From: Rhodanobacter sp. AS-Z3
Lineage (GTDB): Bacteria; Pseudomonadota; Gammaproteobacteria; Xanthomonadales; Rhodanobacteraceae
Direction of reading: 5' to 3'
NCBI RefSeq assembly: GCF_029224025.1
Contig: NZ_CP119392.1
Span: 295,501 to 359,500 of the forward strand
DNA: 64,000 nt
This document shows, one piece after another, positions 1 through 64,000 of the stretch. The translations under genes and the position numbers were made by a program. Each line of letters begins with the position of its first letter. Positions within the stretch are counted from its first letter, which is position 1. The notes under the pieces were generated by a model. It was not told where the DNA came from. It saw nothing but the letters and a program-made list of their open reading frames with translations, and made no database searches.

Positions 1-35
1 GCCAATTCGTGCTGTGCTGTGGTTTGCTCTGCCAT
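1..35 (-). CDS. 5' end of a divergent gene (partial)
   Basis: Reading leftwards from an ATG at 35, the frame stays open to the window edge and gives MAEQTTAQHEL. It diverges from the chorismatase gene, so the spacer of about 90 bases could hold both promoters. The piece is too short for a family assignment. In Xanthomonas the chorismatase lies in the xanthomonadin pigment cluster, so a pigment-cluster neighbour is possible, but that is context only. The ribosome binding site is weak (a GGAA about 9 bases upstream). Confidence 0.3.
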   Translation of the reverse strand, partial: MAEQTTAQHEL

Positions 36-127
36 GCTCGATTCCGTACGATGATTTCATTGCCTCCCCCCGGTGGCAGTGGGCGCGGAGTGTAACATAG
101 CGGCCTTGTCGTTCCCGGTTGCAAAGC

Positions 128-1120
128 ATGGTTCAAGGATGTGAAAGCCCGCTGATTGACCCGCTCGCGCGTCGCGCGCCGCAGGTGTCCTATCGCGTGA
201 CGCCAACGGCGTCGGTACTCGCTGAAGCGGGCACGCTGGCGGTCTTCGGTTTCGGCCAGGCTGCCCCGCACAGCGATGATCCGCGCTATCTGCGGGTGCC
301 GCTGGAGGCTCTCGACGGCCCCGCGCCGCTGGAGCTGTGGCAAGTCGACGCCACGGTCAGCAGCGGGCAGGACGGCGCACTGCGTTGGTCAGCCGGCGGC
401 GGCTGGCTGTTCGCGGCCATTGAACTCGACGAGGACGAACACGGCGGCGCCACCACCACGGCCCAACTCGCCTATGCGCGCCTGCACCAGTTCGTGGCCT
501 CCCGCAGCGAGCAGCACGTGCTGCGCGTGTGGAATTATCTGGGCGCGATCAACCACGGCGACGGCGATGCCGAGCGTTACAAACACTTTTGTGAAGGCCG
601 CGCCAGCGGCATGGGCGACTTCTTTGCGGAAGGTTTCCCTGCCGCCACGGCAATCGGTCATCTAGGCGAGACGCCGCGACTGCAGGTTTATCTGCTCGCT
701 TGCGACCGACCCGGACAGCGGATTGAAAACCCGCGCCAGGTCAGCGCCTGGTGCTATCCGCGCCAGTACGGCCGCACGCCACCCAGCTTCGCCCGCGCCA
801 TGAGCCTTCCGGGCGGGGATGCACTGGCCATTTCGGGTACCGCGGCGGTGGTCGGCCATGCCTCGGCGCATCAGGACGATCTGGACGCCCAACTCGGCGA
901 AACCATGCTCAACCTCGACGCGCTGCTGGCCAATGCCGGCATGAGCAGCGGTTTCGACAGCCAGTCGCCGCTGAAGGCCTATGTCCGCCATCACGCGGAT
1001 GCGGCACGTGTGCGTGAATTCCTGGACGCGCGACTTCCGGGCGTGCCCGTACTCATGCTGCACGGCGATATCTGCCGCAGCGAACTGCTGTTCGAAATCG
1101 ACGGCTGGCGCTACGCCTGA
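128..1120 (+). CDS. xanB2: XanB2-like chorismatase (chorismate to hydroxybenzoates)
   Basis: A 330-residue protein of the FkbO/Hyg5/XanB2 chorismatase family, which hydrolyses chorismate. XanB2 of Xanthomonas makes 3-hydroxybenzoate (xanthomonadin precursor) and 4-hydroxybenzoate (ubiquinone precursor). Family landmarks seen are RVWNYLGAIN near residue 135, ERYKHFCEGRA just after it, ENPRQVSAWCYPRQYG near 205 and GTAAVVGHASAH near 240. The last resembles the substrate-binding region of the family. There is no signal peptide, so it should be cytoplasmic. The ATG at 128 is preferred to an in-frame TTG at 119, although neither has a clear Shine-Dalgarno. Which of the two products dominates cannot be told from sequence alone. 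Confidence 0.82.
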   Translation: MVQGCESPLIDPLARRAPQVSYRVTPTASVLAEAGTLAVFGFGQAAPHSDDPRYLRVPLEALDGPAPLELWQVDATVSSGQDGALRWSAGGGWLFAAIELDEDEHGGATTTAQLAYARLHQFVASRSEQHVLRVWNYLGAINHGDGDAERYKHFCEGRASGMGDFFAEGFPAATAIGHLGETPRLQVYLLACDRPGQRIENPRQVSAWCYPRQYGRTPPSFARAMSLPGGDALAISGTAAVVGHASAHQDDLDAQLGETMLNLDALLANAGMSSGFDSQSPLKAYVRHHADAARVREFLDARLPGVPVLMLHGDICRSELLFEIDGWRYA

Positions 1121-1138
1121 GAGCGAACAGTGAGTGCG

Positions 1139-1189
1139 GCGAAGTGAGCAAAGAGCAAGTACCCCCTCCTCTCGTTTCTCACTCTTCGC
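1139..1189. repeat. Imperfect inverted repeat between converging genes
   Basis: GCGAAGTGAG at 1139-1148 is nearly complementary to CTCACTCTTCGC at 1178-1189, and the intervening AGCAAG also has a CTTGCT partner at 1191. It sits between the convergent chorismatase and glmU genes and may act as a two-way terminator, but there is no clean U-tract. Confidence 0.35.
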
Positions 1190-1198
1190 TCTTGCTAC

Positions 1199-2569
1199 TC
1201 ATTTCTGCTTCACCGGTCGCTGCCAGCCCTCAAATGTCTGCTGCTTGCCACGCGCCACGGTCAGTTCGCCGTCCGGCGCGTCACGGGTAATCACCGATCC
1301 GGCACCGATGGTGGCTTGCGCACCGATGGTGACGGGTGCGACCAGGGAGCTGTTCGAGCCAATGAAGGCGCCATCACCGATCCGCGTGAGGTGCTTGTTC
1401 ACGCCATCGTAATTGCAGGTGATGGTGCCAGCGCCGATGTTCACGCCACTGCCCACTTCGGTATCACCGAGATAGGTCAGGTGATTGGCCTTGCTGCCCC
1501 GGCCGAGATGGGTCTTCTTGGTCTCAACGAAATTGCCCACGTGGACGCCCGCTTCGAGCTCGGTGCCGGGACGCAGCCGCGCAAACGGGCCAATCGTGCA
1601 CGGCCCATGGGTAACCACGCCCTCCAGGTCACAATGCGATTGCACCACTGTCCCAGCCGCCAGCTGCACGTTCTTCAGGCGGGTGAACGCGCCCACGCGC
1701 ACGTCATCGCCCAGCACCACCGTGCCTTCCAGGATCACGTTGATATCCAGTTCCACGTCGCAGCCGGCGGTGACCGCGCCACGCACGTCGATCCGTGATG
1801 GATCGGCCAGCCGCACGCCATCGGCCAGCAGTGCCTGCGCTGCGCGTTGGCGGTAAGCCGCCTCCAACTCGCAGAGTTGCAGCGGATTGTTGGCACCGGC
1901 CGCCTCGATCGGATCGGCGCATTCGACACTCAACGCAGGTGCATTCTCGTCTGCTGCCATGCGGAAGATATCGGTGAGGTAGTACTCGCCTTGCGCGTTG
2001 TTGCGATCCAGCCGGGCGATCCAGCTGCGCAAGGACTTGGCGGCGGTGACCAGGATGCCGGTATTGACCAGATTCACCGCGCGCTGCACGTCGTCGGCGT
2101 CCTTTTCCTCGACTACCGAACGCACATGGCCGTTGCCGTCGCAGAGCACCCGGCCGTAACCGCGCGGCGCATCCAGGCGCATGGTCAGCAGGCTGAAGCC
2201 GCCTTCGGTGCCCACCAGTTGCTGCAACGTCTCGACCCGGGTCAGCGGCACGTCACCGTAGAGCACCAGCACGCGCGCATCGTCTGGCACGTTGGCCAGC
2301 GCCTGTTCCACCGCGTGGCCGGTACCCAGACGCTCAGCCTGCAATACCCAACGCAGATCAGTCTGCTCGGCAAACGCCGCCTGCACCTGGTCGCCACAAT
2401 GGCCATAGACAATGTGCAGCGCGGCCGGCTGCAGTGCGCGTGCAGCGGCAATCACGTGCGCCAGCAGCGAGCGGCCCGCCAGCGGCATCAATACCTTCGG
2501 GCGATGGGATTTCATCCGCGTCCCGGCACCGGCGGCGAGGATGACGACGTGCAGCGGAGCTGGATTCAT
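1199..2569 (-). CDS. glmU: Bifunctional GlmU (UDP-GlcNAc pyrophosphorylase / GlcN-1-P acetyltransferase)
   Basis: A 456-residue cytoplasmic enzyme that acetylates glucosamine-1-phosphate with acetyl-CoA and then uridylates it to UDP-GlcNAc, the precursor of peptidoglycan, lipid A and the amino sugars used elsewhere in this window. The N-terminal nucleotidyltransferase domain starts with [11 protein letters not shown] (residues 11-21). The C-terminal half is a left-handed beta-helix with hexapeptide repeats and the acetyltransferase stretch [19 protein letters not shown] followed by TCNYDG. Length equals the usual size (about 455). Start ATG at 2569. In many gammaproteobacteria glmU sits next to the atp operon, as it does here, with one lipoprotein gene between. 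Confidence 0.97.
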
Positions 2570-2641
2570 GGGTGTCGACCCTGACGTGTTTCAATCAAAA
2601 AGCATAGCAGCCGGCTCGGCCTTGGCGCAGGCCAATCAGCC

Positions 2642-3178
2642 TCAGGACTTTGCCGCCGCAGCGGAAACCGTGGATTTCCCGGCGTGGCATTCGAAGCGAA
2701 ATACATAGGTCAGGCTGAACGGCCGAGTCTCGCTATCCACGACATGCGTATTGCCGTCGGCATCGGCGGCCCAATGGTTGATCTGCAGTGGACTGAATTG
2801 CCATTGCAGCGCGGCTGCGCGCACGGCGCTGATGAAGCCCTGTCGGGCAGGGTCGGCTTGCGCCTCGTCAGCAATCCGCACGTCGGAGACCGCACCCTTT
2901 ACGTCCACGACCAGCAAGGCCGATATCTCCGCAGGTGGCGGACAGCTGGCCAACTGGGCGGGCGGATACACCGGGCTGACGCGCTGGAACGGCGTGGCAC
3001 CGCTGGAGACTTCACCCAGCGCCAGCTGATAACGCGCGGTACCGGGCGGCACTTCCATGCGCCAGGATGCATCGCCGATGGCAGGCGGTGGGGGTTGGGG
3101 CCGGCTGGTGGCGCAACCGCCAAGACTCAGCAGGATCGCCGCACTGGCGTATCGCAACACTGGCCCCGATCTACGCAT
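2642..3178 (-). CDS. Lipoprotein with TonB C-terminal-like domain
   Basis: A 178-residue protein with a lipoprotein signal: a basic start, a hydrophobic stretch and the lipobox LGGC at about residues 19-22, so it should be lipid-anchored in the envelope. After a proline-rich linker, residues 60-170 show the pattern of the TonB C-terminal fold: VSPVYPPAQL, then a beta strand LLVVDVKGAVSDVRI and an AALQWQFSPL segment. Many proteobacterial lipoproteins carry this domain without a known job. It lies between atpC and glmU on the same strand and may be read with either. Function unknown. Confidence 0.75.
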   Translation of the reverse strand: MRRSGPVLRYASAAILLSLGGCATSRPQPPPPAIGDASWRMEVPPGTARYQLALGEVSSGATPFQRVSPVYPPAQLASCPPPAEISALLVVDVKGAVSDVRIADEAQADPARQGFISAVRAAALQWQFSPLQINHWAADADGNTHVVDSETRPFSLTYVFRFECHAGKSTVSAAAAKS

Positions 3179-3223
3179 CGCACTTTCCCTGTCGTCGACA
3201 TGCGTTCATCGTGCCGACACAAG

Positions 3224-3246
3224 AACGCCGGCACAAGGCCGGCGTT
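3224..3246 (-). terminator. Hairpin after atpC
   Basis: A perfect 9-bp stem, AACGCCGGC and GCCGGCGTT, with a 5-base loop lies about 90 bases beyond the atpC stop codon and before the lipoprotein start. On the minus strand it is followed by CTTGTG rather than a full U-run, so termination may be partial. Confidence 0.5.
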
Positions 3247-3333
3247 GAATGACTGGGACACACAGCGGCGGTTCGTTCGAAGAGGCCGCAGCAAGACCGC
3301 GCAGACCGCTGCAAACGAACGCGCGTCAGCTAC

Positions 3334-3759
3334 TCAGTGCTTGAGGTTCTTGCGCAGACGCTCCAGCGCCTGCAGCTGGGTCATTGCCTGCGCCAGCTTG
3401 AGCTGGGCTTCGGCAATATCCATCGCATCGGTACGATTGGCCAGCGCGTCCTCGGCTTCCTTCTTGGCCGCCTGCGCGGCAGCTTCGTCGAGATCGGAGG
3501 CGCGCGCAGCGGTATCCGCCAGCACGGTGATCACCTGCGGCTGCACTTCCAGAATGCCGCCGGATACCCAGAACTGCTGACGCTCGCCACCGTCCAGCAG
3601 CACGTCGACGTGACCGGGCTTGAGACGGGTGATCAGCGGTGCGTGGCGCGGCGTGATGCCGAGCTCACCGAGTTCGCCGGTGGCAACCACCATCGTGGCG
3701 TCGCCGGAGAAGATTTCGGCTTCGGCGCTGACAATGTCGACGCGAATGGTTTGAGTCAT
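3334..3759 (-). CDS. atpC: ATP synthase F1 epsilon subunit
   Basis: A 141-residue epsilon subunit, last gene of the atp operon. The N-terminal beta-sandwich contains the family motifs [15 protein letters not shown] (about residues 27-41) and [12 protein letters not shown] (about 62-73). The C-terminal third is the two-helix hairpin, rich in Ala, Glu and Leu (from [18 protein letters not shown] onward), that regulates ATPase activity. Epsilon forms the central stalk with gamma and inhibits ATP hydrolysis at the cytoplasmic face of the membrane. Start ATG at 3759. It is separated from atpD by about 140 bases containing a structured repeat. Confidence 0.97.
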
Positions 3760-3765
3760 GGGGCT

Positions 3766-3897
3766 TGTCTCGCTTTGCTCGACGGGAATCCCGCAAGGGG
3801 ACTACCTTGCGGTCGCAGGGAACAGGTAACAGGGAATCAAGAGCCGGGGAGCCGAAGCAACGCTGCTTTTGTACCCTGTTCCCCGCTCCCGCTTCTA
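3766..3897 (-). repeat. Structured repeat element in the atpD-atpC spacer
   Basis: The spacer holds a hairpin CCGCAAGG...CCTTGCGG (about 3791-3812). It also has a purine-rich block with GGGAACAGG and AACAGGGAA (about 3818-3837) that is complementary to CCCTGTTCCCC (about 3874-3884). The leading GTCTCGCTTTGCTC recurs, with small changes, after the atpG start codon near 6316. It is a member of the same set of intergenic palindromes as the elements at 6318-6428 and 8015-8190. Confidence 0.6.
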
Positions 3898-3901
3898 TGA
3901 A

Positions 3902-6312
<2,411 letters not shown>

Positions 6313-6317
6313 CTAGT

Positions 6318-6428
6318 CTCGCTCGCTTTGCTCACTTCGGGGAACGGGGAACGGGAAACGGGGAACGGAAAGATCAGGTGCGGAACGGGCTTGCTGTTGT
6401 TCCCAGTCCCTGTTCCCCGTTCCCGGCT
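6318..6428 (-). repeat. GGGAAC-rich palindromic element in the atpA-atpG spacer
   Basis: A purine block made of repeated GGGGAAC units (6339-6368) faces a complementary pyrimidine block, CCCTGTTCCCCGTTCCC (about 6407-6423), so the whole spacer can fold into one long hairpin. Similar GGGAA(C/T)-type intergenic palindromes are widespread in Xanthomonadaceae genomes. Its role inside the operon is unknown; it may affect mRNA processing or stability. Confidence 0.6.
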
Positions 6429-7979
<1,551 letters not shown>

Positions 7980-8014
7980 GGTCATCGATCCCGAAATTAA
8001 AGTCTTTTTCAAGA

Positions 8015-8190
8015 GTCCGACCATGGATGGTCGGGTTTTGCTCTTCGCGAAACGGACTTCGCGTGAAACCAAATTGTCCGGCCCGGATGGCCGGTCTTGC
8101 TCTTCGCGAGATGGACCTCGCGTCTAACTAATCTGTCCGGCCATGGATGGCCGGTTTTTGCTCTTCGCGAAATGGACTTCGCGTAAATCT
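8015..8190 (-). repeat. Three tandem double-hairpin units in the atpH-atpA spacer
   Basis: Three direct repeats of about 60 bases start at 8015, 8076 and 8135. Each has stem A (CCGACCA/TGGTCGG in copy 1, CCGGCCA/TGGCCGG in copy 3, one mismatch in copy 2), the linker TTTTGCTCTT (TCTTGCTCTT in copy 2), and stem B (CGCGAA/TTCGCG in copies 1 and 3, CGCGAG/CTCGCG in copy 2). Differences between copies are compensated on the other arm of both stems, so pairing is preserved. The array ends directly at the atpH stop codon. Confidence 0.85.
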
Positions 8191-8724
8191 TTAGTGGCTG
8201 AGGGCGCCGGCCAGCTGCGCGAGACGTCCGCGCGCCGAACCGTCGATCACTTCCGTGCCGGTATCAATCACCACGCCGGCCAGCAGCGAGGCATCGACCG
8301 TGGTTTCCAGTTCGATCTCACGCTTGAAACGGCGCTTCAACGAAGCCTTCAACTGCTCGGACTGCGCCGGATCCAGAGTCATCGCGCTGGTCACCTTGAC
8401 CAGCAGCTGCGACTCGGATTCGCGCTTGAGCATTTCGAACAACTCCGCCACTTCCGGCAACAGAGCCAGACGACGCTGCTCGGCCATCTCGGTCAGGAAC
8501 TGGCCGAATGGCGCATCGACGGTCACACCGGCCGGCAGATGCAAGGCCACCAGCTGAGCGGGCAGCACCCGCGGGTCGTTACCGAGACCGGCGACGAGCG
8601 CATCGCCTGCCACCGCCGCCGCAAACGCCAGCGACTGCGACCACGAAGCCAGCGTACCGGCCGCATGCGCCACTTCAAACGCGGCGCGGGCGTACGGACG
8701 GGCGAGAGTGATTGCCTGTGCCAT
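8191..8724 (-). CDS. atpH: ATP synthase F1 delta subunit
   Basis: A 177-residue delta subunit of the peripheral stalk (OSCP-like), linking the F1 head to the b-subunit dimer. The N-terminal helical domain begins AQAITLARPYARAAFEVA, the typical start of the family. The C-terminal part holds TSAMTLDPAQSEQLKASL and LLAGVVIDTGTEVIDGSARGRL, which match the conserved GG(I/V)xxxxGDxxxDxS-type signature. Start ATG at 8724, three bases after the atpF stop. Length is normal. Confidence 0.96.
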   Translation of the reverse strand: MAQAITLARPYARAAFEVAHAAGTLASWSQSLAFAAAVAGDALVAGLGNDPRVLPAQLVALHLPAGVTVDAPFGQFLTEMAEQRRLALLPEVAELFEMLKRESESQLLVKVTSAMTLDPAQSEQLKASLKRRFKREIELETTVDASLLAGVVIDTGTEVIDGSARGRLAQLAGALSH

Positions 8725-8727
8725 GGA

Positions 8728-9198
8728 TCAGAGACCTGCGGCGAGCTGGTCGAGCAAGGCCTTGTGCGTCGAGGCATCTACCTCGCGCTGCACGATCTTG
8801 CTGGCACCCTGCACGGCCAGCGCACTCACCTGCTCGCGCAGCTGGTCACGAGCACGCTGCGCCATCGAGGCGATATCGTCCTGCGCCGCAGCCTTCAGCC
8901 GGTTGATCTCGCTGACCGCTTCGCCACGGGCCTTGTCGATGATCTGATTGGCCTGTTGCTGAGCCTTGTCGATGATCTCCGAAGCCTGCAGGCGAGCCTG
9001 CTTGATTTCGCCAGCCACCTTTACGTCCGCGCTCTTCAGCTCGGCATGGGCGCGCTCGGCGGCATTCAGGCCTTCGGCGATCTTGACCTGGCGGTCTTCA
9101 ATGGCCTTGTTGATGTGCGGCCAGATGAAGTGGACGCTGAACCAGATCAGGATGGCGAACGAAATCATTTCGCCAATCAGAGTGCCGTTGGGAAGCAT
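8728..9198 (-). CDS. atpF: ATP synthase F0 b subunit
   Basis: A 156-residue b subunit with one N-terminal membrane helix (about residues 6-26, [20 protein letters not shown]). A long charged amphipathic helix follows, rich in Ala, Glu, Lys and Gln, that dimerises to form the stator stalk. The family sequence FxWPxIxxAIEDRQxKIAxGL is visible just after the membrane helix. The open frame has 15 extra codons upstream; the ATG at 9198 ([11 protein letters not shown]) matches family starts. It lies about 100 bases after atpE. Confidence 0.97.
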
Positions 9199-9300
9199 CG
9201 CTGCGTTACCTGTAAATGCGGAACAAGACAAACGCGGGTACAAAAGACCCGCGCCAGATACGCGATGACGCCTTTGCGGACGCCATCGCGAAGTTGTTTC

Positions 9301-9612
<312 letters not shown>

Positions 9613-9662
9613 TCAAACTGGAATAGATAAAACGGTTGCAACAGGTGATTCGAGTACGCCGA

Positions 9663-10484
<822 letters not shown>

Positions 10485-10850
10485 TCAACCCTTGAATCTG
10501 AACGCCAGCAGATAAACCGCGTAAGCCGCCGCCAACCCCGTAATGGCGGCCAGCGGTGGCAACTTGAGTTGGAACAGGATCACGACCAAGCCCCCGACGA
10601 TCACGATCCATTTCAGGAGCACGCCCGTCAGCAACCGGCCAAACGCCTGGCCCGCGCCTGTCACGCCGCTGAAGAATCGCGCCGACATCAGCGCGGTACC
10701 CAGCGCCACCATCGTCGCGCCCGCAGCAGCCGAAACCGCTTCACGCGGCCCCAGTGCGAGAAACACGAGACCTACCAGCAACGCCACCAGCAACTGCAGC
10801 AGAACAATGCGCAGCGCGATGCGTCGACCAGAGGCAAGACTGTTAAGCAA
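10485..10850 (-). CDS. atpI: ATP synthase assembly protein AtpI (TTG start)
   Basis: A 121-residue membrane protein with four hydrophobic segments, the first gene of the operon and involved in c-ring assembly and Mg2+ handling in other bacteria. A longer frame runs upstream to 10985, but its N-terminus does not resemble AtpI and crosses the probable promoter. The start chosen is TTG at 10850 (LLNSLASGRR...), which has GGAGAAG about seven bases upstream and gives the usual family length. Landmarks are LGPREAVSAAAGATMVALGTA and LLKWIVIVGGLVVIL. Confidence 0.88.
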   Translation of the reverse strand: MLNSLASGRRIALRIVLLQLLVALLVGLVFLALGPREAVSAAAGATMVALGTALMSARFFSGVTGAGQAFGRLLTGVLLKWIVIVGGLVVILFQLKLPPLAAITGLAAAYAVYLLAFRFKG

Positions 10851-10919
10851 CGTAGCTTCTCCGCGCGGCCTGCACCAGGCGGCACCGAAACAGCTGCGGG
10901 CCACTATCCAATCCGTAAA

Positions 10920-10949
10920 AGTATAGCAGTTGCAAAGTTGCGGGGACAA
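10920..10949 (-). promoter_or_regulatory. Predicted sigma-70 promoter of the atp operon
   Basis: On the minus strand TTGTCC (10949-10944) is followed, 18 bases on, by TATACT (10925-10920), preceded by TGC to give an extended -10 element. It lies 70 bases upstream of the atpI TTG start. This supports a short atpI rather than the longer open frame, which would start upstream of the promoter. Confidence 0.6.
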
Positions 10950-11049
10950 GCCGCAAAAGCTGCGACATCGTGTCCAGGGAGACACTTAACGTATTGAAAT
11001 GTGAGCCGGTCCGGTGCGAGACCACTATTTCTTTCGACGCCATATACAA

Positions 11050-11078
11050 GCAGGGCCGAACACGAAGTCCGGCCCTGC
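11050..11078 (-). terminator. Hairpin after the phasin gene
   Basis: GCAGGGCC (11050-11057) and GGCCCTGC (11071-11078) form a GC-rich stem about 35 bases beyond the phasin stop codon. On the minus strand it is followed by TTGTAT, a weak U-tract. It would separate the phasin transcript from the atp promoter. Confidence 0.6.
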
Positions 11079-11111
11079 TCACGTCACGTGAAACGCAACG
11101 ATGCCGCTTGA

Positions 11112-11498
11112 TTACTTGGCGGCAGCCTTCTTGGCGGCCACCGGCGTGGCAACCGCGTCATTGGCAGCCTGACGCTGTTCCTGCACGAGCGCATTCAGCG
11201 ACTCGGTGGTCTTCTGGGTCACCGCAATCACTTCCTGCGACACGGCCACAGCACGCTCGGCGTTCTCGCGGCTCAGGCTGCTGCCCTTCTCCCACAAGGT
11301 ACGCAGACCGTCCATGTCACGGGTTTCCATCGCGTCGGCGACGAACTGGGCGGAGATCCTGGACTGCTCCTCGAGCGCCTTGAGCTGCAGCTCGGCGACC
11401 GTCTCCAGACCCTTCAAGGCCAGCGACTGCGCCTTGAACGCGCTATCGGAGAACTGCTTGGTGAAAGCGAAAAGCTGGTTGTTGAATTGCTGAGTCAT
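11112..11498 (-). CDS. Phasin family protein
   Basis: A 128-residue, mostly helical protein with the phasin pattern: an N-terminal FAFTKQFSDSAFKAQSLALKG, a central ELQLKALEEQSRISAQFVADAMETRDMDG, and an Ala/Lys-rich tail (VAAKKAAAK). Phasins coat polyhydroxyalkanoate granules, but small phasins also occur in bacteria of this order without obvious polyester genes nearby, and none is seen here. Start ATG at 11498 with a GAGGA about nine bases upstream. It appears to be a single-gene unit with its own terminator. Its exact role is open. Confidence 0.82.
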   Translation of the reverse strand: MTQQFNNQLFAFTKQFSDSAFKAQSLALKGLETVAELQLKALEEQSRISAQFVADAMETRDMDGLRTLWEKGSSLSRENAERAVAVSQEVIAVTQKTTESLNALVQEQRQAANDAVATPVAAKKAAAK

Positions 11499-11777
11499 GG
11501 CTTTGTCCTCGTTGAGGATGGGGTAGTGGCAGGAACTTTACCAAGAACTTTGCTGCAGTGCAATATATATTTTGATCGGCAGGCAAGCCATTGCGGAAAT
11601 ATTCATCAAAAACTATCGCTTGCCGCTGCGACAGGGCGAATTGCGCCGCGTCAAAGAGCCTCGAGCCAAGGGGTAGATCGCCGCCCGGCCGCGCTAGTTG
11701 CCGCGCCTTCCGCGGCACCGCGCACTGCCGGGCCAGCGCAGCTCCAGCCACGGCGGGCCCGCGGTGCACCGGCCGCC

Positions 11778-12401
11778 TCAGTGGCCGGCAAACGCTCGGC
11801 CCAGGAAATCCGGCACCTTGGCAGCACTTTGCCGGTTGATCGCCTCAAGCAGACTCGGCGCAATCGCCTGGCAGCGGTAACGACGCTGCATGGATTCCCC
11901 GATATGCAACAACAAGCGGGTAGACACTTCGGCATCGGCCTCGGCTCGGTGAGCCGCACCGCGATAGCTGATGTTCAAGGCGTGCGCCAACTCACCCAAT
12001 TTGTAGCTACCCCGCCCCGGCAACATTCGGCGCGCCAGTTTCAGCGAGCAGATCAAACCACGATGACGCGGCGACAAACCCAGTCGCTCGCTCTCGGCCA
12101 GCAAGAACCTGGCATCGAAGCCGGCGTTGTGCGCCGCCAGCGCATCGTCACCGATAAAATCCAGCAACTGGGGCAACACTTGAGCGACGGCCGGCGCGCC
12201 ATCGATCATCCGCTGCGAGATGCCTGTCAACGCGGTGATGAAGGAGGGAATGCGCACACCACAATTGACCAGCGTCACATAGCGCTCGGCCACCACCCCG
12301 CCGACAATCCGCAACGCTGCCACTTCAGTGATGCGATCGCCCGCCACCGGGCTGAGGCCGGTGGTCTCGAAGTCGAGCATCACAATCGGTTGGTCGAACA
12401 A
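11778..12401 (-). CDS. DnaQ-like 3'-5' exonuclease
   Basis: A 207-residue DEDDh exonuclease. ExoI motif DFETTG is at about residues 10-15, ExoII is HNAGFDARFLL near residue 91, and ExoIII is HRAEADA near residue 151, giving the four acidic residues and the general-base His of the DnaQ fold. It lacks the beta-clamp and polymerase-binding extensions of replicative DnaQ, so a repair or RNA-processing role is more likely. The start is TTG at 12401 with AGGGG six bases upstream; an internal ATG at residue 8 is the alternative but would cut close to motif I. Confidence 0.85.
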   Translation of the reverse strand: MFDQPIVMLDFETTGLSPVAGDRITEVAALRIVGGVVAERYVTLVNCGVRIPSFITALTGISQRMIDGAPAVAQVLPQLLDFIGDDALAAHNAGFDARFLLAESERLGLSPRHRGLICSLKLARRMLPGRGSYKLGELAHALNISYRGAAHRAEADAEVSTRLLLHIGESMQRRYRCQAIAPSLLEAINRQSAAKVPDFLGRAFAGH

Positions 12402-12493
12402 GGCAGACCCCTGAGGGTGCGGCGGACAAGACGTCGCAAAGGTGCGGCGATACGACGAAGCAGCTCAGCCGGCGCAATCCACCACGCCGCTTC

Positions 12494-12850
12494 CTACGCT
12501 CCGCGGTAGCGACAGCCCGACGTGCAGGTTTCATGCACCACCACTTCAGACAGCAGTGGCAGCGCCGGCTTCAGCCGATCCCAGATCCACACCGCCAATC
12601 GCTCGCTGGTGGGATTTTCCAGCCCGTCAATGTCATTGAGGTAGTGATGGTCCAGCTGATCGTAGATCGGCTGAAACACTGCCTTTACATCGCCGAAATC
12701 CATCACCCAACCCGACTCCGCACCGATATCGCCAGTCAGATGCAGCTCGACCCGGAACGAATGCCCATGCAGGCGCGCGCACTTGTGGCCTTCCGGCACG
12801 TTCGGCAGCCGATGGGCGGCTTCCAGAGTAAATATCTTGAATATCTGCAT
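12494..12850 (-). CDS. queD: 6-carboxy-tetrahydropterin synthase (QueD)
   Basis: A 118-residue member of the PTPS/QueD family that converts dihydroneopterin triphosphate to 6-carboxytetrahydropterin in queuosine biosynthesis. Zinc ligands His13, His28 and His30 are present (EAAHRL, LHGHS) together with catalytic Cys24 in [10 protein letters not shown]. The downstream motifs [16 protein letters not shown] and NPTSERLA are typical, and the C-terminal [10 protein letters not shown] is the QueD form. Start ATG at 12850. It follows the exonuclease gene's direction with a spacer of about 90 bases between them. Confidence 0.93.
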
Positions 12851-12956
12851 GACGACATTCTACCGGATGCACCGGGTTGGCCGGCATCATCGCACTGGCG
12901 CGAGCGAGACATGGCTCGCCAGCACTGACTGTCCTCATCGCGAACAACTCACGCGA

Positions 12957-13967
12957 TCACGCTACGGCGTAGTAATCCTTGTACCAGCGCACGAAATTCG
13001 CCACGCCCACCTCGACCGGTACCCGCGGGTTGTAACCCACCGCCGCCGCCAGCGAGGACGTGTCCGCTTCCGTGTCAGGCACATCACCCGCCTGCAGGGG
13101 CAACAACTCCATCTGCGCCTTGCGGCCGAGGCATTGCTCCAGTATCTCGATGTAGCGCAACAGCTCCACCGGTTCTTCATTGCCGATATTGAAGATGCGG
13201 TAAGGCGCCGCGCTTGAGGCTGGATCGGGCGCCATGCCATTCCAGGCAGGATTGCCGGCAGGAACGTCATCCAGCGCACGGATAACTCCCTCCACGATGT
13301 CGTCGACGTAGGTGAAGCTGCGTCGGTGATGACCGTGGTTGAAGACCTTGATGGGCTCGCCGGCAAGAATCGCCTTGGTGAACAGGAACAAGGCCATGTC
13401 CGGCCGGCCCCACGGGCCATACACCGTAAAGAAGCGCAACCCGGTGCACGGCAGGCCGTAAAGATGCGCATAACTATGCGCCATCATTTCATTTGCTTTC
13501 TTGGACGCCGCATACAGGGTAAGCGGATGCTCGGTGGGTTGATGCTCGGAAAAAGGCATCTGCGTATCGGCGCCATACACCGAGCTGGTGGACGCATACA
13601 CCAGATGTTCGACGTCATGGTGACGGCAGCCTTCGAGCACATGCAGGAAGCCGGTGACATTGGTCGACACATAGATATGCGGATTCTCCGCCGCATAGCG
13701 AACCCCGGCCTGCGCGGCCAGGTTGATCACCCGCTGCGGCCGATGCTGCGCAAATACCGACTCGATGGCCGCGCGATCGGACAGGTCCGCCGATACATGC
13801 GTATAGCTTGGATGTTCGGCGAATCGCGCCAGGCGCGCCTTCTTCAGATGGACGTCGTAGTAGTCGCTGAGATTATCGATGCCGATCACCTCGTCGCCAC
13901 GCTCGAGCAAGCGCAGCGCGACGTGTGAGCCGATGAAGCCGGCAGTACCAGTAACGAGAATCTTCAT
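12957..13967 (-). CDS. NAD-dependent sugar epimerase (UDP-glucuronate 4-epimerase type)
   Basis: A 336-residue short-chain dehydrogenase/reductase. The N-terminal NAD loop is [10 protein letters not shown] (residues 7-16), and the YxxxK pair is in [10 protein letters not shown] near residue 153, after the STSSVYG segment. [17 protein letters not shown] and the [17 protein letters not shown] stretch are characteristic of UDP-glucuronate 4-epimerases that make UDP-galacturonate. It is cytoplasmic. Together with the neighbouring dehydrogenase it would supply uronic-acid sugar nucleotides. Start ATG at 13967. A strong hairpin separates it from the dehydrogenase gene, so it may have its own promoter. 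Confidence 0.9.
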
Positions 13968-14020
13968 TGCAGGGCGACCCGATAGCAGTTCAATCTTTCC
14001 ATGATACGCAGTAGCACAAC

Positions 14021-14054
14021 CGAGGCGACCGCCCGCAGACCGGCGGTCGCCTCG
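14021..14054 (-). terminator. Hairpin after the UDP-sugar dehydrogenase gene
   Basis: A perfect 13-bp stem, CGAGGCGACCGCC (14021-14033) and GGCGGTCGCCTCG (14042-14054), with an 8-base loop lies 18 bases past the dehydrogenase stop codon. On the minus strand it is followed by GTTGTGCT, so the U-tract is poor. Confidence 0.6.
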
Positions 14055-14071
14055 TCAAGCGTGGTGACAGC

Positions 14072-15349
14072 TTACAAACGGCCATCCACCGCATCGCGCG
14101 GTAGCACGTATTTCACGTCATACAAGACGCTTTGCGGCTTGCCGAAAGCTCGGATGCCGGCACTGCCCAACTTGGCGAACTGTTGGTGACCCACCGCCAC
14201 GATCACCGCGTCATACGTCGCCAGTGCCGGCTCATCGATGAGCTTGATGTCGTATTCGTGCGCGGCAGCCACGGGATCAACCCAGGGATCGAAGATCTCC
14301 ACTTCGGCGTTGTAGCCGTGCAGCGCCTGCACGATATCGACCACGCGAGTGTTGCGCAGATCCGGGCAATTTTCCTTGAATGCCAGGCCAAGCATCAGGA
14401 TGCGCGCGCGCACCGGATTGATGCCCTTGCACACCATCAACCGGATCACCTCGCCAGCGATGTACTCACCCATGCTGTCGTTGGTGCGCCGGCCCGCAAG
14501 GATCACGTCCGGGTGGTGACCCACTTCCTGCGCCTTGTGGGTCAGGTAGTACGGGTCCACGCTGATGCAATGGCCGCCGACCAGGCCGGGCCGGAACGGC
14601 AGAAAATTCCATTTGGTACCGGCCGCCTCCAGCACCTCCAGGGTGTCGATGCCAAGCTTGTTGAACAGCTTGGCCAGATCGTTCACCAGGGCGATGTTCA
14701 GATCGCGCTGGGTGTTTTCGATCACCTTGGCCGCTTCGGCCACTTTCAACGAGCTGGCCTTGTGCGTGCCGGCGGTAATGATCGAGCCGTACAGGGCGTC
14801 CACGAAGTCGGCTACCTCGGGGGTCGAGCCCGAAGTCACCTTGAGGATCGAGGTGACCCGGTGCAACTTGTCACCCGGATTGATTCGCTCGGGACTGTAG
14901 CCAGCGAAAAAGTCGCGGTTGTAGACCAGGCCAGAGACCCGCTCAAGAATCGGAACACAGACTTCCTCGGTGCAACCCGGGTAAACGGTGGATTCGTATA
15001 CCACGATGTCGCCCTGCTTGAGCACCTTGCCCAGCGCTTCGCTGGCCTTGATCAGCGGGGTGAGATCCGGTCGCTTTGCGGTGTCGATCGGGGTTGGCAC
15101 GGTGACGATGTAAACATGGCAGTCGCGGATATCGTCCAGCGCAGCGCTGAAGCTCAACCGCGACGCTTCGGCCAGTTCATGCGCATCGACTTCCAGCGTG
15201 TGGTCGACCCCACCGCGCAATTCCTCGACCCGTGCGGCGTTGATATCAAAGCCCACGGTGTCATAACGCTTGCCGAATTCCACTGCCAGCGGCAGTCCGA
15301 CGTAACCCAGCCCTACAACGGCGATCGTGGTGTTTTCAAGTGATTGCAT
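14072..15349 (-). CDS. tviB: UDP-N-acetylhexosamine 6-dehydrogenase (TviB/WbpO family)
   Basis: A 425-residue nucleotide-sugar dehydrogenase that oxidises C6 of UDP-GlcNAc/GalNAc to the uronic acid with two NAD+. The NAD loop GLGYVGLPLA is at residues 13-22, and the catalytic Cys261 is in GLVGGHCISVDPYYLT. The C-terminal domain (LMLGLAFKENCPDLRNT) matches the family. The sequence resembles TviB/WbpO more than UDP-glucose dehydrogenase. Such a uronate would be a natural acceptor for the amidotransferase-like proteins of the exopolysaccharide region. Start ATG at 15349. It is about 175 bases after prsT. Confidence 0.9.
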   Translation of the reverse strand: MQSLENTTIAVVGLGYVGLPLAVEFGKRYDTVGFDINAARVEELRGGVDHTLEVDAHELAEASRLSFSAALDDIRDCHVYIVTVPTPIDTAKRPDLTPLIKASEALGKVLKQGDIVVYESTVYPGCTEEVCVPILERVSGLVYNRDFFAGYSPERINPGDKLHRVTSILKVTSGSTPEVADFVDALYGSIITAGTHKASSLKVAEAAKVIENTQRDLNIALVNDLAKLFNKLGIDTLEVLEAAGTKWNFLPFRPGLVGGHCISVDPYYLTHKAQEVGHHPDVILAGRRTNDSMGEYIAGEVIRLMVCKGINPVRARILMLGLAFKENCPDLRNTRVVDIVQALHGYNAEVEIFDPWVDPVAAAHEYDIKLIDEPALATYDAVIVAVGHQQFAKLGSAGIRAFGKPQSVLYDVKYVLPRDAVDGRL

Positions 15350-15463
15350 GTGACAAATCCAACGGTAGGTTTGCTTGCTTGATGTGGTGTGGAATCACGG
15401 CGGAGGACCCATGGAATTGCCACGACAATCCCGTAATCCGCCAGGGCGACAACGTTGCGGACA

Positions 15464-15505
15464 ACATCGTGGTGATCCCGCGTGGAGACGGGACCACCAC
15501 GATGT
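15464..15505 (-). terminator. Long hairpin after prsT
   Basis: A 17-bp stem with one mismatch (positions 15464-15480 against 15489-15505, containing ATCGTGGTG and CACCACGAT) lies about 20 bases after the prsT stop codon. On the minus strand the hairpin is followed by TGTCCG, so the U-tract is weak. It marks the end of the wecB-prsK-prsR-prsT unit. Confidence 0.65.
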
Positions 15506-15525
15506 GAGGACGCTCAAGACTGATG

Positions 15526-18339
15526 CTACTTGGCTGATCCACCGGCGCCGCCCAGCTCGCGGTACAGCTTTTCTGCTGCCGCCTTGCCTTCGAAATCGGC
15601 GCCGGATTTTTGCAGTACCTCGAGCGTCGTTCGCGCGCCCGCTTTGTCACCCGTGCGCGCCTGAGCCACGGCCAGGTGATAGTGAATCGACGGCTCTTTG
15701 GGCGCCGCCTTGGCTGCCTGAACGAGAAGGGGCAACGCCTTCCCGACCTGATTGCCGGCAACCAGCGCCCACGCATAGGTGTCTTGCACGCTGGGCGAGG
15801 TCGGCGCCAGTTTATACGCGCGTTCGGCTAACTCCAGCGCCTTGGGATTGCCTTGCGCGGTATAGGCCCACGCCAGGTTGTTGAGTGCACCCACGTCGGA
15901 AGGATGGTCCTTGACGACACGCTCGTATTCCGTCACCGCCAGCGCGTTCTGCTTGTGGGTCAGGTAGTACTCAGCCAGCAGCGCCCGCGTGCCAGCATCA
16001 TCCGGATGCTTGGCCAACCAGTCGCGCAGGACCGTTTGCGGCTCGCTGGAGCCATCCGCACTCATCGCCTGAAACACCTTGAGTACCAGTGGTCGCTCAT
16101 ATGCAATCTTCAAACCCTGCTGGTAGGCATTGACTGCTTCATGATGGGACTGGTTTGCCGTATACAGATCTCCTTCGAGCATGAAACCTGCAGCCTTGGT
16201 GGCAGGCTGCCCTTGCAGCGCGCGCGCCAGCGAGAGCGCACCGGGCATATCCTTGTTCTGCAACTTCACGAAGGCCAGCAAGTTCACCGCCTGAACCTGG
16301 CCGGGATCTGCCTTGATAACCTGCTCTAGATTGTCTTCGGCCTCCTTGGTGTTCTTGCCCAGAAGCTGTGCACGCGCTAGGTTGATGCGATACATCGGCG
16401 CCTGCGGAGCGAGCTTCACGGCCAGTTGCAGTGGCTTAAGTGCTTCGCTGGAATGGCCGGCATTGAGTTCCGCCGCACCTAGCGCATTCTGCGCGGCCGG
16501 GTTGTCAGGTTCGACATCCACCAGTCGCTTGGCGACACTCACCGCCTCGTCGAATTGACCCGTTCCGCTGTACAGCATCACCAGCCCGATGTACGCCGCC
16601 GGGGACTTTGGTGCTGCACCGATGGCCTGGTTGAACCACTTGATTGCAGCCGCCTTGTCGCCTTGCAACATGGCGAGCCGTGCCTGCGCCGTCATGGCGG
16701 TTTCGTTGGCGGGGTCCTGCTTCAAGACGCTGTCGTAACGACCGGCAGCATCCTTGTAGTTGCGTTCCAGCGAATCGAGGCTGCCCAGACTCAGAAGCGC
16801 GGCGATGTTCTTCGGGTCCAGTTTGTAAGCTTCGTCATACTGGACACGCGCCTTGGCGTGCTCGTTCGCCGCGACCAGTGCGGTTCCATAAACCAGATGC
16901 GCTGCACTGTCCTGCGGATGCGCGGAAACATAGTTGGCCGCGGCCTTGACCGCCTCGTCCGTGCGTTTCGAGCGCACATACGCCATGACCTGCAAGCTGT
17001 TGCGCCGCGCCTCAATGGCAGGATCACCTGCTGGAATCGCCTGCAGCAGACGCAATGCGGCTGCCCCGTCCCCGGACGCGATGGCTTGATCGACGTGTGC
17101 AAAGGCTTCGTCAGCGGGTGCGTTGGCAGCGACCGCAGGCACCTTGGCTGAGGAAGAAGCGATACCTTCGGCCGCCGCACTTTTCAACATGGTGAGCAGA
17201 TCGGCATCGGATGGTGTGCCCTGCACGGCAGGCCGCAACATGCTCACGGCCTGGCTCGAACGCCCTTCGCGATAGAAGGTGAGCGCCAGCAAGCGGCGCG
17301 CTTCGAGATTGTCTGGCTTCAGGCCAATGATATTGCTGAGGTACATCTCGGCCTGACCATAGTTGCCCTGCGCGTAGTTCACCGCGCCCATGAGCATCTG
17401 CGCCTGGTCGTTATTGGGCGCACCCTTGAGTACCTGCTGCAATTGTGAAATGGCATCATCCAGATGCCCCTGCTTGTACAGAACCACCGCATGCAGGTAG
17501 TGCGGATAAGGCTGTCCAGGCGACATCTTTTCCAGTGTCTGGATGTTGCCTAGTGCTGCGTCAAGTTTGTCTTGCTGCGCCTGGGCATTGGCCAGACGCG
17601 TCAGCGCGTAGAAATGTTCCTGCGGCAACCAGTCCGCTTTTTTGAAGGCCAGTGCTTTCTGATAGTCCGCTTCGGCAGCCGCAAGTTGATGGGCGTCAAA
17701 GGCGAGGTCACCTTTCAGTACCCAGACCTGGGGGCTTTCGGGTGATGCGGCCAAGGCCTGCTGCACATAGTTGTCCGCAGCGGCCGGGTCACCGGCAATG
17801 GTGGCCAGCTTGGCTAGCCCCAACAGCGTTTCGGAGTCCTTCGGAGCAAGTGCCAGCGCCGCCTTGTAAGACTGCTCGGCCTGATCGAACTGCTTCAAGC
17901 CACGGTAGGCATCGCCCCGCAGTCGCAGCACATCCGTCTTGACCCCGGTGTCAGTCAGAGGTTCAGGCAACAGCGTCTTGAGCAACTGGTCGTATTGCTG
18001 GGTCACCAGCAACGCCTGTCCCATGGGCACCGCCCATTGGGTTTCCGGAACGCCATTGGCTTTGGCATTCTGCAGATCGTTCAAGGCGTCCTTCACATCG
18101 CCAAGCATCAGTGAAGCGCGACCCAGCAGCAGCCACGCCGCACCGTTCTTGTTGTCTTGCTGCAGGACTTTCTTGGCTTCGATGTAGGCAGCGCGGTACT
18201 TTCCTTCGGCCTGAGCCTTGGCACCTGCAGCCAGCCCGCCTTCCCGACCCGCCAGGCCGCAAGCACTCAACATCAGGCTCACGCAAAAGACCAGCAAGCC
18301 CTGATGGATGGCCTGGGTGTTCAACTTGATTTTGCGCAT
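15526..18339 (-). CDS. prsT: PrsT, TPR-repeat lipoprotein of the XrtA/PEP-CTERM system
   Basis: A 937-residue lipoprotein made almost entirely of tetratricopeptide repeats (about 20 by eye, for example AAWLLLGRASLMLGDVKDAL and AAHLVYGTALVAANEHAKA). The N-terminus has a signal ending in the lipobox LSAC (about residues 24-27), so it should be anchored at the periplasmic face of a membrane. This size and layout is the PrsT family, found with exosortase systems and thought to scaffold envelope complexes. The frame opens 10 codons earlier, but ATG at 18339 begins the basic MRKIKLN signal-peptide start. It lies 36 bases after prsR. Confidence 0.9.
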   Translation of the reverse strand: MRKIKLNTQAIHQGLLVFCVSLMLSACGLAGREGGLAAGAKAQAEGKYRAAYIEAKKVLQQDNKNGAAWLLLGRASLMLGDVKDALNDLQNAKANGVPETQWAVPMGQALLVTQQYDQLLKTLLPEPLTDTGVKTDVLRLRGDAYRGLKQFDQAEQSYKAALALAPKDSETLLGLAKLATIAGDPAAADNYVQQALAASPESPQVWVLKGDLAFDAHQLAAAEADYQKALAFKKADWLPQEHFYALTRLANAQAQQDKLDAALGNIQTLEKMSPGQPYPHYLHAVVLYKQGHLDDAISQLQQVLKGAPNNDQAQMLMGAVNYAQGNYGQAEMYLSNIIGLKPDNLEARRLLALTFYREGRSSQAVSMLRPAVQGTPSDADLLTMLKSAAAEGIASSSAKVPAVAANAPADEAFAHVDQAIASGDGAAALRLLQAIPAGDPAIEARRNSLQVMAYVRSKRTDEAVKAAANYVSAHPQDSAAHLVYGTALVAANEHAKARVQYDEAYKLDPKNIAALLSLGSLDSLERNYKDAAGRYDSVLKQDPANETAMTAQARLAMLQGDKAAAIKWFNQAIGAAPKSPAAYIGLVMLYSGTGQFDEAVSVAKRLVDVEPDNPAAQNALGAAELNAGHSSEALKPLQLAVKLAPQAPMYRINLARAQLLGKNTKEAEDNLEQVIKADPGQVQAVNLLAFVKLQNKDMPGALSLARALQGQPATKAAGFMLEGDLYTANQSHHEAVNAYQQGLKIAYERPLVLKVFQAMSADGSSEPQTVLRDWLAKHPDDAGTRALLAEYYLTHKQNALAVTEYERVVKDHPSDVGALNNLAWAYTAQGNPKALELAERAYKLAPTSPSVQDTYAWALVAGNQVGKALPLLVQAAKAAPKEPSIHYHLAVAQARTGDKAGARTTLEVLQKSGADFEGKAAAEKLYRELGGAGGSAK

Positions 18340-18375
18340 TCTCTCAACCCCTGTGGCACATCGAAACACGTGGAA

Positions 18376-19740
18376 TCAATCGGCGTCTGCCGTCTTCTTC
18401 AAACCGTACTTTTCCAGCAGATCGTAAAGCGTCGGCCGGGTGATACCGAGCAATTCCGCGACGCGCGAGAGGTTACCGCCCGCCCTGGTCATGGCGTGCT
18501 GAATGGCCTGCTTTTCGGCGTCAACCCGCGCTTGGCGCAATGTCTGAAATTCTTCGCCACCGGCCGTCGCCAGGTGCAACTCGGCCAGCCCGATTTGATG
18601 GGTATCAGCCATGATGACCGCGCCGTTCACCGCATTTTCCAGCTCGCGCACATTGCCAGGCCAGGGATGCGCTTCAATCGCCTTGAGTGCCTTGGCGGAA
18701 AAGCCACGAATCGTGCGGCCATGGCGAGTGGCTGCCTGCGCCAGGAAATGGCGAGCAAGCAGCGCCGCGTCACCGACGCGGTCCCGCAGCGGCGGCAAGC
18801 GGATGCTGACTTCACTGACGCGGTAGAACAGATCCTCGCGGAAGCGCCCTTGCTGGATCAGCGCGCGCAAGTCGTGGTGAGTGGCGCAAATGATCCGGAT
18901 ATCCACCGGGATCGACTCGCGCCCGCCGATCCGCTCAATCACCCGCTCCTGCAGAAAACGCAAAAGCTTGGCCTGAAGCGCCGGCGGCATGTCGCCAATC
19001 TCGTCGAGCAACAAGGTTCCATTGACGGCCAGCTCGATCTTGCCCTTGGTCTGCTTGTGGGCGCCGGTGTAGGCACCTTTTTCGTAGCCGAACAATTCGG
19101 CTTCCAGCAACGGCTCGGGAATCGCCGCGCAGTTGATCGCCACGAACGGACCATCGCGCCGCGAACTCAGTCGATGCAAGGCGCGTGCGAACAACTCCTT
19201 GCCGGTACCGGTCTCCCCGAGCAGCATGACGGTAGCGTTCGAGGGGCCGACTTTTTCTACCAGTCGACACGCAGTCGCCATGACTTCACTGCTGCCGATG
19301 ATCCCCTCCAGCAGGGTACTCGACTGGGTTTTGAGCGCGCGGTTCTCGGCCTCCAGTTGGTGCATCCGAAAGGCCCGACTCACCAGCAGGCGCAGCACTT
19401 CCAGATCCAGTGGCTTGGAGCAAAAGTCGAACGCACCGCAGCCGATCGACTTGACCGCATTGTCGCGGTCGCCGTTGCCGGTGACCACAATGACCTTGGT
19501 GTGTGGCGCCTGTTGCAGAATTTCCGCCAGCGTGGCGAACCCTTCGCTGGTTCCACTCGGATCGGGCGGCAACCCAAGATCCTGCAGCACCACGGCCGGC
19601 TGGTGACGAAGCATCAGGTCCAGTGCCGACGCCCGGTCACTGGCAAAGACAACGTTGTAGTCCTCGAAGCTCCAGCGCAACTGGGTTTGCAGGCCGGTGT
19701 CGTCTTCGACGATCAACAAATAGCCCTGTGGCGTACTCAT
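18376..19740 (-). CDS. prsR: PrsR, sigma-54-dependent response regulator of the PEP-CTERM system
   Basis: A 454-residue NtrC-type activator. The receiver domain (residues 5-125) has the acidic pocket EDD and the phospho-acceptor Asp54 in LQDLGLP. The central AAA+ domain has Walker A GETGTGKE and the sigma-54 contact loop as GAYTGA (usual form GAFTGA). The C-terminus is a Fis-type helix-turn-helix (NLSRVAELLGITRPTLYDLL). PrsR-family regulators work with RpoN on PEP-CTERM gene promoters. The ATG overlaps the prsK stop (ATGA), so kinase and regulator are translationally coupled. A target promoter is visible at 24146-24161. Confidence 0.94.
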   Translation of the reverse strand: MSTPQGYLLIVEDDTGLQTQLRWSFEDYNVVFASDRASALDLMLRHQPAVVLQDLGLPPDPSGTSEGFATLAEILQQAPHTKVIVVTGNGDRDNAVKSIGCGAFDFCSKPLDLEVLRLLVSRAFRMHQLEAENRALKTQSSTLLEGIIGSSEVMATACRLVEKVGPSNATVMLLGETGTGKELFARALHRLSSRRDGPFVAINCAAIPEPLLEAELFGYEKGAYTGAHKQTKGKIELAVNGTLLLDEIGDMPPALQAKLLRFLQERVIERIGGRESIPVDIRIICATHHDLRALIQQGRFREDLFYRVSEVSIRLPPLRDRVGDAALLARHFLAQAATRHGRTIRGFSAKALKAIEAHPWPGNVRELENAVNGAVIMADTHQIGLAELHLATAGGEEFQTLRQARVDAEKQAIQHAMTRAGGNLSRVAELLGITRPTLYDLLEKYGLKKTADAD

Positions 19741-21818
19741 GAAGTTGCCGCCAGCGGGCCTGGCCGCAGCGAATTTTCATCACGGTCAGCCAGCGGCAAG
19801 CGAATAGTGAACACCGTGCCCTGACCTGGCACGCTTGCCACGCTCACCGCGCCGCCCAGCGAACGCACGTATTCGCGCGCCTGATACGCACCGACACCCA
19901 TACCCTTGCTCTCCTTGGTGGAGAAAAATGGCTTGAACAGCCGATCGCGGATGAATTCCTCGTCCATACCTGCCCCATCGTCCTCAATCTCGATCGCTGC
20001 ATCCCCCGCCACACGTTTCAGCGTCAACGTCACATGGCCGTGGGCTTGCGCCGCGTCCTGAGCGTTACGCAGTACATGTCCCAGCACCGTGGCGAACTGT
20101 TCCGGGTCCGCCTGCACCCAGAGCCTTTCCTGCGCGGGCTCATACGTCGGCCGCGGCAACTGCGCCTGACATTCGGCAAGCGCCTTGTCGATCACCACAT
20201 CCAGCTGCACGCGAGCCAGCGTGGCAGGCGTCACGCCTCCGCGCAACTGCTCAAGCAGTCGTGAAATGCGACCTACCGCATTTGCCACCGTGGTGAGCAT
20301 GTCGTCGACGAACGCCGGGTTGCGCTTGTGCCGTTCGGCGTTCTGCAGCAGCAGCGATTGCTGGGCGGCAACATTCTTCAGATCGTGCATCAAAAAGGCA
20401 GTAAGTCGATTGAAGCCCTCGAATTGACGCGCCTCGGCGAGGCTGCGCGCATTCATGGCCTGCGCCAGCGTGCCGCTCACTTGACTACCAGCCGCCCGCA
20501 CCAGGTCGATGTCCTCCCAATCGAAGCTTCGTTTGGCGCGCGCCTGCGCCAGCACCACCAGGCCAACCAGCCGCTGCTCCTGCACCAGCGGAACCAGCAG
20601 CCAGACACGTGGCAACGCCTGCAGCTCGGCTGGTGCACGCAGCTTCGCCTCACCCAGGGGCGGTGCATCATCCAGGTTGTAGATCCACTGGCGCTCACGC
20701 ATGAACTCGAGCGCCGGCAGTTCGGTGGAAAGCTTCAAGTCGGCGGGTACCGGCATGTTCCAGCGGGCCTCCGGCACAAGCTGACCCTCGTCATCGCAGA
20801 TCAGCAACGCACCCGCCGGGCTGTCCAGAATCTGCGCCAGCGCGCGAACCGCACGCAGCGGCAATTCGGTATCGCTGGCCGACAGCGTGGTGGTCAGACG
20901 CAGCCATTCCTCGCGATAGTCATAGCGAAAGCTGAAGAAATTCTTGTGCAGGAACACGCGCAGACGCGAGCGCGCCTGTCCGGAAGACGCGATCAACAAC
21001 ACCGACAGCAGTGCGAAGCAGGCCAGCGTAATCTCCGCCACGCGCCCCCAATCGCCGCCGTACAGGCGTACGTAATACCCGCCCATCGCCGTGGCAATGA
21101 TGTAGAACGCGACCACCAACAGGCTGGTGGAATAGAACACCACGCGCCGAGACACCGCGACCTCCAGCGACCACACCGGGTTGCGCGCCGCCGCCACCAG
21201 TAACAGCGGTACCAACGTGGCAACGATGAAGCCGCGAGCTGCCCAGGCGCTCAGATTGAAGCGCTGATACAGCACCGCGTAGGAATACAAAAAAATGTCA
21301 TAAGCGAACATCACGCCAAGGGCGATGACCAGAAACTTCATCGCCCAGCGGCGTTCCGGGCTGATATTTCGGTAAATCTGCTCAAGAAACACCACGCCAA
21401 TCAGCGCCAGTACCAACATGCCAACCAGCGGCAAACTGATAGTGAACGGCAGCGCCGCCGAGCGCGCCAGGCTCGTCCCCGGCAACACACAGTAAAGCGC
21501 GAGTGCAACCCACAATACGTGTGCAGTAATACGCAAACCGCGCAGCAAACCGGCCATCGGCGATGCGCCGAACAAAGCGCTCAAAAATACCAACCAGGCG
21601 CCGTAACGCAGAACCTCGGCCAGCATGACCCAGCTGATCGCCACCGTGCGCTGCCATTCTGCGTAGGCCAGAAACACACCCCAAGCAGTCATGGCCAGGG
21701 CGGCCACAACCAGCAGGGCGCCGGTGCGCTGGCCGCGCCAGCTGACGCCGAGCAAGACCGATCCCACCAGAAACGCGGCTGCGGCGATCAAGTAACTGGC
21801 AATGACGATGACGTGCAT
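19737..21818 (-). CDS. prsK: PrsK, membrane histidine kinase of the PEP-CTERM system
   Basis: A 693-residue sensor kinase. The first 290 residues contain about eight to ten hydrophobic segments, a GAF-like domain follows (about 310-450), then the phospho-acceptor region with LMHDLKNVAAQQSLLL and a HATPase domain with EDDGAGMDEEF and GMGVGAYQAREYV. This is the PrsK layout; its partner is PrsR. The open frame extends 28 codons further, but ATG at 21818 begins a hydrophobic segment (HVIVIASYLIAAAAFLVG), as in the family. It is 80 bases after wecB and overlaps prsR by four bases. What it senses is unknown. Confidence 0.92.
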   Translation of the reverse strand: MHVIVIASYLIAAAAFLVGSVLLGVSWRGQRTGALLVVAALAMTAWGVFLAYAEWQRTVAISWVMLAEVLRYGAWLVFLSALFGASPMAGLLRGLRITAHVLWVALALYCVLPGTSLARSAALPFTISLPLVGMLVLALIGVVFLEQIYRNISPERRWAMKFLVIALGVMFAYDIFLYSYAVLYQRFNLSAWAARGFIVATLVPLLLVAAARNPVWSLEVAVSRRVVFYSTSLLVVAFYIIATAMGGYYVRLYGGDWGRVAEITLACFALLSVLLIASSGQARSRLRVFLHKNFFSFRYDYREEWLRLTTTLSASDTELPLRAVRALAQILDSPAGALLICDDEGQLVPEARWNMPVPADLKLSTELPALEFMRERQWIYNLDDAPPLGEAKLRAPAELQALPRVWLLVPLVQEQRLVGLVVLAQARAKRSFDWEDIDLVRAAGSQVSGTLAQAMNARSLAEARQFEGFNRLTAFLMHDLKNVAAQQSLLLQNAERHKRNPAFVDDMLTTVANAVGRISRLLEQLRGGVTPATLARVQLDVVIDKALAECQAQLPRPTYEPAQERLWVQADPEQFATVLGHVLRNAQDAAQAHGHVTLTLKRVAGDAAIEIEDDGAGMDEEFIRDRLFKPFFSTKESKGMGVGAYQAREYVRSLGGAVSVASVPGQGTVFTIRLPLADRDENSLRPGPLAATS

Positions 21819-21898
21819 GGTTTGTCGCCCCTGTCGCGCAGCCTGCTGCCTGCATTCAACCGGCAACGCCCCAAGGATTCGGGCGTTGCCGGCAGCCA

Positions 21899-23047
21899 TC
21901 ACACGGCGGCGCCGGACTCGACCACCGCTTCGGCAGCCAGCGGTGGCTCAACGCACAGGCGGCGACGTATGTCGGCTGCCACGCGCGATGCGGTATGACC
22001 ATCCCAAAGCTCGGGCTTGCGGCCATGTGCTTCGTGACCTGCAAGAATCTGGTCCACGGCCGACCCCAGCGTGCTGACCGTCACCAGTTGGTTGGTGCCT
22101 TCGGTAATGGTGATCGGTCGCTCAGTGGTGGTGCGCAAGGTCAGGCAGGGTATGCCCAGATAGGTGGTCTCTTCCTGGACGCCACCAGAATCCGTGATGG
22201 TCAAACGCGCTCCACAAACCAGGTTCATGAAATCCACGTAGCCGAGTGGCTCGACCAGCTGCACGCCGGGCGCCTTCGACAGGCTTGCCCATAGCCCAAA
22301 GGCTTCAAGATTCTTGCGCGTGCGTGGGTGCACCGGGAATACCAGCGGTAGCCTGCTCGCCATGTCGGTCAATTGATTGACCAGCGCGGTGAGTGGCTCG
22401 CGCTCATCGACATTCGACGGCCGATGCAAGGTCACCACCGCGTATTCGTGATTCTTCAATCCAAGCCGCTGGCGCTCGCCGCTGGCCTCGATGCGCTCGC
22501 GCATCAACTCGTAGGAGTCGATCATGATGTTGCCAACCCGCGTGAACTTCTCCGGCGCCACACCCTCAGCGGTGAGATTCTCGTCGGCGTCGGGCGAGGG
22601 CGTCCACAGAATGTCGGCGATCGCATCGGTCACCAGGCGGTTGATCTCCTCGGGCATACGCCGGTCGCGGCTGCGCAAACCAGCCTCAAGATGTGCCACC
22701 GGTATATGCAACTTGGTACCCACCAGGGCGCAGGCAACGGTGGCATTGACGTCACCGACCACCACGATCAGATCCGGCCGCTCCGCGAGACAGGCCGTTT
22801 CATAGGCAAGCATCACGTTCGCCGTCTGCACGGCGTGGCTGCCGCTGCCCACACCAAGGTGCAGATCGGGCGACGGCAAACCCAGATCGTCAAAGAAGGC
22901 CTTGGACATGTTGTGATCGTAGTGCTGGCCGGTATGCAGCAGGCGCACTTCGCACCACGGTTGCGCGTGCAACTCATGAAAGAGCGGCGCAACCTTCATG
23001 AAATTGGGCCGCGCGGCCGCAATCAAATCAATCCTTAGCCGCTGCAT
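21899..23047 (-). CDS. wecB: UDP-N-acetylglucosamine 2-epimerase (non-hydrolysing)
   Basis: A 382-residue GT-B-fold epimerase that interconverts UDP-GlcNAc and UDP-ManNAc. Seen are ARPNFMKVAPLFHEL at the N-terminus, HTGQHYD near residue 40, HLEAGLRSRDRRMPEEINR near residue 118, and the UDP-binding LTITDSGGVQEETTYLGIPCLTLR near residue 277. The frame opens 11 codons earlier; ATG at 23047 matches family starts. UDP-ManNAc would feed amino-sugar uronates through the dehydrogenase downstream or enter the exopolysaccharide. Its position ahead of prsK suggests a shared transcript. Confidence 0.92.
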   Translation of the reverse strand: MQRLRIDLIAAARPNFMKVAPLFHELHAQPWCEVRLLHTGQHYDHNMSKAFFDDLGLPSPDLHLGVGSGSHAVQTANVMLAYETACLAERPDLIVVVGDVNATVACALVGTKLHIPVAHLEAGLRSRDRRMPEEINRLVTDAIADILWTPSPDADENLTAEGVAPEKFTRVGNIMIDSYELMRERIEASGERQRLGLKNHEYAVVTLHRPSNVDEREPLTALVNQLTDMASRLPLVFPVHPRTRKNLEAFGLWASLSKAPGVQLVEPLGYVDFMNLVCGARLTITDSGGVQEETTYLGIPCLTLRTTTERPITITEGTNQLVTVSTLGSAVDQILAGHEAHGRKPELWDGHTASRVAADIRRRLCVEPPLAAEAVVESGAAV

Positions 23048-23197
23048 GACGAAGCATCTCCCTTCAGTTTCAAATCGCATTCAGTGTAACAGTCAGCTTG
23101 TCTGCGGCAGGCTTTTTTGCCATCGCCGGAAGCTGCAGGCGAAGCCATCCGGAAGCTGTGGTCGGATGTTCATGGAGCCCAGGCAAGACAGAGAAAA

Positions 23198-23226
23198 AAT
23201 TGGCCCGCCACAAGGGCGGGCCAATT
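23198..23226 (-). terminator. Intrinsic terminator of the PEP-CTERM gene
   Basis: A perfect 12-bp stem (23198-23209, AATTGGCCCGCC, against 23215-23226) with a 5-base loop lies about 50 bases after the stop codon. On the minus strand it runs directly into TTTTTCTC. This is the clearest rho-independent terminator in the window, and it isolates the PEP-CTERM gene from wecB. Confidence 0.9.
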
Positions 23227-23275
23227 CATATTCGTGCAGCGTTTGCAGGTTGCAAGTTCGCAACCGCTACCTGAT

Positions 23276-24091
23276 TCAGGCATTTTCGCGGCGGCGACGC
23301 AGCCCGGCGAACAGGCCGATCAGCAAGGCGCCCGCGCCAAACATGCCCAACGCGCCCGGCTCCGGTACGGGGTGAACAGACTCCACCATGACCACAAAGT
23401 CGTTGTAGTCGAAGTCGGTACCGTCTTCCCACGCCTGCAGGTATTCGCCCGGAGTGAACCAGCCATGGGTCAGCGCGATCTTGTTCGATCCGTCGCCTGC
23501 GTAGGTCACGACACGCGGGGTGCCGTTGCTGTTCAGCGATTTGTCGGAGTAATAAAAGGTGTTTCCAACCTGCAGGTAGTAACCGAAAAGATTGCCGCTG
23601 TTGAAGGTGGCTACGGCGTGGCCGCTTGACGGGTCCAGCGGGTTCGAGGACGCGTAATACGTTGCAGCAAAGCCACCGGCGCCATTGGTTTTCAGCGACG
23701 TGGTGTAACCAGCCGCACCACCATTGAACAGCATGAGCTTGTTGTTGACGTCAGTCGGGTCAAAAATGCCGTACTGCAGGGTCGACGCGTTGCCCGTCAG
23801 GGTCAGCATGACCGTGTTTTCGCTGCCGCCGGTGCCACCAACACTCCAGTAGCTCGACGGATTCAGCTGCTGCGTATACGGGTTGATGCCGTTGCCCGCG
23901 GAAAAAATGCTGCCATGGGTGCCCGCGGCACCGAGCGACTGTTCCAACGTCGCCTCGCCATAAGCGTTGGTCGTGGCGATGCAAGTGGGCTGGCCGTGGA
24001 ACCCCATCGGGCACATCGAGGCAAAAGCTTGGGACGCGAACAGACTTGCAGCAGCCAGCCCTGCGAGTCCGAGATATTTGATGGTCTTCAT
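23276..24091 (-). CDS. PEP-CTERM sorted surface protein with DUF4114-like region
   Basis: A 271-residue exported protein. It has an N-terminal signal peptide (cleavage near SQAFA-SM, about residue 23). The C-terminal sorting tripartite signal is VPEP followed by a hydrophobic helix (GALGMFGAGALLIGLFAGL) and the basic RRRRENA tail, the substrate signature of exosortase A. Before it, LQAWEDGTDFDYNDFVVMVES matches the acidic core of DUF4114-type domains, which may bind calcium. ATG at 24091 starts the signal peptide; upstream in-frame codons lie inside the promoter. It is the only PEP-CTERM cargo recognised in the window and has its own sigma-54 promoter and terminator. Confidence 0.9.
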   Translation of the reverse strand: MKTIKYLGLAGLAAASLFASQAFASMCPMGFHGQPTCIATTNAYGEATLEQSLGAAGTHGSIFSAGNGINPYTQQLNPSSYWSVGGTGGSENTVMLTLTGNASTLQYGIFDPTDVNNKLMLFNGGAAGYTTSLKTNGAGGFAATYYASSNPLDPSSGHAVATFNSGNLFGYYLQVGNTFYYSDKSLNSNGTPRVVTYAGDGSNKIALTHGWFTPGEYLQAWEDGTDFDYNDFVVMVESVHPVPEPGALGMFGAGALLIGLFAGLRRRRENA

Positions 24092-24145
24092 GACATGACA
24101 CCTGTAAAAAAAGTGATGCAAACATATGGATTGCCAAAGCCCTAA

Positions 24146-24161
24146 AGCAATGCTCGTGCCA
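24146..24161 (-). promoter_or_regulatory. Sigma-54 promoter of the PEP-CTERM gene
   Basis: On the minus strand TGGCAC (-24, 24161-24156) is followed, five bases on, by TTGCT (-12, 24150-24146). This is a full match to the RpoN consensus TGGCACN5TTGCW. It is 55 bases upstream of the ATG. With prsR nearby this points to RpoN plus PrsR control. An activator site should lie further upstream in 24162-24400; none was identified by eye. Confidence 0.88.
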
Positions 24162-25165
24162 TACATTCAACTTATTGTTTTACAGCGATATTATCTTCCG
24201 ACATCCCCCGATCATGGCCGGGTGTGTAAAAAATATCGACGGTGATTCAAGGTCAGGTCTGTTCAATTTGCAGCGCTTCCTTCCCCCTGCCTTGTGCGTA
24301 CCGCCTGATACCCACCACGAGCCTGGCAAGCGGGTCTCCGTTCCCGGTGCATGAATGCCTCCCACAGGAAGTGCAACGGAATCACGGCGTCCATTGGGCA
24401 CGCCCTGACCAGCCTGATCGGCAGGCGTTATCTGCAAGCGGGATGCAACCTGGCGGGCAGGCAGTAGAAGGTGGCCACGCAAGAGCGCCATAAGTGTGCA
24501 TGCCCAGCTCCATTCGTCCGCCGGCCTTTTCACCGGAAGGCGCGTTACCAAGGACACGCAGAAACAGCCGGGTCATCAGCCAGGCGAAGCTTCTTCGCTG
24601 CACGTGGCGCATGACATAAGCACGCAGGGCACGGACTGGGCAGCGTCGCCGCCAGGCAGTAAACGCTCCACAACGTATCGGTATTTAGCGGAAATCTCTT
24701 CGCCGAAACACCGTCGATATGGCAAGCATCGCGGCGTGCAGGCCCGCCATCGTCAACACGAACCAGACGCGCAGCGCCCCGAACCAGCAGCTCGGCGGTC
24801 TTGACGAAGCAAGCGTCGAAGACTCACGGGCAGGGCAATTCCGGCTTGAGCCAGCAACGCGCCCCTGCTGCGGATAGCCGCTCAGCCCCGATCGGCTTCG
24901 TGGACGGACCTGCATCACATTTCCGAACCATCCAGTACCGCCTTGTGACGAGCAGCACATCGCCGGCATGAATGTCAAGGGTACCTTGCATCCACGGTGA
25001 CAACGGAGACAGCCGGCGCCAACGCCGCTCCGACATCGCACCGATACACCTCGAACAAAGTCATGTGATCCAGCACGGGTCACGAACAGTTGCAGCCAGT
25101 TAGCCGGACTTCGCATCGGATGCGCTTCCAGCCACCCCATCGATGCGGAATCAGAGAACACGGCA
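24162..25165. other. 1.0-kb spacer between divergent transcripts, no gene seen
   Basis: Several frames are open on both strands, but they lack family resemblance, good ribosome binding sites or sensible composition. The region should contain the PrsR enhancer for the minus-strand PEP-CTERM gene and the promoter of the plus-strand secreted protein. I found no tRNA, inverted repeat array or mobile-element end. Confidence 0.5.
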
Positions 25166-28072
25166 ATGAAGACAAATCTACAATCACAACTACCAGCGCG
25201 CGGATATCGGCACCTGCGGGCCACCAAAACATTGATGAGCGCATCCGTCGCGTTGGCCTTGCTCATCGGCGCACCATCGCTTTACGCAGCGACGGTGGTG
25301 ACGAACAACGTCGTCAGCCAGGCCTCGCAGGCGCAGAACAACGTACCGGTCACCTTTGGCCAGGTGTTCAAGGCGGGTGACGTGCCTGCCGGCACCACGC
25401 TGACCGCCAGCATCAACGGCCAGCCGGTCACCCTGCAAGTCGATAGCAAAGCAACCAACCCGGACGGTAGCCTGCGCCACGCGGTGCTGACGGCAATCGT
25501 TCCGTCGCTGCAGGGAAGCGCATCGCAAGCGCTGACGCTTGCTTCGACAGCCAGCCCTGCCCGGCAGAGCGCATCCATCGCGCTGTCGCAACTGCTCGCC
25601 ACCAACTACGACGCCCAAGTTGCACTAACCGTCAACGGCCAACCGTACACCGCCAGCGCACGCAAGCTATTGCAAACAGCCGCCAGCGCCAATGCATGCG
25701 CGTCGTGGAATACGCAGTGCAACTTGTGGCTATCCGGCCCACTGGCCAGCGAGTGGGTCGTGAACGGTCTGGTGACCGCCGCCGATGGCACGCCCAATCC
25801 CAACCTGCGTATCTACTTTTCCGTACGTGCCTATGCCGGCACTTCGCCCGGTAGCGTGGGTGACGTGCGCACCGACATCATTGTGGAGAACACCTCGGCC
25901 TTTGCACCGCAGGCCCAGCCGCAATACACCGCCACCCTGACCTCCGGCAGCGCCAGCTACACCAGCCCCGCACTCACCCAATATGCCTACACGCGCTGGC
26001 ACAAGCAGCTGTGGTGGAACAACGTCCAGCCGCAGGTCTATCTGCAGCAGGACACGCAGTACATCCAGGCAAGCAAGGCCGTGTCGCGCTACATGCCGTT
26101 GACGCCTGACGAATCATTCCTCGCCGGACTGCGGCAGTCCTGTGCACCGCTGGACAACTGCGATCAGACCAAAACCATGGCGAACACCGGCGCGCAGGCG
26201 TCGATAGGTCCGCTGCCACGCTGGACCAGTGTCTATATCGTCCACCCCGATGTTCGTGCTTACAACTGGATGCTGGCCAATACCGACGCGCTGGGCGCAT
26301 ACAGCATCCACTATCGCGACCAGACGACTGGCTTGCCAGTCAGTATCCAGAAACATCCTTACGTCACCGTTGCCGACTGGTCATGGGCGAATCAGGCATC
26401 GGCCGAAAAGAGTACGAAGGGCGCGGCCTACAAAGCGGATCTATTGCAAAACTGCTTCAACAACGCCGTGATCAGCAGCTGCCTGGCGGGTTCGTACGGA
26501 ACGGGAAATCCCAACGTGTGGGACGACGCGCACCAACCAGCGGCAGCGTATGTTCCCTACATGGTCACGGGCGATTACTACTACATGTCGGAGCTCGCTT
26601 TTGGTGCGTCACACAACGAACTCTGGTCGAACGAAACCTATCGCGGATTTTCCCAAGGCCTGATCGACGGACCCCATGGTCAAGTACGGGGCAAGGCCTG
26701 GGTGCTGCGTGAGATGGCCGATGCCGCATGGCTGTTGCCCGATAGCCACCCCTTGCAAAGGGAGTTCACTACTAACGTCGAGAACTCCCTCGCCGACTGG
26801 AATACGAAATACACCGGCAATCCGAACGCCAATCCGCTTGGTGTGATGACCGGTGGCACCGTTTACAGCATGAACGGCGGCCACTCCAACGGCATGGCAC
26901 CCTGGCAGCACAACTTCCTGACCTGGTCGGTCGGGCATGCAGCCGAACTGGGCTTCACCGGTGCGCCGGAGTTTCGCAACTGGCTGGCAAAGTTCGAGAT
27001 AGGGCTGATGACCGACTGGCAGCACAACAACGGTGGTTATTGCTGGCTGGATGCCTCGGCTTACAACATCCAGGTCAAAGACTCCTCCGGTAACTGGCTG
27101 CCTTCGTATACCGCGGCCTATGCTGCAACTTATCCAACCCTCAAAGCCCTGACCTGCAACTCGCCGGCCATGGTGGCGGCACTCGGCAGCTTGACCGGCA
27201 GGACCCTGCAGTCCAACGAAATGACCGGGTACCCGGCCGAAAACACCGGATTCCCTGCCAATTTTCAAATTGGCGTCGCGACCGCAGCCGATAGTGAGTT
27301 GCCAGACGCGCACGCCGCGTGGACCCTGTTTGATTCGCGCAGCGTAAAGCCGTCCGGAGCTGGCTCTTATAACAACTTCCCCAACTTTGCTGTGATACCG
27401 CGTTTCGCAACCTCCGCCAGCGCTGATACACCTCCTGCCCCAAATCCGACACCACCCACATTCACTCCACCCACACCTCCGGCCCAGCCGACCACCCCGC
27501 CACCATCCACCACGCCAAGCGGCCTCGTGCAAACGCTCACCGCCAGCGAGAAGGTGATCGTTGTTGGTGACACGTTCACTGTCGCCGGAGCGCTCAATTA
27601 TCCTGACGGAACAACCAAACCAGTCAGTGCGTATCGCATGTATGGATACAACACGGGGATCGTGAGTTCTGCAAATAGCTACAGCACCACATTCGTCGCG
27701 CACGCCGTTGGCACCACCACCATCAGCAACGACAATGGCGGCGTTACTGGGCATCTGACTATCACAGTCGTGGCAGCTGCGAGCCTCCCGGCCGTTCCAC
27801 CCAGCTTGATTGGACAGACCATCACGATCAGCAAGCAAGTGATCCATGTTGGCGATACGTTCACCGTGACAGGGCTGCTCAATTACAGCGATGGCAGCAC
27901 TAAACCAGTCTCTGGCTACCGCTTGTACGGTTTCGATAGCAAGGTCGTCAGCACACCAACCAGTTACACCACTACGTTCGTCGCTCGTGCAGCTGGCACC
28001 ACCATCATCAACAACGACAATGCCGGCCGCACGGGGCACACCAGCGTCACCGTCTTGCCGGCAGGAGTTTGA
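25166..28072 (+). CDS. Large secreted protein, exo-rhamnogalacturonan-lyase-like, with two C-terminal Ig-like repeats
   Basis: A 968-residue exported protein; the signal peptide ends near LYA-AT (residue 42). Residues 60-110 (FGQVFKAGDVPAGTTLTASIN, then LQVDSKATNPDGSLRHAVL) resemble the N-terminal sandwich of PcRGLX/YetA-like exo-rhamnogalacturonan lyases. Residues 110-740 look like one large catalytic-sized body rich in Trp and Tyr. A Pro/Thr linker (about 750-790) is followed by two copies of an 80-residue Ig-like repeat, each with VGDTFTV(A/T)G, LNY(P/S)DG(T/S)TKPVS and a closing TxSVTV-type strand. A paralogue follows at 28647. A role in cutting or binding an acidic polysaccharide is an inference. 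Start ATG at 25166. Confidence 0.75.
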   Translation: MKTNLQSQLPARGYRHLRATKTLMSASVALALLIGAPSLYAATVVTNNVVSQASQAQNNVPVTFGQVFKAGDVPAGTTLTASINGQPVTLQVDSKATNPDGSLRHAVLTAIVPSLQGSASQALTLASTASPARQSASIALSQLLATNYDAQVALTVNGQPYTASARKLLQTAASANACASWNTQCNLWLSGPLASEWVVNGLVTAADGTPNPNLRIYFSVRAYAGTSPGSVGDVRTDIIVENTSAFAPQAQPQYTATLTSGSASYTSPALTQYAYTRWHKQLWWNNVQPQVYLQQDTQYIQASKAVSRYMPLTPDESFLAGLRQSCAPLDNCDQTKTMANTGAQASIGPLPRWTSVYIVHPDVRAYNWMLANTDALGAYSIHYRDQTTGLPVSIQKHPYVTVADWSWANQASAEKSTKGAAYKADLLQNCFNNAVISSCLAGSYGTGNPNVWDDAHQPAAAYVPYMVTGDYYYMSELAFGASHNELWSNETYRGFSQGLIDGPHGQVRGKAWVLREMADAAWLLPDSHPLQREFTTNVENSLADWNTKYTGNPNANPLGVMTGGTVYSMNGGHSNGMAPWQHNFLTWSVGHAAELGFTGAPEFRNWLAKFEIGLMTDWQHNNGGYCWLDASAYNIQVKDSSGNWLPSYTAAYAATYPTLKALTCNSPAMVAALGSLTGRTLQSNEMTGYPAENTGFPANFQIGVATAADSELPDAHAAWTLFDSRSVKPSGAGSYNNFPNFAVIPRFATSASADTPPAPNPTPPTFTPPTPPAQPTTPPPSTTPSGLVQTLTASEKVIVVGDTFTVAGALNYPDGTTKPVSAYRMYGYNTGIVSSANSYSTTFVAHAVGTTTISNDNGGVTGHLTITVVAAASLPAVPPSLIGQTITISKQVIHVGDTFTVTGLLNYSDGSTKPVSGYRLYGFDSKVVSTPTSYTTTFVARAAGTTIINNDNAGRTGHTSVTVLPAGV

Positions 28073-28200
28073 CCACGCCCCAAGAGGAAATTCATTGGGG
28101 TAAATCCCAGGCACCACCCAAACCGTTTGCTGCCATCTGAGCCTTTACCTGCAACGTCAGCCAAATAGCTTTAACTCTTGCAGGCGGGTTCAAATTTTCC

Positions 28201-28228
28201 AAAGTGCGCCCTTTCGAGGGCGCACTTT
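28201..28228 (+). terminator. Hairpin after the first secreted paralogue
   Basis: A perfect 12-bp stem, AAAGTGCGCCCT and AGGGCGCACTTT, closes on a TTCG tetraloop. It lies about 130 bases past the stop codon and is followed by GCGTTTGCC. The stem could work in either direction. Confidence 0.75.
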
Positions 28229-28646
28229 GCGTTTGCCGTCGGCAACCACACGGAGTCTGGCAATGACCAATTCAGTGTAGTGAGCCACGCTGCCAGGTTG
28301 CAGCCACCCGGCTCGCGTTAGCCGATGTGGTGATACCGCTTGCTCCCGGCATCCTCCTCTCAGGCAGGACTTCGCACCTGAAACCCCTGTTTCCCCGTCT
28401 CGATCCGCTGAACAACCTCGCGCCCGCGTGCAGGCGATCGACCGTAACTTGTGAAGCTACCGCGAAGCTGCGAGAGTTTTCGTCTGGAACCGTTGCGCGC
28501 GCCCCCGGCTGGGCGACAACAAGCTTTCGACAAAACAGCTGCAACGTCTCATTGGCAGCATGTTTCAATGGCCGCGTTGGCGTAACCACACCATCAGGCA
28601 AGCTGATATCGAAGCAGTTCACAAGAGCTGGGAGCGGCGAGCTGAA
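28229..28646 (+). other. Spacer upstream of the second secreted paralogue
   Basis: About 420 bases with no credible gene. The frame of the next gene is open back to 28560, but those codons show no signal peptide and no family resemblance. No clear promoter was identified. Confidence 0.45.
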
Positions 28647-30860
28647 ATGGATACGATGAACAGAAAGGCATTCATTACCGGCGCTTGCGGCGCGTTGCTT
28701 CTGGCTGCGGCGCAGGCCTGCTCAACGACAGTCGTGACGAACAACGTGGTGAGTCAGACATCGCAAGCACAAAGCAATGTCTCGGTCACCTTCGGCCAGG
28801 TGTTCAGGGCTGGTGACGTGCCACGGGGCATGACTCTAGCCGCCACCGTCAATGGCCAAGCGGTGGCATTGCAAGTGGATGCCAAAGCGAAGAATCCTGA
28901 TGGAAGTTTGCGTCACGCGGTACTGACGGCGAGGGTTCCATCACTAACAGGCAAAGCCAGATTGCCTTTGACGCTTTCCGCCCAGGCCGCACCGGCAGTG
29001 ACTGAACATGCTGAGCCGGTCGCCTTGGCGCAACTGCTCGCAACAAGTTACAACGCCAAGGTTGCCTTCAACATCGGTGGCACAAGCTACACATCGGACG
29101 CACGCTCTCTACTGCAGACAGCCAGCAAGACACATCCGTGCAAACCGTGGAACAACCAGTGCAACCTGTGGCTTTCCGGGCCTCTGGCCAGCGAGTGGGT
29201 GGTGAACGGCGTAGCGACTGGCGCTGACGGAGCGCCCAACCCGGCCCTGCGGGTCTACTTCGCGATACGTGCCTATGCGGGTACCACGCCAGGCACCGTG
29301 GGCAATGTGCGCACGGACATCATTGTCGAGAACACGTCGGCGTTTGCGCCCCAAGCGCAACCGCAGTACACCGCCACATTGACCTCGGGAAGTGCGAACT
29401 ACACCAGCCCGGCGCTCACGCAATACGCCTACACGCGCTGGCACAAGCAGCTGTGGTGGAACAACGAGCAGCCACAGGTCTATCTGCAGCAGGACACGCA
29501 GTACATCCAGGCGAGCAAGGCCGTATCCCGCTACATGTCACTGACGCCCGATGAAAAGTTTCTCGCGACATTGCGGCAAACCTGCGCACCGCTAGACCAC
29601 TGCGACCAGACCAAAGCCATGGCCAACACCGGCGCACAGGCTTCGATCGGTCCGTTGCCGCGCTGGACCAGCGTCTACATCGTCTATCCTGACACTCGCG
29701 CCTACCACTGGATGCTGGCCAATACGGATGCACTGGGCAGCTACAGCAGTCACTACCGCGACGAGAAAACGGGGTGGCCGGTCAGCATTCAGAAGCATCC
29801 GTATGTCACCGTGATGAATTGGTCTGGAGCCCATCAGATCGCGGGACAAAGTGGGCCAGAGAGTGCGGCGTACAAGGCGGATACCTTGCAGAACTGCGTC
29901 AACAACGCCGTGGTCAGCAAATGCTCCACCGCGTGGTATGGCACAGGAAATCCCAATGTATGGGACGACGCACACCAACCATCGGGTGCGTATGTGCCCT
30001 ACATGGTGACCGGTGACTATTACTACATGTCGGAGCTTGCCTTCGACGCGTCATACAACGCGCTCTGGTCCAATGAGGCGTATCGAGGCTTTTCGAAGGG
30101 CTTGATCGATGGCGCACACGGCCAAGTCCGCGGGAAAGCCTGGGTGCTGCGGGAAATAGCTGATGCAGCCTATCTGCTTCCAGACAGCCATCCTTTGCAG
30201 CCGGAATTTGTGGCTGAGGTCGAGAACTCACTCGCCGACTGGAATACGAAATACACCGATAATCCGAACGCCAATCCACTAGGACTGATGAAAGGTGGCG
30301 CCGTGTATGGCGTGCACGGCGGCAGCAGCAACGGCATGGCGCCCTGGCAACACAACTTCCTCACCTGGTCGGTTGGGCATGCCGCTGAACTCGGCTTCAC
30401 CGGCGCGGAAACATTCCGCAACTGGTTAGCGCAGTTCGAGGTTGGGTTGATGACCGACTGGCAGCACACTAGCGGTGGCTACTGCTGGCTACAGGCATCC
30501 TCCTACAACATCCAGGTCAAAGACGCTGGAGGCAACTGGTTGCCGTCGTACAGCGCAGTTTATGCCGCATCCTTTCCAACGCTTTCCGGCCTCACCTGCA
30601 ACTCGCCACCCATGCTGGGAGAGCTTGAGAAGTTGCGGAAGAGGCCAGCAAAGTCCGGTGAAATGTCCGGCTATGCTTATTCCAACACGGGATTTCCGGC
30701 GAATTTCCAGATCGGCGTTGCCACCGCCGCCGATAGCGGGTTACCAAACGCACACGCGGCTTGGGCGCTGTTTGATTCCCGCAGCGTCAAGCCCTTGGGT
30801 AGTGATGCCTACAACAACTATCCCAACTTCGCGCTGCTCCCTCGCTCAGTGCAACCTTGA
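28647..30860 (+). CDS. Secreted paralogue without the Ig-like repeats
   Basis: A 737-residue exported protein strongly similar over its whole length to residues 40-745 of the preceding gene product (shared stretches include TVVTNNVVSQ, LWLSGPLASEWVVNG and TQYAYTRWHKQLWWN). It ends where the proline linker begins in its paralogue, so it lacks the two Ig-like repeats. ATG at 28647 (MDTMNRKAFITGACG) starts a signal peptide, with GGAG about 12 bases upstream. The cysteine after AAAQA does not form a proper lipobox. The tandem arrangement indicates a duplication, with DNA identity visibly high in blocks. Probable role as for the paralogue: acting on polysaccharide outside the cytoplasmic membrane. 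Confidence 0.75.
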   Translation: MDTMNRKAFITGACGALLLAAAQACSTTVVTNNVVSQTSQAQSNVSVTFGQVFRAGDVPRGMTLAATVNGQAVALQVDAKAKNPDGSLRHAVLTARVPSLTGKARLPLTLSAQAAPAVTEHAEPVALAQLLATSYNAKVAFNIGGTSYTSDARSLLQTASKTHPCKPWNNQCNLWLSGPLASEWVVNGVATGADGAPNPALRVYFAIRAYAGTTPGTVGNVRTDIIVENTSAFAPQAQPQYTATLTSGSANYTSPALTQYAYTRWHKQLWWNNEQPQVYLQQDTQYIQASKAVSRYMSLTPDEKFLATLRQTCAPLDHCDQTKAMANTGAQASIGPLPRWTSVYIVYPDTRAYHWMLANTDALGSYSSHYRDEKTGWPVSIQKHPYVTVMNWSGAHQIAGQSGPESAAYKADTLQNCVNNAVVSKCSTAWYGTGNPNVWDDAHQPSGAYVPYMVTGDYYYMSELAFDASYNALWSNEAYRGFSKGLIDGAHGQVRGKAWVLREIADAAYLLPDSHPLQPEFVAEVENSLADWNTKYTDNPNANPLGLMKGGAVYGVHGGSSNGMAPWQHNFLTWSVGHAAELGFTGAETFRNWLAQFEVGLMTDWQHTSGGYCWLQASSYNIQVKDAGGNWLPSYSAVYAASFPTLSGLTCNSPPMLGELEKLRKRPAKSGEMSGYAYSNTGFPANFQIGVATAADSGLPNAHAAWALFDSRSVKPLGSDAYNNYPNFALLPRSVQP

Positions 30861-31232
30861 CGTCGCAACTGCCTGGTCACCTTCAGCGCACTTCACTTAA
30901 AACAAGACATCTAATGTGACTTGTCGCGATTCGGTAGGCTCGGTCAAGGTGCAGCCCCGCCTTGCAGAGCGCGGCGATGAATGCATTGAATTGAGACACT
31001 TGACCCTGCCATAGTCAGGTCCGCCCACCGCTCCCTGGCATGCCCTGCAAGCCATCTCCATAAAATCGACGCGGTAGCCGATGCATGTCAAAATTCCCAA
31101 CTTGTGATTTGAGCTCGGGTTCCCGCCAAAGATAGGATGCGCAGCCTGACGTTTTGGCTGTCTGCACAGGGCGGAAATCCATCTCGGATATCCAGTCAGA
31201 CACACCCACGTGCCAAGTTGGACTTATTTCGA
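30861..31232 (+). other. Spacer before the flippase gene
   Basis: About 370 bases with no convincing coding frame. The flippase frame is open from 31137, but those codons are not family-like. Composition is less GC-rich than the flanks. No clear terminator or promoter was recognised. Confidence 0.4.
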
Positions 31233-32669
31233 ATGACTCTACGTAATGACGTCCTTCATTCGATGAAGTGGCTGGCCGGTGTACGCTTCGCCGGCCAGTT
31301 CATCGCATGGGCAATAACACTGGTCGTAATCCGCATCCTCAAGCCGTCCGACTATGGCTTGATGGCGATCGCCGAAGTATTGATCGGTTTTGCGGCGCTG
31401 TTCCAGGAACTGGGCCTGTATTCGGCCATGGTCCAGAAGCGCGACTTGACTGAACGTCAGGTCGAGCAGGCATTCGGGTTTCTGATCATCGCCAATACCG
31501 GCATCTACGTGCTGCTGTTTGCCATGGCCCCGCTGCTTGCGGCTTTCTTTGATGATCCACGCCTCACCAATATCGTGCGTGTGCTTGGCATCCAGTTTCC
31601 ACTGGCATCCATCGGTGTTGTGCAGGATGCCATGCTCAGTCGCAGCATGCGTTTCAAGCAGAAGTCGCTTGCCACCCTTGCCATCACTCTCGTCAACGGC
31701 ATCACAACGCTTGGTTTTGCACTGGCAGGCGCAGGGGTTTGGGCGCTCGTATATGGCAGCCTCGCAGGGTCTCTGATACGTCCCGTCGCGCTAAGCCTGG
31801 CAGCTCGACATTGGTGTCGACCGAGGTTTTCTCGTGCTGGCATGGCAGAAATGCTGAATTTCGGTGGCTTCATCACGGCCAGTGGTTTCATTTGGTATGT
31901 GTATTCGCAGTCGGACGTTTTCATCATTGGAAAAGTGTTGGGCAAGGAGATTCTTGGCTTCTACTCCATCGCCATGCAGTTGGCGTCGCTGCCCCTGCAA
32001 AAGATCGGGGAGACTCTCAATCAAGTCGGGCTTGCCGCGTATTCCTCCATCCAGCACGACATGGCCGCGATACGCTTTCATTACCTGAAGGTACTCAGGC
32101 TTCTCAATTTCTTTGGCTTTCCCATATTCTGGGGTCTTTCAAGCATTGCCCCGGAACTGGTTTCCGTCGTGTTGGGCGCGCGCTGGGAGCGCGCGGTGAT
32201 CCCCTTGCAGCTCTTGAGTCTGGTCATGCCGTTGCGACTCGCCGGTCACAGTGGCTCACCGTTGTCAGCTATCGGGAAGCCGCAAGTCGGTACGCTGAAC
32301 CACCTCATTGCCTTGATTCTGATGCCGCCGGCATTCTTAATCGGTGCCTATCTTGATGGCTTGGTCGGCGTCTCCATGGCGTGGGTAGTCATGTTCCCCA
32401 TTGTCACGTTGATCCGACTGCGTTTTTCGTTGCGTCCGTTAAGTTTGAACAACCGTGATTACTTCAAAACCATGGCAGCGCCGGCAGCCGCTAGTGCTGT
32501 CATGTACATCATGGTCATTCTCGCCCGCCACACGATTGTTGATCATCTAGCCAGCCCAGCCATAGGACTGGCGTTTCTGGTCGCGACCGGCGCGGTGGTC
32601 TACTGTGCATACATGTGGTTGTTCCACCGCAAAGACTGCCGCGAAATCATTGCGCTGACCAAAAGGTGA
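31233..32669 (+). CDS. Wzx-type polysaccharide flippase (MOP superfamily, WzxC-like)
   Basis: A 478-residue integral membrane protein with 12-14 hydrophobic segments. The N-terminus (WLAGVRFAGQFIAWAITLVV followed by RILKPSDYGLMAIAEV) and GLYSAMVQKRDLTERQVEQAF are typical of the WzxC/AmsL lipopolysaccharide biosynthesis family, which flips lipid-linked repeat units across the inner membrane. No flippase is present in the 18-gene locus at 37-60 kb, so this gene probably serves it. ATG at 31233 was chosen because the first membrane helix follows; the ribosome binding site is poor. The next reading frame starts six bases after its stop. Confidence 0.88.
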   Translation: MTLRNDVLHSMKWLAGVRFAGQFIAWAITLVVIRILKPSDYGLMAIAEVLIGFAALFQELGLYSAMVQKRDLTERQVEQAFGFLIIANTGIYVLLFAMAPLLAAFFDDPRLTNIVRVLGIQFPLASIGVVQDAMLSRSMRFKQKSLATLAITLVNGITTLGFALAGAGVWALVYGSLAGSLIRPVALSLAARHWCRPRFSRAGMAEMLNFGGFITASGFIWYVYSQSDVFIIGKVLGKEILGFYSIAMQLASLPLQKIGETLNQVGLAAYSSIQHDMAAIRFHYLKVLRLLNFFGFPIFWGLSSIAPELVSVVLGARWERAVIPLQLLSLVMPLRLAGHSGSPLSAIGKPQVGTLNHLIALILMPPAFLIGAYLDGLVGVSMAWVVMFPIVTLIRLRFSLRPLSLNNRDYFKTMAAPAAASAVMYIMVILARHTIVDHLASPAIGLAFLVATGAVVYCAYMWLFHRKDCREIIALTKR

Positions 32670-32674
32670 TCGTT

Positions 32675-32725
32675 ATGTATGCCTATAAGGCTGTGCGACC
32701 GTTTTACCGGACAGATATTCCGTGA
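32675..32725 (+). CDS. Short 16-codon ORF overlapping the next start (possible coupling leader)
   Basis: An ATG at 32675 with AGGTGA five bases upstream begins a 16-residue frame (MYAYKAVRPFYRTDIP) whose TGA (32723-32725) overlaps the GTG start (32722-32724) of the asparagine-synthetase-like gene. That gene has no good Shine-Dalgarno of its own. The arrangement suggests translational coupling. Alternatively it is the true N-terminus separated by a frameshift. Confidence 0.4.
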   Translation: MYAYKAVRPFYRTDIP

Positions 32726-34278
32726 CCGTCGAGCGAGCGTATCGCCACGATCCCGCTAACCCAACGTACATCCTTGTACAAAAGCGCGGTGAAGCGGTTG
32801 AAGTACGCGGCCAGGCGAGTGCGGAATTTGGTCACCAAATATCTTCAATGTCCCACTCGACGGCGGACGGAGTATTTGCGTGCTGGCACTGGGATGGAAC
32901 ACGACTTGTGGTCAACAACGACCGCTATGGCTTCTATCCCCTGTTTTGGTTCAGTCCTCCGGGCGGAGGAGTATGCGTATCACCTTCGCTCACTACCCTG
33001 ATCGAACAAGGCGCGCCTACCAACCTTGACGTCGAAGCGTTGGCTGTCTTCTTCAGGCTTGGCTGCTTCGTTGGCGAGGACACACCGTTTTCGGCGATCA
33101 AGACGGTGCCGCCGAATGCCCTGTTCGAGTGGACGAACGGAAGGCTGGAGTGCCGTGGCCAATACCCTTCAGTGATCCAAACGACAACGCTTTCGCGCGA
33201 CGATGCCATCGACCGGTATATCGAATTGTTCGCGCAATCCATGGCAAGGCGCGCGCCAGGTGCCGGCGCGTCGGTTGTTCCCATCAGTGGCGGCAGGGAC
33301 TCGCGCCACATACTGCTGGAACTGCACCGGAGTGGACTCGAACCGAGCCTGTGCGTATCAGCCCTGGACAATCCGCCTGATCCCAATGAAGACCCGAAGG
33401 TGGCCGCAGCCCTGTGCCGGGAGCTCGGTTTCAAGTACACCGTGGTCAACCAGCAACTGTCGCTGTTGTCAGCAGAGCTGCGCAAGAACAGTGAAACCCA
33501 CTTTTGCGCGGCAGCCCACGGCTGGTACCTCGCTCTTTCAGACGCTTTGAATGGACAGTTCGATTGCGCCTATGACGGCATCGCAGGCGACGTGCTTTCC
33601 CAGAGCAAATTCCTGAGACCGGACCTGGATGCGGTATTCCGCTCCGGGCGGGTCAAGCCTATTTGCGACATGTTGTTCGCACAGGGTGCTTCGAGCTTTG
33701 GAGGACTGCAGAGCCTGCTCAAGGGCGAGCTGAAGATGGCTGCCATGCATGAGGTCGCCACGAGGAGGCTTGCGGTGGAACTGGAAAGACATCTGGACTG
33801 CCCCAATCCCGTAGCGTCTTTCATCTTCTGGAACCGCACACGTCGAATGATCGCGCTTACTCCGTATAGCTTGCTTGCAGGAATACCCCGGGTCTATTCA
33901 CCCTTTCTGGATCACGACCTGTTCGACTTCCTCACAACGCTACCGACAGACATGCTGATGGGACACTCGTTCCACGATGACACGATTGCTCGCGCTTACC
34001 CCAAATTTGCGCATATTCCCTACGTCGACAAGGATGCGCCTGCCAGAGACGATAGCGGGGTTCGAGCACGCTTGTTGAACGAGTCCGCCCAACGATTCCT
34101 GCTGAAGAGGCCTTCACGACTGATGAAGAACCTTCGCCCGAGGGCAAAAATGCTGGCGGGCGTTCTATCCGGTGGTCGGATCAACCCGTGGATTTCACCG
34201 CTTGTCATCTATCTGGATCAGCTCGAATCCATGATCGACAAGCACCATAGCGGCTCTGGCCCAACAACCATTTCCTGA
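32722..34278 (+). CDS. Asparagine-synthetase-like protein without glutaminase Cys
   Basis: A 518-residue protein with a degenerate Ntn-type N-terminal domain (residues 1-150, with NNDRYGFYPLFW in place of the usual D..G..PLYY) and a C-terminal ATP-pyrophosphatase domain. The PP-loop is SGGRDS at residues 189-194, and YSPFLDHDLFDFLTTLP near 395 matches the asparagine-synthetase core. Position 2 is Thr, not the nucleophilic Cys, so it should not use glutamine directly. Homologues in sugar loci amidate uronic acids; others cyclise peptides. Start GTG at 32722 overlaps the stop of a short upstream ORF. A second such protein is encoded at 35467. Confidence 0.8.
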   Translation: MTVERAYRHDPANPTYILVQKRGEAVEVRGQASAEFGHQISSMSHSTADGVFACWHWDGTRLVVNNDRYGFYPLFWFSPPGGGVCVSPSLTTLIEQGAPTNLDVEALAVFFRLGCFVGEDTPFSAIKTVPPNALFEWTNGRLECRGQYPSVIQTTTLSRDDAIDRYIELFAQSMARRAPGAGASVVPISGGRDSRHILLELHRSGLEPSLCVSALDNPPDPNEDPKVAAALCRELGFKYTVVNQQLSLLSAELRKNSETHFCAAAHGWYLALSDALNGQFDCAYDGIAGDVLSQSKFLRPDLDAVFRSGRVKPICDMLFAQGASSFGGLQSLLKGELKMAAMHEVATRRLAVELERHLDCPNPVASFIFWNRTRRMIALTPYSLLAGIPRVYSPFLDHDLFDFLTTLPTDMLMGHSFHDDTIARAYPKFAHIPYVDKDAPARDDSGVRARLLNESAQRFLLKRPSRLMKNLRPRAKMLAGVLSGGRINPWISPLVIYLDQLESMIDKHHSGSGPTTIS

Positions 34279-34310
34279 TACATCGATAGCTCCGGCTCGG
34301 TAATAAAATT

Positions 34311-35000
34311 ATGACAACGCTTGCTGTGCAATTGGTGGTGCTCCTGCTCCTGTCAATACTCATCGGCATGTGGGCAACCCGCTTTCCCTACCCCGCCCCC
34401 TGGCTACGCCGTTTCCTGTCGCCAAAGCTGCGTTGGCCAGAGCGTCAGATCCGCGGATGGTTGCAAAACGGCCGCTTTCATCCGGGATTTCTTGGGTTCT
34501 TCAATCGGGACCCACATCGCGTGCCACCACCCGAGGCCGGTCTCGTTGCGCCAGCTGACGGCTTGATCACCAGTGCGGAGGTGCGAGATGGCGTCCGATA
34601 CCTGGTCATCGCGTTGACCTTCTGGGATATGCACGTGCAGCGCAGCCCTGCCGCGGGGAGGGTCGTTACGGTCGAGCCGAGCGGCGACCAGCTCATGGAT
34701 GGTGAGGGAAGGGATTTTTCCTTCCTGCGTGAAAAACACTGCCCGGTACAAACGCGCATCGTGATTGACACTGAGGAATTTGGACGTCTTGCCGTCCGAT
34801 TGATTACCAGCATTGCGGCCCGACGAATAGAAGTCTGGCCCGAGGAAGGCAGCATGATCGAACGTGGACAACGGCTTGGACGAATACTGCTCGGAAGCAC
34901 GGTGGTGCTGGAGATGCCGGAAGCGCTTCCGGTATGTGCTGTCGTTGGTCAGCGTGTGTGCGCGGGAGAAACCCTGGTGACTGCAGGAGCGACGCCATGA
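34311..35000 (+). CDS. Short phosphatidylserine-decarboxylase-like pyruvoyl enzyme
   Basis: A 229-residue protein with one N-terminal membrane helix (about residues 4-20) and the PSD core: FFNRDPHR at 63-70, PADG at 81-84, DMHVQRSP at 106-113 and LGST at 194-197. Asp83, His108 and Ser196 match the self-cleavage triad of E. coli PSD, so cleavage at Gly195-Ser196 to yield the pyruvoyl group is expected. It is the short form of the family, clearly smaller than the usual housekeeping enzyme (about 300 residues), and it sits between two asparagine-synthetase-like genes in a polysaccharide region. It may decarboxylate a seryl lipid or sugar conjugate; the substrate is unknown. Confidence 0.8.
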   Translation: MTTLAVQLVVLLLLSILIGMWATRFPYPAPWLRRFLSPKLRWPERQIRGWLQNGRFHPGFLGFFNRDPHRVPPPEAGLVAPADGLITSAEVRDGVRYLVIALTFWDMHVQRSPAAGRVVTVEPSGDQLMDGEGRDFSFLREKHCPVQTRIVIDTEEFGRLAVRLITSIAARRIEVWPEEGSMIERGQRLGRILLGSTVVLEMPEALPVCAVVGQRVCAGETLVTAGATP

Positions 35001-35191
35001 CCACTTTTTTCTGGTCTGCTGGACACTTTGGTTGGTTATTCTTCGGCATCGTCGTGTTTTCGATACTGTGCCTGCTTGCAGCCGATGTTGCGTGGCGACT
35101 GGTTTCCATGTCGTCCCGCAAGCTGCTTGCGATCACGGCGTTGGTATGGGCAGCTGGCGTTACCGCGTTGGTTCTGATCTTGAATGTCTGA
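34997..35191 (+). CDS. Small two-helix membrane protein coupled to the decarboxylase
   Basis: A 64-residue protein whose ATG overlaps the stop of the decarboxylase gene (ATGA), implying coupled translation. It has two hydrophobic segments, about residues 10-30 (GWLFFGIVVFSILCLLAADV) and 43-63 (LLAITALVWAAGVTALVLIL), separated by a short loop with a few basic residues. No family is recognised. The coupling suggests it is a partner or membrane anchor of the decarboxylase. Confidence 0.65.
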   Translation: MTTFFWSAGHFGWLFFGIVVFSILCLLAADVAWRLVSMSSRKLLAITALVWAAGVTALVLILNV

Positions 35192-35196
35192 TTACC

Positions 35197-35346
35197 ATGC
35201 CCCGCGTGCTTTGGCACATGACAGGGTATTACTTTCGAGCAATCCGCCAAGCTTCTGTATCCGTCAGCGGCAATCGAGCCTTCTCTATTCGCGGCTTCCT
35301 AGGGCAAAGCTTTCGAACTAAGGGTCGCGAAGGTTGCATGGATTGA
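35197..35346 (+). CDS. Possible 49-residue basic protein
   Basis: An ATG five bases after the preceding stop opens 49 codons (MPRVLWHMTGYYFRAIRQAS..., ending RTKGREGCMD). It is basic with no family resemblance and no evident Shine-Dalgarno, so it could be chance. It is listed because it continues the tight spacing of the block. Confidence 0.25.
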   Translation: MPRVLWHMTGYYFRAIRQASVSVSGNRAFSIRGFLGQSFRTKGREGCMD

Positions 35347-35466
35347 AGCGCAGAACTGATTGTAAAGTAGCTTTTTGTCGAAACGATTTAGCCCACTCCT
35401 TCGAGCACTAGTATCAGCGTCAGAGGAAGCCTCTTCCAGGCGACGCTCCTTACAAAAAGAGGTCGT

Positions 35467-37206
35467 ATGAACGTCGTTCCGGCTACCCACATAGCGAAGA
35501 AACTCGCCATTCACATCGGCGCTGGTTCTGCGCTTCAAGTCGGCACGATGCTGGCCCGGCAAAACTTGCGCAATCTGTCTGTCAGCCAGAGAGAGTTGCC
35601 TTCCGCCACAATCGGATGCTTGGGTGCTGCGCTGCCGCTGGAAGGAAACGTCTGCTTCTTCACTGGCTTGCCAATCCATGGCCCCGCGATTCGGGACATC
35701 GTCGACGCAGAAAGCGCGGCTCGCCTGTTCCCACAGTATGACGGCGCATTTACAGGTGTTTTCTGGGACGCTCAGCAGCAGGTTTTGGTCGTCGCCACCG
35801 ATTGCTTGGGCATGCAGCCACTCTACGTGCGTTATGCAGATGGTGAGTTAACGCTGACAACCGAGACCAAGGCGATAGCTGGTGACCCAGACTTGGCCGC
35901 GTGGGGCGCATTCATCTCGATGGGTCATCCAATCGGCGAGCGCACTCTTATGAGTGGCCTGCGACACGTCCCGCCAGCAAGCATCCTTACTTACGACTAC
36001 TCAACGCGTCGATTGGAAATTCGTCGTTATTGGCAGTGGCCGACCCCCTCCGATGCGTGGCGCAACTATGACTTCCTGGGGTCGCTAGAACAGGACATGC
36101 GCGCGTATGCCGCTTTCGGCAACTCAGGAACGGTCTTGCTCAGCGGCGGATTCGACTCGCGCCTGCTGTTGTTCCTGCTTCGGCGCGCAAACATTCCAGT
36201 GGATGCCTTGATCGTCGCCCACGAGGATGAGTACGCTGACGCCGACGGTCGGCTCGCCGAGGCAGTGGCGATGCTTGCCGGCGTTCCGTTTAGAAAAGCG
36301 CACCCGGCAGCAGATTTTTTTTCATCGCGTGCATATCTCGAACACTTGCAAGCCAGCGACGCCGGCTACCCCAGTATGGATTTGTTCATAGCAAAGGTCG
36401 CCCCGCAAATTGATGCGACAGCTGTCTGGGAGGGCCTGGTTCCTGCGTTCGCGTTCAACACCCCGCACCAGGAGGAAGGTGGCTTCGACAGCTATAAGTT
36501 ACGCGAAGTTCGGGACCCAACGAGTGCGGTCTGGCGCGCAGCGAAAACTCTGTTCAAGCCCGACGCAATAGAGGCGATGCTCGGGGGATTCTCGGACGAT
36601 CTGCACAATGAAATCTCGCGAGTACCGCAAGACATGGCGGGAGTGCTGCAGTTCATCGTTGAGCACCGCAGCCGCAACCGTACGGGTATGAATCCGATGA
36701 AGGTGTTTTCGAACAGGACAAAGGCCTTTACGCCGGGACTGTCGAAGGACCTGATGGCACATGCGGCGACAATTCCATTCAAAGAGCGGCAAAACGCCCA
36801 GTTTTACAAAGGGATGCTTGGAAGACTGGACAAACGCATGCTAGCAATTCCGTTCGTCAGTGGAGGGGAACTGGTGAAAGGCGTCAGGTTCAGCCCCTCG
36901 TATTATCGCGAGCGTGCCCGGGCAGAATATTTGGGTTACCGCGCACGCCACCCGCGTCTCTTCATTGGAAGTCGGGAGCGTCAGCCCGAGTACTCCGCAT
37001 TCCTCGGCGCAAATCTTTTTGAAGAAGATGACAAGTGGCTCAATCCAGGAGCACGAGAGCAGATGAAAACAGTAAGTGCAGACAACTACCTCGCATGGAA
37101 GCTGCTATTTCATTGGAAAACTTGGCAATGGGTCCACAAGGGAACATTGGTGCCTATGCTTGGAACTTACGCGAGTCGAGGAAGTAACCACGCCTTACCC
37201 GAATAG
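35467..37206 (+). CDS. Second asparagine-synthetase-like protein without glutaminase Cys
   Basis: A 579-residue protein. The N-terminal Ntn-like domain (about 40-190) retains YDGAFTGVFWD and DCLGMQPLYV but has no N-terminal Cys. The ATP-pyrophosphatase domain has the PP-loop SGGFDSR at 226-232. It is only distantly similar to the protein encoded at 32722, so a recent duplication is unlikely. ATG at 35467 has AGAGG five bases upstream. Composition is visibly less GC-rich than the flanking operon. A carboxylate-amidating or ligating role on a sugar, lipid or peptide is inferred from fold only. Confidence 0.78.
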   Translation: MNVVPATHIAKKLAIHIGAGSALQVGTMLARQNLRNLSVSQRELPSATIGCLGAALPLEGNVCFFTGLPIHGPAIRDIVDAESAARLFPQYDGAFTGVFWDAQQQVLVVATDCLGMQPLYVRYADGELTLTTETKAIAGDPDLAAWGAFISMGHPIGERTLMSGLRHVPPASILTYDYSTRRLEIRRYWQWPTPSDAWRNYDFLGSLEQDMRAYAAFGNSGTVLLSGGFDSRLLLFLLRRANIPVDALIVAHEDEYADADGRLAEAVAMLAGVPFRKAHPAADFFSSRAYLEHLQASDAGYPSMDLFIAKVAPQIDATAVWEGLVPAFAFNTPHQEEGGFDSYKLREVRDPTSAVWRAAKTLFKPDAIEAMLGGFSDDLHNEISRVPQDMAGVLQFIVEHRSRNRTGMNPMKVFSNRTKAFTPGLSKDLMAHAATIPFKERQNAQFYKGMLGRLDKRMLAIPFVSGGELVKGVRFSPSYYRERARAEYLGYRARHPRLFIGSRERQPEYSAFLGANLFEEDDKWLNPGAREQMKTVSADNYLAWKLLFHWKTWQWVHKGTLVPMLGTYASRGSNHALPE

Positions 37207-37227
37207 TTACCGTCTTCTTTTTTTGTC

Positions 37228-37249
37228 CAGCTCAACCCAGTTTGAGCTG
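37228..37249. repeat. Inverted repeat between convergent genes
   Basis: CAGCTCAA (37228-37235) and TTGAGCTG (37242-37249) form an 8-bp stem. A run of seven T lies just before it on the plus strand, so no U-tract follows the hairpin in either direction except imperfectly. Termination here is uncertain. Confidence 0.4.
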
Positions 37250-37411
37250 CGACTGCGACTCGCGGGTTCATCGGCGATCATGTCGTTTGCTTTCTAGTTG
37301 GAACTTGCCGATGAGTGGTGACTAATATATTCGCCGGTCAAAACGTTCTTCAGTCCTGAATTGCACACTCGGCCATTCTGGGTGCGCATCACCATGGCGA
37401 CGCAGCGAGAT

Positions 37412-38665
37412 CTATGGCCGGGGAGTTTGGTCAGCGATTTGATCTAGTAGATTCGCCAGCAACGATGCTCCAGCTTGCCGGGAACGTTGCGCCACAAAGT
37501 CCTGGCTGGCTTTCGGAGCCGCTCCTTCGCGGATGTCATGAAGGAACGCGGCCAGATTTCTACTGATGTCGGCCACGTCGTCGGGTGAAACCAGGGTTGC
37601 GCCGCCAGACTCGCGCAGTACCGCGGCCGTATCACCCTGCTCCCCGACCAATGCAAAAATGGGCCGAGCTATGCGCAGGTATTCGTAGAGCTTGGCAGGA
37701 ATCTGTCGATCGAACTTTGGTCCCTGGAATAACAGCAGTGCATCGGCCTTCGCTTGTTCGATCAACGCTTCGCTGCTTGAGATCGGTGGCGCCAACACCA
37801 CGATATCTTCCAGACCCAGACGGCGTATTTCTTGTTCATAGACCGCTTCGGAGCCGCTCGCCCGCAGGACAATTCTTAGATTATCCGTAGACGCGGTTCC
37901 TGCTGCTTTCAGGTTCGCTATGGCGGCAAAGAACGGGAATGGATTGCGGCCATCCGGGTACAACAGACCACTGTGCAACAGCACCAGGGGTCTGCCACTC
38001 GGAATGGAAGGCGCCGGCGGCAGCCCTGTAAAGGCGGCCTCGTCGTAGCCGTTCTCGATCACCGACAGCCGCCCCTCGCGATACGGTTCTGGATAGCGCG
38101 CGGCGTAGTTGTTCAGCGCGCCGGGCGTTGTGAAAACAGTGCGTGCTGCTCGGCGAAGTACCCGACCTTCCCAACGGTGTTGTGAAGCAACGGCGAAGCG
38201 ATTCGCCGCCGACACCGAACTTGCCACGGGGTCCCTGAAGTCTGCAATCCATGGCAACTTCGTCATGCTGCTCAAGGTATGGGCAATGCAATGCGAAGTC
38301 ATGATGGGATACGTAGACCAGATGGCGCTGATCTGGTGTTTGCGGATCAGGTGCAGACCTTGTGCCACGGCTGCGGGCCACCAGGAACTCCAACGATCCG
38401 GCTGAGCCAGAACCCCCGGATACTTCCCAGCGATAGCCATGTGCCGGCTCGCATCCAGTGCAAATGCACGGTGCACTTGGCAACCTTCAGGAATCAGCTT
38501 GTTGTTTTCCACATCGGTACGCGGGAACGCCATGGCGTTTGCCGACAAGACTATCGGTTCCCAACCCAGCGGCGGCAGGTAGCGTACGAAGCCCAAGGTC
38601 CGCAAATGTCCGCTACCCATCGCGACGGGAGGAAAGTGGAACGCGATCATCAACACCTTGTTCAC
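37412..38665 (-). CDS. Glycosyltransferase, GT-B fold (GT4-like)
   Basis: A 417-residue glycosyltransferase, last gene of the 18-gene run. VNKVLMIAFHFPPVAMGSGHLR is followed by an LPPLGWEPIVLS segment, as in GT4-like enzymes, and WIADFRDPV lies near residue 150. The C-terminal donor-binding half has PAKLYEYLRIARPIFAL. The frame is open much further upstream, but the GTG at 38665 has GGAG eight bases before it and sits four bases after the ligase stop. It should add a sugar to the lipid-linked repeat unit at the inner face of the membrane. Donor unknown. Confidence 0.82.
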   Translation of the reverse strand: MNKVLMIAFHFPPVAMGSGHLRTLGFVRYLPPLGWEPIVLSANAMAFPRTDVENNKLIPEGCQVHRAFALDASRHMAIAGKYPGVLAQPDRWSSWWPAAVAQGLHLIRKHQISAIWSTYPIMTSHCIAHTLSSMTKLPWIADFRDPVASSVSAANRFAVASQHRWEGRVLRRAARTVFTTPGALNNYAARYPEPYREGRLSVIENGYDEAAFTGLPPAPSIPSGRPLVLLHSGLLYPDGRNPFPFFAAIANLKAAGTASTDNLRIVLRASGSEAVYEQEIRRLGLEDIVVLAPPISSSEALIEQAKADALLLFQGPKFDRQIPAKLYEYLRIARPIFALVGEQGDTAAVLRESGGATLVSPDDVADISRNLAAFLHDIREGAAPKASQDFVAQRSRQAGASLLANLLDQIADQTPRP

Positions 38666-38669
38666 GGCT

Positions 38670-39986
38670 TCACTCCGGCAGCGCGTTTTGCATTGGGTTC
38701 GGTCGCGCAGGCAAGCCGTCACCGTAGTGGCTTTCTTCGGCAAGCGGACTCGCCTTCTGCAGTCCGTAATACTCAAGAAGCACGCAAAGAGCCATGAGCT
38801 GATAGGTAAGGTCGAAGTAGGTCATTGGCAGAAACGCGCCTGCCGCGAGGTACGCCACCAACGCCACTTGCAACATGGACGCCAGATCGAACGCCCATCT
38901 TTGCTCCGGCGAATTGCGCGTTTTCTTTCGGATACGGTTGCAACCGCGCCAACTCGTAACGAAGAGAGCAAGGAACAGAATCAGTCCCGGAAAGCCCTGC
39001 TCACTCAACACCCGAAAGTAGATGCTGTGTATGGCGCGTTGCTTGGCGCCTTCCGGGGCGAAGGCTTCCCAGAGTGATGTGCTTTCATAGTCGTTGAAAC
39101 CACCACCCAACAGGGGATGATGGATGGCCACGTTTGCAGCGAACTTCCACGACTGTATTCGCGACTCACCGGAATCCGTCTGGCTGGCATTTTGCAATGT
39201 ACCCATACGCGCCGTCCATTCCGGCGGCATGAAGTGATAGGCGACGAACCCGATAGCGACAGCGATCACGATGACCGCAAGGCGACCACGGCTCTTCAGG
39301 AACAAGGCCGCCGAGACGATGGCCAGCGCTATCAGCCCGCCACGGGAATAGGTGCCCAATACCGCGATGCCGGTGAACAGCATTCCCGCAGTCAAGCCGA
39401 GGCGAACGAACTTCCGTGACGAATGCAGTTGCAGGTAACGCATTAGCGGCAGCGTCATGCATAGCGCAAGTGCGAGGGCGTTGTTGTCAGTAATGAAACT
39501 TCCGGGCGGGCCAACCACATGGTCGGCCCCGCCACCGAGGATCGTGAACAGGCCGCCCCTGAAACCGTAGTACCCCAGTGAGACCACCATGATCCATACG
39601 AGCCCGTGCATACGCTCGCGAGTGGTGACCAATGCCAGCGTCACAAACACCATCACCAGAATTTTCGCGAATTCCAGCCACGCATCCCAAGCCGAACCGG
39701 GCACTACGGCAAATGCCGTTGTCAGAGTGGTCCAAAAGAGGAACGTCACCAACAGTACGCTTGTGGTGGACCACGGAATTTTTTTGCTTTCCTTGCTCAA
39801 CAGGAAACTTAGAAGCGTAACGAGGGCAACCAGTTGTACCCACGGAAAGCTGATGGCGAAGCCGTAGCACAGTCGATTCGGATTCATATAGCCCAGCCAC
39901 GACCATATGAGAAGGCCGACGTATGGACGTACCAGAACGTACGGAAGCATCCCGAAAATGAACAGGGCCAGGAGGATGTCGCGCAT
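38670..39986 (-). CDS. O-glycosylation ligase/polymerase, exosortase A-associated (Wzy/WaaL family)
   Basis: A 438-residue membrane protein with about ten hydrophobic segments. It starts MRDILLALFIFGMLPYVLVRPYVG and contains the periplasmic-loop signature AIHHPLLGGGFNDYE near residue 290 and GTYSRGGLIAL near 211, as in O-antigen ligases and polymerases. This matches the XrtA-associated putative O-glycosylation ligase family. It may polymerise the exopolysaccharide or transfer glycan to sorted proteins. ATG at 39986, four bases after the toroid gene. The end is four bases from the next start, so coupling is likely. Confidence 0.88.
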   Translation of the reverse strand: MRDILLALFIFGMLPYVLVRPYVGLLIWSWLGYMNPNRLCYGFAISFPWVQLVALVTLLSFLLSKESKKIPWSTTSVLLVTFLFWTTLTTAFAVVPGSAWDAWLEFAKILVMVFVTLALVTTRERMHGLVWIMVVSLGYYGFRGGLFTILGGGADHVVGPPGSFITDNNALALALCMTLPLMRYLQLHSSRKFVRLGLTAGMLFTGIAVLGTYSRGGLIALAIVSAALFLKSRGRLAVIVIAVAIGFVAYHFMPPEWTARMGTLQNASQTDSGESRIQSWKFAANVAIHHPLLGGGFNDYESTSLWEAFAPEGAKQRAIHSIYFRVLSEQGFPGLILFLALFVTSWRGCNRIRKKTRNSPEQRWAFDLASMLQVALVAYLAAGAFLPMTYFDLTYQLMALCVLLEYYGLQKASPLAEESHYGDGLPARPNPMQNALPE

Positions 39987-39990
39987 TGCG

Positions 39991-41106
39991 CTAGCTCGCT
40001 TCCAGTTGCAGCATCAGCGCGTCCATGAAGAATTTGGCCGCCCAATTGGGATAGCGATTTTTCATGTAGCCACCCGAGTGCGGATACGAACCAGGCATGC
40101 CGCCTCGTGCTCCCGCGTCGGCAGCGGACAGGTCCTGGATCGACAGGTTGAAGCGAATAGCATTTTCTGCCGCTGGCCTCCAACTGGTGTCACCGGTTTC
40201 AGCAGCCAGACGCTGCCAAATGATGGCCATCTGCGCATTGCCGGTCACGCAGGTCCAACGGGCTGCCGCGCGCCAGTCGGAATCGAGCCGGCCAGGTAGG
40301 GCGCCATCATTGCGCTGGCTTTGTGCTACCGCGCGGGCCATGCGCGTCGCCACTTCCACGAAACTGCTTTGGTTGGCGATCAAACCAACCTCGAGTATCC
40401 CGCGCGTCGCGTAGGCGATGGTATGCGTGAGCGGGCGTTTGTTATCTTCCAGATCGTTGTTTTCCAGCCAGCCATTCGCGTGCACCTGGGTGAGCGCCCA
40501 CTGCACATTGCGCACGGCTGCTTCGAGATAGCGCGGCTCGTGCAGATCGCTTCCGGCTTTGGCCAGTGCGAAGGCCACACGGGTGTTGTAGGTATTGAGA
40601 GCGTGGGACGCGAACGGCGAAGCGAAACGCCGCCAGGCCCCGTCCGGATCTTGTGCCGCCACCAGCCAATCGGCGGCGCGCGTGGCAGAGTCGCGAAAAC
40701 GTATGTCTCCCGTTTGCTTCCACGCCGCCAGCCAGCCAAACAATACCTGGCCGGTGTTGAATATAGTCGGCACCACCTGAGTCGCATCCATGGTGCCGGC
40801 GCGTACGCCACCGTCGGCTAGCTGGATGTCGGATTCCCATGCAGTCATGCGGATGGCCCGTTGACGATACTCATCGTCGCCCGAGAAATCGGCGTAACGG
40901 AAAAACGTCGGGATGATGTATCCCGTGGTCTCCGGATAGGCGCCGGTCCATTGCCGTTTCGTTGCATCGTAGGCAGCACTGACCCCGCCGCAACCACTGG
41001 CATCCTGTGCGCGCGCCAACCATTCAGCGGCAGCTTGCAGACCCTGGCGCGCGTCGATTGGGGCGTGCATCCGCCTTCCACGGAAAAATCTGGCGAAGAC
41101 ACTCAC
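39991..41106 (-). CDS. Alpha/alpha-toroid protein of unknown function
   Basis: A 371-residue soluble protein made of paired helices with recurring AAxWLxxAQDxxG-type motifs (AAAEWLARAQDASGCGG near 26, ADWLVAAQDPDGAWRR near 144, VQWALTQVHANGWLE near 200). This is the hallmark of six-hairpin/alpha-alpha toroids found in glycosidases, epimerases, polysaccharide lyases and terpene cyclases. No signal peptide, so probably cytoplasmic. GTG at 41106 with AGGGAG upstream overlaps the stop of the ATP-grasp gene (GTGA). A glycan-acting or isoprenoid-related role is possible; catalytic residues cannot be assigned. Confidence 0.7.
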   Translation of the reverse strand: MSVFARFFRGRRMHAPIDARQGLQAAAEWLARAQDASGCGGVSAAYDATKRQWTGAYPETTGYIIPTFFRYADFSGDDEYRQRAIRMTAWESDIQLADGGVRAGTMDATQVVPTIFNTGQVLFGWLAAWKQTGDIRFRDSATRAADWLVAAQDPDGAWRRFASPFASHALNTYNTRVAFALAKAGSDLHEPRYLEAAVRNVQWALTQVHANGWLENNDLEDNKRPLTHTIAYATRGILEVGLIANQSSFVEVATRMARAVAQSQRNDGALPGRLDSDWRAAARWTCVTGNAQMAIIWQRLAAETGDTSWRPAAENAIRFNLSIQDLSAADAGARGGMPGSYPHSGGYMKNRYPNWAAKFFMDALMLQLEAS

Positions 41107-42308
41107 GACTTGCTCCCTTTAATTGACGACCCACCCAGCATTTTCGAGGTTCGACGGTGTAGTGCATCTCGCACGCGTCGCCCGTTTTCCCATAGAGACG
41201 GCATCGGATCCTCCCAACGCCACAGTGCATCGGTCACACGACTGCCACGCGGATAGCCTTGCATGAGCGACTGGCCCTGTGCCGCCGCTGACTGCATATC
41301 CTCGGAGCGCACCCGCCAGACCACCGGGCGGTCGTTCAAAACAGGTTCGGGGACAACATGATCGAGCTCGGAACACCACGCCGCATACGGCAGATTGACA
41401 CCATTCAAGGTTGCCACTTCTTCCTGATAGTCCGTGCGCCCCACCGTAGGCTCCACCATCAGGAATTCGTTGGTGCGCACGTCGCGCTTGTATTCCATGC
41501 TGGCCATGCCGATAACGCCCGCGGCCTGAAAGAATTCTGCAGTCATGGCGGAGAGCTTTTCATGGACTTCCGGGGCAGACACGCAGCTCGCGGTGCCGCC
41601 AACCTGCGGTGGCCATGAACGGATTTTTTGGCCCGTGAATGACGCGACGACGCGCCCCTGGCGCCCGACGTACTGCAGGCAAAAGTAGATGCTTGAATCC
41701 GGCCCCTCGATCCACTCCTGCACAACCACATCGGACATGACCGTCAGAATGCGGCGAATCAACTCAGCCGCAGCTTCAGCACTATCCGCGCGATAAGCTT
41801 TCTTGAACTGCCTGGAATATTCGGTGTGTCGCACGCCGGGCTTGATCACCACCGGATAACGCAGGCTCTCGATCGCCGGAAGATCCGCCAGCGAGCAGAC
41901 GTGGACCAGTGGTGGAATGGGACTACCTAGTCGTTCGGCGAGACGTTGAAAGCCTTCCTTGTGTTGCAGTGCATCCACCAAGCCGATGGTCGGCAGACTG
42001 AAACGGTACAGAGCGGATAATTGGTCGCGATGGTGCGAAACCGTCTTGACGCTTTCCTCCTGAGTCAGGAACAACACTGGACGCGTGCCTGCAAAGTGCG
42101 TCGTGGCGATGTATGTCAATTCTTCAACCAGCGTCTCCCCATGCAGGGAACGCACCATCACCGGCTTTGCAGCACGGGTATGCATTTCCGGGCGTCGCGC
42201 GTCGGAATCCAACAACCAGACCGGCACGCCCGCACTGGCCAGACTGCGTGCCACGCCCACACCGTTGATTCCGGCACCCAGCACCACGGCTGGTGTATTA
42301 ACGGCCAT
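41103..42308 (-). CDS. ATP-grasp carboxylate-amine ligase-like enzyme
   Basis: A 401-residue ATP-grasp protein. The N-terminal Rossmann-like domain begins VVLGAGINGVGVARSLASAGV. The ATP-binding core has PVVIKPGVRHTEYSRQF near residue 155, VVVQEWIEGPDSSIYFCL near 200 and the metal-site stretch EFLMVEPTVGRTDYQ near 290. ATP-grasp enzymes join a carboxylate to an amine or thiol through an acyl-phosphate, so it could attach an amino acid or similar group to a sugar uronate. It overlaps both neighbours, by 11 and 4 bases. The substrate is unknown. Confidence 0.82.
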   Translation of the reverse strand: MAVNTPAVVLGAGINGVGVARSLASAGVPVWLLDSDARRPEMHTRAAKPVMVRSLHGETLVEELTYIATTHFAGTRPVLFLTQEESVKTVSHHRDQLSALYRFSLPTIGLVDALQHKEGFQRLAERLGSPIPPLVHVCSLADLPAIESLRYPVVIKPGVRHTEYSRQFKKAYRADSAEAAAELIRRILTVMSDVVVQEWIEGPDSSIYFCLQYVGRQGRVVASFTGQKIRSWPPQVGGTASCVSAPEVHEKLSAMTAEFFQAAGVIGMASMEYKRDVRTNEFLMVEPTVGRTDYQEEVATLNGVNLPYAAWCSELDHVVPEPVLNDRPVVWRVRSEDMQSAAAQGQSLMQGYPRGSRVTDALWRWEDPMPSLWENGRRVRDALHRRTSKMLGGSSIKGSKS

Positions 42309-43599
42309 CAGATCCTCCTCGCCTCAGCCGGGCACGCTCTAGCGCATGGGCATAAACCTCACGGTAGCGTGCTGCACTTGCTTGCCAGTTGCGCTCGTTG
42401 GCGACATACGCCTGTCCATTGGCGATGACTTCAGGCCAAGCCTCCGGAGTCTGCAATTGCTTGATCAGGCAACGCGCCAGCGCCTCAAACGAACCGGCCG
42501 GAAAGAGGTGTCCATTGTGACTGTCGCGTATCAACTCCTTGTGGCCACCCACATCCGAGGCCACGACCAGTTTGCCCATGGCCATCGCCTCAAGCGGTTT
42601 GAGCGGCGTCACCAGATCGGTCAGCCGCATCGATGTCCGGGGATAGACCATCACATCCATGGCGCTGTAGTAACGCGTCATTTCACTGTGCGGCACGCGG
42701 CCGGTGAAGTGCACGACATGATCCAGACCAAGCTCAGCCGCGAGGGCGCGCAGAGCAGCCTCCTGGGGCCCACCACCCAGCAACAACAGGCGCGCTTTCG
42801 GTACCGCACTGATCACAGCAGGCATGGCGCGCAGCAGCAGATCCAGCCCTTCGTAGGCATAGAACGAGCCGGCAAACCCCAGCGTGTTGCCACGCGTGAG
42901 TCCGTATTGCTGCAGCAATTGCGGATCGGCGGTTGCCGTGAAGCGGAACTCGGATAGATTCACCGCGTTGGGGATCACCGTGATCTTGTCGGCAGCAATG
43001 CCGCGCTTCAACATGTCGCCGCGCAAGCCGTCACAAATGGTGGTCACGGCATCTGCCCGCTTCAACGCCCGAGTCTCCAGCGCCCTCGTCAAACGGTATC
43101 GTGGTCCCCATTCGCGCGCCGTGCCCTGATCGACTGCCGCATCTTCCCAGAACGCACGAACTTCATAGACCACCGGAATGCCAGTGGAACGACCCACTGC
43201 AAGCGCCGGCAGCGCGTTCAGCACCGGCGAGTGCGCGTGAATGATGTCGGGGCGAACTGCTTCCACCACTTCAGTCAGCCGCGCCTGCAACGCACGCATC
43301 AGGTAGCGGTATTCCACGATGGGCAACTTCGACAGCAGTCCCGATGCTGGCGGCGTGCGATGAAAAGTCCATTCGTCGATATGTTCCTCGCGCTGCTGAC
43401 CACTCCCCTGCTTGGGACCGGTCACGTGGAACGTCTGCCATCCCATGGCGCGTTGCTGGCCAAGGATGGAAAGCGTGCGAAACGTATATCCGCTATGCAG
43501 CGGCAACGAATGATCAAGCACGTGCAGGATGCGCAACGGCCGGTCTGTGGCCGTTGATTGGGTAACGTGGTTGGGTAAAACGTCCAATGTGTCACTCAT
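42298..43599 (-). CDS. Glycosyltransferase of the exosortase A-associated Daro_2409 family
   Basis: A 433-residue GT4-type glycosyltransferase. The N-terminal RILHVLDHSLPLHSGYTFRT is the hallmark of the PEP-CTERM/exosortase A-associated family typified by Daro_2409. VIPNAVNLSEF lies near 210, and the donor-site GLVTPLKPLEAMAMGK-type stretch (here VTPLKPLEAMAMGKLVV) near 340. Retaining GT-B enzymes of this kind act on lipid-linked acceptors in the cytoplasm. ATG at 43599 overlaps the stop of the upstream glycosyltransferase (ATGA). Confidence 0.9.
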   Translation of the reverse strand: MSDTLDVLPNHVTQSTATDRPLRILHVLDHSLPLHSGYTFRTLSILGQQRAMGWQTFHVTGPKQGSGQQREEHIDEWTFHRTPPASGLLSKLPIVEYRYLMRALQARLTEVVEAVRPDIIHAHSPVLNALPALAVGRSTGIPVVYEVRAFWEDAAVDQGTAREWGPRYRLTRALETRALKRADAVTTICDGLRGDMLKRGIAADKITVIPNAVNLSEFRFTATADPQLLQQYGLTRGNTLGFAGSFYAYEGLDLLLRAMPAVISAVPKARLLLLGGGPQEAALRALAAELGLDHVVHFTGRVPHSEMTRYYSAMDVMVYPRTSMRLTDLVTPLKPLEAMAMGKLVVASDVGGHKELIRDSHNGHLFPAGSFEALARCLIKQLQTPEAWPEVIANGQAYVANERNWQASAARYREVYAHALERARLRRGGSDGR

Positions 43600-44906
43600 G
43601 CTGCTGATCCCGTTTTTGCATCGTCAGCACCCGGCGAGAGCACGCGCGCATACAACGCGCATTGTGCCTCGATAACAGGCTGCCATCCGAGGCACTCTGC
43701 AAATTGTCGCGTGACGGCCCGATCGGGCTGGCGCGCCTGCAACGTATTCCATGCTCGCACCAGTGATTCCGGACTGCGTTCTCGCATCAATTCCCCCGCT
43801 TCGGGAGCCGTGATCAATTCGGGTATGCCGCCAACTGGCGTGGCCACCACCGGCGTGCCGCACGCCATCGCCTCAAGCACTACGTTGGGCATGCCTTCGC
43901 GGCTGGAGGCGAGCATCATCACATCGGCTGCATTGTAGTAATCGCACAAATTCGTCTTGGGAATGGCCCCCAGGAAACGAACTCGCGTAGCCAGACCAAG
44001 TCGTTCGGCCAGCCCCAGCAAGCTGTGATGCTCTGGTCCATCGCCAGCGATCAACAGCGTGGTATCCGGCACCTGCGCGAGCGCTTTGATGACGATGTCT
44101 ACACCCTTCAGTTCAACCAGATTACCCACGGTCAACCAGACTGACCCCTGCAAACCCATGCTGGCTCGTATCCCGGCACGCTCGCGCGGCGCAAAACATG
44201 CGAGGTCAACACCGTTGCGTAAAACCGTAACCTTCTCGGGATTCGCGCCAAGGGCGATCAATCCGTCTTTCAGCGATTGCGACACAGTCAGCATGGCTGC
44301 CGCACATCGTGCGGCTTCCTGGATCTGCCGCCGCGGTCGGCGGAAGCGCGGTATCCAGGTGACATCGCTGCCGCGTGCGGTGATCGTTACCGGTTTGCCG
44401 ACGGCTGCACCCAGGCGTGCAGCCGCCACACCGTCGGGATAGAAATAGTGCGCGTCGATAAGATCGAATTCGTTGCCTTCGGCCTGCAGTTTCCGCAACA
44501 TCGGAAGTAGCGCGCGATACATCAAGAACGGCGCGATGCTCATGCCGATTTTTGGAAGTACCGGATAGCGAGGATGCAGAATCTTGATGCCGTGGCGTTC
44601 TTCGACGTCAGGTACCGCGGCGTATTTTGCGTATGCCCCGAACGCTGGATTTCGGAAGGGAAACCAGGGTACTGGCGCGATGACGGTGGCGGCAATGCGA
44701 CCGGAAGCCACCAGGTGACGCAAGCGTTCTTCGACAAATACGCCGTGGCGCGGCTGTATGGCGTTCGGATACAGACTGCTGAGCACCAACAGGCGAATCT
44801 TGCGTTCGCCGAATTGTTTGACCTCGACACCCGCTTGCGACGCGCTCACCGGTGTCGCCACCGGCAGCGTCCCGGCAGCAGCGGCGTGGGTCGTCACCAC
44901 CGTCAC
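43596..44906 (-). CDS. Glycosyltransferase, GT4 type
   Basis: A 436-residue glycosyltransferase. IRLLVLSSLYPNAIQPRHGVFVEERL is the typical N-terminus of this GT4 group. ITARGSDVTWIPRF lies near residue 150, TVLRNGVDLACF near 205 and the donor-binding EGMPNVVLEAMACGTPVVAT near 320. The frame is open back to 45032 inside the amidotransferase gene. GTG at 44906 was chosen for the GGAG seven bases upstream; the first 30 residues are poorly conserved, so the start is uncertain. It lies 34 bases after the amidotransferase gene. Confidence 0.88.
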   Translation of the reverse strand: MTVVTTHAAAAGTLPVATPVSASQAGVEVKQFGERKIRLLVLSSLYPNAIQPRHGVFVEERLRHLVASGRIAATVIAPVPWFPFRNPAFGAYAKYAAVPDVEERHGIKILHPRYPVLPKIGMSIAPFLMYRALLPMLRKLQAEGNEFDLIDAHYFYPDGVAAARLGAAVGKPVTITARGSDVTWIPRFRRPRRQIQEAARCAAAMLTVSQSLKDGLIALGANPEKVTVLRNGVDLACFAPRERAGIRASMGLQGSVWLTVGNLVELKGVDIVIKALAQVPDTTLLIAGDGPEHHSLLGLAERLGLATRVRFLGAIPKTNLCDYYNAADVMMLASSREGMPNVVLEAMACGTPVVATPVGGIPELITAPEAGELMRERSPESLVRAWNTLQARQPDRAVTRQFAECLGWQPVIEAQCALYARVLSPGADDAKTGSAA

Positions 44907-44940
44907 GACAAGACTCCGTGCGGCAACAAAAACCGGCAAC

Positions 44941-46890
44941 TCATGCCAATGATCCGGCCGGCGAGACCTTGCTCGGCGGCTGGGCTGGAGTCGCCACAGC
45001 GGGCTCCTGCATACGGCGCAGGAACGCATCAAGCATCAGCAGGCTCCACAGCGTCGCGCTGTGATCGCGCCGTCCTTCCGTGTGCTCCCGCACCAGCTTG
45101 CCCAGCATGTTCGGATCGAAATATCCGGACCTGGCCACGGCGCCATCGAGTAGCGCATCGCGAACACGCTTTGCCAGCGGTCCCCGCAGCCATGCCGCCA
45201 GCGGCACGCTGAAACCCATCTTGGTTCGATAGAGCACGTCATGCGGCAAATCGGCTTCAAGCGCCTTCTTGAAAATGTACTTGCCGATGCCGCCTTTGAG
45301 CTTCAACGCGGGCGGCAATGAGGAAGCCCATTCAACCATCCGATGATCGAGTAGCGGCACGCGCACTTCGAGGCTGTTCGCCATGCTCGCGCGATCGACC
45401 TTGGTCAGGATGTCACCAGGAAGCCAGGTCTTGAGGTCCAGGTATTGCGCCAGCGACAGCGGATGTTGAGTCGGCGCGTGCTGCGCATGGCCACGAAACA
45501 CCGAGAGTGCGTTGTAACCCTGAAGTTCGCTTTTGAAAGAATCGCTGTAGAGCTGCTGACGCATCGCTGTCGAGGTGATGCTGACACTGCGGAAATAGGC
45601 TTCCACATCGTCACAGGCCAGCGCCTGGAACGTGGTTTTGGCGCGCAGCGGACGCGGCGCCCAATCCGCCTTGGGATAGATCTTTCCCAATAGTCCGAAC
45701 AGCGGCTTTCGCACCGCCAGTGGCAGACGCGCGCGCAAGGCACTTTCCCACGCGTGCAGGCGATAGCGCCGGTAGCCGGCGAAATTCTCGTCACCGCCGT
45801 CACCGGAGAGCGCGACCGTGACGTGCTTGCGCGCCAGTTGGCAGACGCGCCACGTGGGCAGCGCAGAGCTGTCGGCGAACGGTTCGTCGTACATGCCGGC
45901 CAGCATGTCCAGAAAATCGTAATCCTCGGAACTGACGCGCTCTTCGAAGTGCCGCGTGTTCAGGTGCTTGGCGACCTGTCGCGCATAGGCGGTTTCATCA
46001 AACCCGGCATGGTCAAATCCGATGGAACAGGTATTGACCGGTTCGGCGGCTATCCGAGTCATGCTGGCAACGACAGCGCTGGAATCCACGCCACCGGAAA
46101 GAAATGCGCCGAGCGGCACGTCGGCGACCATCTGGCTGGATACGGCATCGTCCAGCAGCGCGCGCAGTTTTGCGGATGCCTCGGCTTCACCCATGCGCGG
46201 ATCGGTATTGAATGGGACGTCCCAATACTGATGGGTCAGCGGCACCGGTTCGCCCGCATGCCAGCTCAGCCAGTGTCCCGGCGGCAGCTTGAAGATGCCC
46301 TGATAGATGCACTTGGGATCGGGCACGTAGCCAAACGCCAGATAGTCTTCCAGCGCCTGCGGGTCGAGCTTGCGTTCAAGCTCGGGGTGCGCCAGCAAGC
46401 CCTTCAGTTCGGAAGCAAACACCAGGTCGCCGGCTTGGGTGAAGCCGTAATGGAGTGGCTTGATACCGATCTGATCGCGCGCCAGCAAGACCCGCTGGGT
46501 GCGCATGTTCCAGATGGCAAACGCAAACATGCCGACGAAGCGTGACAAGCACGCCTCCCCCCATTGTTGCCACGCGCGTAAAACAACTTCGGTATCGCCA
46601 TGACTGGCGAAGACGATACCCAGCGCTTCCAATTCCGCCCTGAGCGATACGAAGTTGTACAACTCGCCGTTGTAGATAAGCGCCAGACCGGCCTGCTCAT
46701 CCACCATCGGTTGCTGGCCGTGGGTCAGATCAATGATCGACAAGCGGCGATGCGCCAGCCCCACACCTTCGGCCAGATAGATGCCGGCTTCGTCGGGGCC
46801 GCGATGACGTTGCACGTCACGCATCGCCAGCAGCGTCTGCTCATCCGGATGGCCCTGGTGACCCAACACGATTCCTGCCAGACCGCACAT
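44941..46890 (-). CDS. Exosortase A system-associated amidotransferase (asparagine synthase family)
   Basis: A 649-residue class II amidotransferase. Unlike the two plus-strand homologues it keeps the nucleophile Cys2 (MCGLAGIV), the RHRGPDEAG motif near 30 and the PP-loop LSGGVDSSAV near 265. It should release ammonia from glutamine and amidate an activated carboxylate, probably a uronic acid of the exopolysaccharide. This is a standard member of XrtA loci. ATG at 46890 is one base from the stop of the glycosyltransferase gene before it. Confidence 0.94.
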   Translation of the reverse strand: MCGLAGIVLGHQGHPDEQTLLAMRDVQRHRGPDEAGIYLAEGVGLAHRRLSIIDLTHGQQPMVDEQAGLALIYNGELYNFVSLRAELEALGIVFASHGDTEVVLRAWQQWGEACLSRFVGMFAFAIWNMRTQRVLLARDQIGIKPLHYGFTQAGDLVFASELKGLLAHPELERKLDPQALEDYLAFGYVPDPKCIYQGIFKLPPGHWLSWHAGEPVPLTHQYWDVPFNTDPRMGEAEASAKLRALLDDAVSSQMVADVPLGAFLSGGVDSSAVVASMTRIAAEPVNTCSIGFDHAGFDETAYARQVAKHLNTRHFEERVSSEDYDFLDMLAGMYDEPFADSSALPTWRVCQLARKHVTVALSGDGGDENFAGYRRYRLHAWESALRARLPLAVRKPLFGLLGKIYPKADWAPRPLRAKTTFQALACDDVEAYFRSVSITSTAMRQQLYSDSFKSELQGYNALSVFRGHAQHAPTQHPLSLAQYLDLKTWLPGDILTKVDRASMANSLEVRVPLLDHRMVEWASSLPPALKLKGGIGKYIFKKALEADLPHDVLYRTKMGFSVPLAAWLRGPLAKRVRDALLDGAVARSGYFDPNMLGKLVREHTEGRRDHSATLWSLLMLDAFLRRMQEPAVATPAQPPSKVSPAGSLA

Positions 46891-46891
46891 C

Positions 46892-48082
46892 TCAACTCTC
46901 CTTGTGCTCAGCCAGCCCGGACACGATACGCGAAGCCGTCGTATGTGACCGACGACCGAGCAGGCCGTCGTACAACGCGACGTATGCGGCGACCATGGCG
47001 TTCAAACTGAATTTTTCGGCGACCCGAGCGATGCCCGCATCGCCATGCCGCCGACGCAAGGTGGCGTCTGCAACATAGGTGCTCATGGCCGCAGCCAAGG
47101 CGCGTGGATCGCTGGCCGGTACCAGCGTGCCGGTTACCTGGTCTTCAACCACCGAGGCAATGCCACCGACCTTGGTTGCAACTACCGGCAGCCCGGCTGC
47201 CATGGCTTCCATCAAGGTGACCGGCATGCCCTCGGCGATGGACGACAGCACAAACACATCAGATTCGGCCAGCAGTTCTGCCACGTCGTTGCGATTGCCG
47301 AGCAGGCGCACCGCATCCACCAAGCCCAGTTCAACAATTTGTCGTTCCAGGGCCTCGCGCTGTGGCCCCGCTCCGGCGATGATCAAGCGGCAGGAAGGAT
47401 AGCCGGCTTCTTCACGCAGATACTTGAACGCCGTGATCAAGCCGGCTTGATCTTTGACTTTGTCGAGCCGCGCAACATGTGCGATGAGCACGCTTTCCGG
47501 CGGCGCAAAGTCGCCCAGCAAACGACGTGGCGCAAACGCGACGCGCGGCTCATCGAACGCCATGGCGTCAATGCCGTTCGCGATATAGACAACCTTGGAT
47601 GGTCGAATCCGCGCATGATCGACAAGCCAGCTCTGCAGGTCGGCAGACACGGCAACGTAGCGATCAATCAACGGTGCCATCCAGCGACGCAGCCGCAGGT
47701 ACGTGGGATTTTCACCTTGCGGATCAGTCGCATCCCGTCCGTGTTCGGCGTGGACCAGGTGACGGACACCGGCGAGCTTCACGGCCAACGCCATATCCAG
47801 AGTGCCGATGTTATAGGTCTGCACCAGATCCGGTTTCAGCGCGCGCAGTGCGCGCCACAGTCGTCCATGGCAGGCCCAATCCTTGCCCGGCTTCTTTTCG
47901 AGCGACACGCACTCGGTAACCACGCCTTCGATTTCGTCGCGCAAAGCGCCAAAGCCGGTCAAGGCAATCACGGCGTGCCGATAGCGATCAGCAGTCGCAT
48001 TGATCAGCGAAACCACGATGCGCTCCATGCCACCGGTATCCAGCCGGTAGAGCACGTGCACGATCAAGGGCTTCTCTTTCAC
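46892..48082 (-). CDS. XrtA/PEP-CTERM system glycosyltransferase (stp2 family)
   Basis: A 396-residue GT4 enzyme. The start IVHVLYRLDTGGMERIVVSL (about residues 7-26) and HAEHGRDATDPQGENPTYL near 130 mark the PEP-CTERM-associated sugar transferase family often called stp2. The donor site is SIAEGMPVTLMEAMAAGLPVV near 300. The open frame reaches 48316, but GTG at 48082 overlaps the exosortase stop (GTGA) and fits the family length. Confidence 0.92.
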   Translation of the reverse strand: MKEKPLIVHVLYRLDTGGMERIVVSLINATADRYRHAVIALTGFGALRDEIEGVVTECVSLEKKPGKDWACHGRLWRALRALKPDLVQTYNIGTLDMALAVKLAGVRHLVHAEHGRDATDPQGENPTYLRLRRWMAPLIDRYVAVSADLQSWLVDHARIRPSKVVYIANGIDAMAFDEPRVAFAPRRLLGDFAPPESVLIAHVARLDKVKDQAGLITAFKYLREEAGYPSCRLIIAGAGPQREALERQIVELGLVDAVRLLGNRNDVAELLAESDVFVLSSIAEGMPVTLMEAMAAGLPVVATKVGGIASVVEDQVTGTLVPASDPRALAAAMSTYVADATLRRRHGDAGIARVAEKFSLNAMVAAYVALYDGLLGRRSHTTASRIVSGLAEHKES

Positions 48083-49653
48083 GGCTTGTTCTCGGCGGCG
48101 GCGGGTGCATGCGTGGTCTGCGGCTCGACCATGGTTTGCGCCGGAAGCGCTTGCGCAAAGGCACGCAGGTTCGCCTGCACTCGCTCGACACCGCCGGCGC
48201 CAACCGACGATGACAATGCCCACACCGAGGATTGCGGCACATCCCCTCGCAGCACGTCCCACGCTTGCAGCAACTTGGTGACCATCGGTGAGCGGGTGCA
48301 GCGCTGGTCCACGCAATACCAGAACCAGACGAGCCGCGAATCAGTCTCGCCACTCAGCCGCAATTCGCCGGCGGTCAGAGCTCGCCCATCGGCCAGAAGG
48401 ATCGGACGGCTGGCGCTACTGAGTATGTGCGCCCGCGTCGAGTCGAAGAGCTGGTTTTCGAAGGTGATCAAGGTGTGCCCGCGACGCGGCTTGCCGGTGT
48501 AGACGGCATGGAACAGCTCGACCACCTGATCTCCAGTGTTCGCGCGATAAGCTGCCTTTACCTGTCCGGCCGCCCCGCTGAAGTTCGGGTGCCAGTTGTC
48601 TGCTGCCGCTTGCGCCGCACTCCAGCCTGCAAGGTTCGGCGCGGTCACCTGCAGCTCGCCCACCGGCGTGGGCAACGAGACGCTGGCTGCCAATACCGGG
48701 CCAATGATCAACAGCACGATCACGGCCGGCCAAACCGTCATGCGCGGGCCGGTCGGCCTGCTGTCATTGGCAGAAGCTGGCTCACGCGCGTCCACGGGGT
48801 CGCGGAAAAACCAGCCGACCAGCAACAACAACACCAGCACCGTGCCGAAGAACTGCCAGCCGAAAATCAGGTGGTCCAGCCCGGTCGCGTAATGCAGGCC
48901 CCAGGTGTCGCCGATCAAGATGGTGAAATACACGCGCAGGCCGTTTGCAATGATTGGCACGATGGCGGCCAGCAGCACAAACACCACGCGCTTTCGCCAG
49001 CGCTGGTACATCAAGTAGGCATACAGACAACCGAGTGCGCCGCAGGCGATGAAGAATTTCACGCCGCTGCAAGCATCCGCCACCATCCAGGTTGCCGCCG
49101 GCGTGGTGATCTCCCTGCCGTTGAGCAGCGCCGGCGTGCCGGTCAAGCCCAGCGCGTGCACCGCGAAATGCGCGGTGATGTCCTGCAAGGGACCCACCAG
49201 TCCATCACCCCACGGCACCGCGAAAACCACCAGATAGGCGAGCGGGAAGGCCAACACCCACAGCGCTCGCCAACCCCAGCACCCCAGTACCAGCGCGGGA
49301 ATCAACGCCACTATCGCCACATGCTGCAAAAGATTGACGTCAAGCAGATGGCCGGCGTACCAGACAAACACCAGACCCGCTACCGCAAGCAAACCCCATG
49401 CACTGGGCATGGGTGGATGGGCGCGCACTTTGCCGCGCAGATCGAACGCTACCCACAGGCTCAAGGGCGGAATCAGGAACGCGTACTGGTAGGTGCCGTC
49501 GTGATCCCAGACTGACACCAGCGAGACCACCGCCTGCCAGTAGCAGAACAGCAAGACGGCAACCGCAAGGCCGAACGCGACGGTGGCCAGGGTCCAGCCG
49601 GAAATGCCCGTGGTACGGGCGGCATTGTCGGGCGGCACGTGATTCACGGGCAT
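48079..49653 (-). CDS. xrtA: Exosortase A fused to EpsI-type domain
   Basis: A 524-residue membrane transpeptidase that cleaves PEP-CTERM signals. The first 290 residues have about eight hydrophobic segments and the exosortase triad: Cys195 in DACSGVKF, Arg240 in NGLRVYF, and a His in DHLIFGW (His261; His254 is nearby). Residues 310-500 form an EpsI-like periplasmic domain (GWSAAQAA, then VVELFHAVYTGKPRRGHTLITFENQLF), as usual for the XrtA type. It acts on the protein encoded at 23276-24091 and likely others in the genome. It overlaps both neighbours, upstream by 10 bases. Confidence 0.95.
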   Translation of the reverse strand: MPVNHVPPDNAARTTGISGWTLATVAFGLAVAVLLFCYWQAVVSLVSVWDHDGTYQYAFLIPPLSLWVAFDLRGKVRAHPPMPSAWGLLAVAGLVFVWYAGHLLDVNLLQHVAIVALIPALVLGCWGWRALWVLAFPLAYLVVFAVPWGDGLVGPLQDITAHFAVHALGLTGTPALLNGREITTPAATWMVADACSGVKFFIACGALGCLYAYLMYQRWRKRVVFVLLAAIVPIIANGLRVYFTILIGDTWGLHYATGLDHLIFGWQFFGTVLVLLLLVGWFFRDPVDAREPASANDSRPTGPRMTVWPAVIVLLIIGPVLAASVSLPTPVGELQVTAPNLAGWSAAQAAADNWHPNFSGAAGQVKAAYRANTGDQVVELFHAVYTGKPRRGHTLITFENQLFDSTRAHILSSASRPILLADGRALTAGELRLSGETDSRLVWFWYCVDQRCTRSPMVTKLLQAWDVLRGDVPQSSVWALSSSVGAGGVERVQANLRAFAQALPAQTMVEPQTTHAPAAAENKP

Positions 49654-50891
49654 ACCTCCAAACCGGCAGTGCCGCCAGTATGGACGGCGGCGGCGGGCAC
49701 TGCATCGGCGAGCACCCGTTCGTAAGTGTCCAGATTGCCGACCCAGTCAAAGCGCGACAGCACCAGTGCGCGGGCCGCCGGCACGCGCGTGATCTCCGGC
49801 ATGCCCAACCAACGCAGTGCTTCGGTGGCCATGTCCGCGGGCGAGTCGCTGATGCAACCCTGCCGTCCTTCAAAATCTTCGATGCCCTCCCACGCTTCCG
49901 GTGTTGCCAGCACGACCTTCTCCATGGCCAGCGCTTCCAGCACCTTGTTCTGAATACCGCGCGCAATACGCAACGGCGCCGCTACGGCATGCGCGTGTGC
50001 CACGTATGGCCGTACATCGTCGACGCGCCCGGTCACGGTAATGCCTTCGATCTGCGCCAAGGCATGGACGGCCGCGGTCGGCTTGCTACCCACGATGTAG
50101 AAGCGCGCACCCGGGCAGCGAGAAATAACCTGCGGCCAGACTTCGCGCGCGAACCATTGCACCGCGTGAACGTTGGCGCGGTAATCCATCGCACCAACGA
50201 ACACCACGACCTGCTCGGCTGAGCGGTAAGGGTTCGCGTGCGTCTGCGCGGGGTCCCAATACGCGCCGTCGACACCATTGGGAATGCCATGGATCTTGGC
50301 GGCAGCGCCAGGCACCTGCTTGCGAAAGAATGCCGCTTCCGTTTCCGAGACCAGCACGCTGGCGTCAAACGCTTCGGCCACCGCGCGCTCGAACTGGGCC
50401 AGTCGCCTGGCTTCGCGCTGATAAATCATGCGCTTGACGCCGCGATGGGCGTGCGCGTATTGCCGCCACTTGTCCGAATCCACATCGACGAAATCCATGA
50501 TCCGCCGCAGTTCGGAGTGTTCCATCACGAGCGGCGCCACGCCGGACGAATAGCACACCACCAAGTCAATCTTGTGCTCGGCCAACAGGCCTTCGATCCA
50601 GCGCCTCATCACACGGTCGCGGTAAGCGCCGATCGTCAGCGGCTCACCCCGGAGCAACGAACCCAGCGCCCGCCAACGCACTGACCAGGGCGACAACGGT
50701 CGCACACAGACCTCGGCGCAAAGGCTCTCGACCGGCGCAAGGTACTGCCAATCGTGAGGATCATCCACGAAGGTGCCGAGGTACACGCGATAGTGTTCTG
50801 CGAGCCGGCGCAAAACATGGAACGAGCGAATTTTGTCGCCCTTGCTGGGCGGCCAGGGCAGGCGGTGACAGAGCAACAGTACCGAGCGCAT
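49644..50891 (-). CDS. XrtA/PEP-CTERM system glycosyltransferase (stp1 family)
   Basis: A 415-residue glycosyltransferase with the family start LLLCHRLPWPPSKGDKIRSFHVL (first 28 residues). YSSGVAPLVM lies near 115, IPNGVDGAYWDP near 205, FVGAMDYRANVHAVQWF near 230 and IARGIQNKVLEALAMEKVVLAT near 320. This is the PEP-CTERM/EpsH1-associated TIGR stp1 sugar transferase type. ATG at 50891 is three bases after the FemAB-like gene. Confidence 0.92.
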   Translation of the reverse strand: MRSVLLLCHRLPWPPSKGDKIRSFHVLRRLAEHYRVYLGTFVDDPHDWQYLAPVESLCAEVCVRPLSPWSVRWRALGSLLRGEPLTIGAYRDRVMRRWIEGLLAEHKIDLVVCYSSGVAPLVMEHSELRRIMDFVDVDSDKWRQYAHAHRGVKRMIYQREARRLAQFERAVAEAFDASVLVSETEAAFFRKQVPGAAAKIHGIPNGVDGAYWDPAQTHANPYRSAEQVVVFVGAMDYRANVHAVQWFAREVWPQVISRCPGARFYIVGSKPTAAVHALAQIEGITVTGRVDDVRPYVAHAHAVAAPLRIARGIQNKVLEALAMEKVVLATPEAWEGIEDFEGRQGCISDSPADMATEALRWLGMPEITRVPAARALVLSRFDWVGNLDTYERVLADAVPAAAVHTGGTAGLEVCP

Positions 50892-50894
50892 GCG

Positions 50895-51956
50895 CTACAC
50901 CAGATCCCGCGCGAGCCAGGGGCCCACCGCGCAACTGACCGGCAACGGCAGACGCTGCCAGGCCTTGATGAACAGGCTGTACTTGCGGTTCGTGGGACTG
51001 AGATTGGGCACTTCGCTGGCGCCCACCAGATGGTAGGCATAGGGCAACGGCTGCGGCTCGAAGCCCCAATGCTTCTTGAAGTTATACGAACCGGTACCCT
51101 GCTTGCTGCGGCCGAAGTCGAACACCCGCGCGCCGCGATCCACCGCGCGCTGCATCACCGACCAGTACATGAAATCGTTCGCCGCCAGATCACGGCCGCG
51201 CGCCACGCTGCCGCCGTAATAGGGATGCACTTCGTCGCGGTAGTACAGACTCATCACCGCGGCCACTGGCTGTCCCTGATGAGTGACGACGGTAATTTCG
51301 CAATCGTCGCCGAAGACTTCTTTCAGGCGCAGGTAGTACTTGCGCGACAACACGGGCGTACCCAGATTACGCACGCTTTCGGCGTAGACCCGATAGAACT
51401 CGGCAACCGTAGCGTCGTGCCTAGCCTCAAGGCCCAGCGTAATGCCCTTGCGCACCATCGCGCGCTGCTTGCGCGGGATCGCCTTCATGTTCGTTTCGTG
51501 GTCCGGATCAATCGTCTTGCGGAAGCTGACGTACAACTCTTTGACCGGCCAGTCCGCGTGGCGCAACTCACGATCACGCAATTCGAGATAGTCCACGCGC
51601 AGTTCATCGGCCAGCGCAGTGGCGGCGCGCGTAAGTTGCGCTTCACTCTCCGCGTCATCCGCCACGATGCCGCCGTACACGCAGAGCGGCGTGGAAATCA
51701 ACGAGTGACCGAACAGCCGACTGCGTATTTCCGCCAGCGGCAGTACGCCGGTGATTACGCCGTCGCGCTCCGCGTACAGGTAGTGGCAGCGGTGCCCTAG
51801 CTGCTGCTCGATGATGTTGCGCCAGGCCGCACGATGGAAAAACGTGGCCTGCGGCGCGTTCTGCGCGAATGCATCCCAGCGTGTTTCTTCACCGATACCC
51901 AGACGCTTGATGGCGCAAGTGTCGGCAGAACGACTGTCGTCCGCTTGATCCAGCAT
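50895..51956 (-). CDS. FemAB-like protein, XrtA/PEP-CTERM-associated
   Basis: A 353-residue protein of the GNAT/FemAB superfamily, a standard member of XrtA loci. Seen are WDAFAQNAPQATFFHRAAWR near residue 26, PYYGGSVARGRDLAANDFMYW near 250, and DFGRSKQGTGSYNFKKHWGF near 285, the conserved signature of the family. FemAB relatives transfer aminoacyl groups, so it may decorate the polymer, but no substrate is proven. The frame opens 22 codons earlier; ATG at 51956 has AAGGA nine bases upstream and follows the deacetylase stop by 13 bases. Confidence 0.92.
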   Translation of the reverse strand: MLDQADDSRSADTCAIKRLGIGEETRWDAFAQNAPQATFFHRAAWRNIIEQQLGHRCHYLYAERDGVITGVLPLAEIRSRLFGHSLISTPLCVYGGIVADDAESEAQLTRAATALADELRVDYLELRDRELRHADWPVKELYVSFRKTIDPDHETNMKAIPRKQRAMVRKGITLGLEARHDATVAEFYRVYAESVRNLGTPVLSRKYYLRLKEVFGDDCEITVVTHQGQPVAAVMSLYYRDEVHPYYGGSVARGRDLAANDFMYWSVMQRAVDRGARVFDFGRSKQGTGSYNFKKHWGFEPQPLPYAYHLVGASEVPNLSPTNRKYSLFIKAWQRLPLPVSCAVGPWLARDLV

Positions 51957-51969
51957 GTCCTTTGATCCT

Positions 51970-52881
51970 TCAGTCGGCGCCGCGTTCGGTGGCCTGCAAC
52001 GCCACCGAGGGATAGTCGGCATGCCCTTCGGCGAGAAATATCCGGTCCATGCGATCGAACCGGAAGTCGTGCATCAATTGTTCGAGTCGGGGCACCGTGC
52101 GCGTCAAATTCAGATAGTGCCGCACGCGGTTTTTCAGCGTGACGCCCGGAACGCGCGGCTGCTGCGGATCGACTTCCCACGGATGGAAATAGAACACACC
52201 CGAAGCTTGTTCCTGCTCGTTCACGTGACGCAGGCCGCGCTTGAACAACGCGTAGGGCAGCAGGCGAAAATACCCGCCGCCACCGCAAGGCCAGTTGCGT
52301 CGCCAGCGCTGCGCGGTGGTTACCGGAATCTCCAGCAGCCCCGAAGGCTCGGCGAAAAAGGCGAATCGCGGCGCCTCTGGCATGCCGTACAAGTCGTGAT
52401 GCAGCGGCACGATGCTGGAACTGTAGCGATAACCGGCTTCGCGCAATTCCTGGTGGGCCCAGAGGGTTCCGGGGCCGACGGAGTAACTCGGCGCGCGGTA
52501 ACCAACCACCGCAGCACCGGTCAGGTCTTCCAGCAAATGCTTCGTACGTACAATTCCGTCGCGAAACTGGTCGGGCGTCAGCGTGGTCAGTCGCTCGTGA
52601 CCGAAGCCGTGGCTTGCCACTTCATGGCCGGCTGCGTTGATGTCACGCATCAAGGCCGGGAAGCGCTCGGCCACCCAGCCAAGGATGAAGAAGGTCGCGT
52701 GTACCTGATGACGCGCGAACAAATCCAGTACGCGCCGGGTATTGTCTTCAACGCGCACCGGCCATTGCGGCCAATCCTCGCGCGCAATGCATTTTTCGAA
52801 AGCGGAGACCTGGAAGTAGTCCTCGACGTCCACCGTCATGGCGTTGATGATCGGCTCGGCTAGCGGCGACAGCGAGCTCAT
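51970..52881 (-). CDS. Polysaccharide deacetylase, XrtA-associated
   Basis: A 303-residue NodB-type deacetylase with the DUF3473-type C-terminus of XrtA loci. The catalytic/metal motifs are TVDVEDYFQ (residues 16-24), SHGFGHERLT near 90 and the RAPSYSVGP stretch near 128; YFHPWEVDPQQPR near 230 is the later His motif. No signal peptide, so it may act at the cytoplasmic side on lipid-linked sugars. ATG at 52881 overlaps the ATPase stop (ATGA). Confidence 0.93.
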   Translation of the reverse strand: MSSLSPLAEPIINAMTVDVEDYFQVSAFEKCIAREDWPQWPVRVEDNTRRVLDLFARHQVHATFFILGWVAERFPALMRDINAAGHEVASHGFGHERLTTLTPDQFRDGIVRTKHLLEDLTGAAVVGYRAPSYSVGPGTLWAHQELREAGYRYSSSIVPLHHDLYGMPEAPRFAFFAEPSGLLEIPVTTAQRWRRNWPCGGGGYFRLLPYALFKRGLRHVNEQEQASGVFYFHPWEVDPQQPRVPGVTLKNRVRHYLNLTRTVPRLEQLMHDFRFDRMDRIFLAEGHADYPSVALQATERGAD

Positions 52882-53942
52882 TTGTGCTTGCGCCTGGATC
52901 GTCCGTCGTCGAGGTTGGACGCCTCGTCACCCCTGAACGACGCTGACGCAGGCGCGGTTTTCAGCATCTCCCTGAGCTGGATGTTCTCATGCATCAACTG
53001 CAACAGGATGTTGTTGCGTTGCTTGAGATCAAGCTCGGTAAAGCCGACGTCGCGCTGGGTAGGGGCAGCGACCACTTCGGGTTCCTGGCGCTGGGTGATG
53101 ACGGGACCTTCCAGCGTCTGTGGCACGTCGGCCATCTCGTCCTCGATTTCATCGAGCACGACGTTGAGTGCTGTCTGGTCCAGGCTGTGCAGTTCTTCCA
53201 GGTACCCGTGCAGCAGCAGGCGGTCCATGATCAGGTTGACCTTGCGCGGGATACCACGACCTGCCTGATGCACGCCGGGGAAAATCTCGGGTGCCAGCTC
53301 CGGGTCGTGATCCCAGCCCACCGCATGCAAGCGGTGCAGGATATATTCGCGGCACTCTTCCACACCCATCGGATCGAGTTTGTGCGAGGCAATGATCCGC
53401 TGCCGCAACTGTTCCATATGGTTGTTGACGATGGTGGCCTGCAGTTCGGCCTGACCGATCAGAAAAACCTGCAGCAACGCCTGACCGTCAACCTCGAAAT
53501 TCGACAATATGCGCAACATTTCCAGCGCGGTCGAAGTGAGCGTTTGCGCTTCGTCCACCACCAGCAAGGCATGCGAATAGCGCCCGCGCAACCGGATGAG
53601 GTGCCGCCGCACATCCTGCAGCAAGGATTCCTTGCTGCGACCCTCGTAGGGCAAGTCAAACGCTGACGCGACGGCTGGCAGGATGTCCTCGCCATCCAGG
53701 TTGGCCGAGGCAATACCCGCGCGGGCTATGTTGCGATGGGTGAGTTCTTCGAACAACTTCTGGATCAGCAACGTTTTGCCGGTACCGACTGCACCGGTAA
53801 TCATCACAAAGCCCTCGCCCTGCTCCAGTCCGTAGAGCAGGTAGGACATGGCACGCTTGTGACCCTTGCTCGGAAACAGCATGGCTGCGTCCGGAGTCAA
53901 CTGGAACGGTTTGCCGCGAAGTTTGTAGAACGCCTGATACAT
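52878..53942 (-). CDS. XrtA-associated secretion ATPase (ExeA/GspA-like)
   Basis: A 354-residue AAA ATPase. It starts MYQAFYKLRGKPFQLTPD, as in ExeA-like ATPases. The Walker A loop is GAVGTGKTLL near residue 52, the Walker B LLVVDEAQTLT near 128, and the sensor region includes FLIGQAELQ near 160. A C-terminal coiled stretch with Gln-rich segments follows from 280. It probably energises or organises envelope assembly of the polymer machinery. It is seven bases after the outer-membrane protein gene. Confidence 0.93.
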   Translation of the reverse strand: MYQAFYKLRGKPFQLTPDAAMLFPSKGHKRAMSYLLYGLEQGEGFVMITGAVGTGKTLLIQKLFEELTHRNIARAGIASANLDGEDILPAVASAFDLPYEGRSKESLLQDVRRHLIRLRGRYSHALLVVDEAQTLTSTALEMLRILSNFEVDGQALLQVFLIGQAELQATIVNNHMEQLRQRIIASHKLDPMGVEECREYILHRLHAVGWDHDPELAPEIFPGVHQAGRGIPRKVNLIMDRLLLHGYLEELHSLDQTALNVVLDEIEDEMADVPQTLEGPVITQRQEPEVVAAPTQRDVGFTELDLKQRNNILLQLMHENIQLREMLKTAPASASFRGDEASNLDDGRSRRKHK

Positions 53943-53949
53943 ACGGATC

Positions 53950-55503
53950 TCAGAACAAATGGGTCAACTGCAGGAAAATCACGTTCGCGCCGTACGTGCG
54001 CGCGCCCACAACCGGCAATGCGTAGCTGACGTTGTTGGAGTCATGACGCAGTCGCAAAGCTGCGAAGTTCTTGGGATTCAGTTGATGCGCCAGCACCACT
54101 TGCGCGTAGCGGTTGTAGCGAGTCTGTCCGTCTTCAAACTGATACCGCTGCCAACCCACGGTGGGTGTCAGCGTGGTGAACGGTCCGATGTTGAACAGCC
54201 AGTCGACATTGCCATTCGCCACCTTTTCCTGGTGGTTGTCCAGGATGAAGTAGGTGCGCCGCTCGTCGTATAGCGTGACTTGCAGTCTGCCTGTAGGCAT
54301 TTCATAGCCCACCGACGCGGAGCCACGCTTCATCAGGTAAACCTGTTGCTGCCTGAGCGATGGAAGCCCGTTGATGCCCGTAGACAGTGGAGCCGATTGT
54401 GCGAGGTTTTGTCCCAGCAACTGCTGGCTGAGATCGGTGGGCTGTTCCACATAGCTGACCATGGTTGTCAGCAACGCTGCCGAGCGCGTCCACGAAAACT
54501 CGTAGCTGCGTCCGTAAAACCGATGTCCGACCAGCAATTTCAGATGGTCGCGCGTGTTCGATACGCTGAAGCCGGCATCCCAGAAACTGGCACCCCATTT
54601 TCGCGACGTGCCATCGGGCAGGAACCGGGTTTCCTTGCCCACGTCGGCGAGCAACCTGGTGGCGTTGCTGATTTGCCAGGAGGTGCCCAGCTTGGCCAGG
54701 GCATATTCGAAGCTGTTGCCGACATCCGGATCGATGCGCTGGTCGGAATAGCCAATGTTCCAGCCCAGGGTTTGAGACTCGGGACTCACCAGGTTGAACT
54801 GCACGCCCTGACTGGTGATATCGGTCAGCCCGTTCAGCAGGCCGGCGCCTTGTTGGGGAATGCCGTGACTGTCATACATCACGCGACCAAAGGTGTAGCG
54901 CAAGGTTGCCACGCCAACATTGCCGAGATCCTGAATCCAGTAGGGACTGAGCGAGGCCGTGGCAACATTGGCGCTGTTGTTGTTCAGAAAGAACGTGCCT
55001 TGCCCGCTCGCCAGTTCGTTGTTGATCAGCTCGCGTCGATAGCTGGCCATGCCGTCGACAAACAAATGTTGTTCAACAACGGCCAGGGTTGCGCGGGTTT
55101 TCAGATCGTGAGCCAACTGATTGGAGCGGGATTGACCTGCGTAGAGATAGCCGGTCATCTTGTAGTCAAGCATGCCGGAAAGTCGCGGACCACTTCGCGC
55201 CCACTTGAAGAACGGCTGCACCTGGGTAACCCAACCTGATTGTTGCGGCGAACCGTTGGCCGCGAGTGTCAGGTTATCGGTATAAAGTTCGCCCAACGTG
55301 ATGCCCGCAACCATACCTGGCGATTCGGCACTCGGTTGCGGAATCACACCCACAGGTACGTCGCCGGCGTCTGAGACGGAGCCATCCTGAGCGGAATTCA
55401 GACCACCGAGATTGTCTGCTCCCACGCTTTGGGCAGCGGCTGTCGTCAGCCATCCGCTCAGGACAAGCGATGAAAACAATGCGGACCTCACTAACGGGCG
55501 CAT
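53950..55503 (-). CDS. Outer-membrane beta-barrel protein, PEP-CTERM system-associated
   Basis: A 517-residue exported protein. The signal peptide ends near TTAAA-QS (residue 24). From about residue 75 it is a chain of alternating amphipathic strands (for example SGMLDYKMTGYLYAGQSRSN and SASVGYEMPTGRLQVTLYDER). It ends in the aromatic VIFLQLTHLF, as expected for a beta-barrel protein. It matches the size and context of the PEP-CTERM-associated outer-membrane family in XrtA loci. The ATG directly follows the TAG of the kinase gene. It may be the outer-membrane exit route or an accessory to it. Confidence 0.9.
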   Translation of the reverse strand: MRPLVRSALFSSLVLSGWLTTAAAQSVGADNLGGLNSAQDGSVSDAGDVPVGVIPQPSAESPGMVAGITLGELYTDNLTLAANGSPQQSGWVTQVQPFFKWARSGPRLSGMLDYKMTGYLYAGQSRSNQLAHDLKTRATLAVVEQHLFVDGMASYRRELINNELASGQGTFFLNNNSANVATASLSPYWIQDLGNVGVATLRYTFGRVMYDSHGIPQQGAGLLNGLTDITSQGVQFNLVSPESQTLGWNIGYSDQRIDPDVGNSFEYALAKLGTSWQISNATRLLADVGKETRFLPDGTSRKWGASFWDAGFSVSNTRDHLKLLVGHRFYGRSYEFSWTRSAALLTTMVSYVEQPTDLSQQLLGQNLAQSAPLSTGINGLPSLRQQQVYLMKRGSASVGYEMPTGRLQVTLYDERRTYFILDNHQEKVANGNVDWLFNIGPFTTLTPTVGWQRYQFEDGQTRYNRYAQVVLAHQLNPKNFAALRLRHDSNNVSYALPVVGARTYGANVIFLQLTHLF

Positions 55504-56409
55504 CTAGGCGCCCCCTTTCAGAGCCTTGAGGTAGTAGCTGTGGCTGTTGTTGTAACTCTCGGCCGCGGGCAGGCGACTCATGTTGAGCAACAAGCCGACG
55601 TATTGAAGCTCGTTCAAGCGGCGCAGCGCTGAGGTAACTGTCTGCCGACGAGTGCGGCTGGCTGCCACCACCATGACAATCTGGCCCATATGGGAAGCCA
55701 GCACTTGCGACTCCGAGGTTGCCAGCAGCGGCGACGAATCAAAAACCAGCAAGCGTCGGCGATTACGGCCATCCAGTTCATCCAGCACGTGTTCCATGCG
55801 CCTGCTGCGGAACAGTTCGGCGGCGAGTGGATGGTATTTTCCCGCAGGCACGACCAGCAGATTCGGCACATCGGTGCGAAAGATGACCTCAGCAGGAGCC
55901 ATGCTTTCGTCAGCCACCAGATCCATCAGACCGGGCTTTTCGCTGAGCCCGAAGGCGTGGGTAACGTCGGATTTCGGTATGTCGCCGTCGACCAGCAGCA
56001 CTTCGTAGTCGGTCTCGCGCGCCAGACTCAAGGCCAGATTCACCGCGGTGAAGGTCTTGCCCTCCGCGGGTTCGGCACTGGTCACCATGATTCGCTTGCC
56101 GCGGGCAAACGTTTCCGAACCCTTGCCAATCGCGTTGGCAAGCAGCGGACGTTTGACGGAACGCAATTCATCCGACAACTGGCGTTCCGCCTCATCGTCC
56201 GACGGAAGCAAGCCGATGCGCTTGAGTGCTTTGATATCCACATGCGACGGCGCCGCCGTGATCACCGGCTGAGCAGACTCGCGCGCGCGTTCCTGGGCAC
56301 GCTCTACGGTCGGCACGGCTTGCTGCGGCCTGGGCTCATCCGGGATCGGAGCGGACGACTCTACCGGCAGGGTTTTAAGCTTTGCGACTGCTTTCTCGAC
56401 GATGCTCAT
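55504..56409 (-). CDS. Tyrosine autokinase, XrtA-associated (BY-kinase)
   Basis: A 301-residue cytoplasmic BY-kinase. The Walker A is SAEPAEGKTF near residue 110, Walker A-prime LLVDGDIPKSDVTHAFGL near 140, and Walker B LLVFDSSPLLATSES near 220. The C-terminal tail contains Tyr residues (SYNNSHSYYLKAL) for autophosphorylation. It controls polymer length with the chain-length protein, whose stop it overlaps (ATGA), so kinase and co-polymerase are coupled. ATG at 56409. Confidence 0.94.
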   Translation of the reverse strand: MSIVEKAVAKLKTLPVESSAPIPDEPRPQQAVPTVERAQERARESAQPVITAAPSHVDIKALKRIGLLPSDDEAERQLSDELRSVKRPLLANAIGKGSETFARGKRIMVTSAEPAEGKTFTAVNLALSLARETDYEVLLVDGDIPKSDVTHAFGLSEKPGLMDLVADESMAPAEVIFRTDVPNLLVVPAGKYHPLAAELFRSRRMEHVLDELDGRNRRRLLVFDSSPLLATSESQVLASHMGQIVMVVAASRTRRQTVTSALRRLNELQYVGLLLNMSRLPAAESYNNSHSYYLKALKGGA

Positions 56410-57992
56410 GCGCCACCCATGACAAATAATTGCTGCACCACGCGCGCAAGCTGGCCATTGAACACAAAGGCAAACGCCAGTGCCATGGGCAACAGGCTCG
56501 CCCCCGCAAGAAATCCGATGACATCACGACGCTGTCGCCAGCCGCGCGCACCCGAGACAATCAAACTGATGGCGCCAATGACCGGATAGCTGCCGTACGC
56601 CTGCAAATCCCTCAGGCTGGTGAATACCGGCGTCAACTTGTGCAGCAGATACCCAAACCCGGCACCAGATGCCAGCGCAAAAGCGAACACCAGAAGCAGC
56701 AGCACGCCGCGGTTCGGGCTCACCGGCAGCAACGGCACCAGCGGTGGATTGATCACGCGGAACTTCAGGTTGTTGCCGCTTTGCGTGGCGTCCTGAGACA
56801 GTTGCGCGGTGTTCAAACGCTCCAGCAACTGGTCGTACTGCTTCTTGGTGACGTCATAGTTGCGGGTCAACTGCTGCAACGTGGCCTGCACGTCGGTGAT
56901 CCGGTCTGCCCCGCCCTTGAGATCGGAAATCTGCCGTTGTTGAAGCGCGATCTGGGTAGCCAGCGTCTGGATGCTGACCTGGGTGGTGTACATCGACTTC
57001 TGCATCTCCTGATACACCGGATTGTCCGAAGCCACACCCATCATCGAACCACTGGCGACATTCTTTTGCAGCGCCGCGCGCCGCGCCTGAAGCTGGGCAA
57101 TCATGCGGCGCGTGGAAATCACGTCCGGATATTCGTCGGTATAGCTCAGCAACAGCGTGCTGAGCTTCTGCTGGTACGTCGCGATCTGACTGTCGACATC
57201 CTGGGTGCGCGGATCGATGCCCGAGGATGCAGAACCCGTGGCCATCGCGCGCATCTGCTGCTGCGTGGTCGCGCGGCTGGAAATGGCCGTGTCGTACTGG
57301 GCCTGCAATGCCTGCAACTGCGTCTGGGCAGCCTGCAGCCGCATGAAGTAATTGCTGCCGCCCTGGGTCGGAATGAAGCCGACGTTGGCTTTCTGGAAGT
57401 CGGCGAGCTTGGTTTCCGCCTCGCTCAGCCGCTTGCCGTAATCCTGAACCTGCTGTTCCAGGAAGTTCTGCGCCGTGGTGGTCGAAGCGGTATTGGCGCC
57501 TACCGTATCGTTCATCAGGATCTGCAGAAACGCCTGCACGACCCGCTGGGCCATTTGCGGGTCGGAATCGTTATAGCTGAGATTGTAGAGATTCTGCGTA
57601 CCCGCGGACTTTATCTGCACCGCCTTGCCCAACCGCAGCAGCAATTCGTCCTTGCCGGCCGGCGTCGACACGCGCACCGACAAGCCCGTCTTGTCCGCTA
57701 CCGTTTCAAGATTGGGCTGCGACAGCAGCGTATGGGTAACCACCTCCAGGCGCGCGCGAACGTCCGGCTGCACCGCAACCCCGCGCAGTAGCGGGTTGGT
57801 CAGCGCATCCGTGTCGGCATACACCTGGGCGCTGGCTTCGTACTTGTTGGGAAGGCTGAAAACAAGCAAGGCGCCCGCAATCATCACGCACCAAGCCACA
57901 GCCAGTGCACGCCAGCGGTAGCGCCATGCGGCGCGTGCCTCCAGCAGCACGGTCTGGAACAGCTCATGTAAATCGAATGATTCGTTCTGCAT
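56406..57992 (-). CDS. Polysaccharide chain-length determinant (Wzz/polysaccharide co-polymerase), XrtA-associated
   Basis: A 528-residue inner-membrane protein with a Wzz domain (KYEASAQVYADTDALTNPLL near residue 55), a long periplasmic coiled-coil (about 170-400, rich in Gln, Ala and Leu) and membrane helices near 30-50, 435-455 and 490-515. This is the XrtA chain-length family. The frame opens 12 codons earlier; ATG at 57992 starts MQNESFDLHELFQTV. It acts with the tyrosine kinase encoded next. The spacer to the export lipoprotein gene is about 50 bases. Confidence 0.93.
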   Translation of the reverse strand: MQNESFDLHELFQTVLLEARAAWRYRWRALAVAWCVMIAGALLVFSLPNKYEASAQVYADTDALTNPLLRGVAVQPDVRARLEVVTHTLLSQPNLETVADKTGLSVRVSTPAGKDELLLRLGKAVQIKSAGTQNLYNLSYNDSDPQMAQRVVQAFLQILMNDTVGANTASTTTAQNFLEQQVQDYGKRLSEAETKLADFQKANVGFIPTQGGSNYFMRLQAAQTQLQALQAQYDTAISSRATTQQQMRAMATGSASSGIDPRTQDVDSQIATYQQKLSTLLLSYTDEYPDVISTRRMIAQLQARRAALQKNVASGSMMGVASDNPVYQEMQKSMYTTQVSIQTLATQIALQQRQISDLKGGADRITDVQATLQQLTRNYDVTKKQYDQLLERLNTAQLSQDATQSGNNLKFRVINPPLVPLLPVSPNRGVLLLLVFAFALASGAGFGYLLHKLTPVFTSLRDLQAYGSYPVIGAISLIVSGARGWRQRRDVIGFLAGASLLPMALAFAFVFNGQLARVVQQLFVMGGA

Positions 57993-58043
57993 TACGTTCT
58001 TTTCCGAGGGCGCCAGCCGCAGGCGCATGCGCGCCTGGTCGTA

Positions 58044-58670
58044 TCAAAACAAGGACTGGGGAATGATCAGGATGTCCCCGGGGCGCATGACGACGTTGTT
58101 CTTGATCGAGCCACCCATCAGCTCGCCGAGCCGCACCGGGATGCTTTGCTCCGTGCCGTCGGGCAGATGACGAATGATCTTGGCGCTGTTGCCAGCGGCG
58201 AATTTGGTGAGGCCACCGACATCGATCATCACGTCCAGCACGGTCATGCCGCTGCGATAAGGCACGGCCTTGGGCGTGGCCGCCTGCCCGACAACACGCA
58301 CCTGCTGGCTGTAAGCGCCAACGAAACTCTTGACGATCACGGTCACCAGCGGCGAGCGGATGTAGCGACCCAACTCGGTTTCAAGATCCTTGCCCAGCTC
58401 TTCCGGAGACTTGCCGGCGGCCACGATGGACTGCACCAGCGGAATCGAGACGCGCCCATCCGGGCGCACCGGAACGGTGGTGGTCAGCGTCGGATTGTCA
58501 CGCACGAAGATTTCCAGCGAATCGCCCGGCCCGATGAGGTAGCGCTCTGCAGCTTGCGGCGCCGCAGATGCCGCCGTCTTCGGCAGGGGCGCCGTGCTGC
58601 AACCGGCAAGCAACACAAGACCTGCCGCCATGGCCAGCCAGAGAACAAAGTTTCTCGATAACGATTTCAC
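58044..58670 (-). CDS. Polysaccharide export lipoprotein (Wza-like), XrtA-associated
   Basis: A 208-residue lipoprotein with lipobox LLAGC (about residues 21-25), then a Poly_export domain (YLIGPGDSLEIFVRDNPTL near 45) and an SLBB-type domain (VRVVGQAATPKAVPYRSGMT near 125). It ends in IKNNVVMRPGDILIIPQSLF, the family C-terminus. It forms or feeds the outer-membrane export channel. The frame opens far upstream; GTG at 58670 has AGGAGA six bases before it and begins the signal peptide. It lies 17 bases after the priming transferase gene. Confidence 0.93.
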   Translation of the reverse strand: MKSLSRNFVLWLAMAAGLVLLAGCSTAPLPKTAASAAPQAAERYLIGPGDSLEIFVRDNPTLTTTVPVRPDGRVSIPLVQSIVAAGKSPEELGKDLETELGRYIRSPLVTVIVKSFVGAYSQQVRVVGQAATPKAVPYRSGMTVLDVMIDVGGLTKFAAGNSAKIIRHLPDGTEQSIPVRLGELMGGSIKNNVVMRPGDILIIPQSLF

Positions 58671-58687
58671 TGCTCTTCTCCTAAATT

Positions 58688-60088
58688 TCAGCGGGCGCCG
58701 CGTCCGAACAGCACCACTTCCACCGTCTGGATGAGAATGGTCAGGTCGAACACCAGATTCTGGTTCTTCACGTAAAACAGGTCGAACTTCAGCTTTTCCT
58801 CGGCATCCTCCACGGAGGCTCCGTAGGTATAGCGCAGCTGCGCCCAACCAGTCAGCCCCGGCTTGACGCAATGTCGTAGCCAGTAATACCCAATGCGAAT
58901 GTTGAAGTCGTCGACAAAATGCGGCCGTTCCGGGCGCGGGCCGATGATACTCATGTCGCCACGCAACACGTTCCATAGCTGCGGCAACTCGTCCAGGCGC
59001 ACCTTTCGGATGAATCGCCCCACCCGCGTTACCCGATCGTCGTCCTTGGTGGCCCAACGCGCCACACCATCGAGTTCGGCGTCGGTACGCATGCTGCGAA
59101 ACTTGATCACCTGAAACGGTTTGCCGTTCTCCCCGACACGCTCCTGGCGATACAGAATGGGCGCGCCGCGACCTGACTCCAGCCGGATCGCCAGCATCGT
59201 CAACAGCATGAATGGCCACGTCATGAGCAACACCAGCAACGCGACACACACGTCAAAGGTGCGCTTGGTCAGTCGACGCGACATCGAAATGCTGAAGCCT
59301 TCGGAAAAGACCAACCACGACGGATTGGTGAGATCCATCTTGATTTTGCCGGCTTCACGTTCGAAGAAATCGGCAAGTTCGGTCACCGCGATGCCACGTT
59401 GCTTGCATTCCAGCAGCGCGCCGATCGGCAAGGTGCCGCGCCGGTCATCCGGCCCCACCACGATTTCCTCGACGCCGTGCCGAGTCGCCCACTCGAACAG
59501 CGCCTCGTCCGGGTGCCCCAGCAACGGGACGGAAACACATACCGGGTCGTCGCCGACAGGTATGCAACCGAGAATCTTGAATCCACGCTGGTCGGACTTG
59601 CGGCGCATCATGCGGATGACTTCAGCAGCACGTTCGCCGGCACCAAGCATGATGACGCTACGCTTGAACAAGTCAGCGTCTACAAGGCTCAGGAACAGTA
59701 TTCGCCACAACGCCACCACGACGTAGCCCAGCAGCAACGCCAGAATCAGCACGCCACGACCAAGGTAGGCCGGCGCAAACAGGTAATACAACACGGTCAG
59801 CGAAATGCCGCCCAGCAGGAAAGCCACGCCCTGTCGGCTCAGCCGGCCCAGCCAGCCCGCACGCAGATGAACCTGATACAGGCCCAGCGACGCCATGGAG
59901 AAAATCAGCACCCCCGCCACCAGCAGCGAACGCCAGTGCAGGCTTGCGCCAAACACCTCTTGCGCGTTCGCGTCTCCCCAAAAACGTATCCTCAAGGCGG
60001 CGTGAATACACGCCTCCAGCAGCCCAAACTCGATTACCACGAGCAGCAGCTGCCAACGGACCGCTCCCTGTCGGAACATTCGATTCAC
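58688..60088 (-). CDS. Priming sugar-1-phosphate transferase, XrtA/PEP-CTERM system (EpsB-like)
   Basis: A 466-residue membrane enzyme and probably the first gene of the operon. The N-terminal half has about five hydrophobic segments and a nucleotide-binding-like domain (SVIMLGAGERAAEVIRMMRR). The C-terminal bacterial sugar transferase domain has KRTFDVCVALLVLLMTWPFM, QERVGENGKPFQVIKFRSM and VRLDELPQLWNVLRGD followed by SIIGPRPERP. It transfers a sugar phosphate to undecaprenyl phosphate to start the repeat unit. GTG at 60088 has GGAG seven bases upstream and matches family length; the open frame extends 40 codons further. Confidence 0.92.
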   Translation of the reverse strand: MNRMFRQGAVRWQLLLVVIEFGLLEACIHAALRIRFWGDANAQEVFGASLHWRSLLVAGVLIFSMASLGLYQVHLRAGWLGRLSRQGVAFLLGGISLTVLYYLFAPAYLGRGVLILALLLGYVVVALWRILFLSLVDADLFKRSVIMLGAGERAAEVIRMMRRKSDQRGFKILGCIPVGDDPVCVSVPLLGHPDEALFEWATRHGVEEIVVGPDDRRGTLPIGALLECKQRGIAVTELADFFEREAGKIKMDLTNPSWLVFSEGFSISMSRRLTKRTFDVCVALLVLLMTWPFMLLTMLAIRLESGRGAPILYRQERVGENGKPFQVIKFRSMRTDAELDGVARWATKDDDRVTRVGRFIRKVRLDELPQLWNVLRGDMSIIGPRPERPHFVDDFNIRIGYYWLRHCVKPGLTGWAQLRYTYGASVEDAEEKLKFDLFYVKNQNLVFDLTILIQTVEVVLFGRGAR

Positions 60089-61172
60089 ATCGCACTCCTC
60101 TTTCTGACGAGTCCTTCTGTCAGTCCACCGCTTCGCAAAACAGCCGCTTACGTTATCACGAAGTGTGACCGAGTTCAGGTTTATGAAAAGGTGGAGGTGA
60201 TAAAGCACGAAACATGCCCGAACTTGGAAGCGGCCTGGCCGAAGACTCGCTCAGCCTCGCCCCAGTAATCCGGCCGCGCGGCGGCCACGGGAAGACAAAA
60301 GGCGGATCTCACACGAGTGAATTCCTGAAATCGTCAACGATTCAGCCGCCCACCGGGTGGACGCCCATGATCACCGGCGTTTTCGCCGGAGCCTCCCCGA
60401 GCGAGAGCTTCACCAGGCTTCACCCGCGGCCTTCACACGGTTCAGAGCTGGGCTCGTTCAGGTCCAGCCTTCGCGTCACCGCCGTCGTGAGGCGCAACAT
60501 GCGTGGCAAATTGTCACGTTGTAGCTGGCAAGGTCACTTCCTGACCACTTCATGCTGCACCGGCAAGACGCGTTTCTCCATTCCATTCAGGAAGCCTGGG
60601 CCGTTGGACCGGCGAAGTTCGGCCTGGCCACGCAGGATCGAGCCTGCCTGACCCTGGCGGGCACCGCAGAATCGATCGCGTGAGCGCCACACCGGCACGT
60701 ATGGAATGCGACGACGACTTGAAGACTTGCTTCAGAAGCCCACCCCCAGGGTTTGCGGATACCCGGCCCGCCATTTCAACAAGGCTGGCAACTTCCAAGC
60801 CAAGGCAGATGCGGGCACGTTGAGCAGTTCCTGCAACACCCACCGGCCGCAGCACCGAATGGCTGGGCTCGCAGCTTGCCAGCAGCGCCACGCGGTTCGT
60901 TTTCTCGCAGCGGCTATTTGCTGGAAACCAGCGGCCAGGTTGTCGGTACTGGTCAAGTAACCCGCAGCGCAGCGGCTGTCGTCTTCGCGCTGTAAGCACC
61001 GCTGTTGCGAAGCGCGGCAGGACCACATCGCCTTCGGCAGTGGCTGACGACTACACTCGTCGCTCGGCTATGAGTCGTATGCCGAGTTCAAAGCCCATAT
61101 CGCCCGCGCCTTCGGTGCCCGTGTCTTTGAACGAACCCTCACCGTTCCGGTCCCGCACATGAGCACATCAGC
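60089..61172. other. 1.08-kb divergent spacer upstream of the exopolysaccharide operon, no gene seen
   Basis: This stretch separates the divergent exopolysaccharide operon and galE. Short frames are open on both strands, but none resembles a protein or has a good ribosome binding site. A perfect CCGGCG-TTTT-CGCCGG hairpin lies at 60374-60389. No sigma-54 motif like that at 24146 was found. The region should hold the promoter and regulatory sites of the 18-gene operon. Confidence 0.45.
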
Positions 61173-62165
61173 ATGAATACCATCCTCGTCACCGGCGGCG
61201 CCGGATATATCGGCAGCCACGTCGTCCAGCAGCTCACCGAACGTGGCGAGCGGGTGGTCGTACTCGACAATCTCACCAGTGGTTTTCGCGAAGCCGTGGG
61301 TAGCGCCGAACTGGTCGTTGGCGATGTCGGCGACCAAGCGCTGGTCGCGCGCGTGCTGAGTGAACACCGGATCAGCGCCGTGCTGCACTTCGCAGCGCAC
61401 ACGGTGGTACCCGAGTCGGTCCGTGATCCGCTCAAGTACTACGGCAACAACACCTGCAAGACACGCAACCTGCTGGCCTGCTGCGTCGACGCCGGCGTGC
61501 GCCGATTCCTGTTCTCGTCGACCGCCGCCGTTTACGGCATGCCCACCAGCGGCATCGCCGACGAGGACACGCCACTACAGCCGATCAATCCGTACGGCAT
61601 GTCCAAGCTGATGTCCGAGACCATGTTGCGCGACCTCGGCGCCGCCGGCGCGATGCAATACGTGATCCTTCGCTACTTCAATGTCGCCGGCTGCGACCCG
61701 CAGGGCCGCATCGGCCAGTCCACGCCCCACGCCACGCTGCTGCTCAAAGTTGCCTGTGAACATGCCGTCGGCAAGCGACCCAGCCTGTCCATCTTCGGCA
61801 CGGACTACGACACCCCCGACGGCACCGGCATTCGCGACTACATCCACGTCGAGGACCTTGCCGCCGCCCATCTGCGCGCGCTCGATCACCTTCGCGCCGA
61901 CGGCGAATCACTCACCCTGAATTGCGGCTACGGCCACGGCTACAGCGTGCGCGAAGTCATCGACGCCGTGCAGCGGATCAGCGGACGCGCACTGACCGTG
62001 ATCGAACAACCGCGCCGCGCCGGCGACCCCCCCATGCTGATTGCCCGCGCCGACCGCCTGCGCGAACGCCTCGGCTGGACCCCGCGGCACGATGATCTGG
62101 ATTTCATCGTGCGCACGGCGCTGGCGTGGGAACAGAAGCTGGCGGCGGACGCTACGCCGGCGTGA
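61173..62165 (+). CDS. galE: UDP-glucose 4-epimerase
   Basis: A 330-residue SDR epimerase that interconverts UDP-glucose and UDP-galactose (often also the N-acetyl forms). The NAD loop is TGGAGYIGSH (residues 7-16). FSSTAAVYG lies near 118, and the YxxxK motif is in PYGMSKLMSE near 146. LRYFNVAGCDPQGRIGQ near 168 and NCGYGHGYSVREVIDAV near 250 are standard GalE features. ATG at 61173. It is on the opposite strand from the exopolysaccharide operon and probably supplies galactose-type donors to it. Confidence 0.95.
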   Translation: MNTILVTGGAGYIGSHVVQQLTERGERVVVLDNLTSGFREAVGSAELVVGDVGDQALVARVLSEHRISAVLHFAAHTVVPESVRDPLKYYGNNTCKTRNLLACCVDAGVRRFLFSSTAAVYGMPTSGIADEDTPLQPINPYGMSKLMSETMLRDLGAAGAMQYVILRYFNVAGCDPQGRIGQSTPHATLLLKVACEHAVGKRPSLSIFGTDYDTPDGTGIRDYIHVEDLAAAHLRALDHLRADGESLTLNCGYGHGYSVREVIDAVQRISGRALTVIEQPRRAGDPPMLIARADRLRERLGWTPRHDDLDFIVRTALAWEQKLAADATPA

Positions 62166-62367
62166 TTTCGCAACAAAGGCCTCGCCGGCAGCGATAAAGC
62201 GGAGGCCGCTGGACGCGCGCCATGCGCAACTCAACTTATCCGGGGTTGATGATGTCCGATACGAAGCGGCTTGCCTCTGAACAAGCCCGCGAGCATCCAG
62301 GATTTGATAGAGAGCCGCGCTACCCCGACTTGATGGGTCCCCGTCCAACGCTCAGCCACAAATCCAG

Positions 62368-64000
62368 CTACGAGGCCGCACGGCCTGGCTGAGCTACCTC
62401 GGATTTGGCCCGCAAGGCTTCATACAGTTGTGCCGGACCCAGCAGTATGTCCTTCAGGCCATTGCGCACCCGCTCCGAACCCAGCGCCTGGGTACTCATG
62501 GTTGAATGTGCCTCCAGCGCATCCATGATCGCCTGCATCAACGCATGCTTCAGGTCGGGTGAGTTGGCAAACTGTTCCTTGCTGTTGTTGCCGGCCTGCT
62601 GCACCAGGGTTTCGTTCTCCAGCAGCTTGCCCTTGAGCACGCCGTTGACGTAGACCAACTGGTCGTCGTCGGTCAGTTGTCCCTCGAACAGACCATTGAC
62701 CTTCTCGATGATCTCGGCCAGCAAGGCGTGCTGCTTGTCCTGCAACGCGCCACTACCGACTGCGTCCATGGCCGGAATTTTGTAGCCACCCTTACCGTCG
62801 TCCTGGAGGTTCATCGGCTGCCGACCCGCACTGCGCACGGTGTGATGGGTCAGCACCACTTTCGACAAATCCACGGTGTCACGCTCGCGGCCAAACTCCA
62901 GCAGGGGGATCAGCCGCTTGTAGAAGATGAAGCGTTTTTCGATATCGGTATTGCCGTAATCGAATACCTGCGACAGAAACGCATACAGGCGCACGTAGGC
63001 GCCCATGTCGTTCTTGAACAACACCAGCGCGTCCAGTGTGTCTTTGCTCGCCTCGGCCGCCTTGTCGTCGCCGTCCGCCGGTGCGCTCGACCGCGCCTGC
63101 TGCGCGGTCTTGTAACGAGTCAGCAACCGCTGTGCGACGGGAGCAATCGCGGCGCTCAGCTGCGCCTGCGTTCCGTGCAGATCGGTCTCTACCTGCGCCA
63201 CACGATCGACCTCGAAGTCGTCGTAGTGGCCGCTGGCATCGAGCTTGGCGCGCAAGTCGAAAACCAGGTGCGGATCGGTGACCGCTTCCAGTTCGGCGGT
63301 GGCGTAGTAGGTCTTGAACGCCTTGAGGATTTCCGCCGCGTCGTTGACGAAGTCCAGGATGTAGGTGGTGTCTTTACCCGGATGCGCGCGATTCAATCGC
63401 GACAAGGTCTGCACCGCCTGGATGCCGCCGAGCATCTTGTCTACATACATGCCGCACAGCAAGGGCTGGTCGAAGCCGGTCTGGAATTTGTTGGCAACCA
63501 GCAGCAGGTGATAGTCCGGCTGGGCAAACGCATCGCGGATATCGCGACCCTTCAGACCCGGGTTCAAGTCGGCGCTGGTTTCGCTCACCGGTGCAGGGAA
63601 ACTCTCCGGATCATTCACCTCACCGGAGAACGCCACCAACACACCCAGCTGGTAGTGCTGTCGCTCGATATAGCCGCGGATCGCTTTCTGCCAGCGCACC
63701 GCCTCCTTGCGGCTGCCGACCACCACCATCGCTTTGGCCTTGCCGTCGAGCAGCGGCTGCACGTTCTCGCGGTAGTGCTCCACCACGATCTGCACCTTTT
63801 GCGCGATGTTGTAGGGGTGCAGGCGAACCCACTGCATGATTCCCTTCATCGCCGCACTGCGTTCGACCTGCGACTCGTCGTACTCCTTGCCGTCGTGCGC
63901 CAGACGGAAAGCCAGCTTGTACGGCGTGTAGTTCTTCAGCACATCGAGAATGAAGCCTTCCTCGATTGCCTGACGCATCGAGTACACATGGAACGGCTGC
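62368..64000 (-). CDS. hsdR: Type I restriction enzyme R subunit HsdR, C-terminal part (partial)
   Basis: The frame is open through the right edge; the visible 544 codons are the C-terminal half of HsdR. Seen are FHVYSMRQAIEEGFILDVLKN at the edge, MVVVGSRKEAVRWQKAI, the translocase motif V/VI region FQTGFDQPLLCGMYVDK and AVQTLSRLNRAHPGKDTTYILDF, then a helical C-terminal domain with FKNDMGAYVRLYAFLSQ. HsdR translocates DNA with ATP and cuts it when bound to HsdM and HsdS. The ATP-binding Walker A part and nuclease domain lie beyond the window, as do hsdM and hsdS. The end VAQPGRAAS seems normal but cannot be checked. Confidence 0.92.
   Translation of the reverse strand, partial: QPFHVYSMRQAIEEGFILDVLKNYTPYKLAFRLAHDGKEYDESQVERSAAMKGIMQWVRLHPYNIAQKVQIVVEHYRENVQPLLDGKAKAMVVVGSRKEAVRWQKAIRGYIERQHYQLGVLVAFSGEVNDPESFPAPVSETSADLNPGLKGRDIRDAFAQPDYHLLLVANKFQTGFDQPLLCGMYVDKMLGGIQAVQTLSRLNRAHPGKDTTYILDFVNDAAEILKAFKTYYATAELEAVTDPHLVFDLRAKLDASGHYDDFEVDRVAQVETDLHGTQAQLSAAIAPVAQRLLTRYKTAQQARSSAPADGDDKAAEASKDTLDALVLFKNDMGAYVRLYAFLSQVFDYGNTDIEKRFIFYKRLIPLLEFGRERDTVDLSKVVLTHHTVRSAGRQPMNLQDDGKGGYKIPAMDAVGSGALQDKQHALLAEIIEKVNGLFEGQLTDDDQLVYVNGVLKGKLLENETLVQQAGNNSKEQFANSPDLKHALMQAIMDALEAHSTMSTQALGSERVRNGLKDILLGPAQLYEALRAKSEVAQPGRAAS

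Follow-up and report, generated by a model that had tools for sequence, protein, structure and literature searches.

A phosphatidylserine-decarboxylase-like gene pair that accompanies exosortase A, and a variable asparagine-synthetase-like cassette beside it, in a Rhodanobacter exopolysaccharide locus

What does a phosphatidylserine-decarboxylase-like protein do between two asparagine-synthetase-like enzymes at the end of an exosortase locus? The question arises in the window, the whole stretch of 64,000 nucleotides of Rhodanobacter sp. AS-Z3 DNA analyzed here, for which an earlier note had described the gene order flippase, AsnB-like, PSD-like, 64-residue membrane protein, AsnB-like. Our reading of the open reading frames confirmed all five on the plus strand: a Wzx/MOP-type flippase (31233-32669; PF13440, 276 bits), of the type that accompanies the two AsnB-like proteins; AsnB1 (32722-34278, with a GTG start); the short decarboxylase-like protein PSDs (34311-35000, 229 residues); the small membrane protein smTM (34997-35191, 64 residues); and AsnB2 (35467-37206). 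A further open ATG lies upstream of the flippase at 31137. The block is two modules, not a single unit, with PSDs and smTM forming one and the flippase, AsnB1 and AsnB2 the other. Both are found at the far end of an exopolysaccharide locus of the XrtA/PEP-CTERM kind.

The sortase of the system, exosortase A (XrtA), is encoded on the minus strand at 48079-49653 and scores 285.1 bits on TIGR03109 (cut-off 208), and an exopolysaccharide gene set shares its locus, the combination by which an XrtA/PEP-CTERM system is recognized. On the same strand are genes for a FemAB-type XrtA-associated protein (50895-52022; TIGR03019, 478 bits) and a TviB-like UDP-N-acetylglucosamine C-6 dehydrogenase (14072-15349; NF011729, 630 bits, cut-off 592), a possible supplier of uronic-acid carboxylate. 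The XrtA/PEP-CTERM amidotransferase with its N-terminal MCG (44941-46890, minus strand; TIGR03108, 976.4 bits, cut-off 816.9) is a true member of its family and the AsnB relative that XrtA loci ordinarily carry.

PSDs begins with a hydrophobic stretch and matches PF02666 at 84.8 bits against a cut-off of 22. The residues that the earlier note had singled out, D83, H108 and the LGST motif (L194-G195-S196-T197), do not vary across 20 aligned rows, one of which is the window's own, and line up with the genome's canonical PSD; we take D83, H108 and G195-S196-T197 to be the catalytic Asp, the catalytic His and the cleavage site of the PSD family. That canonical PSD, of 293 residues, is encoded elsewhere in the same genome (C1:2035299); the PSDs profile gives it 16 bits. 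PSDs is therefore not the housekeeping gene, and the idea that it is simply the organism's ordinary PSD was ruled out. It falls below the curated cut-off of all 11 NCBIfam PSD models that it matched (best 108 bits against 183), including NF038088, the model for the decarboxylase of the archaeal sorting system (81 bits, cut-off 240). Its clade is distinct: the PSDs profile gave at least 312 bits in 28 open reading frames, several of them from genomes counted twice, and PSD proteins outside the clade gave at most 67 bits in one set and about 108-111 bits in four further genomes. A search of solved-structure sequences with the same profile returned just one chance match. PSDs is a putative pyruvoyl decarboxylase, its proposed substrate a seryl phospholipid.

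The start codon of smTM overlaps the stop codon of PSDs as ATGA, and smTM follows PSDs in all 15 PSDs-bearing genomes of the family. An alignment of 20 distinct sequences retains the pattern GHxxWxxF...DxxWR...WxxG, and neither Pfam nor NCBIfam gave a match. Downstream of PSDs, the loci of Acidihalobacter and Thiohalobacter showed no detectable smTM. We suggest that smTM serves as the membrane partner of PSDs, a small protein whose role can be tested.

Is the pair tied to the exosortase? Among 233 genomes of the family, with XrtA scored over its cut-off, PSDs was present in 15, all of them within the 20 that have XrtA and none among the other 213 (Fisher 1e-19, a value that ignores shared ancestry and linkage). 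Within the genus, all 12 of the 45 genomes with PSDs fall among the 13 with XrtA. In 14 of the 15 family genomes PSDs and xrtA share a contig and are 14-30 kb apart; such linkage of a PSD-family gene to a sortase gene is one feature of lipid anchoring of the ArtA-PssA-PssD type. In the five XrtA genomes of the family where PSDs was not found, other contigs included, the xrtA contig ends before or near the place where PSDs would be expected, so the gene may have escaped detection there. In GTDB, 16 of the 17 PSDs-bearing records have XrtA; nine of these records are family genomes already counted, and of the eight further ones seven have XrtA, Salinisphaera, Acidihalobacter and Thiohalobacter being represented. 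The single PSDs genome that shows no XrtA is a Salinisphaera MAG. Genes linked in a single locus would co-occur in any case, and this pattern does not show that they share a reaction.

Beyond the family the association is one-sided. In a class-wide sample of 274 genomes, 51 had XrtA over cut-off and two had a member of the PSDs clade, leaving 49 of the 51 without one. XrtA therefore generally works without PSDs, and housekeeping phosphatidylethanolamine (PE) may be enough for it; the notion of PSDs as a universal XrtA part was ruled out by the same counts. Looser counting gave more joint genomes, 19 when the 55 with a PSDs-profile match at E <= 1e-3 were set against the 51 with XrtA (Fisher 0.001) and 28 when 80 genomes with exosortase matches at 1e-30 were used (Fisher 1e-4), and we give these values no weight, since in the pairs that were compared by coordinates the two genes were on separate contigs or a long way from each other, and ancestry is ignored. 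At 1e-30 the profile matched five of 349 genomes in a phylum sample, namely the window's own genome and four that all belong to a single other family and scored about 108-111 bits; within 9-20 kb around those four matches no protein of the window's XrtA locus was matched, save one weak TPR match.

The class-wide scarcity raises the question of whether PSDs-smTM is merely a passenger, a paralogue that has the usual PSD activity and contributes nothing special to the locus, all the more as transfer at the level of the locus would bring the pair along. We consider this unlikely. The clade, whose members score at least 312 bits, stands well apart from other PSD proteins, which reach about 111 at most; its active-site residues are invariant, its partner gene overlaps it, and it is present in 15 of the family's 20 XrtA genomes.

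The AsnB-like enzymes show a different picture. Both retain the SGGxDS pyrophosphate loop noticed previously, as SGGRDS in AsnB1, which also has YDGIAGD and PFLDH, and as SGGFDS in AsnB2, and an N-terminal MCG-type Cys is found in none of 19 AsnB1 or 20 AsnB2 rows, again counting the window's own. In AsnB1 a GATase_7 fragment stays below the Pfam cut-off at 22.5 bits, and in AsnB2 one reaches 31.9 bits (cut-off 25). The predicted models (pLDDT 85.4 for AsnB1 and 88.1 for AsnB2) have an AsnB/beta-lactam synthetase-type fold: that of AsnB1 matches AsnB, TsnB9 and beta-lactam synthetase, and that of AsnB2 falls within the AsnB/beta-lactam synthetase superfamily, aligning from Lys11 onto residue 1 of the Ntn glutaminases, where the Cys1 enzymes begin. 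As modeled, both proteins would join an Ntn domain to an ATP-pyrophosphatase domain in this fold, with other families also possible. They score below the cut-off for glutamine-hydrolysing asparagine synthase (TIGR01536; 36.8 bits for AsnB1 and 43.1 for AsnB2 against 267), and in the comparison with lasso-peptide cyclases that the earlier note had proposed, made here with profiles, the scores on the lasso-peptide/macrolactam cyclase models lay far below cut-off (at most 26 bits against 525 on NF033535, and 35 against 300 on NF033561). AsnB1 and AsnB2 are 23.6% identical to each other over 407 columns. A third Cys-less AsnB-like family, present at 11 of the 15 PSDs loci, gave only short weak matches to either.

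The earlier note set this gene order apart from what XrtA loci usually contain. For AsnB1 and AsnB2 this is so: AsnB1 together with full-length AsnB2 occurs in just two of the 233 family genomes, as does the complete cassette of both with the flippase type; PSDs with smTM, on the other hand, recurs as described. One relative of the flippase (in G474/L023) is 68% identical, and the flippase type is found in both AsnB1/AsnB2 genomes and in none of the remaining 13 PSDs genomes, which carry a different flippase. PSDs-smTM thus stays constant across the family loci while the flippase and AsnB-like genes vary. Because the pair follows XrtA and the AsnB1/AsnB2 cassette is rare, the two probably have separate roles, the AsnB-like enzymes serving a variable exopolysaccharide and the pair serving XrtA.

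This bears on the route that had been proposed for the block, in which the AsnB-like enzyme and PSDs act successively on one serine, so that a carbohydrate or lipid ends up with an ethanolamine-type group. That PSD-type and glutaminase-dead AsnB-like proteins are conserved in an XrtA exopolysaccharide locus was upheld, and their genes are adjacent in the window. The suggested co-occurrence search found some Cys-less AsnB-like gene alongside PSDs in 12 of the 15 family genomes, though AsnB1 and AsnB2 themselves are the rare pair just described. Among protein clusters, 12 of 72 with PSDs apparently have AsnB1 or AsnB2 on the same contig, an indirect measure that treats two proteins with the same "longest contig" value as lying on one contig. 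The comparison covered 72 PSDs clusters (P0002-P0073) out of the 120 listed, set against 90 AsnB1 and 97 AsnB2 values. One of these 12 is on a contig shorter than 5 kb, and 38 of the 72 are on contigs of at least 5 kb. Against the joint route, the fetched loci of two genomes (G319 and G024) have PSDs and smTM without a Cys-less AsnB-like gene, and no one kind of AsnB-like partner is conserved, since AsnB1, AsnB2 and the third family are far apart in sequence. (In a further family genome, G338, which is counted on neither side, the PSDs locus is split.) Moreover, pyruvoyl decarboxylases need both the amine and the carboxylate of serine to be free, so that a serine bound in an amide by either of them is an unlikely substrate and the joint route is chemically awkward. 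It is very improbable, and we set it aside on the two fetched loci, the third family having been sought there at the locus only, and on the presence of AsnB1/AsnB2 in two of 233 genomes.

The reverse order, in which the AsnB-like enzyme acts after PSDs and couples the ethanolamine amine to the carboxylate of a uronic acid in the polymer, with an ethanolamide or a lipid link as the product, is chemically allowed; the TviB-like enzyme could furnish the carboxylate and the ATP-pyrophosphatase loop is intact. PSDs and AsnB-like genes nevertheless lack one-to-one pairing, and this order too seems highly unlikely.

Our best explanation of the whole block, which we favor tentatively, is that PSDs-smTM provides an ethanolamine lipid for XrtA and that the AsnB/flippase cassette is exchangeable and amidates the exopolysaccharide. 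In the first module, the dedicated decarboxylase PSDs would work at the inner membrane, with smTM at its side, and convert a seryl phospholipid to its ethanolamine form. The most likely use of the product would be to offer the amine that resolves the acyl-enzyme of XrtA and leaves the cleaved PEP-CTERM proteins lipid-linked, as proposed for ArtA with PssA and PssD. In the second module, the glutaminase-dead enzymes would amidate the repeat unit before export, probably at a uronic acid carboxylate. The fuller claim, that this exosortase locus has its own lipid-acceptor pathway, a bacterial counterpart of ArtA/PssD from which the identity of the XrtA acceptor could be read, we offer with more reserve. 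The swap around a constant pair separates possible sortase parts from possible polymer parts.

PSDs-smTM might instead serve the exopolysaccharide, as a local PE pool donating phosphoethanolamine or as an ethanolamine lipid for polymer assembly or export. PSDs does lie among polysaccharide genes, often beside PcRGLX-like genes and Prs regulators, and the Salinisphaera MAG without XrtA keeps it beside an amidotransferase and a glycosyltransferase. The pair is kept, however, while the polymer cassette changes, and no phosphoethanolamine transferase appeared among the NCBIfam matches of the subset of window open reading frames scanned; we regard this use as possible but doubtful.

Title and abstract searches on exosortase and PEP-CTERM found no description of the PSDs-smTM pair; those combining exosortase with phosphatidylserine decarboxylase found the archaeal study only, and those on asparagine synthetase and amide-linked polysaccharide found nothing. 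A term search of the available text of the 2006 PEP-CTERM paper (PMC1569441) gave neither "decarboxylase" nor "asparagine synth".

Several known systems resemble parts of the block. Beta-lactam synthetase, carbapenam synthetase and the TsnB9 hydroxyamidotransferase are 11-18% identical to AsnB1 and AsnB2, and the TIGR03108 amidotransferase belongs to the same superfamily, but AsnB1 reaches 27 and AsnB2 43 bits on its model against a cut-off of 817. The linking-sugar Wbp/Vim pathway of the T9SS has an AsnB-type WbpS, an amino-acid-bearing acceptor, and in VimA a relative of the XrtA FemAB family TIGR03019, and the T9SS paper itself, in the part available to us, points to XrtA loci and terms the acceptor to which exosortases attach PEP-CTERM proteins after cleavage an unidentified compound (PMC7468200). 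It differs in that WbpS makes a uronamide, AsnB1 and AsnB2 lack the glutaminase Cys, and a PSD goes unmentioned in that part of the paper. The rhombosortase/GlyGly-CTERM system of Vibrio, as far as the accessible text describes it, yields a product attached through its C-terminus to a moiety containing glycerophosphoethanolamine, the chemistry proposed here, although its enzyme is a rhomboid-type protease, not an exosortase, and that text makes no mention of a PSD (PMC6219818). Closest is the archaeosortase system of Haloferax and Methanosarcina, in which, according to the portion of the study at hand, ArtA-dependent processing requires PssA and PssD and an ethanolamine lipid is the proposed acceptor (PMC7157517). 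There, as here, a PSD-family enzyme is tied to a sortase of the archaeosortase/exosortase type; the present case differs in its bacterial XrtA, in the partner smTM and in a PSDs that scores 81 bits against 240 on the archaeal model. By analogy with these two systems, PSDs may make an ethanolamine lipid that serves XrtA as the acceptor for PEP-CTERM proteins. It would then hint at the molecule to which these surface proteins become attached, a concrete and testable acceptor chemistry in keeping with the archaeal and rhombosortase systems.

NCBIfam matches identify the window as an exopolysaccharide locus of the XrtA/PEP-CTERM kind. Exosortase A (XrtA; TIGR03109, 285 bits) and the XrtA amidotransferase (TIGR03108, 976 bits) lie on the minus strand with FemAB, glycosyltransferases stp1-3, a polysaccharide deacetylase, chain-length and export proteins, EpsB2 and an O-ligase-like TIGR03097 protein; further left are PrsT, a PEP-CTERM response regulator, PrsK, WecB and a TviB-like UDP-GlcNAc dehydrogenase. 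On the plus strand, flanked by PcRGLX-like genes and this XrtA core, stands the five-gene block singled out in the earlier note, and all five ORFs were confirmed in the order it proposed: a flippase (31233-32669), the asparagine-synthetase-like AsnB1 (32722-34278), the short phosphatidylserine-decarboxylase-like PSDs (34311-35000), the small membrane protein smTM (34997-35191) and AsnB2 (35467-37206). Because the flippase-AsnB1 and AsnB1-PSDs gaps are 52 and 32 bases and PSDs and smTM overlap by 4, these first four genes look co-transcribed; AsnB2 starts 275 bases past smTM. The two PcRGLX-like (exo-rhamnogalacturonan-lyase N-domain) proteins at 25166-30860 (plus strand) score slightly below the Pfam cut-off and have relatives close to PSDs in many mapped loci. 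At the window edge, 62368-63987 (minus strand) gives an HsdR-like match of 63.6 bits, below cut-off.

PSDs matches PF02666 at 84.8 bits; it also matches 11 NCBIfam PSD models, each below its cut-off. The Asp83, His108 and LGST to which attention had been drawn proved invariant across 20 aligned rows. A housekeeping role was rejected, the genome encoding a second PSD of 293 residues. By score, the PSDs profile separates well from other PSDs: 28 locus ORFs reach at least 312 bits (several genomes counted twice), the next best 67 bits and the canonical PSD 16 bits. In the phylum sample, four genomes of another family have short PSDs that score in between, at about 108-111 bits, and the stretches fetched around them (L125-L128) carry no recognised XrtA-locus genes.

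Among 45 genomes of the genus, XrtA was found in 13 and PSDs in 12, all of which have XrtA. Among 233 of the family, XrtA exceeded its cut-off in 20 and PSDs (called at E <= 1e-30) was present in 15, all within those 20 and none among the other 213; Fisher values for this co-occurrence ignore ancestry and linkage. Two further family genomes have weak, sub-cut-off XrtA matches and no PSDs. In 14 of the 15 a single contig carries both genes, 14-30 kb from each other; in the remaining genome, G338, they are on separate contigs. In the five XrtA genomes without PSDs the xrtA contig ends before or near the expected place, and no PSDs was found elsewhere in their assemblies. G334, an XrtA genome with a contig that ends near that place, has another AsnB-type ORF of 628 aa (G334:C60:68693; SGGLDS; 33% against the XrtA amidotransferase). 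GTDB contigs gave 17 PSDs loci, titled Rhodanobacter, Oleiagrimonas, Salinisphaera, Acidihalobacter, Thiohalobacter, Lysobacteraceae and Gammaproteobacteria, and 16 of the 17 genomes have XrtA; by coordinates, nine records are family genomes already counted, and XrtA is present in seven of the other eight. A Salinisphaera MAG (L010) has PSDs and smTM, and XrtA was not found in its genome.

For each of the 20 family genomes with XrtA over cut-off the locus was mapped, using the window for its own genome and fetched stretches for 19. In them smTM goes with PSDs in 15 of 15, and in 13 of these its ATG and the PSDs stop share a 4-base overlap; G002 differs, and the junction script did not pick up G313. 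The pattern GHxxWxxF, DxxWR, WxxG is kept in 20 distinct smTM sequences; the PSDs loci of Acidihalobacter and Thiohalobacter gave no detectable smTM. The PSDs-smTM pair goes with XrtA, and the flippase and AsnB-like genes vary as polymer genes do.

The suggested check for co-occurrence of AsnB-like and PSD-like genes gave a Cys-less AsnB-like gene in 12 of the 15 PSDs genomes; AsnB1 itself is in 2 of 233. AsnB2 occurs in the same two, with two partial or weaker matches besides. These two are the window and G474 (Oleiagrimonas sp. C23AA); a third Cys-less family, c16, occurs in 11 genomes, and G474 has both types. The stretches fetched for G319 and G024 contain no such gene, and G338, whose locus is split, is counted neither way. 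The flippases of the window and of G474 share 68% identity; in G474 the genes run flippase, PGA-cap gene, AsnB1, AsnB2, an opposite-strand VanZ-like gene, PSDs and smTM. The other 13 PSDs genomes have a different flippase. The flippase/AsnB/PSDs block probably exists beyond two genomes, since in the protein database exact longest-contig values are shared among clusters: of 72 PSDs clusters compared, 12 have the same value as an AsnB1 or AsnB2 cluster, and 17 values are common to AsnB1 and AsnB2. The 275-aa protein at L022:9132-9956 matches neither Pfam nor NCBIfam; its cluster, c13, is found immediately upstream of PSDs in L010, L022 and L024, and on the downstream side in L020 and L021.

As the earlier note had read them, AsnB1 and AsnB2 keep SGGxDS and have no N-terminal MCG-type Cys (19 and 20 aligned rows, respectively). 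Along almost their full length, their AlphaFold models (pLDDT 85.4 and 88.1) match the folds of AsnB, TsnB9, beta-lactam synthetase and carbapenam synthetase, and Lys11 of AsnB2 begins the alignment to Cys1 glutaminases, on their chain residue 1. Given the missing Cys, the fold matches and this alignment start, both look like glutaminase-dead members of the AsnB/beta-lactam synthetase fold. The c16 proteins (SGGFDS, about 580 aa) have an MCG-type start in 0 of 11 and are present in 11 of the 15 family loci, located between the XrtA core and PSDs; one example (L018:7900-9630) is below all NCBIfam cut-offs.

Pyruvoyl decarboxylases need a substrate with a free amine and carboxylate. The route first envisaged, in which serine is linked by an AsnB-like enzyme and then decarboxylated by PSDs, conflicts with that need; the reverse order, decarboxylation before amide formation, is possible. 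For AsnB1 and AsnB2 the likeliest substrate would be a uronic-acid carboxylate, because a TviB-like dehydrogenase is encoded in the locus and the P. gingivalis enzyme WbpS converts a uronic acid to a uronamide (PMC7468200).

PSDs may make an ethanolamine lipid acceptor for XrtA. The weak side of this proposal is that 49 of 51 XrtA genomes in the class sample are without this PSDs clade, so the role would be specific to certain lineages or would supplement housekeeping PE. In PMC7468200 the exosortase acceptor is termed an unidentified compound and VimA is related to the XrtA FemAB family. The proposal draws on precedents: PssA and PssD are required for ArtA-dependent processing in Haloferax, where the acceptor is proposed to be archaetidylethanolamine (PMC7157517); VesB carries glycerophosphoethanolamine once rhombosortase has processed it (PMC6219818); and the linking sugar of T9SS cargo carries serine or glycine (PMC7468200).
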